From positions 45,630-101,444 of the forward strand of contig NZ_BMLQ01000012.1 in NCBI RefSeq assembly GCF_014645315.1: 55,815 nucleotides of DNA, read 5' to 3'. The stretch's first letter is position 1; each line of letters starts with the position of its first letter. A model generated the notes under the pieces. It worked only from the letters and a program-made list of their open reading frames with translations. It searched no databases and had not been told where the DNA came from. The stretch comes from Citricoccus zhacaiensis. GTDB taxonomy: Bacteria; Actinomycetota; Actinomycetes; Actinomycetales; Micrococcaceae. The position numbers and the translations under genes are program-made. Below are positions 1 to 55,815 of this stretch, piece after piece.

Positions 1-20
1 TGGCCGCCGTCGTCCCCCGA

Positions 21-60
21 CTTTCCGGGCAATCCCCACCGGTGACGATTGCCCGGAAAG
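21..60. terminator. Perfect 13-bp inverted repeat, possible terminator hairpin
   Basis: CTTTCCGGGCAAT at 21-33 is exactly complementary to ATTGCCCGGAAAG at 48-60, leaving a 14-nt loop. No T-run follows on either strand, so it is not a textbook intrinsic terminator. It may end a gene left of the window or be a remnant repeat. Confidence 0.45.
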
Positions 61-313
61 GCATCAGTGGTTCACGACGCCGTCGTAGCGCTGGAGGAAC
101 GTGGCAAAGTACGGCTGACCTTGAGGTCGGAGGGCCGGCCCCATGTGACCCAGTCGTTGTGTTCCTCAGAGCTGACTCCTTAACACATGTCAGCAAGCGA
201 GACCTCGATACGCTGTCATCGTCGGCATCTAGGCCCGTAGATCTCCCCGTATTTGGTCTCGCACATTTGACAGGTGTAAAGTTACCTCCCGCGAGCCAAC
301 AGCAGGAGGACCC
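61..313 (+). promoter_or_regulatory. Leader of the TetR/YhgE operon with a candidate operator
   Basis: No convincing gene is present here. AGGTGTAAAGTTACCT at 272-287 is an imperfect palindrome with AGGT/ACCT arms placed just before the TetR ribosome-binding site (aggagg at about 304-309). This is where a TetR repressor would be expected to autoregulate. The operator assignment is inferred from position and symmetry only. Confidence 0.4.
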
Positions 314-1033
314 ATGAGCGAACCGTCGCAGCGCCAGGACCGGCCACATCTGTCGGCAGGCCGCTCCTGGGCGCCCCTCATCGACGCCGTCACGGCAATC
401 CTGGACGAGGGCGCGGACCCGCACTCCCCGAACACCCCGCTGAACGTCGCGGATGTCGCCCGCCGCGCGGGCGTCAGCCGACCCACGTTCTACAAGTACT
501 TCCGGGACGTCCCCACCCTGGTCCGCGCGGCCGCGCTGCAGCGCATGGAGGCCACCTTCGAGCGGGTGCCGACGGTGGAGCTCGGGGACACCTGGACCGT
601 GTTCGCGCGGGACACCTTCCAGACCCTGCTCACGGACCTGGCCGCCCACCGCCGCTTCTACCTCTCCGCCATCGCGCTCAACCCCGCGGACGTGGCCAGC
701 GACTTCGTCCGCTACATCTCCCACCGCCTGCTCGCCTACTCCCCCCTCGGCCCGGTCATCCATCGGCGCAAAGGCCCGGACACCGCCGCCGAGCGCGCGG
801 AGTTCCTGGCCGCGGGCACGGTCTGGCTGGTGCAGCAGTGGCTCGCCGCCTCCGCAGACCCCCTGGCGGAGGTCCCGGACATGGTCGACCGCCTCTCGGC
901 CCTGCTCCTGTCCAGCTCGGGTGCCACGGAGCAGGAGATCGCCGCGGTCCGCTCGGCCTCACCGGCAACCACCACCGTCGCCACACACCCCGGCACGACG
1001 CCGGCCGGCGCCTCCCCGGAAAGGATCGCCTGA
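314..1033 (+). CDS. TetR/AcrR family transcriptional regulator
   Basis: A 239-residue protein with an N-terminal TetR helix-turn-helix at about residues 43-63 (LNVADVARRAGVSRPTFYKYF), followed by an all-helical ligand or dimer domain. The tail is low-complexity and Ala/Thr/Pro-rich. An aggagg ribosome site lies 5 bases before the ATG. The stop overlaps the next ATG by one base (TGATG), so the gene is translationally coupled to the YhgE/Pip membrane protein. TetR genes paired this way usually repress the membrane gene; the ligand cannot be read from the sequence. Confidence 0.9.
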   Translation: MSEPSQRQDRPHLSAGRSWAPLIDAVTAILDEGADPHSPNTPLNVADVARRAGVSRPTFYKYFRDVPTLVRAAALQRMEATFERVPTVELGDTWTVFARDTFQTLLTDLAAHRRFYLSAIALNPADVASDFVRYISHRLLAYSPLGPVIHRRKGPDTAAERAEFLAAGTVWLVQQWLAASADPLAEVPDMVDRLSALLLSSSGATEQEIAAVRSASPATTTVATHPGTTPAGASPERIA

Positions 1034-3597
1034 TGGCGCAGCACCGGAAGAACCCGCCCACCTATCGGCTCCGGAACGGCCGGACCGCACCGGTTCCCTT
1101 CGGAGGACGGCCCGCGCACCGTCATACCGTTCATCACGCCGCTCAACCCGCTGCCCAGCCCGCAGCCCAGCACGGTGAGGCCCTCGATGCCATCGGGGCC
1201 TCCGCGCCGCAGCAGGCGGTGGTGCGGAAATCGGCGCTCCAGCGCTACGGCGCCATGGCCTGGTTCGGGGTGATCCTGCTGGCCCTGGCCATCATTCCGT
1301 CCCTGTACTCCGGGCTGCTCACCGGCGCCAACATGGACCCGACGGGCAACCTCGATACGGTTCCGGCCGCCGTCGTGAACCTGGATGAGCCGGCCGAATC
1401 CCAGGGCGAGGCCATCCACCTGGGCGAGGACCTGACCGAGGAACTGGTGCACCCAGACGGGGACTCGGACAACCTGGACTGGCGTCCCCTGGGTGTGGCC
1501 GAGGCGCGGACCGCCCTGGAGGCCGGGGACGTGATGGCCGTGCTGACCATCCCGGAGCACTTCTCCGCGCACGCGGCCGGTCTGTCCACGGGTGAGGCGG
1601 AGGACGCGGCGCAGTCCACCCTGCGGATGCAGACCAATGACGGCGCGAACATCATCATGGGCACCATCGCCAGGACCATCGGCGAGACCGCGTCCAGCAC
1701 GGTGGCCGAGGGCATCGGCGAAGAGTACGTGAAGAACGTGCTGCTGGGCTTCACCGAGGTCCACCACGGCATGCAGGAGGCCGCCGACGGCGCCGGACAG
1801 GTCGCCGAGGGCTCGCAGGATGCCGAGAGCGGCGCCGGCGACCTGGTCGTGGGGATCGACCAGCTGGCGGATGGCTCCGTCACCCTGGACCACGGGGCCC
1901 AGCAGCTGGCGGAGGGCGCCGCGGCGGCCAACGCCGGCAGCCAGGACCTGGCCCGGGGCGCCTCCTCCGTGGACGACGGCGCGCAACAACTGAGCACGGG
2001 GCTGGGCCAGATGCGGTCGCAGACCGAGTCCCTGCCCAGCCAGACCCAGACCCTGGCGGACGGGGCCGGGAAGGTGGCGGCCGGCGTCGGACAATTGGAC
2101 CAGGGCGTCACCGCCCTCGAAGACACCGCAGGCACCCTCTCGGGCGGTGCCGGGCAGTTCGCGTCCGGTCTGGACGAGGCCGTGGCCGGTGCACTCCAGC
2201 TGCGGGACAGTGCCAGCGCGGTCGTGACCGGTGTGCAGCAGGTACAGGGTGATGCGGGCACGCTCCAGGAGCGGATCGCGAACCTCCGGGCCGCCGGCGA
2301 TTCGATGACCGATGAGCAGCGACAGGCCGCCCTCGCGGAGCTGGCGGACGGAGCGGCACAGGTCCACGCGGGTGCCGAGCAGGCCGCTGCCGGGGCGTCC
2401 ACGGTGAACGAGGGGCTCGGCGGGATCGTCGGGGACTCCTCCTCCGGCACGGGGCTGACCGGCCTGCGCGACCGCGTGGACGAGATCGCCTCCGCAGCCT
2501 CCACGGGCGCCGCCACGGTCTCCGAGGTGGCGGACAAGATCCACACGCTCTCGGACGGCGCCGGCCAGGTGGCCGCGGGCGCGCAGACGCTGGCGGACAG
2601 CTCCGGCACGCTGACGGACGGGATCTCCACGGCGGCCACCGGCGCGCAGACCCTGGCCGATGGCACCTCGCAGCTCAGCGACGGCGCAGGCCAGCTGGCC
2701 GCGCAGATGCCGGCACTGGCCTCCGGGGCGCAGGAGCTGGCCGCGGGCAGTTCCGAGCTGTCCTCCGGACTGGCCACCGCCGATGACGGTTCGCGCGAGC
2801 TGGCCTCCGGCCTGGGGGAGCTCTCCGATGGTTCCGGCCAGCTGTTCGCGTCCCTGCGGGACGGCACGGCGGACGTGCCGAGCTACACGGACGAGGACGC
2901 CTCCACCCTCGGCGCCGTGGCCGCGCTGCCGGTGAGCGCAGACCTGGAGCGCACCCACGAGGTCCCCTCCTACGGCTACGGCCTGGCCCCGTACTTCATG
3001 GCCCTTGCCCTGTGGGTCGGCGCACTGGGGTACTTCCTGATGCGCCCGCCCGTGCGTGAGGCCATGATCACCGAGGGCAAGCCCCTGTGGCGTGTGATGC
3101 TGCGCTCGGCGGCATTGCCCGCACTGATGGGCGTGGTGCAGTCCCTGGTGATGGTCTCGGTGCTCGTGTTCGGCTTGCACATGGCACCGGCGAACGCCTG
3201 GGGGCTGGCCGGATTCGCCGTGCTGACCTCGGTGACCTTCATGGCCATCAACCAGGGACTGGTTGCGCTGCTGGGACCGCCCGGACGCTTCTTCGCCCTG
3301 ATGCTGATCGTGCTGCAACTCTCCGCCGCAGGCGGCACCTACCCCGTCCAGACCGCACCGGCGTTCTTCCAGGCCATCCACCCGTGGTTGCCGATGACCT
3401 ACGCCGTGGAGTCCTTCCGGTCCCTCATCGCCGGCGGATCCATCGGCGTGGGACACGGGATCACGGTGATGCTGATCTGGATGGGGGTTGCGGTGGCGAT
3501 GCTGGCGGTGGCCGTGACGCTCAAGGGCATCAGGGCGCGTCAGGCAGCCTCCGGATCGGACCGGTCCGAGGGGCGGACTGCAGTGGTCACGGCGTAA
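1033..3597 (+). CDS. YhgE/Pip domain membrane protein
   Basis: An 854-residue protein starting at the ATG that overlaps the TetR stop; an upstream in-frame extension would run through TetR and is unlikely. One N-terminal membrane segment lies at about residues 74-95, followed by a long extracytoplasmic domain of Gly/Ala/Gln-rich repeats of the type LxxGAxxLxxG. Several C-terminal membrane helices begin at about residue 650. This is the architecture of YhgE/Pip (phage infection protein) and ESX-associated or ABC-2-like proteins. Members have been linked to phage adsorption and to secretion or efflux. The specific role here is unknown. Confidence 0.88.
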   Translation: MAQHRKNPPTYRLRNGRTAPVPFGGRPAHRHTVHHAAQPAAQPAAQHGEALDAIGASAPQQAVVRKSALQRYGAMAWFGVILLALAIIPSLYSGLLTGANMDPTGNLDTVPAAVVNLDEPAESQGEAIHLGEDLTEELVHPDGDSDNLDWRPLGVAEARTALEAGDVMAVLTIPEHFSAHAAGLSTGEAEDAAQSTLRMQTNDGANIIMGTIARTIGETASSTVAEGIGEEYVKNVLLGFTEVHHGMQEAADGAGQVAEGSQDAESGAGDLVVGIDQLADGSVTLDHGAQQLAEGAAAANAGSQDLARGASSVDDGAQQLSTGLGQMRSQTESLPSQTQTLADGAGKVAAGVGQLDQGVTALEDTAGTLSGGAGQFASGLDEAVAGALQLRDSASAVVTGVQQVQGDAGTLQERIANLRAAGDSMTDEQRQAALAELADGAAQVHAGAEQAAAGASTVNEGLGGIVGDSSSGTGLTGLRDRVDEIASAASTGAATVSEVADKIHTLSDGAGQVAAGAQTLADSSGTLTDGISTAATGAQTLADGTSQLSDGAGQLAAQMPALASGAQELAAGSSELSSGLATADDGSRELASGLGELSDGSGQLFASLRDGTADVPSYTDEDASTLGAVAALPVSADLERTHEVPSYGYGLAPYFMALALWVGALGYFLMRPPVREAMITEGKPLWRVMLRSAALPALMGVVQSLVMVSVLVFGLHMAPANAWGLAGFAVLTSVTFMAINQGLVALLGPPGRFFALMLIVLQLSAAGGTYPVQTAPAFFQAIHPWLPMTYAVESFRSLIAGGSIGVGHGITVMLIWMGVAVAMLAVAVTLKGIRARQAASGSDRSEGRTAVVTA

Positions 3598-3912
3598 CCC
3601 GAAACCCGACGCCAGCGGTCCGGTGGGGGCCTGGGGCGCGGGCCATCGATGCGCACGGCTCCGGCTCCTTCACCAGGACGATGACGCCACGGAACTGCGC
3701 CGGTCCACGGTCTCGAAGACCCGTGGCGCCGTGCTGATCTCCTCGCCCTGCCTCGGAACCTGTCAGTTGGCAAGCGTCGCCGCCGTGGGATACCGCGACG
3801 GGGCCAGCGGACAGGTGGGCCCATGGTGTGGCTCTCCGGGTTTGACGACGAGGCGCGATTCCAGGCGTTCCGGGAGTGGGGGGGCGGGAGGCCCACCAGT
3901 CATCTGGAGATA
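3598..3912. other. Intergenic region without recognisable feature
   Basis: About 315 bases between the YhgE gene and a convergent small gene. Reading frames here look like high-GC chance frames without a plausible family or ribosome site. No strong hairpin with a T-run was seen. Confidence 0.5.
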
Positions 3913-4290
3913 TCAGGCACCCTGCCCGAAGATGAACTCCTCGGCGTGCCGGATGGCCTTGGTGAACGCCTGGTTCCGCAGGGTCACCCGCTCCCGGTCC
4001 ACCCCACTCGTTGGCTCGGCGTACTGCGTCGGCCCGGGATGCAGGATCCAGATGTCGCCATGCGGGGGCAGGTAGAACACCCCAAAGGACCTGCGCTCGG
4101 AGTCGTCCGCCCACACCGGCACCACGGCCACGGCGGCACCGGTATCAGCGTTGATCCACTGCGCGCGCGGCATGGGCGGCTCCAGCACCTCGGGATCGAG
4201 GAACGGGGCAGTGCCCTTGCCCCAGCGCTCCTCGAACCGCTCGTAGAACGCGGGCAGCAGGGAGTGGTTGTACGGACGCCATGAACTCAT
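3913..4290 (-). CDS. Conserved-looking hypothetical protein, 125 aa
   Basis: A soluble 125-residue protein, rich in Trp, Tyr and Pro, with no signal peptide or membrane helix. The ATG at 4290 has a strong upstream site (gaggag, 6 bases before). I do not recognise a named family. Composition and codon use match neighbouring real genes. It is transcribed away from the YhgE operon and lies downstream of hsp20 on the same strand (125-base gap), so it could be co-transcribed with hsp20. Confidence 0.65.
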   Translation of the reverse strand: MSSWRPYNHSLLPAFYERFEERWGKGTAPFLDPEVLEPPMPRAQWINADTGAAVAVVPVWADDSERRSFGVFYLPPHGDIWILHPGPTQYAEPTSGVDRERVTLRNQAFTKAIRHAEEFIFGQGA

Positions 4291-4415
4291 ACCGGTCTCC
4301 TCGACTGAGAGGCTTCGGACAGGGGCCGGACGCCCACGCCCCCGAGGGTTGGAACGCGAGCGTCCGCCCGCGGAGGCCCGGAGCCACGCCCCGGGCCCCG
4401 CGATGAGGGAAGCCC

Positions 4416-4847
4416 CTAGGAGCCGGACTCCACGAGCTGCCTCTGATCGCCGGTTGCCTCGACCTGGATCCGCCGTGGCTTGGCGTGCTCCGCCACGGGG
4501 ATCCGCACCGTCAGGACGCCGGACTCATAGCCGGCCGTGATCGCGCCGGTGTCGAGTTGTTCGCCCAGGACGACCTGACGGCTGAAGACGCCCCTCGGCT
4601 GCTCGGAGGCCAGCATCTCGGCACCCTCCGGGGCCCGCGGCGACCGCTCGGCCCGAACGGTCAGGGCGTTGCCTTCGATCCCGAGGTCGATGGAGTCCGC
4701 CTCGACCCCGGGCAGGTCGAACGCGATGACGAACTGGTCGCCCTCCCGCCAGGCCTCCAAGGGCATGGCCGCCGGCCGGGAACGGGTTCCCAGTACCTGC
4801 TCGGCGAGTCGGTCAAGTTCGCGGAACGGATCGGTACGCATCAGCAT
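4416..4847 (-). CDS. Hsp20/alpha-crystallin small heat-shock protein
   Basis: A 143-residue ATP-independent holdase chaperone. The alpha-crystallin domain spans about residues 28-125: [19 protein letters not shown] opens it, and the conserved A-x-x-x-(G/N)-V-L motif appears as [13 protein letters not shown] near residue 110. A short N-terminal arm with [11 protein letters not shown] matches bacterial Hsp18/Hsp20 proteins. The ATG at 4847 is preceded by ggag. It is divergent from an HspR-like repressor gene, which suggests heat-shock or stress control through the shared intergenic region. Confidence 0.93.
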
Positions 4848-4987
4848 GATTGCTCACTCCCAACAGATGATCGGTCTGAATCTCCTGGTGCCAGCCTTGC
4901 AGATCTCAACTGGCTGGTACATATTTATATAACTCACGAAGCCAAGGTCCGCAAGAGTGAGTTTTCAGGCGGGCAGGGAGGTTCCGC
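4848..4987. promoter_or_regulatory. Divergent hsp20/hspR-like promoter region with inverted repeat
   Basis: The 140-base region between the two divergent genes is AT-richer than its surroundings (acatatttatataac at about 4919-4933). An inverted repeat AACTCAC (4931-4937) and GTGAGTT (4957-4963) is separated by 19 bases. It resembles a spread HAIR-type site (CTTGAGT-N7-ACTCAAG) but does not match it exactly. It is a reasonable operator candidate for the adjacent MerR/HspR-like protein. Confidence 0.4.
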
Positions 4988-5278
4988 ATGGTGGCGAGCA
5001 AGGACAACCAGGGCGTCTACAGCATCTCGGTGACCGCCAGGATGGTGGGGATGGAGCAGCACAACCTGCGCCAGTATGAGAGCCGCGGGCTGCTCGAACC
5101 CGACCGGACCTCGGGCGGCACCCGTCTCTACAGCGACCGGGACGTCGCCGTACTCCGGCGCATCGGGGAACTGCTGGCCGAAGGCCTGAACCTGGCCGGC
5201 GTTCGCCTGGTCCTGCAGCTCGAGGCCCGCAATCGACACCTCAGGCGGCAGATGGACCGCCTCAAGGGCCAGACGTAG
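4988..5278 (+). CDS. MerR family HspR-like heat-shock repressor
   Basis: A 96-residue protein made almost entirely of a MerR-type winged helix. It shows RMVGMEQHNLRQYESRGLL (about residues 15-33), the GGTRLYSDRDVAVLRRI wing and helix, and GLNLAGVRLVLQLE, which closely follows the HspR signature. HspR proteins repress chaperone genes at HAIR elements. Its divergent position next to hsp20 supports that role here. A ggagg site lies 6 bases before the ATG. The last 17 bases overlap the 3' end of the convergent PEP-utiliser remnant. Confidence 0.85.
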   Translation: MVASKDNQGVYSISVTARMVGMEQHNLRQYESRGLLEPDRTSGGTRLYSDRDVAVLRRIGELLAEGLNLAGVRLVLQLEARNRHLRRQMDRLKGQT

Positions 5279-6380
5279 CGTCGACGCGGCCGGCATCGCC
5301 ATCCACCGTCACTGCCGCCACGCGGATCAGAGCCTCGGCAGCCCCGGGTACGGCGAGCACGGCGGGGATCCCCACCTCGCGGGCGACGATGGCCGCGTGG
5401 GACAGCACCCCTCCGGTCTCGGTCACCACCGCCGCGGCGATCGTGAACAGGGGCGTCCAGGCCGGATCTGTCTCGCGGCACACGAGCACGTCACCCGGGC
5501 GGACGGCCGCGAAGTCCCCGGGGCCGCGGACCACCTGGACCCGGCCGGTGGCCACCCCCGGACTGGCCGGCACCCCCACCAGCACCTGCCCGACGCCGGT
5601 CCGTTCCGGCCCCGCTGTCACCTCCGGGAGGGGTGTGGTGACGGGACGGGCCTGAAGGATTTAGGTGGTGCCGTCCGCGAGCACCCACTCGATGTCCCGG
5701 GCACCGCCCAGCACGGAGGACACCTTCCGGCCCACCACGTGCAGGGACTGCACCCGGGAGTCCGCCAGGCACCACGCTGCCTGCTCCGCCGCGGCCACCG
5801 GGCCGGTCACGAGTCGCCCGTCCCGACGGTCCGAGCGCGTGATCTTCCGTCCTGCCCGGCGCGCGAGGATCCCAGAGTCGTCCGTGCGCCAGGAGTCGGG
5901 GGCGACCCTCCCGGAGACCAGCAACTCCCCCACGCCCCAGGAGCCCTCGATCACGGTCGGGTCACCGGTGAACATCACCCCGGAGACCTCGGCGTCCACG
6001 AAGCGCTGGACCAGCACGGCCATCCCGCCCGCCGCTCCAGCCGAAGCCCCCGCGCCGTCCTCGCCCACCGCCGAGGACCGCACCGCCACATACTCCGAGC
6101 CGGCCCCCTCCAGCAGGTCATCCACCGCCCGCCCGACCCCCTCGATGACCGCAGCGGGCAGGTCGATGGCGAGGAGCCGGCGTCGTGCTTCTTCGGGGCG
6201 CCCGGCGGACGGCCGGTCCAGACCCAACGCCACCGCCGCTTGGCGATACACGCCCGCCGGGATCACGAAGCCGTGCGGCACGGCGAACCCGGCGCGCAGC
6301 AGCCGGGCGAGGGACGCGGCCTTGCCGCCGACCTCGGGAACGCCGACGGCCCCGGCGGCGGCGAGGTCCAGTACGGTCAT
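5262..6380 (-). pseudogene. PEP/pyruvate-binding phosphotransferase-like gene with in-frame stop
   Basis: Reading from ATG 6380 gives an N-terminal PEP-synthase-like ATP-grasp segment (GGKAASLARLLRAGFAVPHG, then VRSSAVGEDGAGAS). After TAA at 5661-5663 the same frame continues with ILQARPVT and a PEP-utiliser mobile domain containing the phosphohistidine motif GGVLSHAAIVARE. LQARP normally follows directly, so the TAA looks like a point mutation (for example of a Tyr codon). The ATP-grasp part also seems to lack some 50-60 residues between SSAVGEDG and MAVLVQRFVDAEVSGVMFT. It overlaps the upstream phosphatase frame by ATGA. I interpret it as a decayed gene. Confidence 0.8.
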
Positions 6381-6999
6381 GGCTGCCTGCCGCCGGCGAA
6401 TCCGGTCCACCGCAGCCGATCGGGCAGGTGGGAGAGTTCGTTGACCGTCACCACGCCCGGGGGTTCGCCCACCCGGAGCTCGATCACGGTCAGGGAGGCG
6501 TTGGCGATCCCGGCCAGGGACATTCACCGGGCCGTCGGCGCCCCGAGGGCCTCCCGCACCAGCCAAGCGATGGGGTAAGCGTGGGTGACGAGCACCTCGT
6601 GCGTCGGGCGCTGGGACTGAGCGTCCGGTCGGCCGAACCGCGCCACGAGAGCGTCCGCCGCCCGATGCCCGGTCTCCGCCTCGGCACGGTCATAGCCGTC
6701 GAAGAGACCGGTCCAGGAGGGGGAGAGCTCGCCCGGCGCCGGCACGTGGGGGACGTGGTCCACGAGTTCGGGGGCCTCGTCGACCAGGACTCGCGGCCGC
6801 TGCGCGCCCAGCTCCGCGGAGAGGATCGCCGCGCTGGCGGCCGCCCGCGGCAGCGGGAATGCCACACCGCGTCGAGGGGCATTCGCGCGAGACGTCGGCC
6901 GATCAGGCGTGACTGTTCCCGGCCGTCGTCGGTCAGTTCACCCAGGGCGTCAGCCGCCCCGTGGCGCAGGAGGTAGAGGGTGCGGGCGGCCACGGTCAC
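6377..6999 (-). pseudogene. Histidine phosphatase (phosphoglycerate-mutase-like), frameshift plus stop
   Basis: GTG at 6999 begins a protein with the catalytic LYLLRHG motif. At about 6850-6860 the frame breaks after DAVWHS. The expected SPLPRAAASAAIL continues one frame over, explained by loss of one C in a run of C. The second part carries the conserved VLVTHAYPIAWLVREALG histidine block, then meets TGA at 6524-6526. After it the same frame continues MSLAGIANASLTVIEL to a stop at 6377, overlapping the next ATG. A Trp codon probably became TGA. Two independent lesions indicate a pseudogene or sequence errors. Confidence 0.8.
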
Positions 7000-7643
7000 C
7001 GTCCGCCCGGGTCCGGCTGCGGGGTACGGGCGCGGCCCAGGCTGCAGAGCAGGTCCTGGTGGAGTTCGACCCACACGGTGTGGCAGGACAGGATCCCGAC
7101 GCCGGCCACCCACTTCTCCTCGCCCGCGCGCGCCGTCCGCACGGCGGCGGTGAACTGGCGCGGGTAACGCGCGAACCTCGGGAGATCGGCGGCGAGGTCG
7201 GCGAGGAGGCGTTCCAGGGCATGGCCCAGCTCGGTCAACTCGGGCAGCACCGCGTCCCGGTGGCTGGCGCGGCTGGCGGGTGACTCGAGCTGCCACTCGG
7301 TCAGGAGGCGCACGAGCCGGGTGTTGAGATCCTCGAAGCGTTCCGCGGTGGATTCGAGGACTGCGTGGGCTCCGGCGGTCCGGCGCTCCTCGGCGAGCAA
7401 AGCGGTGAGTCGTTCCTTGCCCGCGTCCGTGAGGATCCAGCCGCCGGATCCACCGAAGCTCATGCGCTCGATGAGGGCGTCGCGGGCGAGGCCCAGGAGG
7501 GTACCCTCCGCGGTAGTGACCTCCAGGTCGGCGCGCTCGGCGACGGCGAGGGTGGCTGCGAAGCCGCCCAGGCGGACGGCGTTGAGGATGCGGAGCTGCG
7601 GGGTCGAGGGACCGGTGCCGCCTGACGCAGGGCGCGCGTTCAC
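6996..7643 (-). CDS. Winged-helix transcriptional regulator
   Basis: A 215-residue protein with an N-terminal winged-helix region (about residues 15-85): STPQLRILNAVRLGG is followed by a central helix pair and GGWILTDAGKERLTALLAEE. A long helical C-terminal half follows. GTG at 7643 overlaps the stop of the upstream gene (GTGA), and its own stop overlaps the phosphatase GTG in the same way, giving a tightly coupled operon. The exact family (MarR/PadR-like) is uncertain. Confidence 0.72.
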   Translation of the reverse strand: MNARPASGGTGPSTPQLRILNAVRLGGFAATLAVAERADLEVTTAEGTLLGLARDALIERMSFGGSGGWILTDAGKERLTALLAEERRTAGAHAVLESTAERFEDLNTRLVRLLTEWQLESPASRASHRDAVLPELTELGHALERLLADLAADLPRFARYPRQFTAAVRTARAGEEKWVAGVGILSCHTVWVELHQDLLCSLGRARTPQPDPGGR

Positions 7644-8047
7644 GAGGGCCGCCCCGGGGGCCCTCCGGACTCCGTGCGGCTGGAGACCCGCTGGAACCGC
7701 TGCTGGGCGGCCTGGGGCGAGTTGACCCCGAGCTGCTGCGCGATGTCCGGCCAGGTCAGCCCTTCCGCGCGGGCGACCAGCAGCAGCCCCGCCTCGAGGG
7801 CGTCCAGGTCCGCCCGCGCCGAGTCCACCAGTTGCAGGGCAGCCCGCAGCTCCTCGTGATCTGCCCGTCCCAGGGCGGCGTTGGCGCGCTCCAGGGCGTA
7901 CCGCAGCAGTGTCAGGTCATCGGGCGGACTGCCGGCGCGTTGCCAGGGGAACCGCGGGAGTCCGTCGGCGCCGGCGTCGAGGAGCCGGCGCCGGGCGGAC
8001 ACGGCCTCGTGGTGTTCTTCGGATTCGTCGGGGAGCGCAGGGGCCAT
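7640..8047 (-). CDS. Small HTH-domain protein, first gene of the regulator operon
   Basis: A 135-residue protein. The N-terminal half is charged and helical. The C-terminal part contains a predicted helix-turn-helix (LTWPDIAQQLGVNSPQAAQQRFQRV, about residues 96-120), of the sort that matches sigma-like or AsnC-like DNA-reading helices. It is coupled to the following winged-helix gene by GTGA. No clear Shine-Dalgarno precedes the ATG. A palindromic element lies 18 bases upstream, so the pair may be autoregulatory. Function unknown beyond DNA binding. Confidence 0.7.
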   Translation of the reverse strand: MAPALPDESEEHHEAVSARRRLLDAGADGLPRFPWQRAGSPPDDLTLLRYALERANAALGRADHEELRAALQLVDSARADLDALEAGLLLVARAEGLTWPDIAQQLGVNSPQAAQQRFQRVSSRTESGGPPGRPS

Positions 8048-8064
8048 GCGGGAGAGCCTGGAGC

Positions 8065-8095
8065 ATCAACGTTTCGTTGTCAATCTTTCGTTGAT
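8065..8095. promoter_or_regulatory. Palindromic operator upstream of the HTH operon
   Basis: ATCAACG (8065-8071) and CGTTGAT (8089-8095) form the outer arms. Inside, CAACGTTTCGTTG (8067-8079) is a palindrome, and TTTCGTTG recurs at 8086-8093. On the minus strand this reads as tandem CAACGAAA units. Its position immediately before the operon start suggests binding by one of the two encoded HTH proteins (inference). Confidence 0.5.
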
Positions 8096-8129
8096 GTCAG
8101 CGAGTACCCTCGCCCCGCCTGACCCGGCC

Positions 8130-8252
8130 TCAGCCCTGGCGGGCCTTCATGCGGGGGTTCTGCTTGTTGATGACGAAGGTGCGCCCTCGGCGGCGGACCA
8201 CTTGCGCCCCGGGGATCTTCTTCAGCGCGCGCAACGAGTTCACTACTTTCAT
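8130..8252 (-). CDS. rpmJ: 50S ribosomal protein L36 (cysteine-free type)
   Basis: A 40-residue protein translated from ATG 8252. It contains [20 protein letters not shown] and the ending NPRMKARQG, characteristic of L36. The Cys/His zinc-ribbon residues of the C+ type are absent, so this is the zinc-independent C- form that replaces the zinc form under zinc limitation. The start overlaps the stop of the CobW-like gene (ATGA), so both are made from one transcript, which begins near a candidate Zur box. Confidence 0.93.
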
Positions 8253-9358
8253 GGGGTCCTCCGATGGTCGGTGTCATGGGTATCATCCAGGCCGAAGGGG
8301 TCGGCCAGGCCGGTGAATCCGGACTGCATCTCAGCCTCGGTCAGCTGGGATTCGGTGAGCAGGCGGGCGAACTCGGCGGTGCCCAGGCCTTCGCCGGTGG
8401 CTTCGATGACCGTGCCGGGCTGCCCGAGGTCGCCGTGCGAAACGCCCTCAGCGAGCATCACCGGAGGTGCCGGCAGGGATTCGTCCCGGTAGGCCGGCCA
8501 CGGCCCGGTGTTCTCCAGCCACACCCGGGGGCCAGCCCCTTTCAGCAGGATCCGGCACTCCGGGGCAGGGGCCATCCAGAGCTGTCCGCGCAGCCGGCAG
8601 CATCCCGGCGCCAAGACCTCCAGGGCCCGGTGGAACCGTTCGGGGTGCAGGGGGCGGTGGAGCCGGTGGCGCACGGTGCCGAACGGCGAACCGGCCGCAT
8701 CGCATCCCCCCGGTTCCTGCGAACCACCTGAACAGCTTGAATCGCGCCGGACCTCGGCAGCCCTGGTGGTGAGGTGGGCATGAGGTGCCAGCTCCCGGAG
8801 CAGCTGGAGTCCCCGGGCGCGGGCGGGTGGGTCGACCGGGACCACGTCGGGCTCGGCCAGCAGCACGGCGCCGGTCAGCGCGAGTTCGTCCATCAGGAAT
8901 TCCCCCGGCGTCCGCGGATCCTGCGGCAGCGCGAGGTAGCCGGACTCGAACAGCGTGTGGCGGTCCCAGATCTGGTCCTCCACCGCACTCGGGGAGCAGG
9001 CCAGCACCACAGCGTCCAGGGTGATGCCCCGGCGGGTGCCGCCGGTCAGCGCCTGCAGCACACCGGCGGCCGGCAGCGCCTCGGGCAAAGCCAGGATCAG
9101 GTGCCCCACACCCTCGTCCTGCGCCTGCCGGACGGAGGGCACGATCTCCAAGCGGACGGCGCAGCTGGGACAGGGGTGCTCCAGTCGCCTCTTATGACGC
9201 TCCGGTCCCACCCCGGGCCGGAAGACACGGCGGACCAGCACTCCGTCCTCCAGGAGGTCGTGGAACGCCACCACGGCCTCCGGAGACGAGGTGGCGAGCA
9301 GATCACAGGCCTGTCGGCGACACAGGGAGTCCAGGGAACTGACGAGGGTGAGGCGCAT
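8249..9358 (-). CDS. CobW/P47K-family protein without a recognisable P-loop
   Basis: About 369 residues. I chose ATG 9358 ([12 protein letters not shown]) because aggat lies 7 bases before it; ATG 9367 is also possible. The start corresponds to beta-1 of the CobW GTPase, but the GxxGxGKT Walker A loop is missing. The metal-associated CxxC segment ([16 protein letters not shown]) is kept, as is a C-terminal CobW_C-like domain ([15 protein letters not shown] ... [15 protein letters not shown]). Proteins of this type are found in zinc-starvation loci as putative metallochaperones. It is co-transcribed with the zinc-free L36. Loss of GTP binding is inferred by inspection only. Confidence 0.82.
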
Positions 9359-9372
9359 GCCCGCCATCCTAC

Positions 9373-9389
9373 ATGAGAATGATTCGCAT
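9373..9389. promoter_or_regulatory. Candidate Zur box
   Basis: ATGAGAATGATTCGCAT is a near-palindrome built around GAATGATTC. It resembles actinobacterial Zur operators of the TGAnAATGATTnTCA type. It lies directly upstream of the CobW-like/L36 operon, whose content is typical of Zur regulons. Binding would be expected to shut the operon off when zinc is plentiful. Confidence 0.7.
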
Positions 9390-9463
9390 TAGAGAGGCCA
9401 GTTGGCGCAGACCGGCCCTACGGCCGTCGACGTCAGCAGTCGAGGCGGGCCCCGGAACCGAGA

Positions 9464-9820
9464 TCACCGCCCATAGCGGTCCGACCGCTCCCAGGGCCAG
9501 TCCTCGGCGATCCAGTCGACGAGCGTCTCGGCCAGCGGACCGTCCAGGGAGGCGTGGCTCGCGCGCACCCAGGACTGCACCGCGACGTCGAAGCCCTCCC
9601 TCTCCGGAGGGTAGAGGTAGACGCAGCCGATGACGTCCCCGTCCACCGGGTCCAGCACCGTGAAGGTGAACCCCTTGCGCGCCTCGAAGTCGGCGGCATG
9701 CCGGGTCAGGTCCTGGAGGTTCCGCTCGGGCGGATAGCCCTCCGGCGGCGGCACGCCTCGCAGAGCCGCTGACGCCGCCCTCCTTGCATTCACCCGTTGC
9801 ACCACTCCTACACTGGGCAC
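9464..9820 (-). pseudogene. N-terminally truncated GNAT acetyltransferase remnant
   Basis: The frame encodes the C-terminal part of a GNAT family protein: PPPEGYPPERNLQDLTRHAADF, FTFTVLDPVDGDVIGCVYLYP (acetyl-CoA-binding core strands) and WIAEDWPWERSDRYG at the end. Only about 105 residues align with the family, which usually has some 180. The preceding residues (MPSVGVVQRVNARRAASAAL) do not look like the missing N-terminus, and none was found in other frames upstream. It is probably a truncated, non-functional gene abutting the SDR promoter. Confidence 0.65.
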
Positions 9821-9833
9821 ATCCGCTATTCGT

Positions 9834-9844
9834 AAAACTGTTTT
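9834..9844. promoter_or_regulatory. AAAACTGTTTT palindrome before the SDR gene
   Basis: An 11-base perfect palindrome, extended weakly as GTAAAACTGTTTTGC. It overlaps the region just before the aaggag ribosome site of the SDR gene. A repressor site at this position would block expression. No cognate regulator is identified. Confidence 0.3.
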
Positions 9845-9862
9845 GCAAAGGAGTGGGTATTG

Positions 9863-10642
9863 ATGCGTTTTGACGGAAAGCGAATTCTGGTGACCGGGGG
9901 TATCTCGGGTATCGGGGCCGCCACCACCCGGCGGTTCCTCGAGGACGGGGCCCGGGTGGCCGTGCTGGACATCGACCAGGAGCGCGTTGACGAGTTCGTC
10001 TCCGGCGAGTCCTCAGGCGATCGGTTGATCGGTGTGGCGGCCAACGTCTCCGATTCCGACTCGGCGAAGGCAGCCGTGGAACAGGTCGTCGAACAGCTGG
10101 GCGGTCTCGATGTGCTCATCAACAACGCCGGTGTGGGCGGCGTTGGCAAGGCCGGTGACGTCAGCGACGAGGACTGGCGCAAGGTGATGGGCGTGGACCT
10201 GGACGGGGTCTTCTTCATGGCGCGTGCGGCCCTGCCGCACCTGCTGGAGTCACAGGGCAACATCGTGAACACCGCGTCCATCTCCGGGCTGTATGGCGAC
10301 TACGCCATGGTGGCCTATGACACGGCCAAGGGCGCCGTCGTGAACTTCACCCGTGCCACTGCCGTGGACTACGGGCACGATGGCGTGCGCGTCAACGCCG
10401 TGGCCCCCGGCCCGGTGCGCACCCCCATCCTCGAGGAGGCCCTGGCGAACGAGGAGATCGCCGCCACCTACGCCGAGCGCATCCCGCTGGGCCGCACCTC
10501 CGAACCCGAGGAGATCGCCAGCGCGATCACCTTCCTCGCCAGCGAGGACGCCAGCTTCATCACCGGCGTCATCCTGCCGGTGGACGGCGGCCTGACCTCC
10601 TGGAGCGCCCAGCCGAACATCTCGGTCGGCCTCTCGACCTGA
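9863..10642 (+). CDS. SDR-family NAD(P)-dependent oxidoreductase
   Basis: A 259-residue classical short-chain dehydrogenase. It has the cofactor loop TGGISGIG near residue 11, an NNAG motif (INNAGVG), the catalytic Ser in TASISG, and YDTAK as the Tyr/Lys pair. It ends with ITGVILPVDGG. ATG 9863 follows aaggag; the TTG just before it is less likely. It stands alone on the plus strand beside a class III aminotransferase, LysR, permease and aldehyde dehydrogenase, and may reduce or oxidise an intermediate of the same catabolic route. Confidence 0.92.
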   Translation: MRFDGKRILVTGGISGIGAATTRRFLEDGARVAVLDIDQERVDEFVSGESSGDRLIGVAANVSDSDSAKAAVEQVVEQLGGLDVLINNAGVGGVGKAGDVSDEDWRKVMGVDLDGVFFMARAALPHLLESQGNIVNTASISGLYGDYAMVAYDTAKGAVVNFTRATAVDYGHDGVRVNAVAPGPVRTPILEEALANEEIAATYAERIPLGRTSEPEEIASAITFLASEDASFITGVILPVDGGLTSWSAQPNISVGLST

Positions 10643-10658
10643 TCCCGCACGCGGGATC
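10641..10658 (+). terminator. Hairpin at the SDR stop codon
   Basis: GATCCCGC (10641-10648) pairs perfectly with GCGGGATC (10651-10658) across a 2-base loop. The SDR TGA is partly inside the stem. There is no clean T-run, so the hairpin may act as a weak or bidirectional terminator between the converging SDR and aminotransferase genes. Confidence 0.45.
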
Positions 10659-10707
10659 AGCGTGGTTTCCCCACCCACTCTCGCCCAACGGGGAGGAGAC
10701 AGCCGCG

Positions 10708-12093
10708 CTACAAAGCGTGCGTCGCCGGCCGGACGGCGTTCGTCACAGTCTCGGATTCCATGTCCGAGACGATTGACTTCAGGGTCTCGATCAGCCCAGT
10801 GATGTCCTCGTCGGTCATGGCCAAGGACAGCGACATCTCTCCCCGGTGGACGGGAAAGTATCCCCGGTTGGCCAGCTCGAGAGAGATGGTCTGCGTCTTC
10901 TCCCCGTCCACGATGCGCCAGTAGTCACGGTGCGTTCGCACCGCCTCGCCAGGCGAAGTCATGTAGGCGTACCCCAGATGCGAGATTTCCCGTCCGTGGA
11001 TCCGGAACGGGCTGTTGCGATCCTGGCTCCACGTATTGAGCTCTGACGCGATACGCCGGGCATGCCCATTCAGCGTGGCGAAGGCCTCTTCGGTGAGCTC
11101 AGTCAGGCAGGCAGCCCCTGCCAGCACCGAGAGTTTGTGCCCGTGGTGTGTTCCGGAGACCGAGACCCGGCCGTCCTCCAAGGCATCCATGATGTCTGCC
11201 CTGCCGCCCACCGCTCCCAGGGGCAGCCCGCCACCGATGATCTTGCCCATGACGGTCAGGTCCGGTGTGATCCCGTAGAGGCCCTGCAGTCCGTGGTATC
11301 CGGCCCGCAGACTGATGGTCTCATCGAAGACCAGCACGATCCCCAGCTCTCGGGTGACATCGCGCAGCATCTGCACGAATTCCTGATCCAGCGCCACCAT
11401 ACCGCCAGCACCGCTCTGGAGTTCCAGGATCAGGCACGCCAGTTCCTCACCATGGGCCCGCAGGAGTGCTTCGGTGCCAGACAGATCATTCTGGGTCAGC
11501 ACGAGGACGTCGTCCACCGTCGTGGCAGGGATACCCCCACTGTCCGGCACGGATGCCGGGGCCGCGGCCTCGCCGCCATTCTCCGGGGTGGGGTGTGCGG
11601 AGATCTGCAACACGTCGCTAAAGCCGTGGTATCCACCTTCGAGTTTCGCAATCCGGGTGCGCCCCGTGGTGGCTCGCGCCAGACGGACGGCCGTCATACA
11701 GGACTCCGTCGCCGAGCAGGAGAACTGCACCTTCTCCACCGAGGGGATGCGCTCAATGAGCATCCGGGCCAGGTCCCCCTCCTGGCTGCCCGGATTGCCG
11801 AACGAGATTCCGTGGGGAATGGCTTCCATCAAGGCCGACGTCAGCGCAGGGTGGTGGTGACCCAAGACATTGACGGTGTAGTTGTTGTTCAGATCCAGGA
11901 GACGGTGCCCGTCAACCGTCTCGATGTAGGCCCCTTCACCGCTGGTCACGAAGATCGCGTGGGGGCCGAAGTTGAAGGAGTTCCGACTGTATCCGCCCGG
12001 CACGGATCGGCGACTCTCCTCGCTCATTCGCCCGGAGACCGAGAACCGCTCCATGAATCTCTGCTGTGCTTGCTGAAGCGAGAATCCCGCCAC
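10708..12093 (-). CDS. Class III aminotransferase (glutamate-1-semialdehyde aminomutase-like)
   Basis: About 461 residues from GTG 12093, which has gagg 7 bases upstream; longer in-frame starts lack a site. PLP-dependent fold type I protein: SRNSFNFGPHAIFVTSGEG and LDLNNNYTVNVLGHHHP near the N-terminus, FDETISLRAGYHG (cofactor Asp), and VMGKIIGGGLPLGAVGG with the Schiff-base Lys. The usual SGTEA phosphate-binding segment reads SATES (FSCSATESCMTAVRLARA), which is unusual. Close relatives include beta-amino-acid aminotransferases. The neighbouring APC permease, LysR and aldehyde dehydrogenase suggest amino-acid or amine catabolism rather than haem synthesis. Confidence 0.88.
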   Translation of the reverse strand: MAGFSLQQAQQRFMERFSVSGRMSEESRRSVPGGYSRNSFNFGPHAIFVTSGEGAYIETVDGHRLLDLNNNYTVNVLGHHHPALTSALMEAIPHGISFGNPGSQEGDLARMLIERIPSVEKVQFSCSATESCMTAVRLARATTGRTRIAKLEGGYHGFSDVLQISAHPTPENGGEAAAPASVPDSGGIPATTVDDVLVLTQNDLSGTEALLRAHGEELACLILELQSGAGGMVALDQEFVQMLRDVTRELGIVLVFDETISLRAGYHGLQGLYGITPDLTVMGKIIGGGLPLGAVGGRADIMDALEDGRVSVSGTHHGHKLSVLAGAACLTELTEEAFATLNGHARRIASELNTWSQDRNSPFRIHGREISHLGYAYMTSPGEAVRTHRDYWRIVDGEKTQTISLELANRGYFPVHRGEMSLSLAMTDEDITGLIETLKSIVSDMESETVTNAVRPATHAL

Positions 12094-12247
12094 AATGAAC
12101 CTCTTCGTTGATGGGATGGCAGCCCACGGCTGCTGTCTGTCGTTCCATCTTTCGGTCCACGGCCTACAGTCGGCAATCACGGAAACTCGAATGCGTCTTC
12201 GCCAGAACAGAACGCCCGACGCCGGCCCGCAGAGTGGCAGGTCGGCC

Positions 12248-13168
12248 TCAGCCGACGAGAGATTCGGCTTCCGGCAGGTCTGAGATGTGGTCCCGGATCA
12301 CCGTCCGGGTCACCTCCAACAGTTCGGGAATCATCGGATTCACATTGCCTCGGCGCCAGGCGAACGCCTGGACACTGGCGGGCGCATCGGAGATCGGGAC
12401 GAACCGGACTCCGGGGTGTTGGAAGGTGCGGGTGGCCGAGGCCGGATAGGTGTCGATCGCCCCGGAGTACGCCACCGCAGAGAGACTCTCGTTCAAGGTG
12501 CGGACCAGGGCACCGGCGCGGCCAGGCGCCCCGCGGACGCCAGCCAGGGTCCAGAAATCCGCCCACTCGGTCGGAGTGGTGTCCCCGGCGACCGCAAAGG
12601 GCTGATCCAGGATGTCGGCCACCGTCAGGGAGGCGGCCTGTCCGAAGGGCCCAGTGGCCGCCACCGCCGCGTAGAGCCGCTCCTGGAAGAGCGGTCTGAT
12701 CTCGAATCGCGGGTCGTCGATCGGCATGCGGAAGAAGGCGACGTCAACCACCCCCGAGCCGAGCTCTTCGAACTGGGTACTCATGGACAACTCCGTGAAG
12801 TCCAGTCGAGTCTGTGGAAAGTTCGCTGCGAAGGCCCCGAAGACCCGGTGGGTGAGTTCGCCCAGTGCCTCCCCGAAGAAGCCAATGCTCAGATGCTCGG
12901 TAGCGCTACGAGCGATGGACTGGGTTTCGGTGCGCAATCTGTCCAGTTGGTCCAAGATCATTTGGGCCTCGCGGACGAAATGCACTCCTGCGGGAGTGAC
13001 CAACACCTGATGGGGGGTCCGTTCGAACAATTTGACGTCCAGTCTGGATTCGAGCCGGCGTATGTGGGTGCTCAGGGCAGACGCGGCGATGTGCTCCATC
13101 TCGGCAGCACGGCCGAAGTGCAGTGTCTCGGCCACCCGCACCACATACTGCAGCTGCCGGATCTCCAT
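12248..13168 (-). CDS. LysR-family transcriptional regulator
   Basis: A 306-residue protein with a typical N-terminal winged helix: MEIRQLQYVVRVAETLHFGRAAE, then LSTHIRRLESRLDVKLFERT. A two-lobe effector domain follows from about residue 90. ATG 13168 is preferred over the GTG immediately before it. It is divergent from the APC permease and co-oriented with the aminotransferase (154-base gap with no feature seen). As a LysR protein next to a divergent operon, it most likely activates the permease/aldehyde dehydrogenase genes in response to the substrate. Confidence 0.93.
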   Translation of the reverse strand: MEIRQLQYVVRVAETLHFGRAAEMEHIAASALSTHIRRLESRLDVKLFERTPHQVLVTPAGVHFVREAQMILDQLDRLRTETQSIARSATEHLSIGFFGEALGELTHRVFGAFAANFPQTRLDFTELSMSTQFEELGSGVVDVAFFRMPIDDPRFEIRPLFQERLYAAVAATGPFGQAASLTVADILDQPFAVAGDTTPTEWADFWTLAGVRGAPGRAGALVRTLNESLSAVAYSGAIDTYPASATRTFQHPGVRFVPISDAPASVQAFAWRRGNVNPMIPELLEVTRTVIRDHISDLPEAESLVG

Positions 13169-13248
13169 CACCAGTCACCCTCGACTCTCCTCGGCCTTCA
13201 GCGCCCCGTGGACTCCATGTTCAAGAATCGCGAACGCACCTTCTCACA

Positions 13249-13262
13249 GTGACCGTTGTCAC
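13249..13262. promoter_or_regulatory. GTGAC-N4-GTCAC palindrome in the LysR/permease intergenic region
   Basis: GTGAC (13249-13253) and GTCAC (13258-13262) are inverted repeats in the 172-base divergent promoter. A second candidate, TTCAAGAATCGCGAA (about 13220-13234), fits the loose LysR pattern T-N11-A. Either could be the regulator site; neither can be decided from the sequence alone. Confidence 0.4.
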
Positions 13263-13340
13263 GTACCGCTGGCTCCCGAAGCATGGAAGACCACAGTGGA
13301 TCGACCACCTGCCAGCATCTTCCCACCCCCAGAGGTATCC

Positions 13341-14828
13341 ATGAAAACGTCATCCCCGACGAGCCAACCCCAGACAGCGTCATCGAAAACCACCCAATTG
13401 AACACGGGTTCCATCGGCACCGCCGGGATCGTGTTCTTCGTGGTCGCGGCCGCCGCACCTCTGGCCGCCACGTTGGGAGCCGGCCCGGTGGTGTTCATGT
13501 TCGCCGGCCCGGCGGCTCCGGCCATGTATCTGATCGCTGCGTTGGCCCTCTTGCTCTTCGCCTTCGGGTTCTCGGCCATGAGTCGGTACGTCACCAATGC
13601 CGGCGGTTTCGCCGCTTTCATCTCCTGGGGCATGGGCCGCTGGGCTGGTTACGCCGCCGCCGGGATCGCCCTGGTGGCCTATCTCGCCATGTTCCTGGGA
13701 ATCTCGGCCCAGTTCGCCACATTCACCTCTGACTTCTTCGACCGGTTCCTGGGCCTCGAGGTTCCGTGGCAGGCCACGCTTTTGGTCGGTGTGGCTGTCA
13801 TCGGCCTGCTCGCCTATCGAGACATCCGAGTGTCCACGGTGCTCCTGGGCGTCATGCTGGTCCTGGAGGTCCTGTTTCTGCTCGTCTTCGATGCCGCCGT
13901 ACTGGTGCAAGGCGGTGTCGAAGGCATCAACGTGGCCTCGTTCAGCCCTGCCGACATCTTCAGTCCCACCATGGGGCTGGCCCTGCTCTTCGCCTTTGCC
14001 TGTTTCGTCGGCTTCGAGGCGACCATCCTGTACGGCGAAGAGGCACGTGACCCCAAGAAGTCGGTGCCGCGGGCCACCTACATCGCCGTCATCGTGATCG
14101 GTGTGGCCTACACCCTGACCATGTGGGCCCTCGCCCTCGCCTACGGGGTCGATGACGTCCAGGACGCCGCCTTGGCCGACCCGGTCAACTTCGTCCTCGC
14201 TGCCGTCACCGATTACCTCGGCGCGTGGGCCGCCGTCGTGATGGAACTGCTCGTGGTGACCAGCCTGCTGGCGGTGCTGTTGTCCTTCCACAATGCCCTG
14301 AATCGCTACGTGTTCTCCCTGGGCAGGTCCGCCTTCTTGCCACGGTGGCTCAGCCACACACACCCCCGTCACCACAGTCCGAGCCGTGCCAGCGTGATCG
14401 TCTCGATCACCTGTGGCCTTCTGCTGGTGTTGTTCATGCTGACCGGCCAGGACCCCTTTGCAGTGCTGTACATGTGGATGATCGGGCTCGGCACACTCGG
14501 CCTCCTGCTGTTGCAGGCTGCCGGCGCCGCAGCCGTCGTCGTTTTCCTCCGCGGGCGTTCCGCTCAGGTGGGCCTGTGGTCACGCCTCGTCGCGCCTCTG
14601 ATCGGAGGAGCAGTCCTGGTGGTCGCCGTGGTTCTGGCGGTGATCAATTTCGACGCCCTGATCGACACCGAAGGCGCCATCTCAGTCATCCTTCCGGCCC
14701 TCTACCTGGTTGCCATCGGCGCCGGACTGATCATCGGCGCCGTGCGCCCCGTCGAGGACCTACGCCGCGAATATGACCCTGAGACCGTCGCAGAGCCACG
14801 GCTGGCGGACCCCACACCGGGAACGTGA
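13341..14828 (+). CDS. APC-superfamily amino acid permease
   Basis: A 495-residue protein with about 12 hydrophobic segments. The first helix region GTAGIVFFVVAAAAPLAATLG and GFSAMSRYVTNAGGFAAFISWGMG match amino acid/polyamine/organocation carriers. GFEATILYGEEARDPKKSVPRAT is the hallmark loop after helix 6. ATG 13341 has agaggt upstream; the longer open frame would overlap LysR. It probably imports the amino acid or amine handled by the adjacent aminotransferase and aldehyde dehydrogenase. It is followed after 149 bases by the dehydrogenase on the same strand. Confidence 0.92.
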   Translation: MKTSSPTSQPQTASSKTTQLNTGSIGTAGIVFFVVAAAAPLAATLGAGPVVFMFAGPAAPAMYLIAALALLLFAFGFSAMSRYVTNAGGFAAFISWGMGRWAGYAAAGIALVAYLAMFLGISAQFATFTSDFFDRFLGLEVPWQATLLVGVAVIGLLAYRDIRVSTVLLGVMLVLEVLFLLVFDAAVLVQGGVEGINVASFSPADIFSPTMGLALLFAFACFVGFEATILYGEEARDPKKSVPRATYIAVIVIGVAYTLTMWALALAYGVDDVQDAALADPVNFVLAAVTDYLGAWAAVVMELLVVTSLLAVLLSFHNALNRYVFSLGRSAFLPRWLSHTHPRHHSPSRASVIVSITCGLLLVLFMLTGQDPFAVLYMWMIGLGTLGLLLLQAAGAAAVVVFLRGRSAQVGLWSRLVAPLIGGAVLVVAVVLAVINFDALIDTEGAISVILPALYLVAIGAGLIIGAVRPVEDLRREYDPETVAEPRLADPTPGT

Positions 14829-14977
14829 TAGCTCCTGGATGCGGAGCACCGACACCGCCCGATCCAGCCCCGCCAGCTGGACCGCTCCACACCACCACTG
14901 GTCACTGCCATTCCCCACGGGAACCGCTACGCGGGGCATCCCGCGCCATATACACATCTATTGTTACGAGGAGAATC

Positions 14978-16456
14978 ATGACAACGTTGCAGACCGAGCA
15001 ATCGTCCATTCTGGATCCGTCTGTCTGGGGCGGCAAGATCTATACGGATGGCTGGACGCAGGGTTCGGCGGAGTCGGTGGACGTCATCGAGCCGGCCACC
15101 GGTGCGGTGCTGGGCAGCGCGGGGATAGCCTCCGCGGAGGATGTCTACGCCGCGGCCACCCGGGCCGCCGCGGCTCAGAGGGAATGGGCTGCGCGCAAGC
15201 CGGAGGAGCGTGCCGCGGTGCTGCGCCGGGCCGGTCAGGTCTTCGAGGACCACGTTCAGGAGTTCAACACGTGGATCCAGCGCGAGACCGGGGCGATCGC
15301 CCCGAAGGCCGGGCTGGAGACCCATGTGGCGGCCAATGAGTGCTTCGACGCCGCCGGACTGCCGCACCATCCGGCCGGGGACGTGCTGACCTCCGATGAG
15401 GACCACTGGTCCTTCGCCCGCCGGGTCCCGGCCGGAGTGGTTGCGGTGATCTCCCCGTTCAACTTCCCGCTGATCCTGTCCATCCGTTCCGTGGCGCCGG
15501 CCCTGGCCCTGGGCAACGCGGTGATCCTCAAGCCCGACCCGCGGACCCCGGTCTCCGGCGGCGTGATGATCATGCGCGCCTTCGAAGAGGCCGGCCTGCC
15601 CGCCGGGGTGCTGCAGCTACTCACCGGTGGCGCGGAGACCGGGGCCGCGTTGACCGACGCCCCGGAGGTGCGGATCGTGTCCTTCACCGGCTCCACCGCC
15701 GCCGGCCGGAAGGTCGGGGAGGCCTGCGGCCGCAACCTCAAGCGAGCCCACCTGGAGCTCGGCGGCAACAACGCCATGGTCGTGCTGCCTGGCGCCGATG
15801 TCGCCGCCGCTGCCAGTGCCGGAGCCTTCGGGTCCTTCATGCACCAGGGACAGGTCTGCATGACCACCGGCCGCCACCTCGTCCACGAGTCCCTGAAGGA
15901 GGAGTACGTGGCCGCCCTGAAGGAGAAGGCCGAGCACCTGCCCGTCGGCGATCCCACCGGGCAGGTCGCCCTGGGACCGATCATCGACGAGAAGCAACGG
16001 GACAACATCGACCGCATCGTGCGGGGGGCGAAGGACGCCGGGGCGAACATCGAGGCCGGCGGCACCTACGAGAACCTGTTCTACGCCCCCACGGTGATCT
16101 CCGGGATCGATCGGGACAACCCGGCCTGGGCCGAGGAGATCTTCGGGCCGGTGGCTCCGGTGTTGTCCTTCAGCTCGATCGAGGAGGCCGCCGAGATCAT
16201 CAACGCCAACGAATACGGGCTCTCCGTGGGCATCCTCGGAGACGTCGGCCAGGCCATGAAGCTGGCGGACCTGGTCCACTCCGGCAAGGTCCACATCAAC
16301 GAACAGACCGTCTCGGATGAGTCCAACGCCCCCTTCGGCGGGGTCGGAGCCTCCGGCACCGGCTCCCGGTTCGGTGGCTACACCGCGAACATCGAGGCCT
16401 TCACCGAGACCCAATGGCTCACCATGCGCCCCGACATCGCCCCCTACCCCTTCTAA
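14978..16456 (+). CDS. Aldehyde dehydrogenase, benzaldehyde-dehydrogenase-like
   Basis: A 492-residue NAD(P)-dependent aldehyde dehydrogenase. Key sites: SPFNFPLILSIRSVAPALALGNAVILKP (cofactor channel), FTGSTAAGRKVG, the general-base Glu in LELGGNNAMV, and the nucleophile Cys in HQGQVCMTTGR. FGPVAPVL lies near the C-terminus. Sequence style is closest to benzaldehyde/vanillin-type dehydrogenases (AEEIFGPVAPVLSF, DESNAPFGGVGASG). Start ATG 14978 follows gaggag. It likely oxidises the aldehyde produced in the LysR-controlled catabolic cluster. Confidence 0.92.
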   Translation: MTTLQTEQSSILDPSVWGGKIYTDGWTQGSAESVDVIEPATGAVLGSAGIASAEDVYAAATRAAAAQREWAARKPEERAAVLRRAGQVFEDHVQEFNTWIQRETGAIAPKAGLETHVAANECFDAAGLPHHPAGDVLTSDEDHWSFARRVPAGVVAVISPFNFPLILSIRSVAPALALGNAVILKPDPRTPVSGGVMIMRAFEEAGLPAGVLQLLTGGAETGAALTDAPEVRIVSFTGSTAAGRKVGEACGRNLKRAHLELGGNNAMVVLPGADVAAAASAGAFGSFMHQGQVCMTTGRHLVHESLKEEYVAALKEKAEHLPVGDPTGQVALGPIIDEKQRDNIDRIVRGAKDAGANIEAGGTYENLFYAPTVISGIDRDNPAWAEEIFGPVAPVLSFSSIEEAAEIINANEYGLSVGILGDVGQAMKLADLVHSGKVHINEQTVSDESNAPFGGVGASGTGSRFGGYTANIEAFTETQWLTMRPDIAPYPF

Positions 16457-16473
16457 ACCCCACCACCCACTAT

Positions 16474-16505
16474 GAGGGCAGAGATCACCAGTAATCTTTG
16501 CCCTC
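16474..16505. terminator. Bidirectional hairpin between aldehyde dehydrogenase and thiE
   Basis: The arm at 16474-16488 (GAGGGCAGAGATCAC) pairs with 16491-16505 (GTAATCTTTGCCCTC) over 15 positions with two mismatched or wobble pairs. It lies after the dehydrogenase stop and contains the thiE stop codon, so it can end both convergent transcripts. Confidence 0.6.
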
Positions 16506-17222
16506 AAAATGCGGTATGGGGGCCGACCGTCGGGTCAACTGTGACTGACGATCTTGGCGACCAGCGAACCCCGCCAGCACCTTCCGCACCACAGCCCCCG
16601 GATCCTCGGTCTCCATGAGGGCCCGCACCAGCGCGACGCCGGCCACGCCGGTCCCAGCGAGCGCGGCGGCATCGGCGGCGGTGACGCTCCCGATCGCCAC
16701 GATCGGCAGCTCCGTCGCCGCCACCAGGGGACCGTAACCGGACACCCCCAGCGGTTCCCGCCCGGAGTCCTTCGTCGGGGTCGGCCGGAACGGCCCGGCC
16801 CCGACGTAGTCGATCACCCCGCGCAGCTCCTCTGCGGCCCGCACCAGCTCCAGGGTCCCGGTGGTCACCCCGATCACCGCCTCCGGTCCCAGCAGCTCGC
16901 GTGCCGCTGCCACCGGCAGGTCGTCCTGTCCGAGGTGCACGCCGTGGACCGCAGCTCCCCGGGCACGGGCAGCGAACGCCACGTCGGCCCGGTCGTCCAC
17001 GAGCACGCGCGTGGCAGGGTTCGCCGCGCGCACGGCCTCCGCCACGGCACACGTGAGCTCGAGCAGATCGGCCGCGGACGCGTCCTTGGCCCGCACCTGC
17101 ACGACGCCGGCCCCGGCACCCGCCGCGGCGGCCGCCACCTCCACGGTCCGACGCCCGGTCCCGGAGGTCACCAGGTAACAGCGCAGGTCCAGCGGCTCGC
17201 GCGCCGAGTCACCAGCCCTCAC
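16485..17222 (-). CDS. thiE: Thiamine phosphate synthase
   Basis: A 245-residue TIM barrel that joins HMP-PP and thiazole phosphate. Motifs: VQVRAKDAS (QxRxK-type loop), VLVDDRADVA, GVHLGQDDLP, GVTTGTLE, GAGPFRPTPTKDSG (pyrophosphate-binding GPxxxTxTK) and PIVAIGSVTAADAA. GTG 17222 overlaps the thiM stop by GTGA, so both are translated from the riboswitch-controlled transcript. The C-terminal tail LTRRSAPIPHF extends a little beyond the usual end and runs into the terminator hairpin. Confidence 0.95.
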   Translation of the reverse strand: MRAGDSAREPLDLRCYLVTSGTGRRTVEVAAAAAGAGAGVVQVRAKDASAADLLELTCAVAEAVRAANPATRVLVDDRADVAFAARARGAAVHGVHLGQDDLPVAAARELLGPEAVIGVTTGTLELVRAAEELRGVIDYVGAGPFRPTPTKDSGREPLGVSGYGPLVAATELPIVAIGSVTAADAAALAGTGVAGVALVRALMETEDPGAVVRKVLAGFAGRQDRQSQLTRRSAPIPHFEGKDYW

Positions 17223-18058
17223 CGCACGGCCCCGCCCGAACCATCCGTCGCGGCGCCCACCGCGTCCAGCGCATCGAGCAGCTCCACCCGGAAGCTCCCC
17301 GGCCCTGCGGCCCGCTCCGCAGCCACTTCACCGGCCACGTTCAGCCATGTCGTCGCAGCCAGCCCCGCCCGGAACGGATCCACCTCCACCGCGCAGCACG
17401 CCGCGGTCAGCGCCCCGAGAAGGCATCCCGTGCCGGTGACCCGCGTGAGCTGGGAGGTGCCGCGCGCCACCAGGGCGCGACGGCCGGCGTCGAGCACCAG
17501 GTCCGTCTCACCGGAGACGGCGACCGCTCCCCCGGTCCGCCGCACCACCTCCCGTGCGGCCTCCTCGGCCGCGACCGGTGCCGCCACCGAGTCCGCTCCA
17601 CGCCCACCAGGCCCACTCCCCACCAAGGCCAGCACCTCGGAGGCATTGCCGCGCACCACCTCCGGATGAGAATCCAGCAGCTCCCGCGCCAGCGGCGTGC
17701 GGACAGGGGCAAGGCCGATCGCGGTGGGGTCCAACACCCAAGGGCGCCCGTCCCGCACGGCGACCTCCACCGCTGCCGGGATGCCGTCCATCGCGTCGGT
17801 GCTCAGGGTCCCGAGGTTGACCGCGAGCGCGTCGGCCACGGTGGTCACCACGGGGGCCTCGGCGAGGGTCTCGGTCATCATGGGGCGGGCGCCGGCGGCG
17901 AGCAGCCCGTCGGCCACGATCCCCATGGACACGGTGGCGGTGATGCAATGCACCAGCGGCGCGCGCTCGCGCACCGCACGGATCACGGGCGCGACGGCGG
18001 CCAGGTCCGGATCGTGCGCGAGGTCCGGTCCCGGCCGGGTTGAGCAGGAAGAAGTCAC
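17219..18058 (-). CDS. thiM: Hydroxyethylthiazole kinase
   Basis: A 279-residue ribokinase-like kinase that phosphorylates the salvaged thiazole moiety. It has LVHCITATVSMGIVADGLLAAGARPMM at the N-terminus, VLDPTAIGL, NASEVLAL, and the anion-hole/catalytic RVTGTGCLLGAL near residue 215. GTG 18058 comes immediately after the 3' end of a TPP riboswitch whose last helix contains gaaggga, the likely ribosome site, so translation would be shut off by TPP. First gene of thiM-thiE. Confidence 0.95.
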   Translation of the reverse strand: MTSSCSTRPGPDLAHDPDLAAVAPVIRAVRERAPLVHCITATVSMGIVADGLLAAGARPMMTETLAEAPVVTTVADALAVNLGTLSTDAMDGIPAAVEVAVRDGRPWVLDPTAIGLAPVRTPLARELLDSHPEVVRGNASEVLALVGSGPGGRGADSVAAPVAAEEAAREVVRRTGGAVAVSGETDLVLDAGRRALVARGTSQLTRVTGTGCLLGALTAACCAVEVDPFRAGLAATTWLNVAGEVAAERAAGPGSFRVELLDALDAVGAATDGSGGAVR

Positions 18059-18060
18059 GT

Positions 18061-18137
18061 GGACATCCCTTCGCTAGTTCGAACTAGATCAGGTTCCACG
18101 GGTGTGATCTCAGCGCCGGTCGGCGCACCCCGTGTCC
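18061..18137 (-). ncRNA. TPP riboswitch controlling thiM-thiE
   Basis: Read on the minus strand it contains the conserved THI elements in order: ACACGGGGTGC, GCGCTGAGATCA, ACCCGTGGAACCTGATC, the optional stem AGTTCGAACT and GCGAAGGGATGT. The thiM GTG is 2 bases beyond, so the ribosome site lies in the closing helix. It is almost identical to the copy at 22423-22499. Confidence 0.96.
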
Positions 18138-18227
18138 AGGGTTCAGTGTAGGGCAGGCACACTCATTCCCATCCCCGGCCCCACGTCCAGTCGTTGTGTT
18201 TTTGGCGTTTAAGAGTAGCCTTTTACT

Positions 18228-18737
18228 ATGGACGATGACTGGCTCAGCACGGGCAGTGCCGCAGAGATTCTCGGTGTCTCGCGGCAACATATCGTTGACC
18301 TCTGTGATCGCGGCGATCTGCCGTCCATCAAGGTCGGCACACATCGGCGGATCCGGCGCGACTCCCTCGCTCGCCTCATAGCGCCGCAGTTAACTCGCAA
18401 TCAGGAAAGATCCCTGTGGCTTCATCGGGCAGTGCTGGGCGCTCTCATGATGGAGCCCGCCGTCGTGCTTCAGTCGGCTAGGGACAACATCGCTCGGTGG
18501 AAGTGCGCGCATCGCCCGGACGGCAAGTCCGTGCACTATCTCGACCAATGGAGTGCGGTCATCGAGGGCGGCGTGGATCAGGTGGCCGCTGTGCTGACCG
18601 GAACCGATGAACTGTCTTGCGAGCTTCGGCAGAACAGCCCCTTCGCCAGCGTCCTCACCGATGAGCAGCGGCAGCAGGTCCTGCGCTCATTCCAGCAGCA
18701 CTGGCGCCAGGACCACAGCGGGGAGCGCGCCGCATGA
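18228..18737 (+). CDS. Excisionase-type HTH protein, probable antitoxin
   Basis: A 169-residue protein with an N-terminal MerR/Xis-like winged helix: WLSTGSAAEILGVSRQHIVDL, then LPSIKVGTHRRIRRDSLARLI (about residues 5-53). A helical C-terminal region of unknown function follows. Its stop overlaps the next ATG (ATGA). HTH proteins of this form coupled to a nucleotidyltransferase-like partner are typical of toxin-antitoxin modules, where they neutralise the toxin and repress the promoter. No clear Shine-Dalgarno is visible before the ATG. Confidence 0.75.
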   Translation: MDDDWLSTGSAAEILGVSRQHIVDLCDRGDLPSIKVGTHRRIRRDSLARLIAPQLTRNQERSLWLHRAVLGALMMEPAVVLQSARDNIARWKCAHRPDGKSVHYLDQWSAVIEGGVDQVAAVLTGTDELSCELRQNSPFASVLTDEQRQQVLRSFQQHWRQDHSGERAA

Positions 18738-19291
18738 ACAGACAGCAGCTGGCCCACATCCTCCGGTCGGCATGCACCATCGTGGGCGACAAGGACGTGC
18801 TCGTCATCGGCTCACAATCGATCCTCGGCTCCTATGACGAGGACGACCTGCCCGCAGAAGCTACCGCATCGATCGAGGCCGACATCGCCTTCCTCGATGA
18901 TCCCGATCGAGGGAAAGCAGACCAGGTCGAGGGCATCATCGGCGAGCTGTCCGGATTCCACGCCTTGAACGGCTTCTATGCAGAAGGCATCCATGTTGAG
19001 ACAGCTATCCTCCCTGAAGGGTGGCGGGATCGCCTGGTCGGGTGGGACATCCTCTCCTCGGCTCCCGCGGAACCTCACTTCCTGGAGCCGCACGACCTCG
19101 CCGTGTCGAAGCTGGCAGCAGGCCGCGAGAAGGACAAGACGTTCGTCAACGCACTCATCGTGAACGGCATGCTCGATGTGAAGACCCTGCACGAGCGCAA
19201 CGAACTGATCTCGAACGAACACCAGTTCCTTAAAGACCGGTCCCGATCGCATCTCAACAACATTGGAAGGGCCTCAGGTAGTCAGACCTGA
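18734..19291 (+). CDS. Nucleotidyltransferase-like protein (DUF6036-type), probable toxin
   Basis: A 185-residue soluble protein beginning with VLVIGSQSILGSYDE, a nucleotidyltransferase-fold G-S motif. EADIAFLDDPDRG follows as the likely metal-binding D-x-D region, then a later helix FLEPHDLAVSKLAAGREKDKTFV, where the LAVSKLAAGREKD segment is typical of DUF6036/AbiEii-related proteins. It is coupled to the HTH gene by ATGA. Its last 38 bases overlap the 3' end of the convergent MFS gene. The toxin role is inferred from family and pairing. Confidence 0.72.
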   Translation: MNRQQLAHILRSACTIVGDKDVLVIGSQSILGSYDEDDLPAEATASIEADIAFLDDPDRGKADQVEGIIGELSGFHALNGFYAEGIHVETAILPEGWRDRLVGWDILSSAPAEPHFLEPHDLAVSKLAAGREKDKTFVNALIVNGMLDVKTLHERNELISNEHQFLKDRSRSHLNNIGRASGSQT

Positions 19292-20729
19292 CCGATCCGT
19301 CCCTGTCCGCCCCCGCCCCGACCACACCCGCGGCGACCTCGTCCAGGTCACCGTCCAGGTCCCGGGGCGCCAGCTTCGGCCCGAGCGCCGCGCCGAGCAC
19401 GAGCAGCAGCCCGCCGAGCGCCACGAGCGCCATCACGGAGCCGTCCCGCCCCAACCCCGCCTCGAGCGCGGGCAGGTAGAAGGGGTAGAGCGCCGGCAGG
19501 ATGAGGGACAGGCTGTACCCGGAGCCGTAGCCGGTGGAGCGGACCTCGGTGGGGAACCGCTCGGACAGGTACGCGGAAACGGGGCCGTAGGCGGAGACGG
19601 TGATCACCTGCAGCACGGCGGCGCACGCGGCCGCCGCGGCGAGGGTCGGCGAGTGCACCGCCAGCCACCACACCACCGGCCCGGCGATCCCGGCGGCCAC
19701 ACCCCACAGCACGAAGACCCGACGCCGCCCCACCAGGGTGGACAGGTGCCCGGCCAGGGCCATCACCACGGCCTGCGCCACGGAGGCGATCCCCATGACC
19801 ACGGGGACCGCGGTGGGCTCCAGCGCGGAGTCGGTGGCCAGCCGGTCGGTCAGCAGCAACACGGTGGTGTTGGTCAGCAGCCACAGCCCGGTCATCAGCA
19901 CGAAGACCTGCCAGAAGGCTCGCGCCCACCGGCCGGCGAGCAACTGGCGCAGCCCAGCCTTCCGGCTCGGGCCGCCGCGCCCCACCGGTACCTCCTGCGC
20001 CCGGCCCTCCTGCCTCCCGTCAACCTGCTCCGCCCTCTCGACTGCTTCCGCCCGCTGCCGGCTGCGGTGGAACACCGGGGCATCGGTGACCTGCCGGGAG
20101 TAGTAGACCAGCATCCCCACGGAGAGCAGCGCCCCGAGCACGAACAGCAGTCGCCAGCCCCAGGCGGCGTAGGCGTCTGGCCCGATCAGCGCGAGCAGCC
20201 CGGCCACGGAGAACGCGATGGACGCCTGCGCCCACGGGGCCATCGAGAGAATCAGCCCGCTCATGAGCCCGCGGCGCCGGGGTGCGGACCACTCCATGGC
20301 CAACGGGATGGCCGCCGAGTACTCCCCCGCCACGAAGATCCCGCACAGGAACCGCAGGGCCAGGATCAGCCCGATGGTCCCGGCGCCGAGGATCTCGTGG
20401 GTGGGGGTGGCCGCGATGGCCAGGGCGCACAGGGCGGTCCCGGCGATCGCGATCCGGGTGGTGCGGGTGCGCCCGAGCCGGTCGGCGATGCGCCCGAACA
20501 CCACCCCGCCGATCGGCCGCCCCAGCAGCATCGCGATGACGATCAGCGCCCCGGTGGACGCGGCGGCGGCCGGCCCGGCGAGCACGAGCATCGCCGGGGC
20601 CAGGGCGGTCAGCGGCAGGAACACGTGGATGTTGTCGATCCAGTTGCCCACCACCCCGGCCCGCAGGGCGGCCTTGCCCTCCGGGGGCAGATGCACGACG
20701 GCGGCCGGGGCCGTGGCAGCGGCGGTCAC
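19254..20729 (-). CDS. MFS transporter, third function of the thiD-tenA operon
   Basis: A 491-residue major-facilitator protein with about 12 membrane helices. It has GRPIGGVVFGRIADRLGRTRTT (the loop 2-3 signature of the MHS-like branch), FLCGIFVAGEYSAAIPLAMEWSAPRRRGLMSG, and SERFPTEVRSTGYGSGYS in the second half. GTG 20729 overlaps the thiD-tenA stop (GTGA). A long Arg/Glu/Gln-rich cytoplasmic loop sits in the middle. TPP-riboswitch control and operon position suggest uptake of thiamine, HMP or a degradation product; the substrate is inferred. Confidence 0.88.
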   Translation of the reverse strand: MTAAATAPAAVVHLPPEGKAALRAGVVGNWIDNIHVFLPLTALAPAMLVLAGPAAAASTGALIVIAMLLGRPIGGVVFGRIADRLGRTRTTRIAIAGTALCALAIAATPTHEILGAGTIGLILALRFLCGIFVAGEYSAAIPLAMEWSAPRRRGLMSGLILSMAPWAQASIAFSVAGLLALIGPDAYAAWGWRLLFVLGALLSVGMLVYYSRQVTDAPVFHRSRQRAEAVERAEQVDGRQEGRAQEVPVGRGGPSRKAGLRQLLAGRWARAFWQVFVLMTGLWLLTNTTVLLLTDRLATDSALEPTAVPVVMGIASVAQAVVMALAGHLSTLVGRRRVFVLWGVAAGIAGPVVWWLAVHSPTLAAAAACAAVLQVITVSAYGPVSAYLSERFPTEVRSTGYGSGYSLSLILPALYPFYLPALEAGLGRDGSVMALVALGGLLLVLGAALGPKLAPRDLDGDLDEVAAGVVGAGADRDGSVRSDYLRPFQCC

Positions 20730-22420
20730 CGGGCGCTCCCGGCCAGTTCCGGACGGTTGGTCGCGGCGGCGGGCAGCGCCGCTTCCCCGCCGGGTTCGAT
20801 CCGCAAGGCCTGGTCGAAGAACTCGAGTTCGTGCCGGCAGGCTGTCAGGAACGCGCGTGCCCCGGCGGCGCGCACGGCCGGGGAGGCCGCCGCCATCTCG
20901 GCCTCCAGCTGGGCGAGCGCCTGCTCGGTGGCGGTGACGAAGCCGGGATCCCGGTAGGTGTCCAACCAGGCGGCATAGGGGTGGTCCGCGGGGACGGCAG
21001 GCAGGGCGGCCCCGACCTGGGCGTAGAGCCAGAAGCACGGCAGAACGGCGGCCACGCCCACGGCCCGGTCCTCCCCGAGGGCGGTGGCCAGCAGGAAGGT
21101 CGTGTAGGCGGCGGTGACCGGGCTGGGGGCTGGATCCAAGGCTCCATGGTCTGCGGTGCCGAGCCAGCCGCGGTGCAGCTCGGCTTCCTCGGTCAGTGCC
21201 CCGGTGGCCGCTTGGGACCAGTACACCTGGGAGGCCGGGTCGGTACTGCGGGCGGCGAGTGCGGCCAGGGCCCGGGCGTAGCCGTTCAGGTACAGCGCGT
21301 CCTGGGCCAGGTAGAACGCGAAGGCGTGCTGCGGCAGGGACCCGTCCACCAGGGCGCGGACGAAGTCGGAATCCGCGATGGCCGTATTGGTCTCCGCCCC
21401 GGCAGCCCAGAGCGCGGCCGTCCAGGGGCCGGGCGGCGCGAGGGCCGGTGCGGGGACGGCGACCTTGTGGCCGTCGTCGCCTGCCCGCGGGGCACCCAGG
21501 CCGGCGGGTGTCTCGAGGAGGTGGGGGACGGCGTCGGGCATCAGCCAGGGGGCGGATGAGGCGGCGGCCTGCAGCCGGCGGGCGCGGTGGCCGTGGTCCA
21601 CGGGGCCGTGGCCGGAGCCGACGCGCAGGGCGGCGCCGTGGGTGATGGACTCGTGGAGCCAGTCGGTGGCCCAGGCCAGGGCGGCGGCGGGGCTGTCCCC
21701 GCGGCCGAGGCGTGTGGCCAAGGCGGAGGACAGGGAGCAGCCGGTGCCGTGCGTGCTGGTGGTGTCCACGCGGGTGGAGGGCACGGCGATGCGGGCGCCG
21801 TCCGGGGACAGCCAGGTGTTGGTGACGGTCAAGGTGTCCAGGTGGCCGGTCTTCACGACGACGGCCACCCCTGTCTCCGCGGACCAGCGGGCGGCCTGCT
21901 CGAGCGCCTCGTCCTCCGCGGCGGCACGGGGCTGGCCGGTGAGCACGGCGAGCTCGTCGATGTTGGGGGTGACCACGGTGGCACGGCGGCAGAAGGCGAC
22001 CATGGCCTGCTCGGCCTCGGGCTGCAGCAGGCGGTCCCCGCTGGTGGCGACCATGACCGGGTCGACCACGAGGATTGTGGGTTGAAGGTCGTCCAGCCAG
22101 GCGGCGACCGTGGCGATGATCTCCGCGGTGCCGAGCATGCCGGTCTTGATGGCGTCGAGGGTGACGTCGTCGCTAACGGCGCGCAGCTGGGCGGCGAGGA
22201 AGTCGGCGGGCGGGACGTGGAGGTCTCGCACGCCGTGGGTGTTCTGGGCGACCAGGGCGGTCACGACGCTCATGCCGTAACCGCCGGCCGCGGTGATCGA
22301 CTTGAGGTCCGCGGCGGTGCCCGCTCCCCCGGACGGATCGGTGCCGGCGATGGACAGCACGCGGGGCACTGAGGGCAGGGCGGAGCTGGGCGAAAATTGG
22401 ATATGGCAAGAAGAAGTCAC
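20726..22420 (-). CDS. thiD: Bifunctional HMP-P kinase / TenA thiaminase II fusion
   Basis: A 564-residue fusion. Residues about 20-275 are ThiD (phosphomethylpyrimidine kinase): VLSIAGTDPSGGAGTAADLK, VDPVMVATSG, VVTPNIDELAVLTG, and the catalytic STHGTGCSLSSALA. After a linker, residues about 335-555 are TenA. They have AFAFYLAQDALYLNGYARAL, the active-site Cys in LPCFWLYAQVG and the Glu in HELEFFDQAL. TenA releases HMP from damaged thiamine and ThiD phosphorylates it, so the fusion channels pyrimidine salvage. The GTG start, like that of thiM, begins with codons for Met-Thr-Ser-Ser-Cys right after a TPP riboswitch. Confidence 0.95.
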   Translation of the reverse strand: MTSSCHIQFSPSSALPSVPRVLSIAGTDPSGGAGTAADLKSITAAGGYGMSVVTALVAQNTHGVRDLHVPPADFLAAQLRAVSDDVTLDAIKTGMLGTAEIIATVAAWLDDLQPTILVVDPVMVATSGDRLLQPEAEQAMVAFCRRATVVTPNIDELAVLTGQPRAAAEDEALEQAARWSAETGVAVVVKTGHLDTLTVTNTWLSPDGARIAVPSTRVDTTSTHGTGCSLSSALATRLGRGDSPAAALAWATDWLHESITHGAALRVGSGHGPVDHGHRARRLQAAASSAPWLMPDAVPHLLETPAGLGAPRAGDDGHKVAVPAPALAPPGPWTAALWAAGAETNTAIADSDFVRALVDGSLPQHAFAFYLAQDALYLNGYARALAALAARSTDPASQVYWSQAATGALTEEAELHRGWLGTADHGALDPAPSPVTAAYTTFLLATALGEDRAVGVAAVLPCFWLYAQVGAALPAVPADHPYAAWLDTYRDPGFVTATEQALAQLEAEMAAASPAVRAAGARAFLTACRHELEFFDQALRIEPGGEAALPAAATNRPELAGSAR

Positions 22421-22422
22421 GC

Positions 22423-22499
22423 GGACATCCCTTCGCTAGTTCGAACTAGATCAGGTTCCACGGGTTTGATCTCAGCGCCGGTCGGCGCACCCCGTGTCC
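22423..22499 (-). ncRNA. TPP riboswitch controlling thiD-tenA and the MFS gene
   Basis: It has the same conserved elements as the first copy: ACACGGGGTGC, GCGCTGAGATC, CCCGTGGAACCTGATC, and GCGAAGGGATGTCC next to the GTG start. It differs from the 18061-18137 copy by a single internal base that I could see (g for t in the central ACA/ACC junction area). It would repress translation when TPP is abundant. Confidence 0.96.
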
Positions 22500-22533
22500 G
22501 CGGCCCAGTATAGGCGGGTCCAATCGCCGGTTC

Positions 22534-23037
22534 TCAGCCCGACCTTTTCGACCCGTTGGTTGCCGTGTAGTCCAGCACCGAGTTGTGAATAGCGATCACC
22601 AATCCTCGAAGCGAAGCCAGATAGGCGATCATCCGAAGTTGATGCCAGACGGGCCGAGCTCCTGCGTCCGAGTCATGCTCTATGCTCGAATTCACAAGAA
22701 TCCGCTCAAAGTCAGAATGTGGGCCATCTCCGTATACCAGGTTCCAGAGTTCATATATCGGTTCAGGTTCGTACTCGAGGATTTGGGCATTTTTGCCCAA
22801 TGGAGGCGCAGAAGAGTCTCGATTTAGCAGCCAGAACTGGGTGATGTCCTCGTCTGTGGCGGTGAACCACGCCCAGAGACGTTTTCGCAAGTCGATACAC
22901 ATTTTTTCGTCACTACTGATCTTTTCGAGGCGGGCGATTGTTGGCCACAAGGAAGAGTCATCGCCATCGGTCAATGCGATCGGCCGAACTTTGAATGCCA
23001 AAGACTCAAAGACGACTATTGGTGGTACATCATTCAA
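22534..23037 (-). CDS. Hypothetical protein, probably 5'-truncated
   Basis: 167 residues from a TTG at 23037, the only plausible start. The frame stays open upstream to 23166 and reads like real protein (GLGKNARRHAANDESAFLS, then LRALAFFDHPYF), but contains no ATG or GTG. The protein is acidic and soluble with many Trp and Asp residues (LWAWFTATDEDITQFWLLN). No family is recognised. GC content and codon use are lower than in the thi genes, indicating transferred DNA. It may be the 3' part of a longer gene whose start has been lost. Confidence 0.5.
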   Translation of the reverse strand: MNDVPPIVVFESLAFKVRPIALTDGDDSSLWPTIARLEKISSDEKMCIDLRKRLWAWFTATDEDITQFWLLNRDSSAPPLGKNAQILEYEPEPIYELWNLVYGDGPHSDFERILVNSSIEHDSDAGARPVWHQLRMIAYLASLRGLVIAIHNSVLDYTATNGSKRSG

Positions 23038-23222
23038 TTCACCCCTGAAGTATGGGTGATCGAAGAATGCCAGAGCTCGAAGGCTGAAGCTTAGGAAGGC
23101 GGACTCATCATTGGCGGCATGGCGCCGGGCATTTTTTCCCAGGCCGAGTTGATGAATTGGTGATAGCTAGGCTGACCGGCTTGAACGGCCACAAGCGATG
23201 TGTGTCGAACTTGGCTTTTCGT

Positions 23223-24035
23223 TCACCTCAAACCGAAGGTAACCCCCGTCAATTTCGGGGCAGTATCCGGGAAAGGTGCATAAGAGTGTCCACCTATGCG
23301 CTTGAGTTGATCTCGGTCGCAACGAATCGCGTCAACCCCGATTGGCGTGTAGGACAGCGCTCGGTGGTAAACAATTGCACCCAGCAAAGACGGAATTGCG
23401 CCGATGATTTCTGCTCCCTTGGAGATCGGGGCGATCTCAGTAACCAACCCTGCCGCTTCCAAGCCGTGTACAGCCGCCGCCCAAGACGAACCCGATGCGG
23501 AGTCCATTTCCATGGTCTCGGCGAACGCCGTTTTGGGTGCCCTCACCATCAATTGCCGAAGATCTGACTCGCCTCCGTTGAACCTGGATGACTGCACAAA
23601 TGCAAACGAACCCTCGTAAGCCCTGTAGATCAAGAAGTGAAGCCTGACCTGAGAAGATGTCAGATTGGAGACAATCCGGGAGTAAAAGAGGCCGTCGTCA
23701 GACGATCCGGTTTCGCCAGCTATGAGCCCCGCGAAGTATTCCTGATGGAGCTCGTCATCGATCCAAGACGAGTTCTCAATGAGATCCGCGGCCAATCTCG
23801 GGTGAACGGCTCTAGGCTTGCCATCATCCAGGCCCGATTGTGAGTCGCGGCGCTCGCTCACTCTCTCTCCGATTCTGAGCAGGTTGTTCATTCGATACTC
23901 GGTCCATTGACCGAACGCGCTACCAACTGCCTTAATTGACGGGCCAAGTGTCCAGTAGAGTCCCAAGGCACCTGCGCCCGTAAATATGCCGGGCATGCCC
24001 AACTCCGCCAAGTCCGGAATCTCAAGCTCACTCAT
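23223..24035 (-). CDS. Abi-alpha/DUF4393-like protein (putative defence)
   Basis: A 270-residue protein starting MSELEIPDLAELG. A short hydrophobic stretch (GIFTGAGALGLYWTLG) near residue 20 may be a membrane anchor. The middle (VHPRLAADLIENSSWIDDELHQEYFAGLIAG, then RIVSNLTSSQVRLHFLIYRAYEG) resembles the Abi-alpha/DUF4393 pattern, in which proteins report whether enough partners remain in an abortive-infection response. This assignment is by pattern only. The ribosome site is weak and composition is below the genome GC level. It sits in an accessory stretch with an IS, a PIN and an HNH gene. Confidence 0.55.
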   Translation of the reverse strand: MSELEIPDLAELGMPGIFTGAGALGLYWTLGPSIKAVGSAFGQWTEYRMNNLLRIGERVSERRDSQSGLDDGKPRAVHPRLAADLIENSSWIDDELHQEYFAGLIAGETGSSDDGLFYSRIVSNLTSSQVRLHFLIYRAYEGSFAFVQSSRFNGGESDLRQLMVRAPKTAFAETMEMDSASGSSWAAAVHGLEAAGLVTEIAPISKGAEIIGAIPSLLGAIVYHRALSYTPIGVDAIRCDRDQLKRIGGHSYAPFPDTAPKLTGVTFGLR

Positions 24036-24199
24036 ATTCAAAGAGTAACCCCCGCACCGGACCGCAAACGTGCCAACAGGAAGAGACGCAGAGTGCCATC
24101 GCGGCTTCTCGAGCAAACTCCTACCGGAAAGTCTCCGGAGGCCGAAGCGGAGCAAGCAAGACTCGACAGAAACCGGATAGGAAAGGAAAACGGCGCGCG

Positions 24200-24262
24200 A
24201 ACTTCTATTCGCTAGGAAGAGCCAGACCAGGTTCCACGGGGAGGGCCAAGGCGCATCCCGCA
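24200..24262 (-). ncRNA. Decayed TPP-riboswitch-like sequence
   Basis: On the minus strand the order is GCGGGATGCGCC, then CCCCGTGGAACCTGGTCTGG, then CCTAGCGAATAGAAG. This keeps the CCCGTGGAACCTG and CTAGCGAA cores of the two intact riboswitches in the right order. The CTGAGA loop is lost and the lower stem is damaged. No thi gene follows; the next gene on this strand begins at 24035. It is probably a relic of a third riboswitch. Confidence 0.6.
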
Positions 24263-24351
24263 TCCACCAGGGCCGCGCAGACCGCGTCACTTTCGGATCC
24301 TATGCAGCGTCGCCCGCCTCACCATAGTTAGAGGGAAAGGTGGCACTCCGC

Positions 24352-24359
24352 GGTTAATC
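24352..24359. repeat. 8-bp target-site duplication, left copy
   Basis: GGTTAATC directly precedes the left end of the ISL3 element and is repeated exactly at 25794-25801 after the right end. Perfect copies indicate a recent insertion. Confidence 0.92.
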
Positions 24360-25793
24360 GGCTCATCACAAACGAGGGTGTAGACGGGAGTCTCGGAGGA
24401 TCGGCGCGGCGATAGCTAGATAGAGGTCGAGGCCTTCCGAAGATGGAAGTTCCTACACAAGCCATCTGAAAGACCTCGACGTGCCCAACGCTACCTTCGA
24501 TGACTGTGACCTGACCAAGTTCTGCCGCCTGGACGAACTCGGCCTCGAGGCCCTCGGCCAACGTCTGGAACCAGGCCGGGCGGTGCTGGCCTGCCGAGTT
24601 GTCGACCCCGATGACTGGTGCCACCGTTGCGGATCCCGGGGCACCCCAAGGGGTACCGTGATCCGCCGGTTGGCCCATGAGCCGTTGGGCTTCAGGCCCA
24701 CGACCCTGCACATCACGGTCCGGCGCTACCGGTGCGATGGCTGCGCCCACGTGTGGCGCCAGGACACCACCGCCGCGGCGGAACCCAAGGCCAAGGTCTC
24801 CCGCCGCGCACTGCGCTGGGCCCTGGAAGCCCTGGTCATGCAGCATCTGACCGTCGCCAGGATCGCCGAAGCACTCGGGGTCAGGTGGAACACCGCCAAC
24901 GACGCCGTGCTGGCCGAGGGCAAGCGGGTGCTCATCGACGACCCCACCCGGTTCGACGGGGTCACCGCGATCGGCGTGGACGAGCACGTGTGGCGACACA
25001 CCCGGCGTGGGGACAAGTACGTCACCGTGATCATCGATCTCACCCCGCTGCGGGCCGGGACCGGCCCGGCCCGCCTGTTGGACATGGTGGAAGGCCGGTC
25101 GAAGAAGGTGTTCAAGACCTGGCTGGCCGAACGAGACCAGGACTGGCAGGACGGCATCGACGTCGTGGCCATGGACGGGTTCACCGGCTTCAAGACCGCC
25201 GCCGAGGATGAGGTCCCGAGGCGGTGGCGGTCATGGATCCCTTCCACGTAGTCCGGCTGGCCGGAGATGCCGTCGAGCGTTGCCGGCGCCGGGTCCAGCA
25301 ACAGGTCCACGGCCACCGCGGCCGCAAGGCCGATCCGCTCTACAAGGCCCGCCGCACATTGCTCACTGGTGCGGACCTACTCACGGACAGGCAGTACTCC
25401 CGGATTCAGGCTGTCTTCGAGGGCGATGAGCACGTGGAGGTTGAGGCGACGTGGGCGTTCTACCAGCACATAGTCGCCGCTTACCGGCAACCGGACAGAG
25501 CCAAGGGCAAGACGATGATGCAGTCACTGATCGCCAAGCTGGGCCGTGCAGTGCCGAAGAAGCTCACGGAGCTGGCCGCGTTGGGCCGGACGCTGAAGAA
25601 GCGAGCGGCGGACATCTTGGCCTACTTCGACCGGCCCGGGACCTCGAACGGACCCACCGAGGCCATTAACGGCCGCCTCGAGCACCTGCGTGGCTCCGCC
25701 CTGGGCTTCCGGAACCTCACCAACTACATCGCCCGATCCCTGCTCGAGAGCGGTGGATTCAGGCCGCTGCTACACCCTGGATTGTGAAGAGCC
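24360..25793 (+). mobile_element. ISL3-family insertion sequence, 1434 bp
   Basis: The ends are imperfect inverted repeats of 24 bases. The left (24360-24383) reads GGCTCATCACAAACGAGG and then gtgtag. The right (25770-25793, reverse strand) reads GGCTCTTCACAATCCAGG and then gtgtag, with three mismatches. The element is bounded by an exact 8-bp duplication GGTTAATC, the usual length for ISL3. The single transposase gene is frameshifted, so this copy should not move by itself. Confidence 0.95.
24481..25787 (+). pseudogene. ISL3 transposase with a one-base frameshift
   Basis: The first frame (24481-25251) holds the N-terminal zinc finger (WCHRCGSRG ... YRCDGCAHVW), an HTH (LTVARIAEALGVRWNTANDAV) and the first DDE Asp (IGVDEHVWR). 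It then runs out of register near 25216-25222. The second frame continues VAVMDPFHVVRLAGDAVERC through TSNGPTEAINGRLEHLRGSALGFRN, which carries the catalytic Glu. A missing G (CCGGAGG to CCGAGG) restores the full family sequence. Programmed frameshifting is not typical for ISL3, so it is most likely a mutation. Confidence 0.9.
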
Positions 25794-25801
25794 GGTTAAT
25801 C
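25794..25801. repeat. 8-bp target-site duplication, right copy
   Basis: GGTTAATC is identical to 24352-24359 and directly follows the right inverted repeat of the ISL3 element. Confidence 0.92.
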
Positions 25802-25848
25802 AGCCGTCAAACAATGTAGACATCGAGAGGCGTTGCATATTTAAGAGA

Positions 25849-26904
25849 CTAGATTGATTGCCAGTCAATTTGATCATAATCGACGGTCAAAAGTTTGACG
25901 TCTTCCAACCGTCCGTCGAAGTCTATGACCTCGCCATCAAGGGAAGCCCTTACTGCCCCGCGTGCACGAAGAGGGAAACTACGAACTGCATACTTCAGTT
26001 CGTGGCCCGACGAGTCTTGACGAGCTAACTGCTCCTCTACATTGAACTCGACCTCAATTTCGGCGTACAAGCTCCCTGACCAGCGGTCATACTCGACATC
26101 GCCTATGATCTCGGCTGACTCCACGCTGCCAACGCTTACGCTCTGCTTCTCCCAGGTCTCGTAACCATCGTCCGGCAAACCAGGTAGGTCCCACCAGTTC
26201 GGGTCGCCGAAATCCGCGAGCATTTCGACGTCTTCACCGATCGTATCCGTGTACCGCCCTTGGACAGAGTTCACGAATTGATCTTGAACCCAGGTTGCAA
26301 AGAGCGAGAAAAGGTGCTCCGATGCGACCTCCGACTCATCGAGGAGATGTTGCAATTCCCCCAAGTTCTTAGCGTGCTGCGGAACGTCCACGCGCAAGCT
26401 CGCACAAGTTTGCTTCAGTGCGTGACTATCGCCTGTTACAACGATCAAGCCATCGGGTTCATCATCGTTGTAGCTAACGACGGAACGAATCCATGCGCTG
26501 TCAGCAGCCCCAGTCTTGACGCCCGACTTGCGTTGGCCAGCGGCTCGAACTAACACCTGATCCAAGAGCGCTTCGCGTGCGTCCCCGTCTTCGAGCGGAA
26601 CGATGATCGCACCCGATTTCTCGATAGCCGAATAGACTTCGTCAACACTAATAGTCGATATCTGATCGCGAATTTGGATCCCCCACTTCTCCACCTCTCG
26701 CCGGTGGGTTTCGTAGGATTTGATGAATTTCTCGCGCTTATCTGCTGCATGTTGGGCTAGCTCATAGACAACGATCTCAGACATCCATAGCTCCGCCCCA
26801 TGCCTTGAGCAAGCTGCCGCCCATTGCGAGATTGTTTTCGCGTTCGGCAATGCATCCTTGCCGAATACATTCGAGTCAAAGACGATAGCGCGGATCTGAG
26901 GCAT
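25849..26904 (-). CDS. PIN-like domain protein (DUF4935-type)
   Basis: A 351-residue protein. The N-terminal half looks like a PIN nuclease: IRAIVFDSNVFGKD (first Asp), IVVYELAQHAADKR (Glu helix), TGAADSAWIRSVVSY and LIVVTGDSHALKQTC (later acidic residues). The C-terminal half is beta-rich and acidic (GDVEYDRWSGSLYAEIEVEFNVEEQL) and may bind a partner. ATG 26904 has gaggga upstream. Codon use is less GC-rich than the core genes. Such stand-alone PIN proteins occur in defence regions; the RNA target and role here are unknown. Confidence 0.72.
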   Translation of the reverse strand: MPQIRAIVFDSNVFGKDALPNAKTISQWAAACSRHGAELWMSEIVVYELAQHAADKREKFIKSYETHRREVEKWGIQIRDQISTISVDEVYSAIEKSGAIIVPLEDGDAREALLDQVLVRAAGQRKSGVKTGAADSAWIRSVVSYNDDEPDGLIVVTGDSHALKQTCASLRVDVPQHAKNLGELQHLLDESEVASEHLFSLFATWVQDQFVNSVQGRYTDTIGEDVEMLADFGDPNWWDLPGLPDDGYETWEKQSVSVGSVESAEIIGDVEYDRWSGSLYAEIEVEFNVEEQLARQDSSGHELKYAVRSFPLRARGAVRASLDGEVIDFDGRLEDVKLLTVDYDQIDWQSI

Positions 26905-26969
26905 GATCCGATTGTCCCTCAGATCGTAGTTGCGGCGATTCTGATCGTCCTGTCAAGCCTCCTATGAAG

Positions 26970-27902
26970 TCACGCAACCCCGTCAACCGCTTTGCTTCGG
27001 AATCTCTCGAACGCTTTTTCAAGAAGATCGTGTCGAGGACGCTCCGCATTCCGTTTCGGAAGCGCCATCAGTCTTTTGCCATGAAGTTCTTGAAGTCCGT
27101 GACGGAGCATCGGGCCATCGACTTCGTCAAGCAGATCCTCGCGGATCTGGACCACGTGGTCAGGACGGATCCCAAGGAAGCAACCGTCGAATGCGGCATG
27201 ATGAATCTTGCACATAGCCATGCCATCAACGACAGAGGCAATGCCGAACTCCTCGCGGTCAGGGACGATGTGAGCGGCATCAAGAAGTTGTGGGTGGGCG
27301 AGATTGCAGACGGCGCAATGGTTCTCGTAGGCAATGAGGACCGTAGACCTGAAGACTGGTTGGTGCAGCCTGATCTTCGTTTCCCGCCGCAAGTATCGCC
27401 GGAGCGATTCTTCCATGGCTGACCCCGTCATCATCTCTGGGAGCATGTCGGTTTCGTTCACTGGAGCCAATGCGAAACGCTTCAACTCGACTTCTTCGCG
27501 GACAATGTAAACCGGCGAAACTACCTGGAACCTCGCCGGAACCATGGCCACTCCTACGAACCAGATCAACGGGAGTTGCAACTCCATGGCCTGCCGGAGA
27601 CCCCGATTTTCGGGGTGATTCGGGTTATCTCCGCGCAATACATATCGAATGAGTCCGTCAGCACCAATGTCATCCTCGTAGGGCCGCTTCTGACCAGGAG
27701 GGCGGTAAACCGTCTGAAAGGACAACGCCGCTTCGAAGTCGCGTGGCTTCCGGATGCCTTGCTGGGTGGACTGGAGCACAAACGGCTCCCCCTGGTAGGT
27801 GAAGTCCAGAATGTCCTCGCGAGTTAATGGTTCGAGACCATCGCTGGTGCGTTCTTTGAGCCACGCGATCGCAGATTTCCGCAGTTCCACCGGCTCCGCC
27901 AC
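26970..27902 (-). CDS. HNH endonuclease, McrA/SBD-HNH-like
   Basis: A 310-residue protein. The N-terminal domain contains LQSTQQGIRKPRDFEAALSF, the GIxKP segment seen in HNH proteins that carry a DNA-reading domain, and DGLIRYVLRGDNPNHPENRGLRQAM. The C-terminal HNH nuclease has CAVCNLAHPQLLDAAHIVPD and GMAMCKIHHAAFD, with the catalytic His in DAAH and metal ligands in the HH pair. GTG 27902 follows aaggag. The family includes type IV-like enzymes that cut modified DNA. Its presence in a defence-like stretch fits that; modification specificity is unknown. Confidence 0.82.
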   Translation of the reverse strand: MAEPVELRKSAIAWLKERTSDGLEPLTREDILDFTYQGEPFVLQSTQQGIRKPRDFEAALSFQTVYRPPGQKRPYEDDIGADGLIRYVLRGDNPNHPENRGLRQAMELQLPLIWFVGVAMVPARFQVVSPVYIVREEVELKRFALAPVNETDMLPEMMTGSAMEESLRRYLRRETKIRLHQPVFRSTVLIAYENHCAVCNLAHPQLLDAAHIVPDREEFGIASVVDGMAMCKIHHAAFDGCFLGIRPDHVVQIREDLLDEVDGPMLRHGLQELHGKRLMALPKRNAERPRHDLLEKAFERFRSKAVDGVA

Positions 27903-27998
27903 AGCGGTCTCCTTCTGAGAAGCATCACGCCGCAGCGTGAGCAGAAGCTACGACCAAGTCGGACTACGGGATTCACATACCGGTAGCTCTATTCATCG

Positions 27999-28874
27999 CT
28001 ACTGCGCCACGTAGCCGCCATCTACCGACCAGACGGCACCCGTGACGAAGGTCGCGGCGTCGGAGGCTAGGAAGCAGATGACCTCGGCGACTTCCTCGGG
28101 GGTTCCGAGGCGTCCGATCGGCTGACGGGCGGTCATCTGCGAGCGGACCGACTCGTCCAGACCCGCGGTCAGCGGGGTCTCCACGTAGCCCGGGGCCACC
28201 GCGTTGACGCGAATCCCCGTCTTTGCGTAGCCCAGCCCGGCGGAGCGGACCAGGTTGGCCACCCCCGCCTTCGCCGCCGAGTACGGCGCGGAGTTGGCCT
28301 GGCCGACGAGACCGATGATCGAGGACACGGCTACGACCGCCCCGCTCCCCCGCCCGTCGTCGGCAGCAGCCATATGCCGCAGCGCGTGCTTCAGCGACAG
28401 AGCCACCCCGGTCAGATCGATGTCCAGCACCGTCCGCCAGTGGTCCAAGTCCAGCTCATGCAGGGGCCCCTTGCGCTCGGCGATGCCGGCATTGGCCACC
28501 AGGACATCCACATTCCCGGAACCAACGACTCCACCAGCAGAACTGCCGAACTCCGCCGCCGCGTCCATCAGCGCCGCCACCGACTCCTCGGCGGTCACGT
28601 CGCAGCGCACAGACAGCGCACGGCCGCCCGCACCCTCGACCTCAGAGACCACCTCGGCCGCCTGCGGATCCACGTCCCCGATCACCACGGCGGCTCCGCG
28701 GGCGGCGAGCATCCGCGCGGTCGCCGCACCGATGCCTCCGGCGGCGCCGGTCACCACCGCCGTGCGCCCCGCGAACGGCGAGGGGTCCACACCCAGCCGG
28801 GGGCCGGCGTCGGGCCTCTGGCCTGTGACAGCACCAGTCCCAGCGCCGGCCCCCACAGGATCAGCCGAACTCAA
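27999..28874 (-). CDS. SDR-family dehydrogenase, copy A
   Basis: A 291-residue short-chain dehydrogenase with TGAAGGIGAATARML (cofactor loop), VLVANAGIAERKGPL, SSIIGLVGQANSAPYSAAKAG (catalytic Ser, Tyr, Lys) and VTGAVWSVDGGYVAQ. It starts at TTG 28874, overlapping the stop of the flavoprotein remnant (TTGA), where copy B has GTGA. It is nearly the same protein as copy B at 49135-49998, with a few substitutions and a small insertion. It appears intact although its former partner gene is broken. The likely substrate is a hydroxyl/oxo group on a ring or acyl compound. Confidence 0.9.
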   Translation of the reverse strand: MSSADPVGAGAGTGAVTGQRPDAGPRLGVDPSPFAGRTAVVTGAAGGIGAATARMLAARGAAVVIGDVDPQAAEVVSEVEGAGGRALSVRCDVTAEESVAALMDAAAEFGSSAGGVVGSGNVDVLVANAGIAERKGPLHELDLDHWRTVLDIDLTGVALSLKHALRHMAAADDGRGSGAVVAVSSIIGLVGQANSAPYSAAKAGVANLVRSAGLGYAKTGIRVNAVAPGYVETPLTAGLDESVRSQMTARQPIGRLGTPEEVAEVICFLASDAATFVTGAVWSVDGGYVAQ

Positions 28875-29400
28875 GCCTGGACCTCCATGGCCCGCTCCAG
28901 CGCATCAGCAGAGCCGGACTCGGCGGCGAGCTCGGCGATGTCCCGGCCCATCCGGTAACCGAACACCAGGGCCGGGCCGATGTGCGAGCCGTAGCCCGGG
29001 TAGCCGCCACCGAACACGGACACCGCGGCGGCACCCACCGAGTACAGGCCCGGGATCCGCTTCCCGTCTTCGCGGATCACCGCGTGGCGGGAGTCCACGT
29101 CGATCCCGGCGAAGGAACCGAGGTCCCCCATCCGCACCTTCGCGGCGTAGTACGGTGCCTGGTCCAGGGTGGCCAGGTTCGGGTTCGGCTTGTGGTCCAT
29201 GTCCCCGCGGAAGTGGTTGTAGGCGGTGGATCCACGGCCGAACTCGGTGTCCTCCCCCGCGATCGCGTCCTGGTTGAACCGGTCGATCGTGGACTGCAGG
29301 CCGGCGGCGTCCACGCCGATCTTCTCGGCCAGCTCGGCCACGGTCTCACCCTTGACCAGGTAGTCCGCGGCATAGAACAGCTGGCGCGGGATCGACGTGG
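28000..29400 (-). repeat. Long direct repeat, copy A (SDR + flavoprotein 3' end)
   Basis: By eye this stretch matches 49136-50510 closely in the same orientation, including both coding frames and the gene junction. The copies are separated by about 21 kb. The exact identity was not calculated. Confidence 0.85.
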
Positions 29401-29577
29401 GCTGTGCCGCCGGCACCGGCCAGCGCCACGCCGAGCCGTGCCCGCACGGTGCCGGCATGCTCACCGGACAAGAGCGCGCCGGTGACGGCGCCGTCGTCGT
29501 CGGTCACCAACCCCTGAACCGGAGTACCCGTCCACACCCGCACCCCGGCGCCCTGCGCCGAGGCGACCATTGCGGTT
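28871..29577 (-). pseudogene. KstD-like flavoprotein, decayed copy A
   Basis: This is the remains of the gene found intact at 49995-51746. The 3' part (28871 to about 29404) encodes IPRQLFYAADYLVKGETVAEL through YPGYGSHIGPALVFGYRMGRD. An upstream piece (about 29405-29577, another frame) encodes MVASAQGAGVRVWTGTPV through ARLGVALAG. Comparison with the intact gene shows that about 145 codons between LAGGG and IPRQLF are deleted out of frame and the entire N-terminal FAD half is missing. It cannot make a working flavoenzyme. Confidence 0.9.
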
Positions 29578-29677
29578 CCACACTCCACGCCGAACCTCGC
29601 GAGGGTATCTCGGGCATGTGTCTTCCGCGACGCAGATCTGTGACGCGGCTTTCATTTTCGGACCAGCAGTACTACCG

Positions 29678-29690
29678 TAATACCGTATTA
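29678..29690. promoter_or_regulatory. GntR operator candidate 1
   Basis: TAATACCGTATTA is a perfect 6+1+6 palindrome 60 bases before the hydroxyacid dehydrogenase start. The same TAATACNGTATTA core recurs at 33580-33592 and 34378-34390, around the GntR gene at 33652, so it is the likely site of that regulator. Confidence 0.82.
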
Positions 29691-29749
29691 GCCACTCGGA
29701 CGGTCTGACGTCCTCCCCAACGAGTCACCAACGCACGGAGTATTGCCAC

Positions 29750-30667
29750 ATGAGCACCCAGACAAACATCCAGCCGAAGAGCTTGTTCATCGGACTCGGC
29801 AACATGGGCCGCCCCATGGTCGCGCAGTACTCCACAGAGTTTCCCGCTTATGTCTACGACATCAACGCCGAGACGGCGCGAGACGTGGCCCAGGACACCG
29901 GAACCCTGGCTCTGACCGACCTCGCCGATCTGCCCGAGGGAATTGAGACCGTCATCCTCATGCTGCCGAACAGCAAGATCGTCGAAGAAACGCTTCAAGG
30001 CAAGGAAGGCCTGTTCCAACAGCTCACCGCCGGGGCGCTGGTCATCGACATGAGTTCGTCCGAGCCTGGCAGCACCCGCGCACTGTCCTCGGAGGCAGCG
30101 GAACTCGGCCTGAGCCTCGTTGACGCCCCCGTTTCCGGTGGGGTCCTCAAGGCGAAGACGGGCAAACTGTCGGTCATGGTCGGCGGCGATGAGGACGCAG
30201 TCGAGACCGCCATGCCCCACCTCGAGACCATGGCCGGGGCTATCGTGAAGGCTGGTCCCTCGGGAGCCGGCCACGCCGCCAAGGCACTGAACAACCTGCT
30301 CTCGGCCACCAACCTCGCCGCGGCCGCCGAGATCCTCTGCGTCGCCCAGGCCAATGGCATTGAACCGTCCACCATGGTGGACGTCATCAATTCCTCGACG
30401 AGCCGAAGCCAGGCCACCGAGGTCAAGTACCCGAAGCACATCTTGACCGGAACGTTTGATTCGGGCTTCGCCATGGACTTGATGATCAAGGACATGGGCA
30501 TCGCCATGGACCTCATCCGATCCGGTGCAATCGAAGCTCCCATCGTCGGCCTTGCCAACGAGGTCGCAGGCAAGGCCCGAACCTCACTGAAAAGCGAACG
30601 GCCGGACCATACCGAACTGGCTCGCTACGTGGAGAACATCAACCACACCACCTTGCGCTCACGGTAG
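29750..30667 (+). CDS. 3-hydroxyisobutyrate dehydrogenase-family oxidoreductase
   Basis: A 305-residue beta-hydroxyacid dehydrogenase with FIGLGNMGRPMVAQY (NAD(P) loop), VDAPVSGGVLKAKTGKLSVM (substrate-carboxylate loop), and GPSGAGHAAKALNNLL with the catalytic Lys. DLMIKDMGIAMDL closes the C-terminal domain. The SGG loop favours a carboxylate substrate such as hydroxyisobutyrate, tartronate semialdehyde or related acids. A ggag site precedes the ATG. First gene of a GntR-controlled operon with DASS and TSUP carriers. Confidence 0.92.
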   Translation: MSTQTNIQPKSLFIGLGNMGRPMVAQYSTEFPAYVYDINAETARDVAQDTGTLALTDLADLPEGIETVILMLPNSKIVEETLQGKEGLFQQLTAGALVIDMSSSEPGSTRALSSEAAELGLSLVDAPVSGGVLKAKTGKLSVMVGGDEDAVETAMPHLETMAGAIVKAGPSGAGHAAKALNNLLSATNLAAAAEILCVAQANGIEPSTMVDVINSSTSRSQATEVKYPKHILTGTFDSGFAMDLMIKDMGIAMDLIRSGAIEAPIVGLANEVAGKARTSLKSERPDHTELARYVENINHTTLRSR

Positions 30668-30735
30668 ATCCCGGAGCCACCTGCCACGGCGGCCGTCCAC
30701 GACGACCCGCACTCTCCCCAGACAGGACACTTCTC

Positions 30736-32229
30736 ATGAGCACCACTCGTACGATCGCGCCCAAAAGCGCCACGAAAACCAAGGACAAGAAGCCCAGAGG
30801 CAACTCCGCCAAGTTGATCGGCGGCCTCCTGGGTCCCGCCTTGTTCCTCGTTCTCATATCCATCCCTGACCTGGGTGGAATGGGAACGACCGCTCAGTCA
30901 GTACTCGCCATCACCGCCTGGGTGGCCACCTGGTGGATAGCTGAGACGGTGCCACTTGCGGCGACGGCCCTGATCCCCCTGATCCTCTTCCCGATCTTCG
31001 GTGTGGCTGAACGCAACGATGTCATCGCCTCCTATGCCAACGACATCATCTTCCTGTTCCTGGGTGGCTTCATCATCGCCGCCGCGCTGGAGAAAGTGAA
31101 CCTCCACCGGCGAATCGCCCTGAAGATCATCAACGTCATGGGCACCAATCCGGCGCGGCTGGTCTTGGGTTTCATGTTGGCCACCATGTTCGTCTCTCTG
31201 TGGATTTCCAACACCGCTACGACGATGATGATGATCCCCATCGCCCTCTCGATCCTTAGCCAGTTCCACTTCAACGAGAGCGAGGAAGAGAACCGCAAGG
31301 TCCGGATCCTGGAGAAGGCCCTGATCTTCGGCACGGCATATGCGGCCACCGCTGGCGGTATGGGCACCCTGATCTCCGGCACGCCCACTCCCATCTTCGC
31401 CGCGCAATCCATGGAGGTCGCCGACACCGAGATCGGCTTCGCCCAGTACATGCTGTTCGGGATCCCCGCTGCATTGATCTCCACGATTCTCATCTGGTTG
31501 TACCTGACTCGGATTCAGTTCAAGGTCGGTCACCACCCTGTCCCTGGGGCCAAAGAGGTCATCCACCGGGAACTGCACGCCCTGGGCAAGATGTCCCGGA
31601 ACGAGATCCTCGTGCTCATCACCTCGGCCACGATCGCCTTCATGTGGGTCACCCGGACTTTCCTGTGGTCCAACCTCATCCCGCAGATCTCAGACGGCAT
31701 CATCTCGGCCGTAGGCATCCTCCTGCTCTTCCTACTCCCCTCTACCGACGGCGGCCGCATCCTGACATGGAAGGACACCTCCAAGGTGCCGTGGGACGTG
31801 CTACTGCTGTTCGGTGGCGGCCTCGCCATCGCACTCGGGTTCGAAGAATCCGGATTGTCCGAGTGGTTCGGCAACAGCCTGGGGATCCTCGAGGGCGCCC
31901 CGCCTGTCATCGTGATCTTCGTCGGAGTCCTCCTGGTGCTCTTCCTCACCGAGATCACGTCGAACACTGCCACGGCCACTCTGCTGATCCCGGTCTTCGC
32001 GGTCGTCGCCGACGCAGTCGGCATGGACCCCGTTCCGCTGATGCTTGCGGCGGCGCTGGGAGCAAACTTCGCCTTCATGTTGCCGGTGGCCACGCCCCCG
32101 AACGCCATCGCCTTTGGAACCGGAAAGGTCACCATCCGAGAGATGGTCGGGGCAGGGTTCTGGCTCAACATCCTTCACGCCTTCTACGTCACGGCGATCA
32201 TCATGCTCTGGTTCCCGGTGGTCTTCTGA
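30736..32229 (+). CDS. DASS-family sodium:dicarboxylate-type symporter
   Basis: A 497-residue membrane protein with about 11-13 helices and the two characteristic Ser-Asn-Thr hairpin motifs: WISNTATTMMMIPIALS near residue 155 and ITSNTATATLLIPVFAVV near 412. WWIAETVPLAATALIPLILFPI and ATPPNAIAFGTGKV are also diagnostic. Members couple sodium to uptake of di- or tricarboxylates or sulfate. Here it probably brings in the acid oxidised by the dehydrogenase upstream. aggaca lies before the ATG; the gap to the previous gene is 68 bases. Confidence 0.93.
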   Translation: MSTTRTIAPKSATKTKDKKPRGNSAKLIGGLLGPALFLVLISIPDLGGMGTTAQSVLAITAWVATWWIAETVPLAATALIPLILFPIFGVAERNDVIASYANDIIFLFLGGFIIAAALEKVNLHRRIALKIINVMGTNPARLVLGFMLATMFVSLWISNTATTMMMIPIALSILSQFHFNESEEENRKVRILEKALIFGTAYAATAGGMGTLISGTPTPIFAAQSMEVADTEIGFAQYMLFGIPAALISTILIWLYLTRIQFKVGHHPVPGAKEVIHRELHALGKMSRNEILVLITSATIAFMWVTRTFLWSNLIPQISDGIISAVGILLLFLLPSTDGGRILTWKDTSKVPWDVLLLFGGGLAIALGFEESGLSEWFGNSLGILEGAPPVIVIFVGVLLVLFLTEITSNTATATLLIPVFAVVADAVGMDPVPLMLAAALGANFAFMLPVATPPNAIAFGTGKVTIREMVGAGFWLNILHAFYVTAIIMLWFPVVF

Positions 32230-32269
32230 GCAGCCATCGACCACCGCACTCAAGGCCAAGTCGTCACCC

Positions 32270-33022
32270 GTGGAGGTAGGGCTTCTCTTCGTCATCGTGG
32301 CCGTGCTCATCGGCTGCATGATCCAGAGGACCAGTGGCATGGGCGTCGGCCTCGTCGTCTCGCCCGTACTGGTTCTCTTGATCGGCCCGGTGGCAGGGAT
32401 CCTCATGACGAATGTCATCGCCGTGGCATCTTCTTCGCTGATGACCTTGGCCGTCAGGGCAGACATCGATTGGCGAAGGTACTTGCAGATCGCCCCGGTA
32501 GTGGTGATCGGCTCCGTCCCTGCGGCGCTGTTGCTCAGCACCGCGGGGACGGGGCTGTTGGAGGTCGTCTTCGGCATCGTCCTGCTCATCGCAGTTGGCG
32601 GCACCGCGCTGTTGCCCGCACTCCCGGAAGCACCTCTGGCACGAGCGGGAATCGCGACCGGCATCGCGGGAGGGTTCCTCAATACCGCCGTCGGCGTCGC
32701 ATCCCCCGCCCTCCTCGTTTATGCACGCGTCACGAACTGGGCCCATCGACCCTTCGCCGCCACCCTTCAACCGTTGTTCCTCACCATGGCGGTCGTCTCC
32801 ATCGCCACCAAGTCAGTGGTGGGCCTGGGATCGGCAACCGGCATGCCTTCCTGGCCGTTGATCATTGCTGTCGTGGCGAGCGTGCCTGTTGGCGTCCTGA
32901 TAGGCGGACCGGTAGCCCGACGAGTTCCGCCCACGGCCGCCAAGCGCCTGGCCGTCACCATCGTCGTACTCGGTTCCTGCGCCACCTTGATCCGCGGTAT
33001 CTCACGGCTGTTGGCCGGCTGA
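32270..33022 (+). CDS. TSUP-family (TauE/SafE) permease
   Basis: About 250 residues and 7-8 hydrophobic helices, with the duplicated pattern GMGVGLVVSPVLVLLIGPVAG and later GIAGGFLNTAVGVASPALLVYA. TauE/SafE proteins move sulfonates, sulfite or organic anions, mainly outward. I take GTG 32270 as start, but the ribosome site is weak and a later GTG (32297) behind ggaggtagg is possible. Third gene of the GntR-controlled operon; no strong terminator lies between it and the DASS gene. Confidence 0.85.
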   Translation: MEVGLLFVIVAVLIGCMIQRTSGMGVGLVVSPVLVLLIGPVAGILMTNVIAVASSSLMTLAVRADIDWRRYLQIAPVVVIGSVPAALLLSTAGTGLLEVVFGIVLLIAVGGTALLPALPEAPLARAGIATGIAGGFLNTAVGVASPALLVYARVTNWAHRPFAATLQPLFLTMAVVSIATKSVVGLGSATGMPSWPLIIAVVASVPVGVLIGGPVARRVPPTAAKRLAVTIVVLGSCATLIRGISRLLAG

Positions 33023-33049
33023 GGATGGCACCGGGAGGAGGGTTCTCAG

Positions 33050-33094
33050 GAAAAAGCACCGGGACCGAACGGAATGTACCGTTCGGCCCCGGTG
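33050..33094 (-). terminator. Intrinsic terminator of the CMD gene
   Basis: On the minus strand CACCGGGGCCGAACGG pairs with CCGTTCGGTCCCGGTG across a 6-base loop (33057-33094) and is followed by GCTTTTTCC. This is a classical hairpin plus T-run just after the CMD stop. In the plus direction the hairpin may also stop the TSUP transcript, but no T-run follows there. Confidence 0.9.
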
Positions 33095-33112
33095 GGACAC
33101 ACAGATGGCAGG

Positions 33113-33517
33113 TCAGGCCTTTCCAGTATGGACGGCAACCTCCGGCTCCAAAGTCTCCACCTGGATGACCTCCTGCCAGGCCTCTACGCCGTACTGGAAA
33201 GCCACGATCCCGGCCTCGGGAAGGGCGATCTCGATGGCCTCGAGGATCTCTTGTGGGCTTGCACCGTGGTCCAACGCCACCTGGATGTGACTCTTCAGCT
33301 GCGGCTTGGGGGCCCGCATCACGGTGAGGCTCAGGATGAACAGAAGTTCCTTGGTCTTGGCGTCCAGAAGTCGTGGCTTCAGGTAGGCCGACGACACGAC
33401 CGTATTCGCCGCCTTCAGGACCTCGAAATCAGCGGTGGCCATAATCTTGTGATAGTCGAGCACATAGCCGCGCTTCTCGGCCATGTCATTGATGTACTGC
33501 TGGGCTTCGCTGGTCAT
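33113..33517 (-). CDS. Carboxymuconolactone decarboxylase-family protein
   Basis: A 134-residue all-helical protein. The CMD core lies at about residues 45-115 (KTKELLFILSLTVMRAPKPQLKSHIQVALDHGASPQEILEAIEIA). The His in KSHIQVALDHGA is kept, but no CxxC pair is present, so it is not an AhpD-type peroxidase. CMD proteins decarboxylate or isomerise lactone acids, or act as hydrolases; function here is open. The ATG follows aagggg. It is divergent from the GntR gene, with the shared GntR palindrome between them. Confidence 0.9.
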   Translation of the reverse strand: MTSEAQQYINDMAEKRGYVLDYHKIMATADFEVLKAANTVVSSAYLKPRLLDAKTKELLFILSLTVMRAPKPQLKSHIQVALDHGASPQEILEAIEIALPEAGIVAFQYGVEAWQEVIQVETLEPEVAVHTGKA

Positions 33518-33577
33518 GGGGACCCCTTCGAATCTCGGGTGCGGTCACGACGTGATTCGCGACGCGCGTTCCAAAGT

Positions 33578-33594
33578 CATAATACGGTATTATG
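33578..33594. promoter_or_regulatory. GntR operator candidate 2 (CMD/GntR divergent promoter)
   Basis: CATAATACGGTATTATG is a perfect 17-base palindrome containing the TAATACNGTATTA core. It lies 58 bases before the GntR start and 61 bases before the divergent CMD start, so one site can control both. Confidence 0.86.
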
Positions 33595-33651
33595 GTCTTC
33601 TAGCAAACGCCATCCAGGGCAGGCCGCCGGCGAGACAGGGACAATGGACAT

Positions 33652-34347
33652 ATGACTGAAGCAACCCATATCAAGCGTGTCGCCGCCCCATTGCGCCATC
33701 AAGTGGCCGAGGGACTGCGGGACGATATCCACGAGGGGAATTTTGCCCCGGGCCAGCGCCTGGTCGAGAGCCAGCTGTGCGAGCGCTACGGGGTGTCGCG
33801 GACGGTCGTGCGGGAAGCCCTCCGCCAACTGGAGACCGAGGGGCTCATCCAGGTCGAGCCGAATCGCGGCCCCGTCGTGGTCGTACTGACGGAGCAGGAC
33901 GTCCAAGACCTCTATCGGGTCCGAGGCTCCTTGGAGGGCCTGGCCGGCGAATTGTTCGCCGAAGCCGCCACCGCCGACGAATGCGATGGGTTGATCCGCG
34001 AGCACCAGCGACTGGACCTTGCCCTGAAGGAGGGGACGCTCAAGGATCAGGTCAACGCCAAGGACAGGTTCTACGACTCCCTGCTGGCCGGCACGCACAA
34101 TGCCGTCCTGCAGTCCATGGTCGCCAGCATCCATGGCCGGACGCGACTTTTCCGCAGCCTGTCCCTACAGGCTCCGGGGCGCCCGCAGGAGTCCATCAGG
34201 GAACTGCAGACGGTCACCACGGCGGCCGCGGTTGATCGCGATCCGGCAGCCGCTCGCGCCGCCTGCGAAGCCCACATCTCCCGCGCGGGGGAGCTGGCCC
34301 TGAAGACCCTGCGCCAGCAAGACATCGAGGATGCGCTCGTCCCCTAA
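33652..34347 (+). CDS. GntR-family regulator, FadR/FCD subgroup
   Basis: A 231-residue protein. The N-terminal GntR winged helix spans about residues 12-80: LRHQVAEGLRDDIHEGNFAPGQRLVESQL, CERYGVSRTVVREALRQLETEGLIQVEPNRG. A helical FCD ligand domain follows (DVQDLYRVRGSLEGLAGELFAEAA, and AARAACEAHISRAGELAL near the end, with metal-type His). FCD regulators sense organic acids. The palindromes before this gene, the upstream transport operon and the downstream aldehyde dehydrogenase define its probable regulon. Confidence 0.94.
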   Translation: MTEATHIKRVAAPLRHQVAEGLRDDIHEGNFAPGQRLVESQLCERYGVSRTVVREALRQLETEGLIQVEPNRGPVVVVLTEQDVQDLYRVRGSLEGLAGELFAEAATADECDGLIREHQRLDLALKEGTLKDQVNAKDRFYDSLLAGTHNAVLQSMVASIHGRTRLFRSLSLQAPGRPQESIRELQTVTTAAAVDRDPAAARAACEAHISRAGELALKTLRQQDIEDALVP

Positions 34348-34371
34348 GTCAAAAAGGCCGCCGGCATTCAA

Positions 34372-34401
34372 CTCTAATAATACTGTATTACTGTATTAGA
34401 G
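34372..34401. promoter_or_regulatory. GntR operator candidate 3, nested palindromes
   Basis: TAATACTGTATTA (34378-34390) is the third copy of the core. It is embedded in a larger inverted repeat, with CTCTAATA (34372-34379) matching TATTAGAG (34394-34401), and a second CTGTATTA half-site follows the core. The doubled arrangement could bind two dimers. Confidence 0.82.
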
Positions 34402-34430
34402 AAACAAGCTGACCGTCTCAGGAGGACTCC

Positions 34431-35909
34431 GTGGACAGAATTGCCGATCTCAAAACACGGCGGGACACCACGATCGACCCGCTTAAACCTGACGTCATTC
34501 AGCATTGGATCGATGGAGCAACCCGCCCCGCGGCGGACGGGGCCACCCAAGTGATGGTCAACCCCTCGACCGGCACTTCCGGTGCCACGGTCTGCCTCGG
34601 CACCCCGGCTGACGTCGATGCCGCTGTCGCCTCCTCCCGCGGTGCGGCCTGGGGATGGCGCAAGACGGCTTCCACTGAGCGCGCCGAGGTGATCGCCGCG
34701 CTGGCTCGGTTGATCCGGACAAACCTCGAGTTTCTGGCTGACCTCGAAATCGCCGAGACAGGCAAGCCCCCAGCAGTCGCCGCCTCAGAGGTCCGCGGGG
34801 CCGCGGAGTACTTCGAGTTCTACGCCGGCCTGTCCCACCTGCCGCAGGGCGAGGTCATCAATGTCACCCCAGACCAGCATGTTTACACCCTGCGCGAGCC
34901 ATTCGGCGTGGTCGGTGTGATCACCCCGTGGAATCTGCCGATCAACCAAGCCGCCCGGGCAGTCGCGCCGGCCATCACCGCCGGCAATGTCGTGGTGGTC
35001 AAGCCGGCTGAATCCACGTCCCAGTCAACCGTGGCACTGGCCCAGCTCGCGACTGAGGCCGGCCTGCCGAACGGCGTCTTCAATGTGGTGCTCGGTCAGG
35101 GCGCAGTCGTCGGGAGCGCAATCATTCATCATCCGGACGTGCGGAAGGTCGCGTTCACGGGGTCCGTCGCCGTGGGTCAGGAGATCGGCCATGTCGCTGC
35201 GGACCGGGTCCTGCCCCTGACGTTGGAACTTGGCGGCAAGTCCGCCAACATCGTCTTCGCTGATGCGGACCTTGACTTCGCGGCCTCGGAGGCAGTCCGG
35301 GCGTTCACCACGAACGCGGGGCAGGTGTGCTCCTCGGGGACCCGGCTCCTGGTCGAGCGCTCCGTCCACGACGACTTCGTAGTCAAGATTGCCGACATCG
35401 CCCGGCAGATCCGGCCGGGCACCGACATGGGTCCGATGATCACGCAGGGACAGTTCAACGAGGTCAAGGAGTACTTCAGCATCGCCCGGGCGGAAGGCGC
35501 CACAGCGGTGACCGGCGGTATGGCCGAGCCCATCCCCGGACTGGAAGGCGGTTTCTTCCTCACCCCCACCGTGTACACCGGCGTGGACAACTCCATGCGC
35601 ATCGCCCGGGAGGAGATCTTCGGGCCGGTCCTCGTGGTGATCCCCTTCGACACGGAGGCCGAAGCCATCGAGATCGCCAACGACTCCGACTTCGGGTTGG
35701 TGGGCGGCGTTTGGACACAGGACTTCCCCCGAGCCATCCGTGTGTCCGAAGCCATCGAGGCCGGTCAGATCTACGTGAACACCTGGTCCACGGCGGCTGT
35801 CCAGGCCTCGTTCGGAGGCCAAAAGAAGAGCGGCTACGGCCGAGAGAAGGGGATTGAGGCGCTGAACCATTACACGCAGTTGAAGAGTGTCACCCTGTCA
35901 TTGCGCTGA
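34431..35909 (+). CDS. Aldehyde (semialdehyde-type) dehydrogenase
   Basis: A 492-residue NAD(P)-dependent dehydrogenase. It has ITPWNLPINQAARAVAPAITAGNVVVVKPAE, FTGSVAVGQEIG, the general-base Glu in LELGGKSANIVF, and the nucleophile Cys in NAGQVCSSGTRLLVE. EEIFGPVLVVIPF follows, and FGGQKKSGYGREKG lies at the end. GTG 34431 has ggagg 5 bases upstream. It is preceded by the nested GntR palindrome. It probably oxidises the semialdehyde formed by the hydroxyacid dehydrogenase at 29750 to an acid. Confidence 0.92.
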   Translation: MDRIADLKTRRDTTIDPLKPDVIQHWIDGATRPAADGATQVMVNPSTGTSGATVCLGTPADVDAAVASSRGAAWGWRKTASTERAEVIAALARLIRTNLEFLADLEIAETGKPPAVAASEVRGAAEYFEFYAGLSHLPQGEVINVTPDQHVYTLREPFGVVGVITPWNLPINQAARAVAPAITAGNVVVVKPAESTSQSTVALAQLATEAGLPNGVFNVVLGQGAVVGSAIIHHPDVRKVAFTGSVAVGQEIGHVAADRVLPLTLELGGKSANIVFADADLDFAASEAVRAFTTNAGQVCSSGTRLLVERSVHDDFVVKIADIARQIRPGTDMGPMITQGQFNEVKEYFSIARAEGATAVTGGMAEPIPGLEGGFFLTPTVYTGVDNSMRIAREEIFGPVLVVIPFDTEAEAIEIANDSDFGLVGGVWTQDFPRAIRVSEAIEAGQIYVNTWSTAAVQASFGGQKKSGYGREKGIEALNHYTQLKSVTLSLR

Positions 35910-35975
35910 CGGCCCGCCACGCCACGGCAGGCACATCCTCACGCTGACGGTCACCTCCTCCACGAAGGAGGAGGG

Positions 35976-36258
35976 CGCACCGACCTCCGTGGTCCGCTCC
36001 AGAGCCTCAGAAGAACCGGACTCGGCAGCGAGCTCCACGATGCCCCGATCCATTCGGTAGCCGAAGACCAGAGCCGACCCGATGTGGGAGCCGTCCTCCG
36101 AATACCCACCACCGAACACGGACACAGCGGCGGCGACCCCGGAGTGCAGCCGCGTACAGCCGCTGGCCTGCCTTGTAGAAAGGCTTGCCCCTCGAGCGGA
36201 TATCGATTGGCCGGAGTCCATCGTGGACTGTCGGAATTAGAAGATCTCTTGGTCCAGG
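35976..36258 (-). pseudogene. KstD-like flavoprotein remnant, copy C
   Basis: The part at about 35976-36149 encodes VAAAVSVFGGGYSEDGSHIG and the following residues up to EALERTTEVGA, clearly homologous to the C-terminus of the flavoprotein at 49995. Further upstream short nucleotide matches continue (for example ACCCTGGACCA, which encodes TLDQ in the intact gene) in changing frames up to the nitroreductase stop. Pro of the YPG motif is replaced by Ser. Only the last tenth of the gene survives. It fills most of the 354-base gap between the aldehyde dehydrogenase and nitroreductase genes. Confidence 0.85.
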
Positions 36259-36263
36259 GTCGT

Positions 36264-36986
36264 TCAGTCCAGGAACCGCACGCTCTCCCCCAGCTCAGCC
36301 CGCGGCACCCGGAACGCGTTGGCCGCGGCGGCGGTGTCCTCGTAGCCCAGGGCCACGGTCGCCACGATCCGCTTATCGGCCGGGATCACCAGCGTCTCCC
36401 GCAGTGCCGGGGCGTACAACGCCGGGGCCGCCTGTGGGATGGAGGCCAGACCACAGGACTCGGCGGCCAACAGCAGTGTGGCGATGTAGGCGCCGATGTC
36501 CACGGCCCCGTACTCCCGCAGCTCGGCGGCCAGGGTCACCAACACCACGTGGGGTGCGCCGAAGAACCGGAAGTTCTCCAGATGCTGACGGCCACGAGCC
36601 TCGCGATCCTCCCGGCCGATGCCCAGGGCACCGTACAGCGCGAACCCGGCCTGCCGACGTCGGGCCAGCCGTTCTGCCGTGTAGGTCTCCGGGTCCACCA
36701 GATCCGGCGCCTTCTCCGCGCCAGAGGTGACGTGTGCGGTCAGGGCCTCACGGGTGCGCTCTAGGGTGTCGCCGGACAGGACATAGGACGTCCAAGGCTG
36801 GGCGTTACACCAGGTGGCGGTGCGCTGCGCCATGGCCAGGACGCGCTGCAGTACGGCGCGGTCCACGGTCTCCGGGGTGAAGGCCCGGCAACTGTGGCGG
36901 GAGGCAAGTAGCCGTTCCAGTCCGGCCGCAGCATCATCAGCAGCGCCGTCGGTGGGGTATGCAGCTGTCATGGTCTTGTACGTCAT
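36264..36986 (-). CDS. Nitroreductase-family flavoprotein
   Basis: A 240-residue FMN-dependent NAD(P)H oxidoreductase. It has LLASRHSCRAFTPETVDRAVL (FMN phosphate site), AQRTATWCNAQPW, NFRFFGAPHVVLVTL, and VDIGAYIATLLLAAESCGLASIPQAAP. ATG 36986 follows gaggag; the longer frame upstream would enter the MFS gene. Last gene of the minus-strand acyl-CoA/TRAP cluster, 37 bases after the MFS gene. It could reduce an enone, nitro or quinone group of the pathway substrate, but the role is not determined. Confidence 0.9.
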   Translation of the reverse strand: MTYKTMTAAYPTDGAADDAAAGLERLLASRHSCRAFTPETVDRAVLQRVLAMAQRTATWCNAQPWTSYVLSGDTLERTREALTAHVTSGAEKAPDLVDPETYTAERLARRRQAGFALYGALGIGREDREARGRQHLENFRFFGAPHVVLVTLAAELREYGAVDIGAYIATLLLAAESCGLASIPQAAPALYAPALRETLVIPADKRIVATVALGYEDTAAAANAFRVPRAELGESVRFLD

Positions 36987-37023
36987 ATCTGGGTCTCCTC
37001 GATTCATTAGCTCTTCGAATAGA

Positions 37024-38229
37024 TCACGTCGCCGCGCCGGTCCCCACCCGCCGCCACAACAGAACACTGGCGATCACGGTGAGCAGGCCTAGCGCCCCAG
37101 CCACCGCGACGAAGGGGGCTTCGCCCAACGGGACCAGTCCCAAGATGAAGGTCCCCACCGCCATACCCCCGTAGAGGGCGGCGTTGTTCCAAGACAGGGC
37201 GTAGGCGCGGTTCGTGCCGGCCGAGTGGGTCAGCATCTCCTGGCCGTTGCTGACGAAGGCCGCACCGGCGGCGAAGGTCACCACCCAGCCGATCAGGGAC
37301 AACCAGAGGTTGTCCGCCGCGGTGGCCAACACGATGAAGCAGGTCATGAGGCCCGCATAGATGAGGTTGAGCAGCGGCTGCGAGCCGTTCCGGGCATGGA
37401 TCCAGTCCACCAGCCGGCCGCCCGTCGAGGCACCGATCAGGGATCCAACGCCCACGGCGGTTCCCACGAGCCCCAGTTGCGCGGTGTCCAACTCGAATTG
37501 GGTGAAGAGCAGGGCACCGGCGAAGGTGTAGGTGGCGTACCGGGTGGCCTGTGCGAAGAAGTTGGCCATCACGAGGAAGCTGAAGTTCGATTGGCGCCAC
37601 AGGCCCAGGGAGTCGCCCAGGGCCACCCTGAGCCGGGCCTTCTCCGGCACCCGGGCCTCGGCGCCGAGGCGTCGCCCGATCAACACGGCCAGCCCGGCCG
37701 CGATCACGCCGAGCCCGAGGAAGGCCCAGCGCCACGAGGCAAACGAGGCGATCAGGCTTCCCAGGGGCACCCCGACGATCTGTCCGGCGGCAAAGGTCGA
37801 GGCCACGCCCGCCACGGCCTTGCCGACCTCGTGCGGAGCGGCGGTCTCCGTGGCGAAGGACCATACGGGCGGTCCCATGACGGAGGCGCCGACGGCGGCA
37901 ACCACCCGGGCGGCCACCACCAGTCCCAGCGTGGGCATCAGGGCCACGCCCAGTGCCCCGACGCTGAACACCGCGGCGCCGAACCACATGGCGGACCGCC
38001 GCGTGAAGCGGTTGGTGATCAACGCGACGGCGGGGCTGAGCAGGGCGTAGACGAGGGAGAAGCTCCACCCGACCACGGAGGCTTCACCGCTGCTCACCTC
38101 GAAGGTGGCACTGATCTGGGGCAGCAGCGGAGAGACGATGAACATGTCCGTGCCGAGCACCAGAAACAGCGAGGCGGCCATCCGATGGGCTGGCCACGGG
38201 GTGGCCGTAGGTGCTGCGAACATGGTCAT
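37024..38229 (-). CDS. MFS transporter
   Basis: About 401 residues and 12 membrane helices, with the DHA1-like start LFLVLGTDMFIVSPLLPQISATF. GWSFSLVYALLSPAVALITNRFTRRSAMW carries the loop 2-3 motif, followed by SFATETAAPHEVGKAVAGVASTFAAGQIVGVPLG. ATG 38229 overlaps the CaiB stop (ATGA). Probably an efflux or uptake carrier of the acyl-CoA pathway operon. Substrate unknown. Confidence 0.88.
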   Translation of the reverse strand: MTMFAAPTATPWPAHRMAASLFLVLGTDMFIVSPLLPQISATFEVSSGEASVVGWSFSLVYALLSPAVALITNRFTRRSAMWFGAAVFSVGALGVALMPTLGLVVAARVVAAVGASVMGPPVWSFATETAAPHEVGKAVAGVASTFAAGQIVGVPLGSLIASFASWRWAFLGLGVIAAGLAVLIGRRLGAEARVPEKARLRVALGDSLGLWRQSNFSFLVMANFFAQATRYATYTFAGALLFTQFELDTAQLGLVGTAVGVGSLIGASTGGRLVDWIHARNGSQPLLNLIYAGLMTCFIVLATAADNLWLSLIGWVVTFAAGAAFVSNGQEMLTHSAGTNRAYALSWNNAALYGGMAVGTFILGLVPLGEAPFVAVAGALGLLTVIASVLLWRRVGTGAAT

Positions 38230-39362
38230 GGCCGGGCGGGCCCCCACAGGTCCTCTGGTGAGGTGCGCAGGGTCTGTGGGTCGGCCGGCATCGGGGCCGG
38301 GGTGCGGGAGAAACGCGGCGCGGGCGCCGGCTGCACCACGCCGTCCACCTCGATGAGCGTGCCCCGGCTGCCCAGGTGTTCGTCCCGCTCGGCTTCGGCA
38401 TACGTCAACACCGGGGTGACGCAGGCATCCGTCCCGTCGAAGACCTCGGTCCAGTGGGCCTGGTCGTGCTCGGCGAACCGTTCGGTGAACAAGTCGCGGA
38501 GGGCCGGCCAGGTGGCCGGGTCGTCGCGGTCCGGGGCGGTGCGCTCGGGCGCGGTGCCGTCCAGGCCCAGCCCGGACAGGAGCTGGGCGTAGAAGGCCGG
38601 CTCCAGAGCACCGACCGCCATGTGCCGTCCGTCCCGGGTGCGGTACACCTCATACCAGGGCCGGCCACCGTCCAGCATGTTGGACCGCGGCTCGTCCGAC
38701 CAGCGGCCGGCGCCGCGCATGGCCCAGACCCACTGCCCGAGCATCGAGGCTCCGTCCACCATGGCGGCGTCCACCACCTGTCCCCGCCCGGAGGCGGCGC
38801 GCTCGAGGAGGGCGGAGAGCACTCCCGTGACCAGGAACATGGTGCCTCCGCCGTAATCCCCCAGCAGGTTCAGGGGGATGGCCGGCTGGGCGTCTGCTCC
38901 GGTGATGGCGGCCAGGTGTCCGGTCAGGGACAGGTAGTTGAGGTCATGCCCAGCGCTCTGGCTGCGGGGACCGTCCTGACCCCACCCGGTCATGCGGCCC
39001 AGCACCAGCCGCGGGTTGCGTGCCAGCAGCTCGTCCGGCCCGAGCCCGAGGCGTTCCAGCACCCCGGGCCGGAACCCCTCCAGCACCACGTCGGCTCCCG
39101 CGGCCGCCTCTAGGAAGGCGAGGCGGCCGTCGTCGGACTTCAGGTCCAGTTCGATGACGCGGCGGCCCCTGCGGGTGCCGTCCAGCTGGTTCCCCTGGCT
39201 CTCCAGCCAGCCAGGACGGGCCACGAGTACGACGTCGGCGCCCAGGTCCGCGAGGATAGTGCCGGCCAGTGCCACAGGCCCCAAGGCGAAGACCTCGAGT
39301 ACCCGGATGCCGGCCAGCGGACCCCGCTGCTGTCCCGGCCCCTTCTCAGGTGCGCCGGGCAT
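38226..39362 (-). CDS. CaiB/BaiF protein, alpha-methylacyl-CoA racemase-like
   Basis: A 378-residue class III CoA-transferase fold protein. It opens GPLAGIRVLEVFALGPVALAGTILADLGADVVLVARPG and has LDLKSDDGRLAFLEAAAGADVVLEGFRPGVLERLGLG. GHDLNYLSLTGHL and LNLLGDYGGGTMFL carry the His and Asp seen at the active site of alpha-methylacyl-CoA racemases. That suggests epimerisation of 2-methyl-branched acyl-CoA rather than CoA transfer. ATG 39362 overlaps the TRAP permease stop (TGATG). Its place between TRAP transport and acyl-CoA dehydrogenation supports a branched-acid substrate. Confidence 0.9.
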   Translation of the reverse strand: MPGAPEKGPGQQRGPLAGIRVLEVFALGPVALAGTILADLGADVVLVARPGWLESQGNQLDGTRRGRRVIELDLKSDDGRLAFLEAAAGADVVLEGFRPGVLERLGLGPDELLARNPRLVLGRMTGWGQDGPRSQSAGHDLNYLSLTGHLAAITGADAQPAIPLNLLGDYGGGTMFLVTGVLSALLERAASGRGQVVDAAMVDGASMLGQWVWAMRGAGRWSDEPRSNMLDGGRPWYEVYRTRDGRHMAVGALEPAFYAQLLSGLGLDGTAPERTAPDRDDPATWPALRDLFTERFAEHDQAHWTEVFDGTDACVTPVLTYAEAERDEHLGSRGTLIEVDGVVQPAPAPRFSRTPAPMPADPQTLRTSPEDLWGPARP

Positions 39363-41491
39363 CAGGAGCCTCCTGTCGCCCCGAGGAGGACGAACTCCGG
39401 GACGAAGATGATGAACACCAGCATGGCGATGCCCGCCAGCAGGAACGGACCGACACCCTTGAACACGTCGATCAGGCTGACCGGTGTTCCGGCATTCACC
39501 TCGGGGTTCTGGGACACCCGGTGGACGATGTAACTGAGGATGCCGATCGGCGGGGTGACCATGCCCAGCTCGACCAGGATGACCATGAAGATGCCGTACC
39601 AGATCAGGTCGACGTCCAGGGCGGTCAGCACCGGGGCGAGGACCGGGACGGTCAGCAGGATCATGGCCAGGCTGTCCATGAACATCCCCATCAGGATGAA
39701 CACGGGGATCAGCAGCAACAGCAGCATGGTCCGGGTCAGGCCGATGGACTGCACCCATTCGGCGAGCGCCTCGGCCAGGCCGGAGAGCGCGACCACCCGG
39801 GTGAGCACATGGACGCCGATCAGCAGCAGGAAGATCGGAGCCACGCCGGCCACGGTCTCTTTGAGCGAATCGATCATCCGGGGCCAGAACGTCTTCCAGC
39901 TGCGGTCGTCACTGAAGGCCCAGCCCATGACGATGGCAAGCAGGGCGCCTACCGCGCCCGCCTCGGTGGGTGTGAACAGGCCGGAGAACATGCCGCCGAT
40001 GATCGCCAGGATGATCACGGTCATGGGGATCACCCCGGGCAGGGTCCGGAAGCGGTGCGTCCACGAGACGCTTCCGCCCGCGGCCTTCGGCGCGAGCTTC
40101 TTGTCCGCCAGGGACCACAACAGGATCACCACAGAGAAGGCGATGGCCAGGACCACGCCCGGCAGCACCGCCGCCGTCAGCTGCGGGCCCACCGCGGTTC
40201 CCGCCGTGCTGGCGTAGACCACCAGCACCACGGACGGGGGAATGAGCATGCCGAGGGTTCCGGACATTGCCACAGAACCGGTGGCCAGCTTGGGCTTGTA
40301 CCCCGCCTTGAGCATCTCCGGGATGGCCACCCGGCCCAGGGAGTAGGTGATGGCCATAGAACTGCCGCTGGCCGCGGCGAGACCTGCACCGGCGAAGTTC
40401 GTGGAGATCGCCAATCCGCCGGGCAGCCCGCCCATCCAGGCCTTCGCCGCCTCGAACAGTCGAGCCGTCAGCTGGAAGCGGCCCATCACGGTGCCCATGA
40501 GGATGAACATCGGGATGACGCTGAGGCTCCAGCTGGCGGTGGTGTCAAAGGGGATGTCCTCGAAACTCACCAGCACGGCGTTGAACCCGGACATCCGCCA
40601 CAGGCCCACGGCAGCCGGGATCAGGATGGCGAAGCCGATGGGGATGCCGGCCAGCATCAGCACGATGGACAGAGCGATCACCAGGATGCCGATGGTCAGG
40701 TCGCCGACCGGACCGAAGAGGACCAGGACCATCAGGGCGAGCATCACCACTACGGCACCGATCATCAATCTCCGGCTGGCGATCTCGGCGGCAGGTGCCT
40801 CGATGTTCTGCGCGCTCTTCAACTCAGTAGAGACACGGCGTTCCACCAGCACGGATTCGGGATCGACCCGGCCTGCGATGACCATGTCCACCATCGTGGC
40901 CACGATCTGCACCGCCAACAGGATCAGACCGAGTGCGACAAGGATCTTGACCGGCCACACCGGGATCTCCACGGCGCCCAGTGCCACGAGCTGGATCTCC
41001 GTGGCGAAGGAGGCACTGGCCACGGCGGCGACCGCAAGAGTGACCGTGGCGACCAGGCTGATCGCCTGGGCCGTGAGGTTAGCCACCAATGCATCCTTGG
41101 GGCCCAGCCGGTCCACCAGGATGGTCGCCCGGATGTGCTCGCCGATGGACTGAGCGAATGCCAGCGAGAGGAACACCAGCAGCGGCATCAGCGCGTACTG
41201 CGTGATCTCCAGGACACCCGTGATCGGCTGGTGGAGCAGGCGCATCACCACGTCGGCCACGATCAGCAGGCCCAGGATCATGGTCAGCACACCGGCGACC
41301 TGGCCGCCGATCTTGCTGATCAGGTGGGCCACCCGCGTCAGCCATGTCCCGCCCATCCCCGGCTGTTTCGGTTCGGAAGTCGGCATGACCACTAGGTCGT
41401 CAGCATCCGGATGGCCCATGACACCGTCCTGGTCGTGAGTGGACGCTGTCCGCTGTCCGGTGAGCTGTTGAGTAACGCCGTTGGGGGTCAT
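39362..41491 (-). CDS. TRAP transporter fused small/large permease (DctQM type)
   Basis: A 709-residue protein. The N-terminal DctQ-like unit (about residues 50-215) has four helices and ITGVLEITQYALMPLLVFLSLAFAQ. The DctM unit of about 12 helices contains GIPIGFAILIPAAVGLW, MGGLPGGLAISTNFAGAGLAAASGSSMAITYSLGRVAIPEML, GMLIPPSVVLVVYAS, FTPTEAGAVGALLAIVMG and ELGMVTPPIGILSYIVH. Works with the binding protein encoded just upstream to import a carboxylate using an ion gradient. ATG overlaps the DctP stop (ATGA). DctQ-DctM fusions are known. Confidence 0.95.
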   Translation of the reverse strand: MTPNGVTQQLTGQRTASTHDQDGVMGHPDADDLVVMPTSEPKQPGMGGTWLTRVAHLISKIGGQVAGVLTMILGLLIVADVVMRLLHQPITGVLEITQYALMPLLVFLSLAFAQSIGEHIRATILVDRLGPKDALVANLTAQAISLVATVTLAVAAVASASFATEIQLVALGAVEIPVWPVKILVALGLILLAVQIVATMVDMVIAGRVDPESVLVERRVSTELKSAQNIEAPAAEIASRRLMIGAVVVMLALMVLVLFGPVGDLTIGILVIALSIVLMLAGIPIGFAILIPAAVGLWRMSGFNAVLVSFEDIPFDTTASWSLSVIPMFILMGTVMGRFQLTARLFEAAKAWMGGLPGGLAISTNFAGAGLAAASGSSMAITYSLGRVAIPEMLKAGYKPKLATGSVAMSGTLGMLIPPSVVLVVYASTAGTAVGPQLTAAVLPGVVLAIAFSVVILLWSLADKKLAPKAAGGSVSWTHRFRTLPGVIPMTVIILAIIGGMFSGLFTPTEAGAVGALLAIVMGWAFSDDRSWKTFWPRMIDSLKETVAGVAPIFLLLIGVHVLTRVVALSGLAEALAEWVQSIGLTRTMLLLLLIPVFILMGMFMDSLAMILLTVPVLAPVLTALDVDLIWYGIFMVILVELGMVTPPIGILSYIVHRVSQNPEVNAGTPVSLIDVFKGVGPFLLAGIAMLVFIIFVPEFVLLGATGGS

Positions 41492-42693
41492 GGCCGGTTC
41501 CTATCCCACAGTTTGCTCTTGACCGTCTCCTCATATTCGGAGAGGTCGATGTCCTCAGGCGTGCCCAGGTCCATGTCCTGCACACGTTCGAGCCAGGTGT
41601 CCATGGTGGTGACGTAGTCATCGATGACAGCCTCGGGGTCTTCCAGGGATTCCGGCGCCGAAGCCGGCATCTGGTCTACGACCTTGGATTGTTGGTCTTC
41701 GATGGCATCGACGAGGTCGTCTTCTCCCTCCAGGAAGGTCAGCCCCTTGTCCTCAACGCCCTCCGTGCGGAGCTTCTCCTCCAGGCCGAGGCCTTCGTAC
41801 TTGAGGTATTCGAGCCACCAGGTGTATCCGGCATCCCACACTGCGTCCCGGTCTTCGGGCTCCAGGGCATTCCACTGGTCCAGGTTCATGATCGCGTACT
41901 GGGCGTTGATGCCGGACAGCGGGATCTCCGTGTAGTGCTTGGCCACGTCCCACAAGCTGTAGGCGGTGACTGTCTTGGGCGAAGCCAGCGCACAGTCGAT
42001 CACGCCGCGCTGGAGTCCCTCGTAGGTCTCCGTGATGGACACGTTCACCGGGATCATGCCGGCAGCCGCCAACTCCCGGTCCCACAAGGCGCCGCCACTA
42101 CGGACGCGCTTGCCTTTGGCGTCTGCCAACGATGTCACCGGGGAGGTGCAGATGATGTCGTACTTGGTGATCGAGTGGGACGAGAACAGCAGCTTGATGC
42201 CGCGGTCTTCGAATTGCTCGTTGACCTGCTCTGAGTTCATGGCGAAATCTGCCTGGGCGGCATTAGCCTGCAGGATGCCGTCCGGGTAGTCCGTGGAGGA
42301 GACGCTCCCCAAAGAACTGATCCACTCCGTGAACGGAAATTCGCTGCCATAGTAGGTAGCGGTGAACATGCCCAGATCAGCCACACCGCCGCGGATACCC
42401 GCCGGCATGTCCGCAGTACCGAGCAAGCTACCGCCCCAGTACTGCTTGAAGTCGATCCGCCCGTCAGTTTCCTCGGTGACCTGATCCGCGAAGGCCTGGA
42501 AGGGCCCGCCCGAGGTGGCGCTGGTGTAGTCCGCATACCGCAGCACCAGAGGGTTGTCTTCCGAGTAGGCCGCCCCCAAGGGGGTGGCCCCACAGCCGGC
42601 GAGGGTCCCGGCCATCAGGGCGATCGCCACACCGGCGACGGTCCGCATGCGCCTCGAGGGGCGCTTCTTTCCATGAGTTGTCATTGTGCTCAC
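41488..42693 (-). CDS. TRAP transporter substrate-binding lipoprotein (DctP type)
   Basis: A 401-residue secreted lipoprotein with a twin-basic N-region, a hydrophobic helix and lipobox LAGC at about residue 34. Then come YADYTSATSGGPFQAFADQVTEETDGRIDFKQYWGGSLLG and DMPAGIRGGVADLGMFTATYYGSEFPFTEW. KGKRVRSGGALWDRELAAAGMIPVNVSITETYEGLQRGVIDC is the DctP ligand-binding core, which normally carries an Arg that salt-bridges a carboxylate. GTG 42693 or ATG 42684 are both possible starts. Captures the acid for the adjacent permease. Confidence 0.94.
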   Translation of the reverse strand: MSTMTTHGKKRPSRRMRTVAGVAIALMAGTLAGCGATPLGAAYSEDNPLVLRYADYTSATSGGPFQAFADQVTEETDGRIDFKQYWGGSLLGTADMPAGIRGGVADLGMFTATYYGSEFPFTEWISSLGSVSSTDYPDGILQANAAQADFAMNSEQVNEQFEDRGIKLLFSSHSITKYDIICTSPVTSLADAKGKRVRSGGALWDRELAAAGMIPVNVSITETYEGLQRGVIDCALASPKTVTAYSLWDVAKHYTEIPLSGINAQYAIMNLDQWNALEPEDRDAVWDAGYTWWLEYLKYEGLGLEEKLRTEGVEDKGLTFLEGEDDLVDAIEDQQSKVVDQMPASAPESLEDPEAVIDDYVTTMDTWLERVQDMDLGTPEDIDLSEYEETVKSKLWDRNRP

Positions 42694-42735
42694 GCTTCCT
42701 TGACCCGGGCAGGCCTTATGGCCTGGTTCCGTAGG

Positions 42736-43893
42736 TCAGAGGCCCATCCTCTTGGCGAGGACATTCCGCTGGATTTCATTGGTTCCGCCGCCGATCGGGC
42801 CGACGCGGGAGTCACGGAAGTACATCTGCATGTCATATTCCATGGCGTAACCAGATCCGCCATAGACCTGCAAACCGATGTCCGAGACCTTGAAGTTGTT
42901 CTCCGTGGCGATGATCTTGGCAGCCGAGGTCTCCTCGATGGCCAGTTCGCCGGCGTCGAGCAGCTCCGCGACCCGGTACGTGGCCTGACGCGCCTGCTCG
43001 GCCATGAGCCACATATCCACCAGCTTGTGCTGAATGACCTGGAACGAGGAGATCGGCTGGTCGAACTGCACGCGCTCCTGCGCATACTCCCGGGCGTCCT
43101 CCGTCACGCGGTAGCAGTTACCGGCCGCGATGGCGGCCAGGCCGAGACGCTCTCCGGCCAGGCACTTCATGAGGTTCTTCCAGGTCTTGCCCTCTTCTCC
43201 GATGCGGTTCTCCTCGGGAACGACGACGTTCTCGAAGACCACCTCGTTGGCGTGGGTGGTCCGCCGGCCCAACATCTTCAGGGGATTGATGGTGACGCCG
43301 GGGCTTGTGACGTCCACCAGGAACGTGGTCAGGCCCTGGTGCCGTTCGGCGTTCGGGTCGGTCTTGGCGATCACCACGATGTAGTCGGCCACATGCGCGC
43401 CGGAGATCCACACCTTGGTTCCGTTGAGAACATAGCCGCCGTCCTGCTTGACCGCCTTGGTCGAGAGACCTGCCACGTCGGATCCGGTGCCCGGCTCGGA
43501 CATGGCCAGCGCCAGTTTGACGGAACCGTCGATGACGCCGGGGAGGATGCGCTTCTTGAGCTCATCGCTGCCGAACTTGGCCACGTGGCCACCGGCGTAG
43601 ACGGAGGTGATCATGACAGCCTGACCGATGCCCGCGTAGTGGTACCCCAGGGTCTCCATGAAATTGGTGATGTCCTTGTAGGACCCGCCGGCGCCCCCGT
43701 ACTCCTCCTCGAAGAACAGGCCGAGGAATCCGCTCTCCGCCAGTGCCTGATAGGCGGCCTGAGGGAATTCCTTAGCCTCGTCGATGCGGCGGATCTCCTC
43801 CTTGGGGAGGGTGGACTCAAGGATCTCGAGGACGGCCTCGCGGACCATCTTCTGGTCCTCGCTCAGGCCTGCTGTGTTGACAAGTGTCTTCAT
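42736..43893 (-). CDS. Acyl-CoA dehydrogenase
   Basis: A 385-residue FAD enzyme with FLGLFFEEEYGGAGGSYKDI, LAMSEPGTGSDVAGL (flavin loop), KVWISGAHVADYIVVIAKTD, VQVYGG-type GLQVYGGSGYAMEYDMQMYFRDSRV, and GGGTNEIQRNVLAKRM at the end. The Glu that precedes GT in medium-chain enzymes is Gly here. The catalytic base is therefore likely on an earlier helix, as in long-chain and isovaleryl-type members (region EDAREYAQERVQFDQPISSFQ). ATG 43893 follows aaggag. Introduces the 2,3-double bond of the acyl-CoA. Confidence 0.92.
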   Translation of the reverse strand: MKTLVNTAGLSEDQKMVREAVLEILESTLPKEEIRRIDEAKEFPQAAYQALAESGFLGLFFEEEYGGAGGSYKDITNFMETLGYHYAGIGQAVMITSVYAGGHVAKFGSDELKKRILPGVIDGSVKLALAMSEPGTGSDVAGLSTKAVKQDGGYVLNGTKVWISGAHVADYIVVIAKTDPNAERHQGLTTFLVDVTSPGVTINPLKMLGRRTTHANEVVFENVVVPEENRIGEEGKTWKNLMKCLAGERLGLAAIAAGNCYRVTEDAREYAQERVQFDQPISSFQVIQHKLVDMWLMAEQARQATYRVAELLDAGELAIEETSAAKIIATENNFKVSDIGLQVYGGSGYAMEYDMQMYFRDSRVGPIGGGTNEIQRNVLAKRMGL

Positions 43894-43907
43894 GGACGGT
43901 TTCTCCT

Positions 43908-44372
43908 TCAATTGGTCTGTGTTTCAAGTCCGGCGCGGGTGTAGGCCATGGTCTTCATGACGCCGCGCTGGACCACCGTGTTGTCCTGGTTCACGAGTTC
44001 CATCTGCCGGGCGACCACGCCGCGGTCCGGCTTCGAAGTGGTCTTGGCGCTCTGGATGGTGGTGCGCAGCCGGACTGTGTCCCCGATGAAGATGGGGGCA
44101 AGGAACACCCATTCGTCCACACCGAGTGCGGCGATGGCTGTCCCGTCGAATTCGCCCATACGGGCGCTGAGGCCGGTGACGATCGACATGCCCAAAGTGC
44201 CGTGGGCAATGCGTTGGCCCAGCGGTGATCGGCCGGCGTACTCGGCATCTGTGTGCATGGGGTTGGTATCGCCGGAGACCCAGGAGTACGTCACCACGTC
44301 GGTTTCTGTGACGGTACGGGCGGGGCTCTCCCTAACCTCACCGACGATGAAATCCTCTACGCATTTGCCCAC
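43908..44372 (-). CDS. MaoC-family enoyl-CoA hydratase
   Basis: A 154-residue hot-dog-fold hydratase with YSWVSGDTNPMHTDAEYAGRSPLGQRIAHGTLGMSIVTGL. This contains the Asp and His of the D-x-N-P-x-H hydratase motif and the overhanging RIAHG segment. GTG 44372 has aggag 7 bases upstream, inside the 3' end of the ligase gene (16-base overlap), so the two are coupled. It would hydrate the enoyl-CoA made by the acyl-CoA dehydrogenase next to it to a 3-hydroxyacyl-CoA. Confidence 0.92.
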   Translation of the reverse strand: MGKCVEDFIVGEVRESPARTVTETDVVTYSWVSGDTNPMHTDAEYAGRSPLGQRIAHGTLGMSIVTGLSARMGEFDGTAIAALGVDEWVFLAPIFIGDTVRLRTTIQSAKTTSKPDRGVVARQMELVNQDNTVVQRGVMKTMAYTRAGLETQTN

Positions 44373-46591
44373 TGGACTACTCCTTCTGCCTCTACATCCG
44401 CTGACGCGGCATCGGTCTGGTTCTGTCGGGTGTGCTCCTGCTCCGCCGTCAGCACCATGAGCGCATCGACGGCGACCGGGCCCCGGTCTCGGGTGATCCG
44501 GACGGGGTTCAGTTCGACCTCGGTGGCCACGCCATCGAGGTCTCGGGCCAACCGGGAGAAGGCAACGATGGCGTCGGCGATGGCGTCGATGTCATAGGCG
44601 TCCTCACCGCGGGCCCCATTCAGGACACCGGCCAGGGTCATCTCAGCCACGGCCGCGCGGGCCGTGGCCCGATCCATCGGAGTGAGATAGACCTTGACGT
44701 CCCGGAGAATCTCGACCCAGACGCCGCCGCTGCCGAGCAGGATGAGGGGCCCGAAGACCGGATCGAAGCGGGCACCCAACAGGATCTCCGGCCCCTCGCC
44801 CGCCATCGTCTGAAGGCTGTAGCCCTCGATGCGGGCGTTCGGGGCCTCTGACACCAGCCGAGCAGCCATGGTGGAGATGGCTTCACGGACCTCCTCCGCG
44901 CTGTTGAGCCCCACCCTCACGCCGCCGACCTCTGACTTGTGCAGGATGTCTGGGGAGACCACCTTGAGCACCAAGGGAAAGCCCATGGCCTCCGCTGCAG
45001 CGGCAGCATCGTCAGGTCCATGGACCGCGCGCTCCCCTGGTACGCGGATGCCATAGCTGGCCACAATTTTCTTGGCGGCAGACTCCGTCAGGGCCGTGGT
45101 CCCCGCAGGCAGGGCGGCCAGCAGGCCAGCTGCCGGCGACTCACGACCGCGGTCAGCTGCGGACTCGGCCAGCGGAGACCAGTCGGTGCGCGCGTGCCAG
45201 TCCATCCACTGCCTGATGGTCCACATGCACCGGGCCGGGGAACGGAAGATCGCGACGGACGCGTCGCCGTCGAGATCCTGGCTGCCGGGTCCCTCGAGCC
45301 ACTCGTTCATCCAGACCGCTGCCAAAGGCGTAGTGGACTCGGCCGCCACCTCGGCCAGGTACCGGGCACGCACGCCGGTGGTTGCCTCGTGCACGAATGT
45401 CAGTGGCACCACCACGGCGCCAAAGGCCGGGTCGTCGCAGAATGCCGTGAGGCTCGTCTTGAACGTCTCGACGTTCTTCAACACCTCTGCTGTCAGGTCT
45501 GCTGGGTTGGCCAGGGACCCGAAGCCAGGGACCACATCGTTCAGCACGCTCGTGGTCGCGTCAGCCAAGGGGGGCAGAAGCAGCCCGTTCTCCTCGGCCT
45601 TGTCGGCACAGATCACACCGGCTCCGCCCGAGGTGGCCATGATGCCGACGCCCTCGCCGGTGGGGCCCTCTGAGTTCCGGTCGAAGAAGGCGGCGACTTC
45701 CATGAGTGCCTCGAAGTCCTCGACGAGGATCGCCCCCGCACGCTTGAAGGCGGCACGGTAGGCGTCTGCCGAGCCGGCAAGGGTACCGGTGTGGGACAGG
45801 GCGGCCCTGCTGCTGGCCTCGCCGTTGGCGGCCTTGTAGACGATCACCGGCTTGCCGGCGCGGCCGGCCTTGCGGATGGCTTCGATGAACCGCCCGCCGT
45901 CAGAGATGCCCTCCAGCAGGCACACGATGGTGGATGTGTCCGGATCCTCTGCCAGATAGGACACGTAGTCGGCGACGTCAATGTCGACGGAATTGCCGCA
46001 GGCGAGGAACTTACTGAAGGACAGGCCGCGGTGCAGTCCCTGCAATAGCGCGTAGCCGAGCGCGCCACTCTGGGAGACCAGGGAGATCCGACCGGCGTCT
46101 CCTTGGATCATCTCTCCGCAATCGGTCATGAAGTTCATCCCGGCGCCGCTGTTGGCGTTGACAAGGCCCACACAATTGGGCCCGGCGAGCCGGAGTCCGG
46201 CCCGCTGCGTGGTGTCCAGGAGTCGCTGCTGCGCTGCCTCGCCGTCTGCGCCGCCCGCCTCGCGGTACCCGGACGCATAGAGTATGGCCCCGCCGATGCC
46301 GAGCTCGGCGGCTTCCTTGATCACTGACTCCGCGAGCTTCTGTCCGACCCCGACGATCACACAGTCCGGCGTCTCGGGCAGATCGCTCAGGCTCGGGAAC
46401 GTCTGGTATCCGAGGATGTCGCTGTACTTGGGATTGATTCCATAGACGGTGCCGCCGAAGTGAGCGAGGTTCTCGAGGGTGCGTCGGCCGAAGCTGCCCT
46501 CGGTCGAGGATGCGCCGACGACCGCGATGGTCTGGGGCTCGATAAGCCTGCGCAGGTCTTCACGCCCATACAAGGGACGGTGGTGAGTCAT
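44357..46591 (-). CDS. NDP-forming acyl-CoA ligase (ACD-type, fused subunits)
   Basis: About 744 residues. The CoA-binding domain (LIEPQTIAVVGASSTEGSFGRRTLENL) is followed by a succinyl-CoA-ligase-like domain with GAILYASGYREAG and RLAGPNCVGLVNA. The phosphohistidine region ASSRAALSHTGTLAGSADAY comes next, and the C-terminal half is an ATP-grasp domain (ESAAKKIVASYGIRVPGE, GFPLVLKVVSPDILHKSEVGGVRVGL). ATG 46591 follows aggag. Activates a carboxylate to its CoA thioester with ADP release. First gene of the minus-strand pathway operon; substrate presumably the TRAP-imported acid. Confidence 0.93.
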   Translation of the reverse strand: MTHHRPLYGREDLRRLIEPQTIAVVGASSTEGSFGRRTLENLAHFGGTVYGINPKYSDILGYQTFPSLSDLPETPDCVIVGVGQKLAESVIKEAAELGIGGAILYASGYREAGGADGEAAQQRLLDTTQRAGLRLAGPNCVGLVNANSGAGMNFMTDCGEMIQGDAGRISLVSQSGALGYALLQGLHRGLSFSKFLACGNSVDIDVADYVSYLAEDPDTSTIVCLLEGISDGGRFIEAIRKAGRAGKPVIVYKAANGEASSRAALSHTGTLAGSADAYRAAFKRAGAILVEDFEALMEVAAFFDRNSEGPTGEGVGIMATSGGAGVICADKAEENGLLLPPLADATTSVLNDVVPGFGSLANPADLTAEVLKNVETFKTSLTAFCDDPAFGAVVVPLTFVHEATTGVRARYLAEVAAESTTPLAAVWMNEWLEGPGSQDLDGDASVAIFRSPARCMWTIRQWMDWHARTDWSPLAESAADRGRESPAAGLLAALPAGTTALTESAAKKIVASYGIRVPGERAVHGPDDAAAAAEAMGFPLVLKVVSPDILHKSEVGGVRVGLNSAEEVREAISTMAARLVSEAPNARIEGYSLQTMAGEGPEILLGARFDPVFGPLILLGSGGVWVEILRDVKVYLTPMDRATARAAVAEMTLAGVLNGARGEDAYDIDAIADAIVAFSRLARDLDGVATEVELNPVRITRDRGPVAVDALMVLTAEQEHTRQNQTDAASADVEAEGVVQWANA

Positions 46592-46701
46592 GTCACTCCT
46601 GGGTTTCAAAGGTTGATCCATTGCCAGTGTGACTGTAGTCTCAAAGTCCGTCAAGAGGTGTTCCAAACGTCTCGATTCGCATCCGCCAGGAGGAGCACGA
46701 C
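46592..46701. promoter_or_regulatory. Divergent promoter of the ligase and thiolase-like operons
   Basis: A 110-base region separating the two pathway operons. A strong ribosome site (ggagg) precedes the plus-strand ATG. I saw no strong palindrome. It is the natural place for the GntR protein encoded at 48367 to act, but no site can be pointed out. Confidence 0.45.
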
Positions 46702-47892
46702 ATGGGCAGAGTGGCAGTCATCGGTTATGCGGCAACCCCCGTGGGCCGACTCCAACCCCAAGGGCCGGAGAGCGGCTCCCTGGAACATGAGGTCCTGGCT
46801 GACGTGGTGCTCCGGGCGGTCGAGATGGCCCAGGTGGACAAGTCGGACATCGGCGGGCTGAGCTTCGCCCAGCCCCGTCCTTACACGCAGCAGAAGTACT
46901 TCGCGACCTTCATGGCGAGCTATCTGCAGCTGCCTTGCGACGGGTTCGTGGCCGAGGTCCTCGGCAATGGGATGACCGGTGGCTTCGCCTTCGAGCATGC
47001 GGCCGACAACATCCGCACGGGCCGTGCCAAAGTGGCTTTGGCGCTGGGCGTGAACTATGAGACCGCCATCCCCTCAGGCGAGCACATGATGAGCTCCATG
47101 CGGGCCGTGGGTGACGTGGATTTTCAGGCACCCTTCGGCATTACGCCTATCGCCTGGTATGCCATGGACATGATGCGCTACCTCCACGACTTCGGGGCAA
47201 CCCGCGAGGACGTCGCCACGGTGGCCGTGAAGAACCGCCACCACGCCACGCTGAATCCTCTGGCCCAGTACCGCAAGCCCACCACCCTGGAAGAGGTCCT
47301 GGACCAGCCCACCATCGTGCACCCCTTGGGGCTCTTCGAGGTACCCCCGCGCAGCGACGGGGCGGTGTGCCTAGTGCTGGCCGACGAGGAGGTCGCCCGC
47401 GCCAGTGGGCGGCCCTATGTGGTGGTGCGCGGCACCGGCTTCCATCACGAGGGCGCCCACCAGATCACGGCGACACCCAACGACATGATCGCCTTGAACG
47501 CAGCCCAGAAGGCCGGTGGGCAGGCCTTCGATGAGGCCGGGCTTCGACCGTCCGACATTGACTTCGCCGAGCTGTACGCACCCTGCACCATCGTCGAAGT
47601 CCTCGTCAGTGAGGCCCTCGGCTTCGCGCCCCGTGGAGCCGGCGCACGGTTCGCCGCGGAGGGCCGCACCTCCCTGGGCGGGGACATCCCCCTCTCGACC
47701 TCCGGCGGGCTGACCTCCCGTGGTCACCCCGCCTATGTCACCCCGCTCTACAACCTGCTGGAGACCTGCGAGCAATTGATGCATCAAGCAGGAGAACGAC
47801 AGGTCAAGGACGCCTCCGTCGGACTTGCGACAGCCGAACTCGGCAACTACAACGCCGCCTTGGTACACATCCTCGAAAGGGTCTCCGCATGA
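46702..47892 (+). CDS. Thiolase-fold protein without catalytic cysteines (SCP2/Ltp-like)
   Basis: A 396-residue protein of the thiolase superfamily: VAVIGYAATPVGRL, GGLTSRGHPAYVTPLYNLLE with the GHP His, and LGNYNAALVHILE at the end. The nucleophile position that reads CASG in thiolases is EVLGNGMTGG, and the C-terminal CxGGG loop is TAELGNYNAA, so both active-site Cys are lacking. FAELYAPCTIVEVLVSEALGF is where Ltp-type aldolases have YDCFT. With a DUF35 partner following by ATGA, this resembles the Ltp2-DUF35 retro-aldolases of steroid side-chain breakdown. Thiolysis is unlikely; aldol cleavage is an inference. Confidence 0.85.
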   Translation: MGRVAVIGYAATPVGRLQPQGPESGSLEHEVLADVVLRAVEMAQVDKSDIGGLSFAQPRPYTQQKYFATFMASYLQLPCDGFVAEVLGNGMTGGFAFEHAADNIRTGRAKVALALGVNYETAIPSGEHMMSSMRAVGDVDFQAPFGITPIAWYAMDMMRYLHDFGATREDVATVAVKNRHHATLNPLAQYRKPTTLEEVLDQPTIVHPLGLFEVPPRSDGAVCLVLADEEVARASGRPYVVVRGTGFHHEGAHQITATPNDMIALNAAQKAGGQAFDEAGLRPSDIDFAELYAPCTIVEVLVSEALGFAPRGAGARFAAEGRTSLGGDIPLSTSGGLTSRGHPAYVTPLYNLLETCEQLMHQAGERQVKDASVGLATAELGNYNAALVHILERVSA

Positions 47893-48308
47893 TTGACACC
47901 GTCGAACTCGACCGCCCGCACCCGTACCCGCCCCGGAAGACGCCCTTCACCACCCGTTTCTGGGAGGCTCTGGCCCAGGGACGGTTCATCACCACCCGAT
48001 TCGGCTCCGACGGCGTCCCCACGTTCCCGCCCAGGGAGTTCGACCCGGCCACCTGGAACCGCGATGTCGACTGGGTGGAGCTCTCCGGGCAAGGAACGCT
48101 GTACTCCGTCACCTCCGTGCATGCCGCTCCCGAAGCTTTCAAGGCCTTCACGCCCTATCAGGTCGCCATCGTGGACCTCGAGGACGGACCCCGGCTGGCC
48201 ACGGCATTCCTCGGGCCCGTGGACACTCCGCTGGACAGCCCGGTGGAAATCGTCGCGTTACGATACACGGACGACATGGCCTTCGCAGCCCGCCCTGTGG
48301 CGACCTGA
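47889..48308 (+). CDS. DUF35/OB-fold partner of the thiolase-like protein
   Basis: A 139-residue protein. A helical start (TPFTTRFWEALAQGRFITTRF) is followed by a segment VPTFPPREFDPATW where DUF35 proteins carry a four-Cys zinc ribbon, but no Cys is present. The OB fold follows: WVELSGQGTLYSVTSVHAAPEAFKAFTPYQVAIVDLEDGPRLATAF. ATGA overlap with the thiolase-like gene indicates a stoichiometric complex. In Ltp2-type systems this subunit helps bind acyl-CoA. The missing zinc ligands are unusual. Confidence 0.85.
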   Translation: MIDTVELDRPHPYPPRKTPFTTRFWEALAQGRFITTRFGSDGVPTFPPREFDPATWNRDVDWVELSGQGTLYSVTSVHAAPEAFKAFTPYQVAIVDLEDGPRLATAFLGPVDTPLDSPVEIVALRYTDDMAFAARPVAT

Positions 48309-48366
48309 GCCCATGTCCATCACGACGCCGGCTGGCCAGACAGACCAGCCCAAAGGGAGGCAATAC

Positions 48367-49089
48367 GTGGATCGCCCAGCTCAGCCCTTTGCGAGCGTCC
48401 GCCCTCGTCGCGCCGTCGACGCCATCATCGAGCAGATCCGCGACCGCATCCAGTCCAACGAGCTCAAGCCAGGCCAGAAGCTTCCCAGCGAGCGCGACCT
48501 GGCCGAGCAACTCAGCGTCAGCCGGAACACCGTCCGGGAGGCGATCCGGATGCTCGAGGTCTCTGGGCTCGTCACGCTGAAGAAGGGCGCCACCGGCGGA
48601 GCCTTCCTCACCAACTCAAACTCGGCCGCCTTGTCCCAGAACCTGATTGACGGCATCGCCCTTCGCCAGTACAACGTCAAAGAGCTCATCGACGTCCGCA
48701 TGGTCTTGGAGCAGTACATCGCCGCACAGGCTTGCGAGAATGCCAGCGACGAACAAATTGAAGAACTCGCCGCGCTTGCGCAGGCCTCCCGCCAAGCCGA
48801 GGATGACGTTCCGGAGTACGAGCAACGCTTGGACTTACACATTGAGTTTCACCGGAAGCTCTCTGAGATGTCCCACAATGGCGTGGCGGAGACTCTGACG
48901 GGGCCTCTGCTGGAGATCACGCGGCACTTCCACCTCGAGACCGGTCCCACCGGCGGCCCCGAGACGCACGAGACTCGTCAAGAGTTGGTGCAGGCACTAC
49001 GGGAACGTAATCCCGAAGCCGCCAAGTTGGCACTCGCCAAGCACTTCGCAGCGCTGCAGAGTCGATTGCTGGTATCTCACCCGGACTGA
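48367..49089 (+). CDS. GntR-family regulator, FadR/FCD subgroup
   Basis: About 240 residues from GTG 48367, chosen because gggagg lies 6 bases before it; ATG 48313 is the alternative. The winged helix has DAIIEQIRDRIQSNELKPGQKLPSERDLAEQLSVSRNTVREAIRMLEVSGLVTLKKGATGGAFL. The FCD domain has VKELIDVRMVLEQYIAAQACE, DLHIEFHRKLSEMSHN and KLALAKHFAAL with His-type ligand residues. Third gene on the strand with the thiolase-like and DUF35 genes. Probably controls the divergent acyl-CoA operons in response to an acyl-CoA or acid. Confidence 0.92.
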   Translation: MDRPAQPFASVRPRRAVDAIIEQIRDRIQSNELKPGQKLPSERDLAEQLSVSRNTVREAIRMLEVSGLVTLKKGATGGAFLTNSNSAALSQNLIDGIALRQYNVKELIDVRMVLEQYIAAQACENASDEQIEELAALAQASRQAEDDVPEYEQRLDLHIEFHRKLSEMSHNGVAETLTGPLLEITRHFHLETGPTGGPETHETRQELVQALRERNPEAAKLALAKHFAALQSRLLVSHPD

Positions 49090-49134
49090 TTACTGCCCGA
49101 CGCGCACCGGACGATCGGCCTTGAGCAGTGGCTA

Positions 49135-49998
49135 TTACTGCGCCACGTAGCCTCCATCAATGGACCACACGGCACCCGTGGCGAAGCTCGCGGCGTCGGA
49201 GGCCAGGAAGCAGATGACCTCGGCGACCTCCTCGGGCGTGCCGAGACGACCGATGGGCTGGCGGACGGTCATCTGCGAGCGGACGGACTCGTCCAGTTTG
49301 GCGGTCAGCGGGGTCTCCACGTAACCCGGGGCCACCGCGTTCACGCGGATCCCGGTCGGCGCGTAGCTGAGTCCGGCGGAGCGGACGAGGTTGGCCACCC
49401 CAGCCTTGGCCGCCGAGTACGGCGCGGAGTTGGCCTGGCCGACGAGTCCGAGGATCGAGGAAACCGCGACGACGGCCCCGGAACCCTGGGCGTCCATGTG
49501 CCGCAACGCGTGCTTCAGCGACAGAGCCACCCCGGTCAGGTCGATGTCCAACACGGTGCGCCAGTGATCCACGTCCAGCTCGTGCAGGGGCCCCTTACGC
49601 TCGGCGATGCCGGCGTTGGCCACCAGGACATCCACGCTCCTGGAGCCGCCGCCGGCACCAGGAGAGTCACCGAACTCTGCCGCGGCATCCATCAGCGCCG
49701 CCACGGACTCCTCGTCGATCACATCGCAACGCACGGACAACGCCCGACCGCCCGCAGCCTCAATCTCAGCCACCACGTCAGCGGCCCGCGGGTCCACGTC
49801 ACCGATCACCACGGCGGCCCCACGGGCGGCGAGCATCCGCGCGGTCGCCGCACCAATCCCGCCGGCTGCACCGGTCACGACCGCCGTGCGCCCCGCGAAC
49901 GGCGAGGGATCCACACCCAGCCGGGGGCCGGCGTCGGACATCTGACCCATCTCAGCACCACGCCCCACGCCGGCCCCCACAGGATCAGTCGAACTCAC
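49135..49998 (-). CDS. SDR-family dehydrogenase, copy B
   Basis: A 287-residue protein almost identical to copy A: TGAAGGIGAATARML, VLVANAGIAERKGPL, SSILGLVGQANSAPYSAAKAG and ATGAVWSIDGGYVAQ. GTG 49998 overlaps the flavoprotein stop (GTGA). Last gene of the 55.4-49.1 kb operon and translationally tied to an intact KstD-like enzyme. It may oxidise or reduce the hydroxyl or ketone on which the flavoenzyme acts. Confidence 0.92.
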   Translation of the reverse strand: MSSTDPVGAGVGRGAEMGQMSDAGPRLGVDPSPFAGRTAVVTGAAGGIGAATARMLAARGAAVVIGDVDPRAADVVAEIEAAGGRALSVRCDVIDEESVAALMDAAAEFGDSPGAGGGSRSVDVLVANAGIAERKGPLHELDVDHWRTVLDIDLTGVALSLKHALRHMDAQGSGAVVAVSSILGLVGQANSAPYSAAKAGVANLVRSAGLSYAPTGIRVNAVAPGYVETPLTAKLDESVRSQMTVRQPIGRLGTPEEVAEVICFLASDAASFATGAVWSIDGGYVAQ

Positions 49999-50510
49999 GC
50001 ACCGACCTCCATGGCCCGCTCCAGGGCATCAGCAGAACCGGACTCGGCGGCCAGCTCAGCAATATCGCGGCCCATCCGGTAACCGAACACCAGCGCCGGG
50101 CCGATGTGCGAGCCGTAGCCCGGGTACCCGCCACCGAACACGGACACGGCAGCGGCACCCACGGAGTACAGCCCCGGGATCCGCTGGCCGTCCTCGCGCA
50201 CCACCGCGTGCCGCGAATCCACGTCGATCCCCGCGAAGGAACCGAGGTCCCCCATCCGCACCTTCGCGGCGTAGTACGGTGCCTGGTCCAGGGTGGCCAG
50301 GTTCGGGTTCGGCTTGTGGTCCATGTCCCCGCGGAAGTGGTTGTACGCGGTGGACCCGCGGCCGAACTCGGTGTCCTCCCCGGCCACGGCATCCCGGTTG
50401 AACCGGTCGATCGTGGACTGCAGCCCGGCGGCGTCCACACCGATCTTCTCAGCGAGCTCGGCCACGGTCTCACCCTTGACCAGGTAGTCCGCGGCGTAGA
50501 ACAGCTGACG
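49136..50510 (-). repeat. Long direct repeat, copy B (SDR + flavoprotein 3' end)
   Basis: This is the intact counterpart of 28000-29400 in the same orientation. Both copies keep the same gene order, and homology ends near IPRQLF of the flavoprotein, where copy A has its deletion junction. Confidence 0.85.
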
Positions 50511-51746
50511 CGGGATCGGGGTGGGCTTGGCGAAGCCGATCCCGTACTTGCGCATCAGCTTCTCATCGCCCACGATCCACGCGTACACCGACTCCTCGTC
50601 CTTCATGTGGTCCAGCATCTGCCGGCCGAAGTCGTGGTAGCTCAGCGCCTCGTTGCCGAAGCGCTTCCCGTGCTTGTCCACCGTGATCATGCCGGGCAGC
50701 CCGATCTGGCGCAGGTGCGGGAAGAGCCGCTGGGTGCGGGTGACCAGGTTCTTGAACACCGTCACCGGGGCCCAGGAGCCCGGGGAGGACACGGCCGCGT
50801 TGATCCTCCCACCCACGGCCATCGCCATCCGCGCCGAAGAACCGTCGTGGCCCTGGGTCGGGGTGAAGTGCTCCCCGCCGTTCTTGTCATGCGGGAAGTA
50901 CTGGCGGCGCAGCTCCTCGTCTCCGGAGAAGCCGCCACCGGCCAGGACCACGCCGAGGCGTGCCTGCACGGTGCCGGCATGCGTGCCGGACAACATGGCA
51001 CCGGTGACGGCGCCGCCGTCGTTCACCACCAACTCCTCCACCGGAGTGGAGGTCCATACCCGCACCCCGGCCTCCAGCGCGGAGGCGACCATGCGGGTCA
51101 TCAGGGCGGAGCCGTTGGTGCGCTTGAGCGGCTGCTGGAACAGAGCGGTATCCACCCAGGTGCGCAGCAGCTTGGAGGCGGTGTAGGTGAAGGCTTTCAC
51201 GGACTGGTTGGCCTTGAGGATGGTGGCCATGTCCGGACCCACCTGCGGCATGTACCCGAACACGGTGTAGGAACTCAGGTACGGCTGCAGCTCCTTGCGG
51301 CGGGCGCCCAGCATGCGGATGTCCGCGTCGGACGGCAGGATCGCGCGCCCTCCCAGGCGAGCCCCGGGAAGGTCCATCTGATAGTCCGGGGCCTTCTCCG
51401 GGTAGGAGAACACCACGGAGGTGTTGTCCTCGAAGAAATCGATCGCCTCGGGGACGGTGTCCAGGAAACCGGCCACGCCCTCCTCGTTGTAGTAGTCCCC
51501 GGACAGCGCCTTCAGATAGGTCTCCGCTTCGGCCCGGGTGTCCCCCGTGGCGGCGGAGCCCTTCGGGTTGCCCGGCACCCAGGACCAGCCCGCGGACAAG
51601 GCCGTGGTGCCGCCGAAGTGCGGGGACTTCTCCGCCACGATCACGTTCAGCCCGTCATGGGCGGCCCGCAGCGCGGTGGCCATGCCGGCGGCGCCGGAGC
51701 CGACCACCAGGACGTCGCACTTGTGGAGGGGGTTCTTCTCGGTCAT
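49995..51746 (-). CDS. FAD-dependent KstD-like dehydrogenase, intact copy
   Basis: About 583 residues from ATG 51746 (ggag 5 bases upstream; ATG 51773 has no site). It has a Rossmann FAD motif CDVLVVGSGAAGMATALRAA, GGTTALSAGWSWVPGNPKG (KstD-type flavin loop), TVDKHGKRFGNEALSYHDF, and GGGYPGYGSHIGPALVFGYRMGRD near the C-terminus. There the Tyr of YPG and the following Gly match 3-ketosteroid delta-1-dehydrogenase active-site residues. It should abstract hydride alpha/beta to a ring or conjugated ketone. Substrate may be a steroid-like or cyclohexanone-type acid. Precedes the SDR by GTGA overlap. Confidence 0.9.
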   Translation of the reverse strand: MTEKNPLHKCDVLVVGSGAAGMATALRAAHDGLNVIVAEKSPHFGGTTALSAGWSWVPGNPKGSAATGDTRAEAETYLKALSGDYYNEEGVAGFLDTVPEAIDFFEDNTSVVFSYPEKAPDYQMDLPGARLGGRAILPSDADIRMLGARRKELQPYLSSYTVFGYMPQVGPDMATILKANQSVKAFTYTASKLLRTWVDTALFQQPLKRTNGSALMTRMVASALEAGVRVWTSTPVEELVVNDGGAVTGAMLSGTHAGTVQARLGVVLAGGGFSGDEELRRQYFPHDKNGGEHFTPTQGHDGSSARMAMAVGGRINAAVSSPGSWAPVTVFKNLVTRTQRLFPHLRQIGLPGMITVDKHGKRFGNEALSYHDFGRQMLDHMKDEESVYAWIVGDEKLMRKYGIGFAKPTPIPRQLFYAADYLVKGETVAELAEKIGVDAAGLQSTIDRFNRDAVAGEDTEFGRGSTAYNHFRGDMDHKPNPNLATLDQAPYYAAKVRMGDLGSFAGIDVDSRHAVVREDGQRIPGLYSVGAAAVSVFGGGYPGYGSHIGPALVFGYRMGRDIAELAAESGSADALERAMEVGA

Positions 51747-51778
51747 GTGTTCTCCAGAGTTCGGGGTAGACATCGTGT

Positions 51779-53182
51779 TCAGGCTCGGGTCCGGCCGGTG
51801 CCCCTGAGGTAGGGCTCGCCGAGCTCCGCGATGGGAGTGTGCGCGGTCTCCCGCGAGCTGAAGCACGCCGCGGCGGCGATGAGGGCCACCACGCAGCCGA
51901 AGATCGCCACGGGGACCCAGCCGAACGCGCCGGCGCCAAGCAGCATGCCGCCGATCATCGGGCCGAAGCCGGCCAGGACCAGGCCCAGCTGGTTGCCCAT
52001 GGCCATACCGGTGTAGCGGACCGGGGCGGCGAACAGCTCCCCGAAGAAGGAGGTCCACACGCCGTTGAAGCCGGAGTACAGCACCGTCATGAACAGGAAC
52101 GAGGCGGCGAAGACCAGCCAGATGTTGCCGGTGCCCAGGGCCAGGAAGTACAGGAAGATGGCCACGGAGCAGCCGATCATGGCGGTCAGCATCAGCGGCT
52201 TGCGGCCGATCCGGTCCGAGAGCTTGCCGGCGAAGGGCATGATGGCCATGGACAGGCCGATGGCCACCGCGTTGACGGTCAGGATGTCCGTGCGCTCGAA
52301 GCCGCCCTGGTCCACGGCGTAGGACAGGCCGAACACGGTGAAGATCGTCTGCATCACGGAGAACGCGGACATCAGCATCACGCGCAGCACGTCCCCGCCC
52401 TGGTACTTCAGCACCTCGCCGGCAGGCAGCTTCTTGACCTCGCCGGCCTCGGCCACCTCCTCCTCGAAGACGGGGGTCTCGTCCAGCTTGGTCCGCACCC
52501 AGAAGGCGATGGCCAGCACGAACACTGAGAGCAGGAACGGGATCCGCCAGCCCCAGCTCAGCAGGGCTTCCTCCGGCAGGGCCGCGATGGGGATGAACAC
52601 GACCGTGGAGAGGACCATGCCCGCGGCGTAGCCCATCATCACGAAGGAGGTGAAGAAGCCGCGGCGGCCCTCCGGGGAGTGCTCGATCGTCAGCGAGGAG
52701 GCCCCCGCGGACTCGGCGCCGGCGGAGAAGCCCTGCGCCAGGCGGGCGACCACCAGCAGCACGGTGGCCCAGATGCCGATCGACTCGAAGGTCGGCAGCA
52801 GGCCGATGGCCAGCGAGGCCAGGCCCATGATCATCAGGGTCACCAGCAGCACGTTCTTACGCCCCAGCCGGTCCCCGAAGTGGCCCATCACCAGGCCGCC
52901 GAGCGGACGGGCGATATACGCAACGCCGAACGTGGCGAAGGAGGCGATGGCCGCGATGGCCGGGTCACCGCCCGGGAAGAACAGCTGCGGGAACACCAGG
53001 GCGGCGGCGGTGCCGTAGATGAAGAAGTCGTAGTACTCCATGGTGGAGCCCAGGAAGGAGGCCAGGGCCGCCTTCTTCGGCGTGCCCTGGTGCTCCATCA
53101 CGACGTCGGCCCGGTCGCCTGCGCCGGTCCGCGCGGCGTGCGCTCCGGTTCCGGTGGGTGAGGGTGTGGCGGTGGTGCTCAT
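51779..53182 (-). CDS. MHS-family MFS transporter
   Basis: A 467-residue metabolite:proton symporter: FLGSTMEYYDFFIYGTAAALVFPQLFF at helix 1, RPLGGLVMGHFGDRLGRKNVLLVTLMIMGLAS, and RLAQGFSAGAESAGASSLTIEHSPEGRRGFFTS. It is close to ShiA/KgtP-like carriers of aromatic or dicarboxylic acids. ATG 53182 overlaps the Dabb gene stop (ATGA), and the second flavoprotein follows after 32 bases. Probably imports the ring-containing acid processed by the operon. Confidence 0.94.
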   Translation of the reverse strand: MSTTATPSPTGTGAHAARTGAGDRADVVMEHQGTPKKAALASFLGSTMEYYDFFIYGTAAALVFPQLFFPGGDPAIAAIASFATFGVAYIARPLGGLVMGHFGDRLGRKNVLLVTLMIMGLASLAIGLLPTFESIGIWATVLLVVARLAQGFSAGAESAGASSLTIEHSPEGRRGFFTSFVMMGYAAGMVLSTVVFIPIAALPEEALLSWGWRIPFLLSVFVLAIAFWVRTKLDETPVFEEEVAEAGEVKKLPAGEVLKYQGGDVLRVMLMSAFSVMQTIFTVFGLSYAVDQGGFERTDILTVNAVAIGLSMAIMPFAGKLSDRIGRKPLMLTAMIGCSVAIFLYFLALGTGNIWLVFAASFLFMTVLYSGFNGVWTSFFGELFAAPVRYTGMAMGNQLGLVLAGFGPMIGGMLLGAGAFGWVPVAIFGCVVALIAAAACFSSRETAHTPIAELGEPYLRGTGRTRA

Positions 53183-53559
53183 GAGTGGTCCTCGGGGGTG
53201 TGGGAAGTGATGGGGAAAGTGGTGTGGGTGTCGGTGGTGCTGACGGGGAGGTCGGCGGATAAGGCAGCGGGGAGGTCGAGGTCCACGTAAGCCAGGTCCA
53301 GCACGTTCGGCAGGGAGAAGGGCTTGATGGCCTCGTGGGCAGGATGGGTGTTGTAGACGGCGAGGGCGTCGCGGTCCTCGAAGTCGGCGATGATGACGTG
53401 GTCCCAGGACTTCACCGTCCTCAGGACGTCGGGTCCATGCTGGAATGCCAGCAGTCCGGGGATCTCGCCGTGGAGTCGGTTCAGTCCTTCGATCCACTGG
53501 GCGCGGATGTCCTCGGTGAAGGAGTCCTTCCAGCGGAACATCACGATGTGCCGGATCAT
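53179..53559 (-). CDS. Dabb (stress-responsive alpha/beta barrel) protein
   Basis: A 126-residue protein. The ferredoxin-like dimeric alpha-beta barrel covers residues 1-100: MIRHIVMFRWKDSFTED, LLAFQHGPDVLRTVKSWDHVIIADFEDRDALAVYNTHPAHEAI. The His in IRHIVMF and the HPAH segment are typical of the family. A Thr/Ser-rich tail follows. Dabb proteins include cyclases and muconolactone isomerases, so a ring isomerisation role in this operon is possible. ATG 53559 overlaps the flavoprotein stop (ATGA). Confidence 0.92.
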   Translation of the reverse strand: MIRHIVMFRWKDSFTEDIRAQWIEGLNRLHGEIPGLLAFQHGPDVLRTVKSWDHVIIADFEDRDALAVYNTHPAHEAIKPFSLPNVLDLAYVDLDLPAALSADLPVSTTDTHTTFPITSHTPEDHS

Positions 53560-55352
53560 GCGGACACCTCCTCGAGATCCCGGGAACCAGACCGGGCAGC
53601 GCCCGGTGCGCGGCCGTCGTCGTGCCCGGTGTTCTCGGTGCCCACGTAGTCCGCCGGCTGGCCCGCCAGGCGGCGGCCGGCCAGGTAGGCCATGGTCATG
53701 AGCGGGCCGAGGGTGGCGCCGGCGCCGGGGTAGCCGGCGGCGTAGGGGCTCTCGGTGGTGTTGCCGGCGGCGAACAGGCCGGCGATCGGTGCGCCGTCCA
53801 CGTCGAGCACCTGCCCGTTGCCGTCCGTGGCCACGCCGCCGCAGGTGCCGAAGGCGCCGTTGACCACCTCGAGCGCGTAGTACGGGCCGTACTGCAGCGG
53901 GCCGAGGGAGGGGTTGGGCCACTGGTTCTCGGCATCGCCCCAGTAGCGGTCGTACTCGGAGGCGCCGCGGCCGAAGTCCGGGTCCTCGCCCACCACGGCG
54001 TGCTCGTTGAACCGGGTGACCGTCTGTTCGAGCGCCTCGGCGGGGACGCCGATCTTCGCCGCCAGCTCTTCCAGGGTGGGCGCTTCGACGAGGTAGTCCG
54101 GGGTGGGCTGGCCGGCCCGGTGGTCCAGGAGGCCGTATCGCTCCAGGTAGGACTGGTCGAAGACCACGTGCGCCGGGGTGTTCAGCGTCTGGTTGTTGGC
54201 CGAGTCCCAGGACTGCAGCACGCGCGCCAGGTCGTTGTAGTTCTGCGCCTCGTTGGCGAAGCGCTCGCCGTGGCGGTTGACCATGATGGAGCCCGGGCCC
54301 TGGCGCTCGAAGCGCAGCAGGTTCCCGACCGGCTCGCCGTCCCGCAGCGTGCCCACCAGGGACATGGGCGCCCACCAGGCCTCACGGGTGCCGCGGGTCA
54401 TGGCGCCGATCCGCTGGGCCATCTTCAGGGCGTCGCCCGTGTTCGAGGGCGGGGAGCACATCGTGTACAGGCGGGTGGCGAGCATCGAGTCGGCCAGGGC
54501 CTGGTCCCATTCGAAGCCGCCCGCGGCCAGCATCACGCCGGCGTTGGCCTGGACCTCGGTCCCGTCCGCCAGCACGACGCCGGCCACGCGGCTCGCGGAG
54601 GTGCCCGCGCCGCCGCCGTGGGTCCCGGTGGTCAGCAACCGCTCCACGCGGGCCTCGATGGCGAACTGCACCCCGTGGTCCAGGCAGGCCTTGAGCAGCA
54701 TGGCGACCAGGGCGTGGCCCTTGGCCGCGAAGCCCTGCGCCTGGCGCTCATTGAGCTCGTCCCAGGGGAAGGTGGTGAAGGCGCCCCAGTCCTCGTACTC
54801 CTGCATGGTGTACGGGTGGCGGCCGTCGCTGCGCAGGTACTCGGCCAGATCGCCGAGGGCCTCGCGGTAGTTGAACAGCTCCGGCTCCACCGTGCGGCCA
54901 CCGGTGACGGCGCCGGGCAGGTCCTGCCGGTAGTCCGGGAAGTTGTCCAGAAAGATGAACCGCACGCCGAGCTCGTCCTCGGCGAAGCGGAGCATGGTGT
55001 CCCCGTGGTCCAGGGCGGCGTCCAGCAGCTCGGCGCGGCCGCGGCCCCGGGCCACCGCCTCCACGTACTCACGGCCGGCGGCCTTGGAGTCGGCGATCCC
55101 GGCCTCGCGGGCGTAGTGGTTGTCCACCACCCAGAGCATGCCGCCCGAGACGGCGGAGGTGCCGCCGAGCAGCTCGGACTTCTCCAGCACGAGAACGGAC
55201 TGGCCGGCGCGGGCAGCCGTGGCGGCGGCGGTCAGCGCGGCGGCACCGGAGCCGACGACCACGACGTCGTAGGCCGCGAGGCTGTTGGTACCGCCGTCTG
55301 CGGAAGCCGGCCGGCCGGCGTCGGGCGTGGGGTCTGCGGTGAGGAGACGCAT
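53556..55352 (-). CDS. FAD-dependent KstD-like dehydrogenase, divergent paralogue
   Basis: About 598 residues from ATG 55352 (gaagga upstream). FAD motif AYDVVVVGSGAAALTAAATAARAGQ, GGTSAVSGGMLWVVDN, MVNRHGERFANEAQNYND, and the C-terminal AAGYPGAGATLGPLMTMAYLAGRR with the KstD-like Tyr and Gly. It is clearly related to, but not a recent copy of, the flavoprotein at 49995. First gene of the operon. Two such enzymes in one operon suggest two successive desaturations of a cyclic ketone, possibly towards an aromatic ring. Confidence 0.9.
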   Translation of the reverse strand: MRLLTADPTPDAGRPASADGGTNSLAAYDVVVVGSGAAALTAAATAARAGQSVLVLEKSELLGGTSAVSGGMLWVVDNHYAREAGIADSKAAGREYVEAVARGRGRAELLDAALDHGDTMLRFAEDELGVRFIFLDNFPDYRQDLPGAVTGGRTVEPELFNYREALGDLAEYLRSDGRHPYTMQEYEDWGAFTTFPWDELNERQAQGFAAKGHALVAMLLKACLDHGVQFAIEARVERLLTTGTHGGGAGTSASRVAGVVLADGTEVQANAGVMLAAGGFEWDQALADSMLATRLYTMCSPPSNTGDALKMAQRIGAMTRGTREAWWAPMSLVGTLRDGEPVGNLLRFERQGPGSIMVNRHGERFANEAQNYNDLARVLQSWDSANNQTLNTPAHVVFDQSYLERYGLLDHRAGQPTPDYLVEAPTLEELAAKIGVPAEALEQTVTRFNEHAVVGEDPDFGRGASEYDRYWGDAENQWPNPSLGPLQYGPYYALEVVNGAFGTCGGVATDGNGQVLDVDGAPIAGLFAAGNTTESPYAAGYPGAGATLGPLMTMAYLAGRRLAGQPADYVGTENTGHDDGRAPGAARSGSRDLEEVSA

Positions 55353-55815
55353 GGGTGATCCTTCGGTCAGGGGCCCGCGGCTCCGGCTCACGGATCAATG
55401 TGTCGCCGGTCACTGCGGAAGGTCTGGGAAGGATCGTGGCACCGGTCACACCCGGGGCGAGAGGGGGTGTTCCATTGATTCGAACGCGCCCGTCCGTTCA
55501 TCGGGACAGCCATCGGGACAGCCCTGCGTTTTCAGTCGACTTGGCATGGGTGTTGGGCCAGAACACCCACTGTGAGTCTTGGTGGTGGCTGGTCTGGGAC
55601 TGGCTGGCAGGATGGCTACCGGCCGTTCCGTCCCATGGATGTGGCTCAAAAACCCACTGACCTTCGGGTGTCTTTTTCGGGACTTGTCCATTCATCGGGG
55701 TGGTCGGCCGGTACCCGTCCGGCCCACCTCGGTAGCTTGATCAGAAGATTGTCCACCCTGCGGGTGTGACTCATCACAGTGCTGTTCCGATGTGATCGCA
55801 ACCCGGACTGGTACC
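55353..55815. promoter_or_regulatory. Upstream region of the flavoprotein operon, no gene seen
   Basis: No credible coding frame is present. CCGGTCAC occurs at 55406-55413 and 55442-55449, a direct repeat that could be a regulator site near the promoter. A perfect 12-base tandem CATCGGGACAGC occurs twice at 55499-55522. The rest shows nothing recognisable before the window ends. Confidence 0.45.

Follow-up and report, generated by a model that had tools for sequence, protein, structure and literature searches.

How does an acyl-CoA pathway end when its genes include neither a 3-hydroxyacyl-CoA dehydrogenase nor a classical thiolase? Two divergent operons of Citricoccus zhacaiensis raise this question. 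They lie in a stretch of 55,815 nt (contig NZ_BMLQ01000012.1, positions 45,630-101,444 of the forward strand) that was analysed as a whole and is called here the window. Our main reading, to which we give about two chances in three, is that the sequence encodes import of an acid, CoA activation, dehydrogenation, hydration and then retro-aldol cleavage by a predicted lyase, the product of the gene at 46702-47892 (hereafter the 46702 protein), acting together with a DUF35 protein. What we observe is which genes are present and next to which others, what motifs they carry and how well these are conserved; from this we infer each of these reactions, their order, the substrate and the lyase/DUF35 complex. 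The features involved are as follows.

36264-37067, minus strand: nitroreductase-family flavoprotein (Pfam)
37024-38229, minus strand: MFS transporter, same strand as the operon (Pfam)
38226-39362, minus strand: alpha-methylacyl-CoA racemase by sequence, CoA-transferase family III fold ("CaiB"; Pfam, PDB)
39362-41491, minus strand: TRAP fused permease DctQM (Pfam)
41488-42693, minus strand: TRAP solute-binding protein DctP (Pfam, PDB)
42736-43911, minus strand: acyl-CoA dehydrogenase (Pfam, PDB)
43908-44372, minus strand: MaoC-type hydratase, proposed enoyl-CoA hydration (Pfam)
44357-46591 (longest frame to 46666), minus strand: ADP-forming acyl-CoA ligase, proposed CoA activation (Pfam, NCBIfam)
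46702-47892, plus strand: candidate acyl-CoA retro-aldolase, thiolase fold, Gly90/Tyr292/His342 (Pfam, PDB relatives, 54-row family, trees, profile alignments)
47889-48308, plus strand: DUF35 OB-fold partner, 139 aa (Pfam OB_ChsH2_C; PDB 6esq_E, 9myr_B, 6ok1_B)
48313-49089, plus strand: GntR/FCD regulator, right after the DUF35 gene (Pfam)
49135-49998, minus strand: SDR, ChcB2 family, cis-4-hydroxycyclohexanecarboxylate dehydrogenase (NCBIfam NF053701, 390 bits, cut-off 350)
49995-51800, minus strand: KstD-type flavoprotein, ChcC2 family, cyclic-ketone desaturase (NCBIfam NF053677, 1001 bits, cut-off 900; tree)
53556-55391, minus strand: ChcC1 family flavoprotein, 4-oxocyclohexanecarboxylate 2-dehydrogenase (NCBIfam NF053676, 1035 bits, cut-off 1000)

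The minus-strand operon

The first-pass annotation of this DNA had described a minus-strand operon with a ligase, a dehydrogenase, a MaoC hydratase, a racemase-like CaiB protein and a TRAP importer, lacking any 3-hydroxyacyl-CoA dehydrogenase or normal thiolase. These genes and frames hold, and Pfam finds neither of the two absent enzymes among the operon products; 3-hydroxyacyl dehydrogenases of the SDR type may be present. The ligase start needs correcting: the TTG at 46666 merely opens the longest frame, and three orthologues place the start probably at 46591, which leaves a divergent gap of about 110 bp. A sigma-70-type consensus had no match in 46450-46760, which says little for an actinobacterium.

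The ligase histidine that we take to be the phospho-His is kept in 30/30 rows, the Asp/His of the MaoC protein in 29/29, and the helix-G Glu base of the dehydrogenase, presumably of the IVD/LCAD type, in 35/35. The product of the racemase gene matches MCR (1x74) with an E-value of 1.7e-120, and its GHD and GDYGGG motifs align with those of this enzyme, as they do with 8rmw; we assume that GHD and GDxGGG are the racemase active-site motifs. The Asp motif is found in all 16 rows compared, the window's own among them, and GHD, searched by regular expression, in 14. The CaiB protein was ruled out as a plain CoA-transferase, its closest solved relatives being racemases. DctP was tried as a clue to the substrate and set aside, as its PDB matches are too distant.

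In our main reading, the TRAP transporter would import the acid, the ADP-forming ligase would activate it and the racemase would set its alpha-methyl stereocentre. The dehydrogenase would then introduce unsaturation between the alpha and beta carbons, and addition of water by the MaoC protein would give a 3-hydroxyacyl-CoA whose hydroxyl is probably tertiary and borne by a ring carbon.

The active site of the thiolase-fold protein

The 46702 protein matches Thiolase_C_1 with 136.9 bits and Thiolase_N weakly, with 34.7 bits. Its DUF35 neighbour, whose gene overlaps its own by 4 bases, has no cysteines at all, i.e. the zinc ribbon has been lost. The first-pass annotation had proposed a thiolase fold without either active-site Cys, paired with DUF35, and had suggested an alignment to Ltp2 and SCP2-thiolases as a check. 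The sequence alignment bears this out: G90 occupies the place of the nucleophile, the HDCF motif of SCP2-thiolases has become Y292-A-P-C, and C295 lies one residue beyond the second-Cys position. Hence, the nucleophile Cys and the HDxF His of SCP2-type and DUF35-associated thiolases are replaced by Gly90 and Tyr292, and both changes occur in 54/54 family proteins. The catalytic His of the thiolase GHP motif is H342. Together with G90, Y292, P294, C295 and E379, it is invariant in the 54 family rows.

The proven steroid aldolases Ltp2 and Sal carry the same two replacements, Gly for Cys and Tyr for His. The resemblance to TcLtp2-ChsH2, a steroid side-chain aldolase (6ok1), extends to the fold, the nucleophile-site Gly, the motif Tyr base, the DUF35 partner and the dehydrogenase/hydratase logic. 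With CtSal-CtShy, the bile acid aldolase (9myr), the 46702 protein shares the Gly, since CtSal Gly89 aligns with G90 in the family alignment, the equivalent of Tyr302 and the DUF35 partner. The second catalytic residue differs from both. By hhalign, and with the residue numbers of PMC12329534, which equates CtSal Gln352 with TcLtp2 Tyr344, Y292 falls on CtSal Tyr302, P294 on the acid Cys304 and H342 on Gln352. Thus, in the alignment to Sal, the window has His where Ltp2 has its catalytic acid Tyr344 and Pro where Sal has its catalytic Cys. This leads us to predict a Tyr/His acid-base pair, a third catalytic arrangement beside those of Ltp2 and Sal. That neither known second residue is present in the alignment to Sal, and that H342 is also the ordinary thiolase GHP His, count against our main reading. 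A gap-shifted alignment to Ltp2 pairs Y345 with Tyr344; this pairing stands as an alternative alignment, but Y345 is conserved in just 36/54 rows. The earlier likening to Ltp2 is thus right for the Gly/Tyr changes and DUF35, but is not supported for clade or, in the alignment to Sal, for the catalytic acid. There are further differences: the motif is YAPC and not the YDHF of Ltp2, the window DUF35 protein lacks the zinc cysteines of the Ltp2 system and is not fused to MaoC as in the Sal system, and the window cluster is not a steroid cluster.

The benzoylsuccinyl-CoA thiolase BbsAB (7pxp) and the archaeal thiolase/HMGCS-DUF35 complex (6esq) share the thiolase plus DUF35 architecture, and BbsB also has GHP; the likeness to 6esq is a search match and not a residue-level alignment. 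BbsB differs in keeping the thiolase HDAF motif, and its nucleophile falls outside the compared fragment.

In the proposed mechanism, Tyr292 would remove the beta-hydroxyl proton, the NH of Gly90 would stand in for the thiolase nucleophile and His342 would protonate the enolate. The 46702 protein and its DUF35 partner would thereby split the 3-hydroxyacyl-CoA into a ketone and either propionyl-CoA, if the alpha carbon is methylated, or acetyl-CoA.

Phylogeny and gene neighbourhood

In unrooted trees the 46702 family stands apart from Ltp2 and Sal, on its own side of a branch with support 100/98 (48 rows) or 99/97 (41 rows). The 48-row tree leaves out L102, L118, L109, L113, L115, BbsB, L116 and L117, which are fragments, have gaps at the sites or very long frames, or are otherwise odd; its 'CH' label includes L107, L120 and L121 (Gly/His) and 4yzo (Ser/His). 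Of the 40 distant or reference rows in which neither site is a gap, 23 have Gly and Tyr, 11 have Cys and His, and six have other pairs. L109 (Met/Tyr) and L115 (Cys/Tyr) break the coupling. A Fisher test on the 38 rows with Cys or Gly gives p 3e-6, but it ignores kinship, and the coupling reflects few evolutionary events. We had suspected an independent origin of the Gly/Tyr state from the 41-row tree and dropped it after the 48-row tree, in which a single branch (90/83, not starred) has every Gly/Tyr row on the same side, which makes one switch enough.

About 50 relatives of the 46702 protein, 54-92% identical, occur in Actinobacteria, Proteobacteria and MAGs. Since 48 further loci hold such relatives, the gene set is not there by chance. 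We counted gene contexts in 36 well-flanked loci (at least 17 kb each) and in a wider set of 53; because certain loci nearly duplicate one another, the counts are not independent. A DUF35 gene lies near the family member in 51/53 loci at the thresholds used and in all 36 with at least 17 kb of flank. Exactly one type of CoA-activating enzyme is found in 35 of these 36, a ligase (26) or a CoA-transferase (9), never both. Acyl-CoA dehydrogenase is found in 28/36 and MaoC in 26/36, and racemase (15/36), a KstD-type gene (15/36) and DctP (10/36) are each missing from most loci. A 3-hydroxyacyl-CoA dehydrogenase lies near only 3/53 and a classical thiolase near 5/53. Judged by sequence, the Gly/Tyr changes in 54/54 proteins, as in Ltp2 and Sal, and the conserved context of activation, dehydrogenase, hydratase and DUF35 favour retro-aldol cleavage over thiolysis, as had been supposed at the outset.

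The CoA-transferase that replaces the ligase at other loci is distinct from the CaiB protein. A megablast search of PLSDB gave no match for a plasmid copy of the 12.8-kb block, though near records may escape it. Selected neighbour genes at sixteen loci (L007, L008, L010, L016, L017, L021, L023, L024, L026, L031, L032, L038, L041, L042, L046 and L059) gave nothing decisive on the substrate.

Candidate substrates and competing readings

The genes at 49135-55391, of cyclohexanecarboxylate (chc) type, adjoin the cluster and were absent from the text of the first-pass annotation. In the tree, the 49995-51800 protein shares a clade with aldolase-linked copies from Nocardia, Rhodococcus, Arthrobacter and Microbacterium. 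A KstD/ChcC2-type gene near 15/36 loci, here among chc genes, suggests that an alicyclic acid is cleaved to a ring ketone, which this flavoprotein would then desaturate. The branched or alicyclic acid proposed earlier is favoured as a candidate substrate by the racemase, the helix-G base and this neighbour. Arthrobacter sp. CA1 reportedly has a (1-hydroxycyclohexan-1-yl)acetyl-CoA lyase (EC 4.1.3.35), acting after a ligase, a dehydrogenase and a hydratase to give cyclohexanone, a step said to be needed because a tertiary alcohol blocks beta-oxidation. We know of no gene for this lyase and hypothesize that the 46702 family might be linked to it.

A bolder reading, which we hold less likely than not, is an undescribed and widespread route that degrades alicyclic acids whose acid side chain is short (2-cycloalkylpropionates such as oxidised p-menthanes, or cyclohexylacetate). 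A Tyr/His thiolase-fold aldolase, with a zinc-less DUF35 protein in some Actinobacteria, would turn a tertiary 3-hydroxyacyl-CoA into a cyclohexanone-type ketone and propionyl- or acetyl-CoA, ChcC2/KstD would start aromatisation of the ketone, and the aldolase would be the missing gene of EC 4.1.3.35. Among the papers listed by searches of the open-access literature, none describes the aldolase family or its gene set. The chc aromatisation route of Sinomonas cyclohexanicum and others shares with the window the ChcB2, ChcC2 and ChcC1 neighbours, all over NCBIfam cut-offs, but as outlined in PMC9795900 it begins with a P450, and the passage on it names no CoA ester or aldolase.

If the retro-aldol reading is true, such an end to beta-oxidation would be a general solution for non-oxidisable 3-hydroxyacyl-CoAs and no steroid speciality, spread over Actinobacteria, Alpha- and Betaproteobacteria. 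It would also offer testable candidate genes for the degradation of alicyclic (naphthenic-type) acids, together with a scaffold for C-C lyases whose predicted catalytic pair differs from the known ones. Annotated records among the relatives are named 'thiolase family protein', and their role may thus be misread.

One might instead suppose that the retro-aldolase acts on an aromatic (phenylpropanoid- or arylpropionate-like) or a steroid or terpenoid substrate and that chc adjacency is coincidental, which we think unlikely. The ibuprofen pair ipfDE is similarly thiolase-like and acts on a non-steroid compound in a retro-aldol step that releases propionyl-CoA; compared by its description in PMC9195938, it differs in using a dioxygenase-made ring diol and no dehydrogenase plus hydratase. 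The KstD-type gene and racemase would also suit work on steroids or terpenoids, and chcB1 lies elsewhere in the window's genome, so the chc genes could serve a separate purpose. The steroid marker HsaA matches at E 1e-20 in 12 of 19 genomes (18 carriers and our own), six of them over the cut-off. Yet 13 of the 19 have none over the cut-off, and the window's genome has no match at E 1e-20, which leaves a steroid pathway in this organism unsupported and agrees with the earlier placing of the gene set outside steroid clusters. TRAP or TTT importers would suggest small acids, and the coincidence is at odds with the ChcC2-clade loci, 7/9 of which show no ChcC1 relative in their flanks.

A lyase of small branched dicarboxylyl-CoA (beta-methylmalyl- or citramalyl-CoA type), degrading methylsuccinate- or itaconate-like acids, seems improbable. 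DctP-type and tricarboxylate-type binding proteins, both found among the loci, would fit it, as would the MaoC matches to RipB/Ich (63.8 bits, below the cut-off of 340) and, weakly, to mesaconyl-CoA hydratase (20.9 bits, also below cut-off). But a KstD-type flavoprotein would be unexpected, and to our knowledge the known enzymes of this type are CitE-like.

The protein might still be a thiolase or Claisen enzyme with Cys295 or another residue as nucleophile: its best PDB score is to a Cys/His thiolase (7yvy, 6e-47) named acetyl-CoA acetyltransferase, with Ltp2 behind (2e-32), the fold and GHP His342 are kept, and the invariant Cys295 could have a role. We consider this very improbable, as the nucleophile Cys is Gly in every family row, Cys295 aligns with the Phe/Tyr position of YDHF/YDCY, off any catalytic Cys position, and the cluster has no 3-hydroxyacyl-CoA dehydrogenase to supply a ketoacyl-CoA. 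A role as decarboxylase or condensing enzyme without the Cys, be it KSQ-like or a biosynthetic aldol reaction, is scarcely credible: the related TbSLP slowly decarboxylates malonyl-CoA but CtSal lacks such activity, according to PMC12329534, and importer, ligase, dehydrogenase and hydratase make a degradative order.

Relatives of the nitroreductase-family flavoprotein are found at 14 of the 53 loci, the window counted.

A lineage beside the proven aldolases

The window's thiolase-fold protein belongs to a separate lineage of DUF35-associated enzymes, for which searches of the open-access literature found no description. We consider it most likely (about 0.7) that these proteins are acyl-CoA retro-aldolases, a predicted chemistry, in a non-steroid catabolic route. 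The window is the terminal part of a 101-kb contig in a 3.69-Mb genome, and the genes at issue are:

46702-47892, plus strand: thiolase-fold protein (the proposed lyase), 396 aa, Pfam
47889-48308, plus strand: DUF35 OB-fold protein, 139 aa, Pfam; shares four bases with the lyase gene
48313-49089, plus strand: GntR/FCD regulator, after the DUF35 gene
49135-55391, minus strand: ChcB2, ChcC2 and ChcC1 block, all above NCBIfam equivalog cut-offs

A divergent minus-strand run encodes an ADP-forming acyl-CoA ligase, a MaoC hydratase, an acyl-CoA dehydrogenase, TRAP DctP and a fused DctQM, then a family III CoA-transferase-fold protein, an MFS protein and a nitroreductase. As the first-pass annotation held, neither a 3-hydroxyacyl-CoA dehydrogenase nor a classical thiolase is among these genes.

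In the family alignment (54 proteins, leaving out the near copy L011, the fragments L061 and L062 and repeats of one locus, and counting L005 as distant), the thiolase nucleophile position is Gly90 in every protein. Equally invariant (54/54 each) are Tyr, Pro and Cys of the motif Tyr292-Ala/Ser-Pro294-Cys295, His342 of GHP, and Glu379; Tyr345 is kept in only 36/54. According to PMC12329534, the steroid side-chain aldolase TcLtp2 uses Tyr294 (YDHF) and Tyr344. The bile acid aldolase CtSal uses Tyr302 and Cys304 (YDCY), has Gln352 where TcLtp2 has Tyr344, and carries Gly at the thiolase nucleophile; SCP2 thiolases have HDCF. Because an hhalign alignment to CtSal, ungapped in its C-terminal part, places Tyr292 on Tyr302, Pro294 on Cys304 and His342 on Gln352 (chain numbering being that of the paper plus 24, derived from the motif), we predict that Tyr292 would be the base and His342 the acid, a pair absent from both proven aldolases. 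Gly90 corresponds to CtSal Gly89 in the 54-protein alignment with references, hhalign being gapped at that place; the TcLtp2 alignment is gapped at GHP and would instead set Tyr345 on Tyr344.

Nucleophile and motif states go together among 44 control rows outside the family (15 references or distant relatives and 29 further loci), 40 of which are without a gap at the two sites: 23 are Gly/Tyr, 11 Cys/His and 3 Gly/His, with one each of Ser/His, Met/Tyr and Cys/Tyr. A Fisher test (p 3e-6) makes this coupling look stronger than it is, since the tree shows that few evolutionary events underlie it. The thiolase-fold proteins L107, L120 and L121 pair Gly at the nucleophile position with a motif His, which matches neither the thiolase nor the aldolase pattern.

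The lyase and its partner had been likened to Ltp2-DUF35 aldolases. By prediction they work alike, but the family lies outside the Ltp2/Sal clade: in the unrooted tree, one side of a branch (100/98) is made up of the window group plus L005, L064, L096 and L097, separate from the 15-row Ltp2/Sal group (100/100). L114 and L122, also Gly/Tyr, join the Cys/His side, and all Gly/Tyr rows are split from the rest at 90/83. The four distant relatives (L064 3986-5140, L005 1495-2661, L096 and L097), from a haloarchaeon and genomes of the window's phylum, have a YAPF or YGxF motif, keep GHP and cluster with the window family. A Paracoccus plasmid (L066 120-8556) carries a similar set (ligase, MaoC, dehydrogenase, Gly/Tyr thiolase-like protein, DUF35, TRAP), its thiolase-like protein being YDSF, of the other (Ltp2/Sal-side) clade and only 35% identical.

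The window DUF35 protein has no cysteines. Zinc-ligand cysteines are also lost in nine actinobacterial members (L016-L023 and L038) and partly lost in three alphaproteobacterial ones (L050, L051, L053); all four are kept in actinobacterial L003, L004, L006, L058 and L059 and in the remaining proteobacterial members shown. CtShy, the DUF35 partner of CtSal, is already a variant at this zinc site, according to PMC12329534.

A probable route from free acids through CoA esters

We compared 53 loci (48 scan loci, four plasmid records and the window) at identity thresholds of our choosing. The 36 with at least 17 kb of sequence contain DUF35 (36), dehydrogenase (28), ligase (26), MaoC (26), racemase (15), KstD-type (cyclic-ketone desaturase) flavoprotein (15), nitroreductase (12), DctP (10), tricarboxylate-type binding protein (8), CoA-transferase (7, that of L059 only 35% identical), fused CoA-transferase (2), ETF (6) and PrpD (6). 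The strongest sign that the route begins with a free acid and proceeds via CoA esters is that ligase and CoA-transferase replace each other: one of the two occurs in 35/36 of these loci, both in 0/36, and neither only in L058. Across all 53, both occur in one (L028) and neither in six (L035, L050, L051, L056, L057, L058), five of which are shorter loci. A family III CoA-transferase takes the ligase's place in L010, L023, L029, L031, L034, L036, L038-L042, L046, L053 and L061, and weakly in L059; L023 and L038 have two such enzymes fused into one protein.

Searching with a single query per enzyme found a 3-hydroxyacyl-CoA dehydrogenase near 3/53 loci, a classical thiolase near 5/53 and neither in 46/53, and crotonase-type hydratases near 12/53; this search covered 35701-55815 of the window, and SDR-type dehydrogenases may occur besides. 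Near copies (e.g. two Hoeflea, two Sneathiella, two Hyphomicrobiales MAGs) mean that locus counts are not independent. On an Achromobacter denitrificans plasmid (L011 13645-19167), the ligase and KstD-type genes are annotated as fragments; their A. xylosoxidans A8 counterparts are not.

That the cluster stands outside steroid clusters is borne out for the window's genome, where a model of the 9,10-seco pathway marker HsaA has no match at E 1e-20; across 19 genomes, made up of the window's own and 18 that carry the family, a match at that level occurs in 12 and one above the cut-off in 6.

Clues to the substrate

By sequence, the protein first named CaiB is, as proposed, an alpha-methylacyl-CoA racemase: among solved structures it matches MCR and its variants best (E ~1e-120), with GHD and GDYGGG aligned. 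The Asp motif is present in 16/16 racemase rows, window included, and GHD by regex in 14/16, being missed in two over-extended frames, one of them the window's. The racemase points to an alpha-methyl acid, and propionyl-CoA would therefore be among the products. Orthologous acyl-CoA dehydrogenases have the helix G Glu (35/35), and the position of the MCAD-type Glu is Gly or Ala (35/35). This is the isovaleryl-CoA/long-chain type, which would be apt for a substrate branched at the beta carbon. The Asp/His of MaoC (29/29 rows) and the ligase phospho-His (30/30) are kept.

An alicyclic substrate yielding a cyclohexanone is proposed with low confidence. Arthrobacter sp. CA1 reportedly converts (1-hydroxycyclohexyl)acetyl-CoA to cyclohexanone and acetyl-CoA (EC 4.1.3.35, work attributed to Ougham and Trudgill, 1982). 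Circumstantial evidence ties the family to cyclohexylacetic acid: Cupriavidus metallidurans KUA-1 degrades it, according to the introduction of PMC4547698, and strain CH34 has a related cluster. Actinobacterial KstD-type flavoproteins and the window ChcC2 form one clade (nine rows, 100/100), and a ChcC1 relative was not found in the flanks of 7/9 of its loci. The Roseomonas KstD-type neighbour has 3-oxosteroid dehydrogenase 7p18 as best PDB match and matches the ChcC2 model below cut-off.

ChcB2, ChcC2 and ChcC1 belong to the cyclohexanecarboxylate to 4-hydroxybenzoate route described in PMC9795900, citing Yamamoto 2021. Another contig of this genome has ChcB1 at its start (G000:C11:1120-1869; L088, L091), above the NCBIfam cut-off, and the chc cluster may carry on there.

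Distribution and recombination

Among 295 sampled genomes of the window's family, only its own matched the lyase at E 1e-60; in the phylum sample 4/396 did, its own included. Of the three others, two are 61-63% identical and the third 37%. The 78 plasmid records gave eight matches at 60-70%, the next among the 40 listed being below 37%. Scanning genome contigs with four aligned members gave 48 loci, including ones in Micrococcaceae, Nocardia, Rhodococcus, Microbacterium, Amycolatopsis, Nocardioides, Paraburkholderia, Hydrogenophaga, Ramlibacter, Bradyrhizobium, Humitalea, Rhodobacteraceae and other MAGs. With matches so sparse in the samples yet loci in so many taxa, the gene is rare but widespread, and was probably transferred horizontally.

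The window also holds partial, broken chcB2-chcC2 copies, which suggests past recombination: 28000-29403 matches 49136-50527 at 88% identity, 29409-29578 matches 50931-51099 at 82%, and 35976-36168 matches 49998-50189 at 80%.
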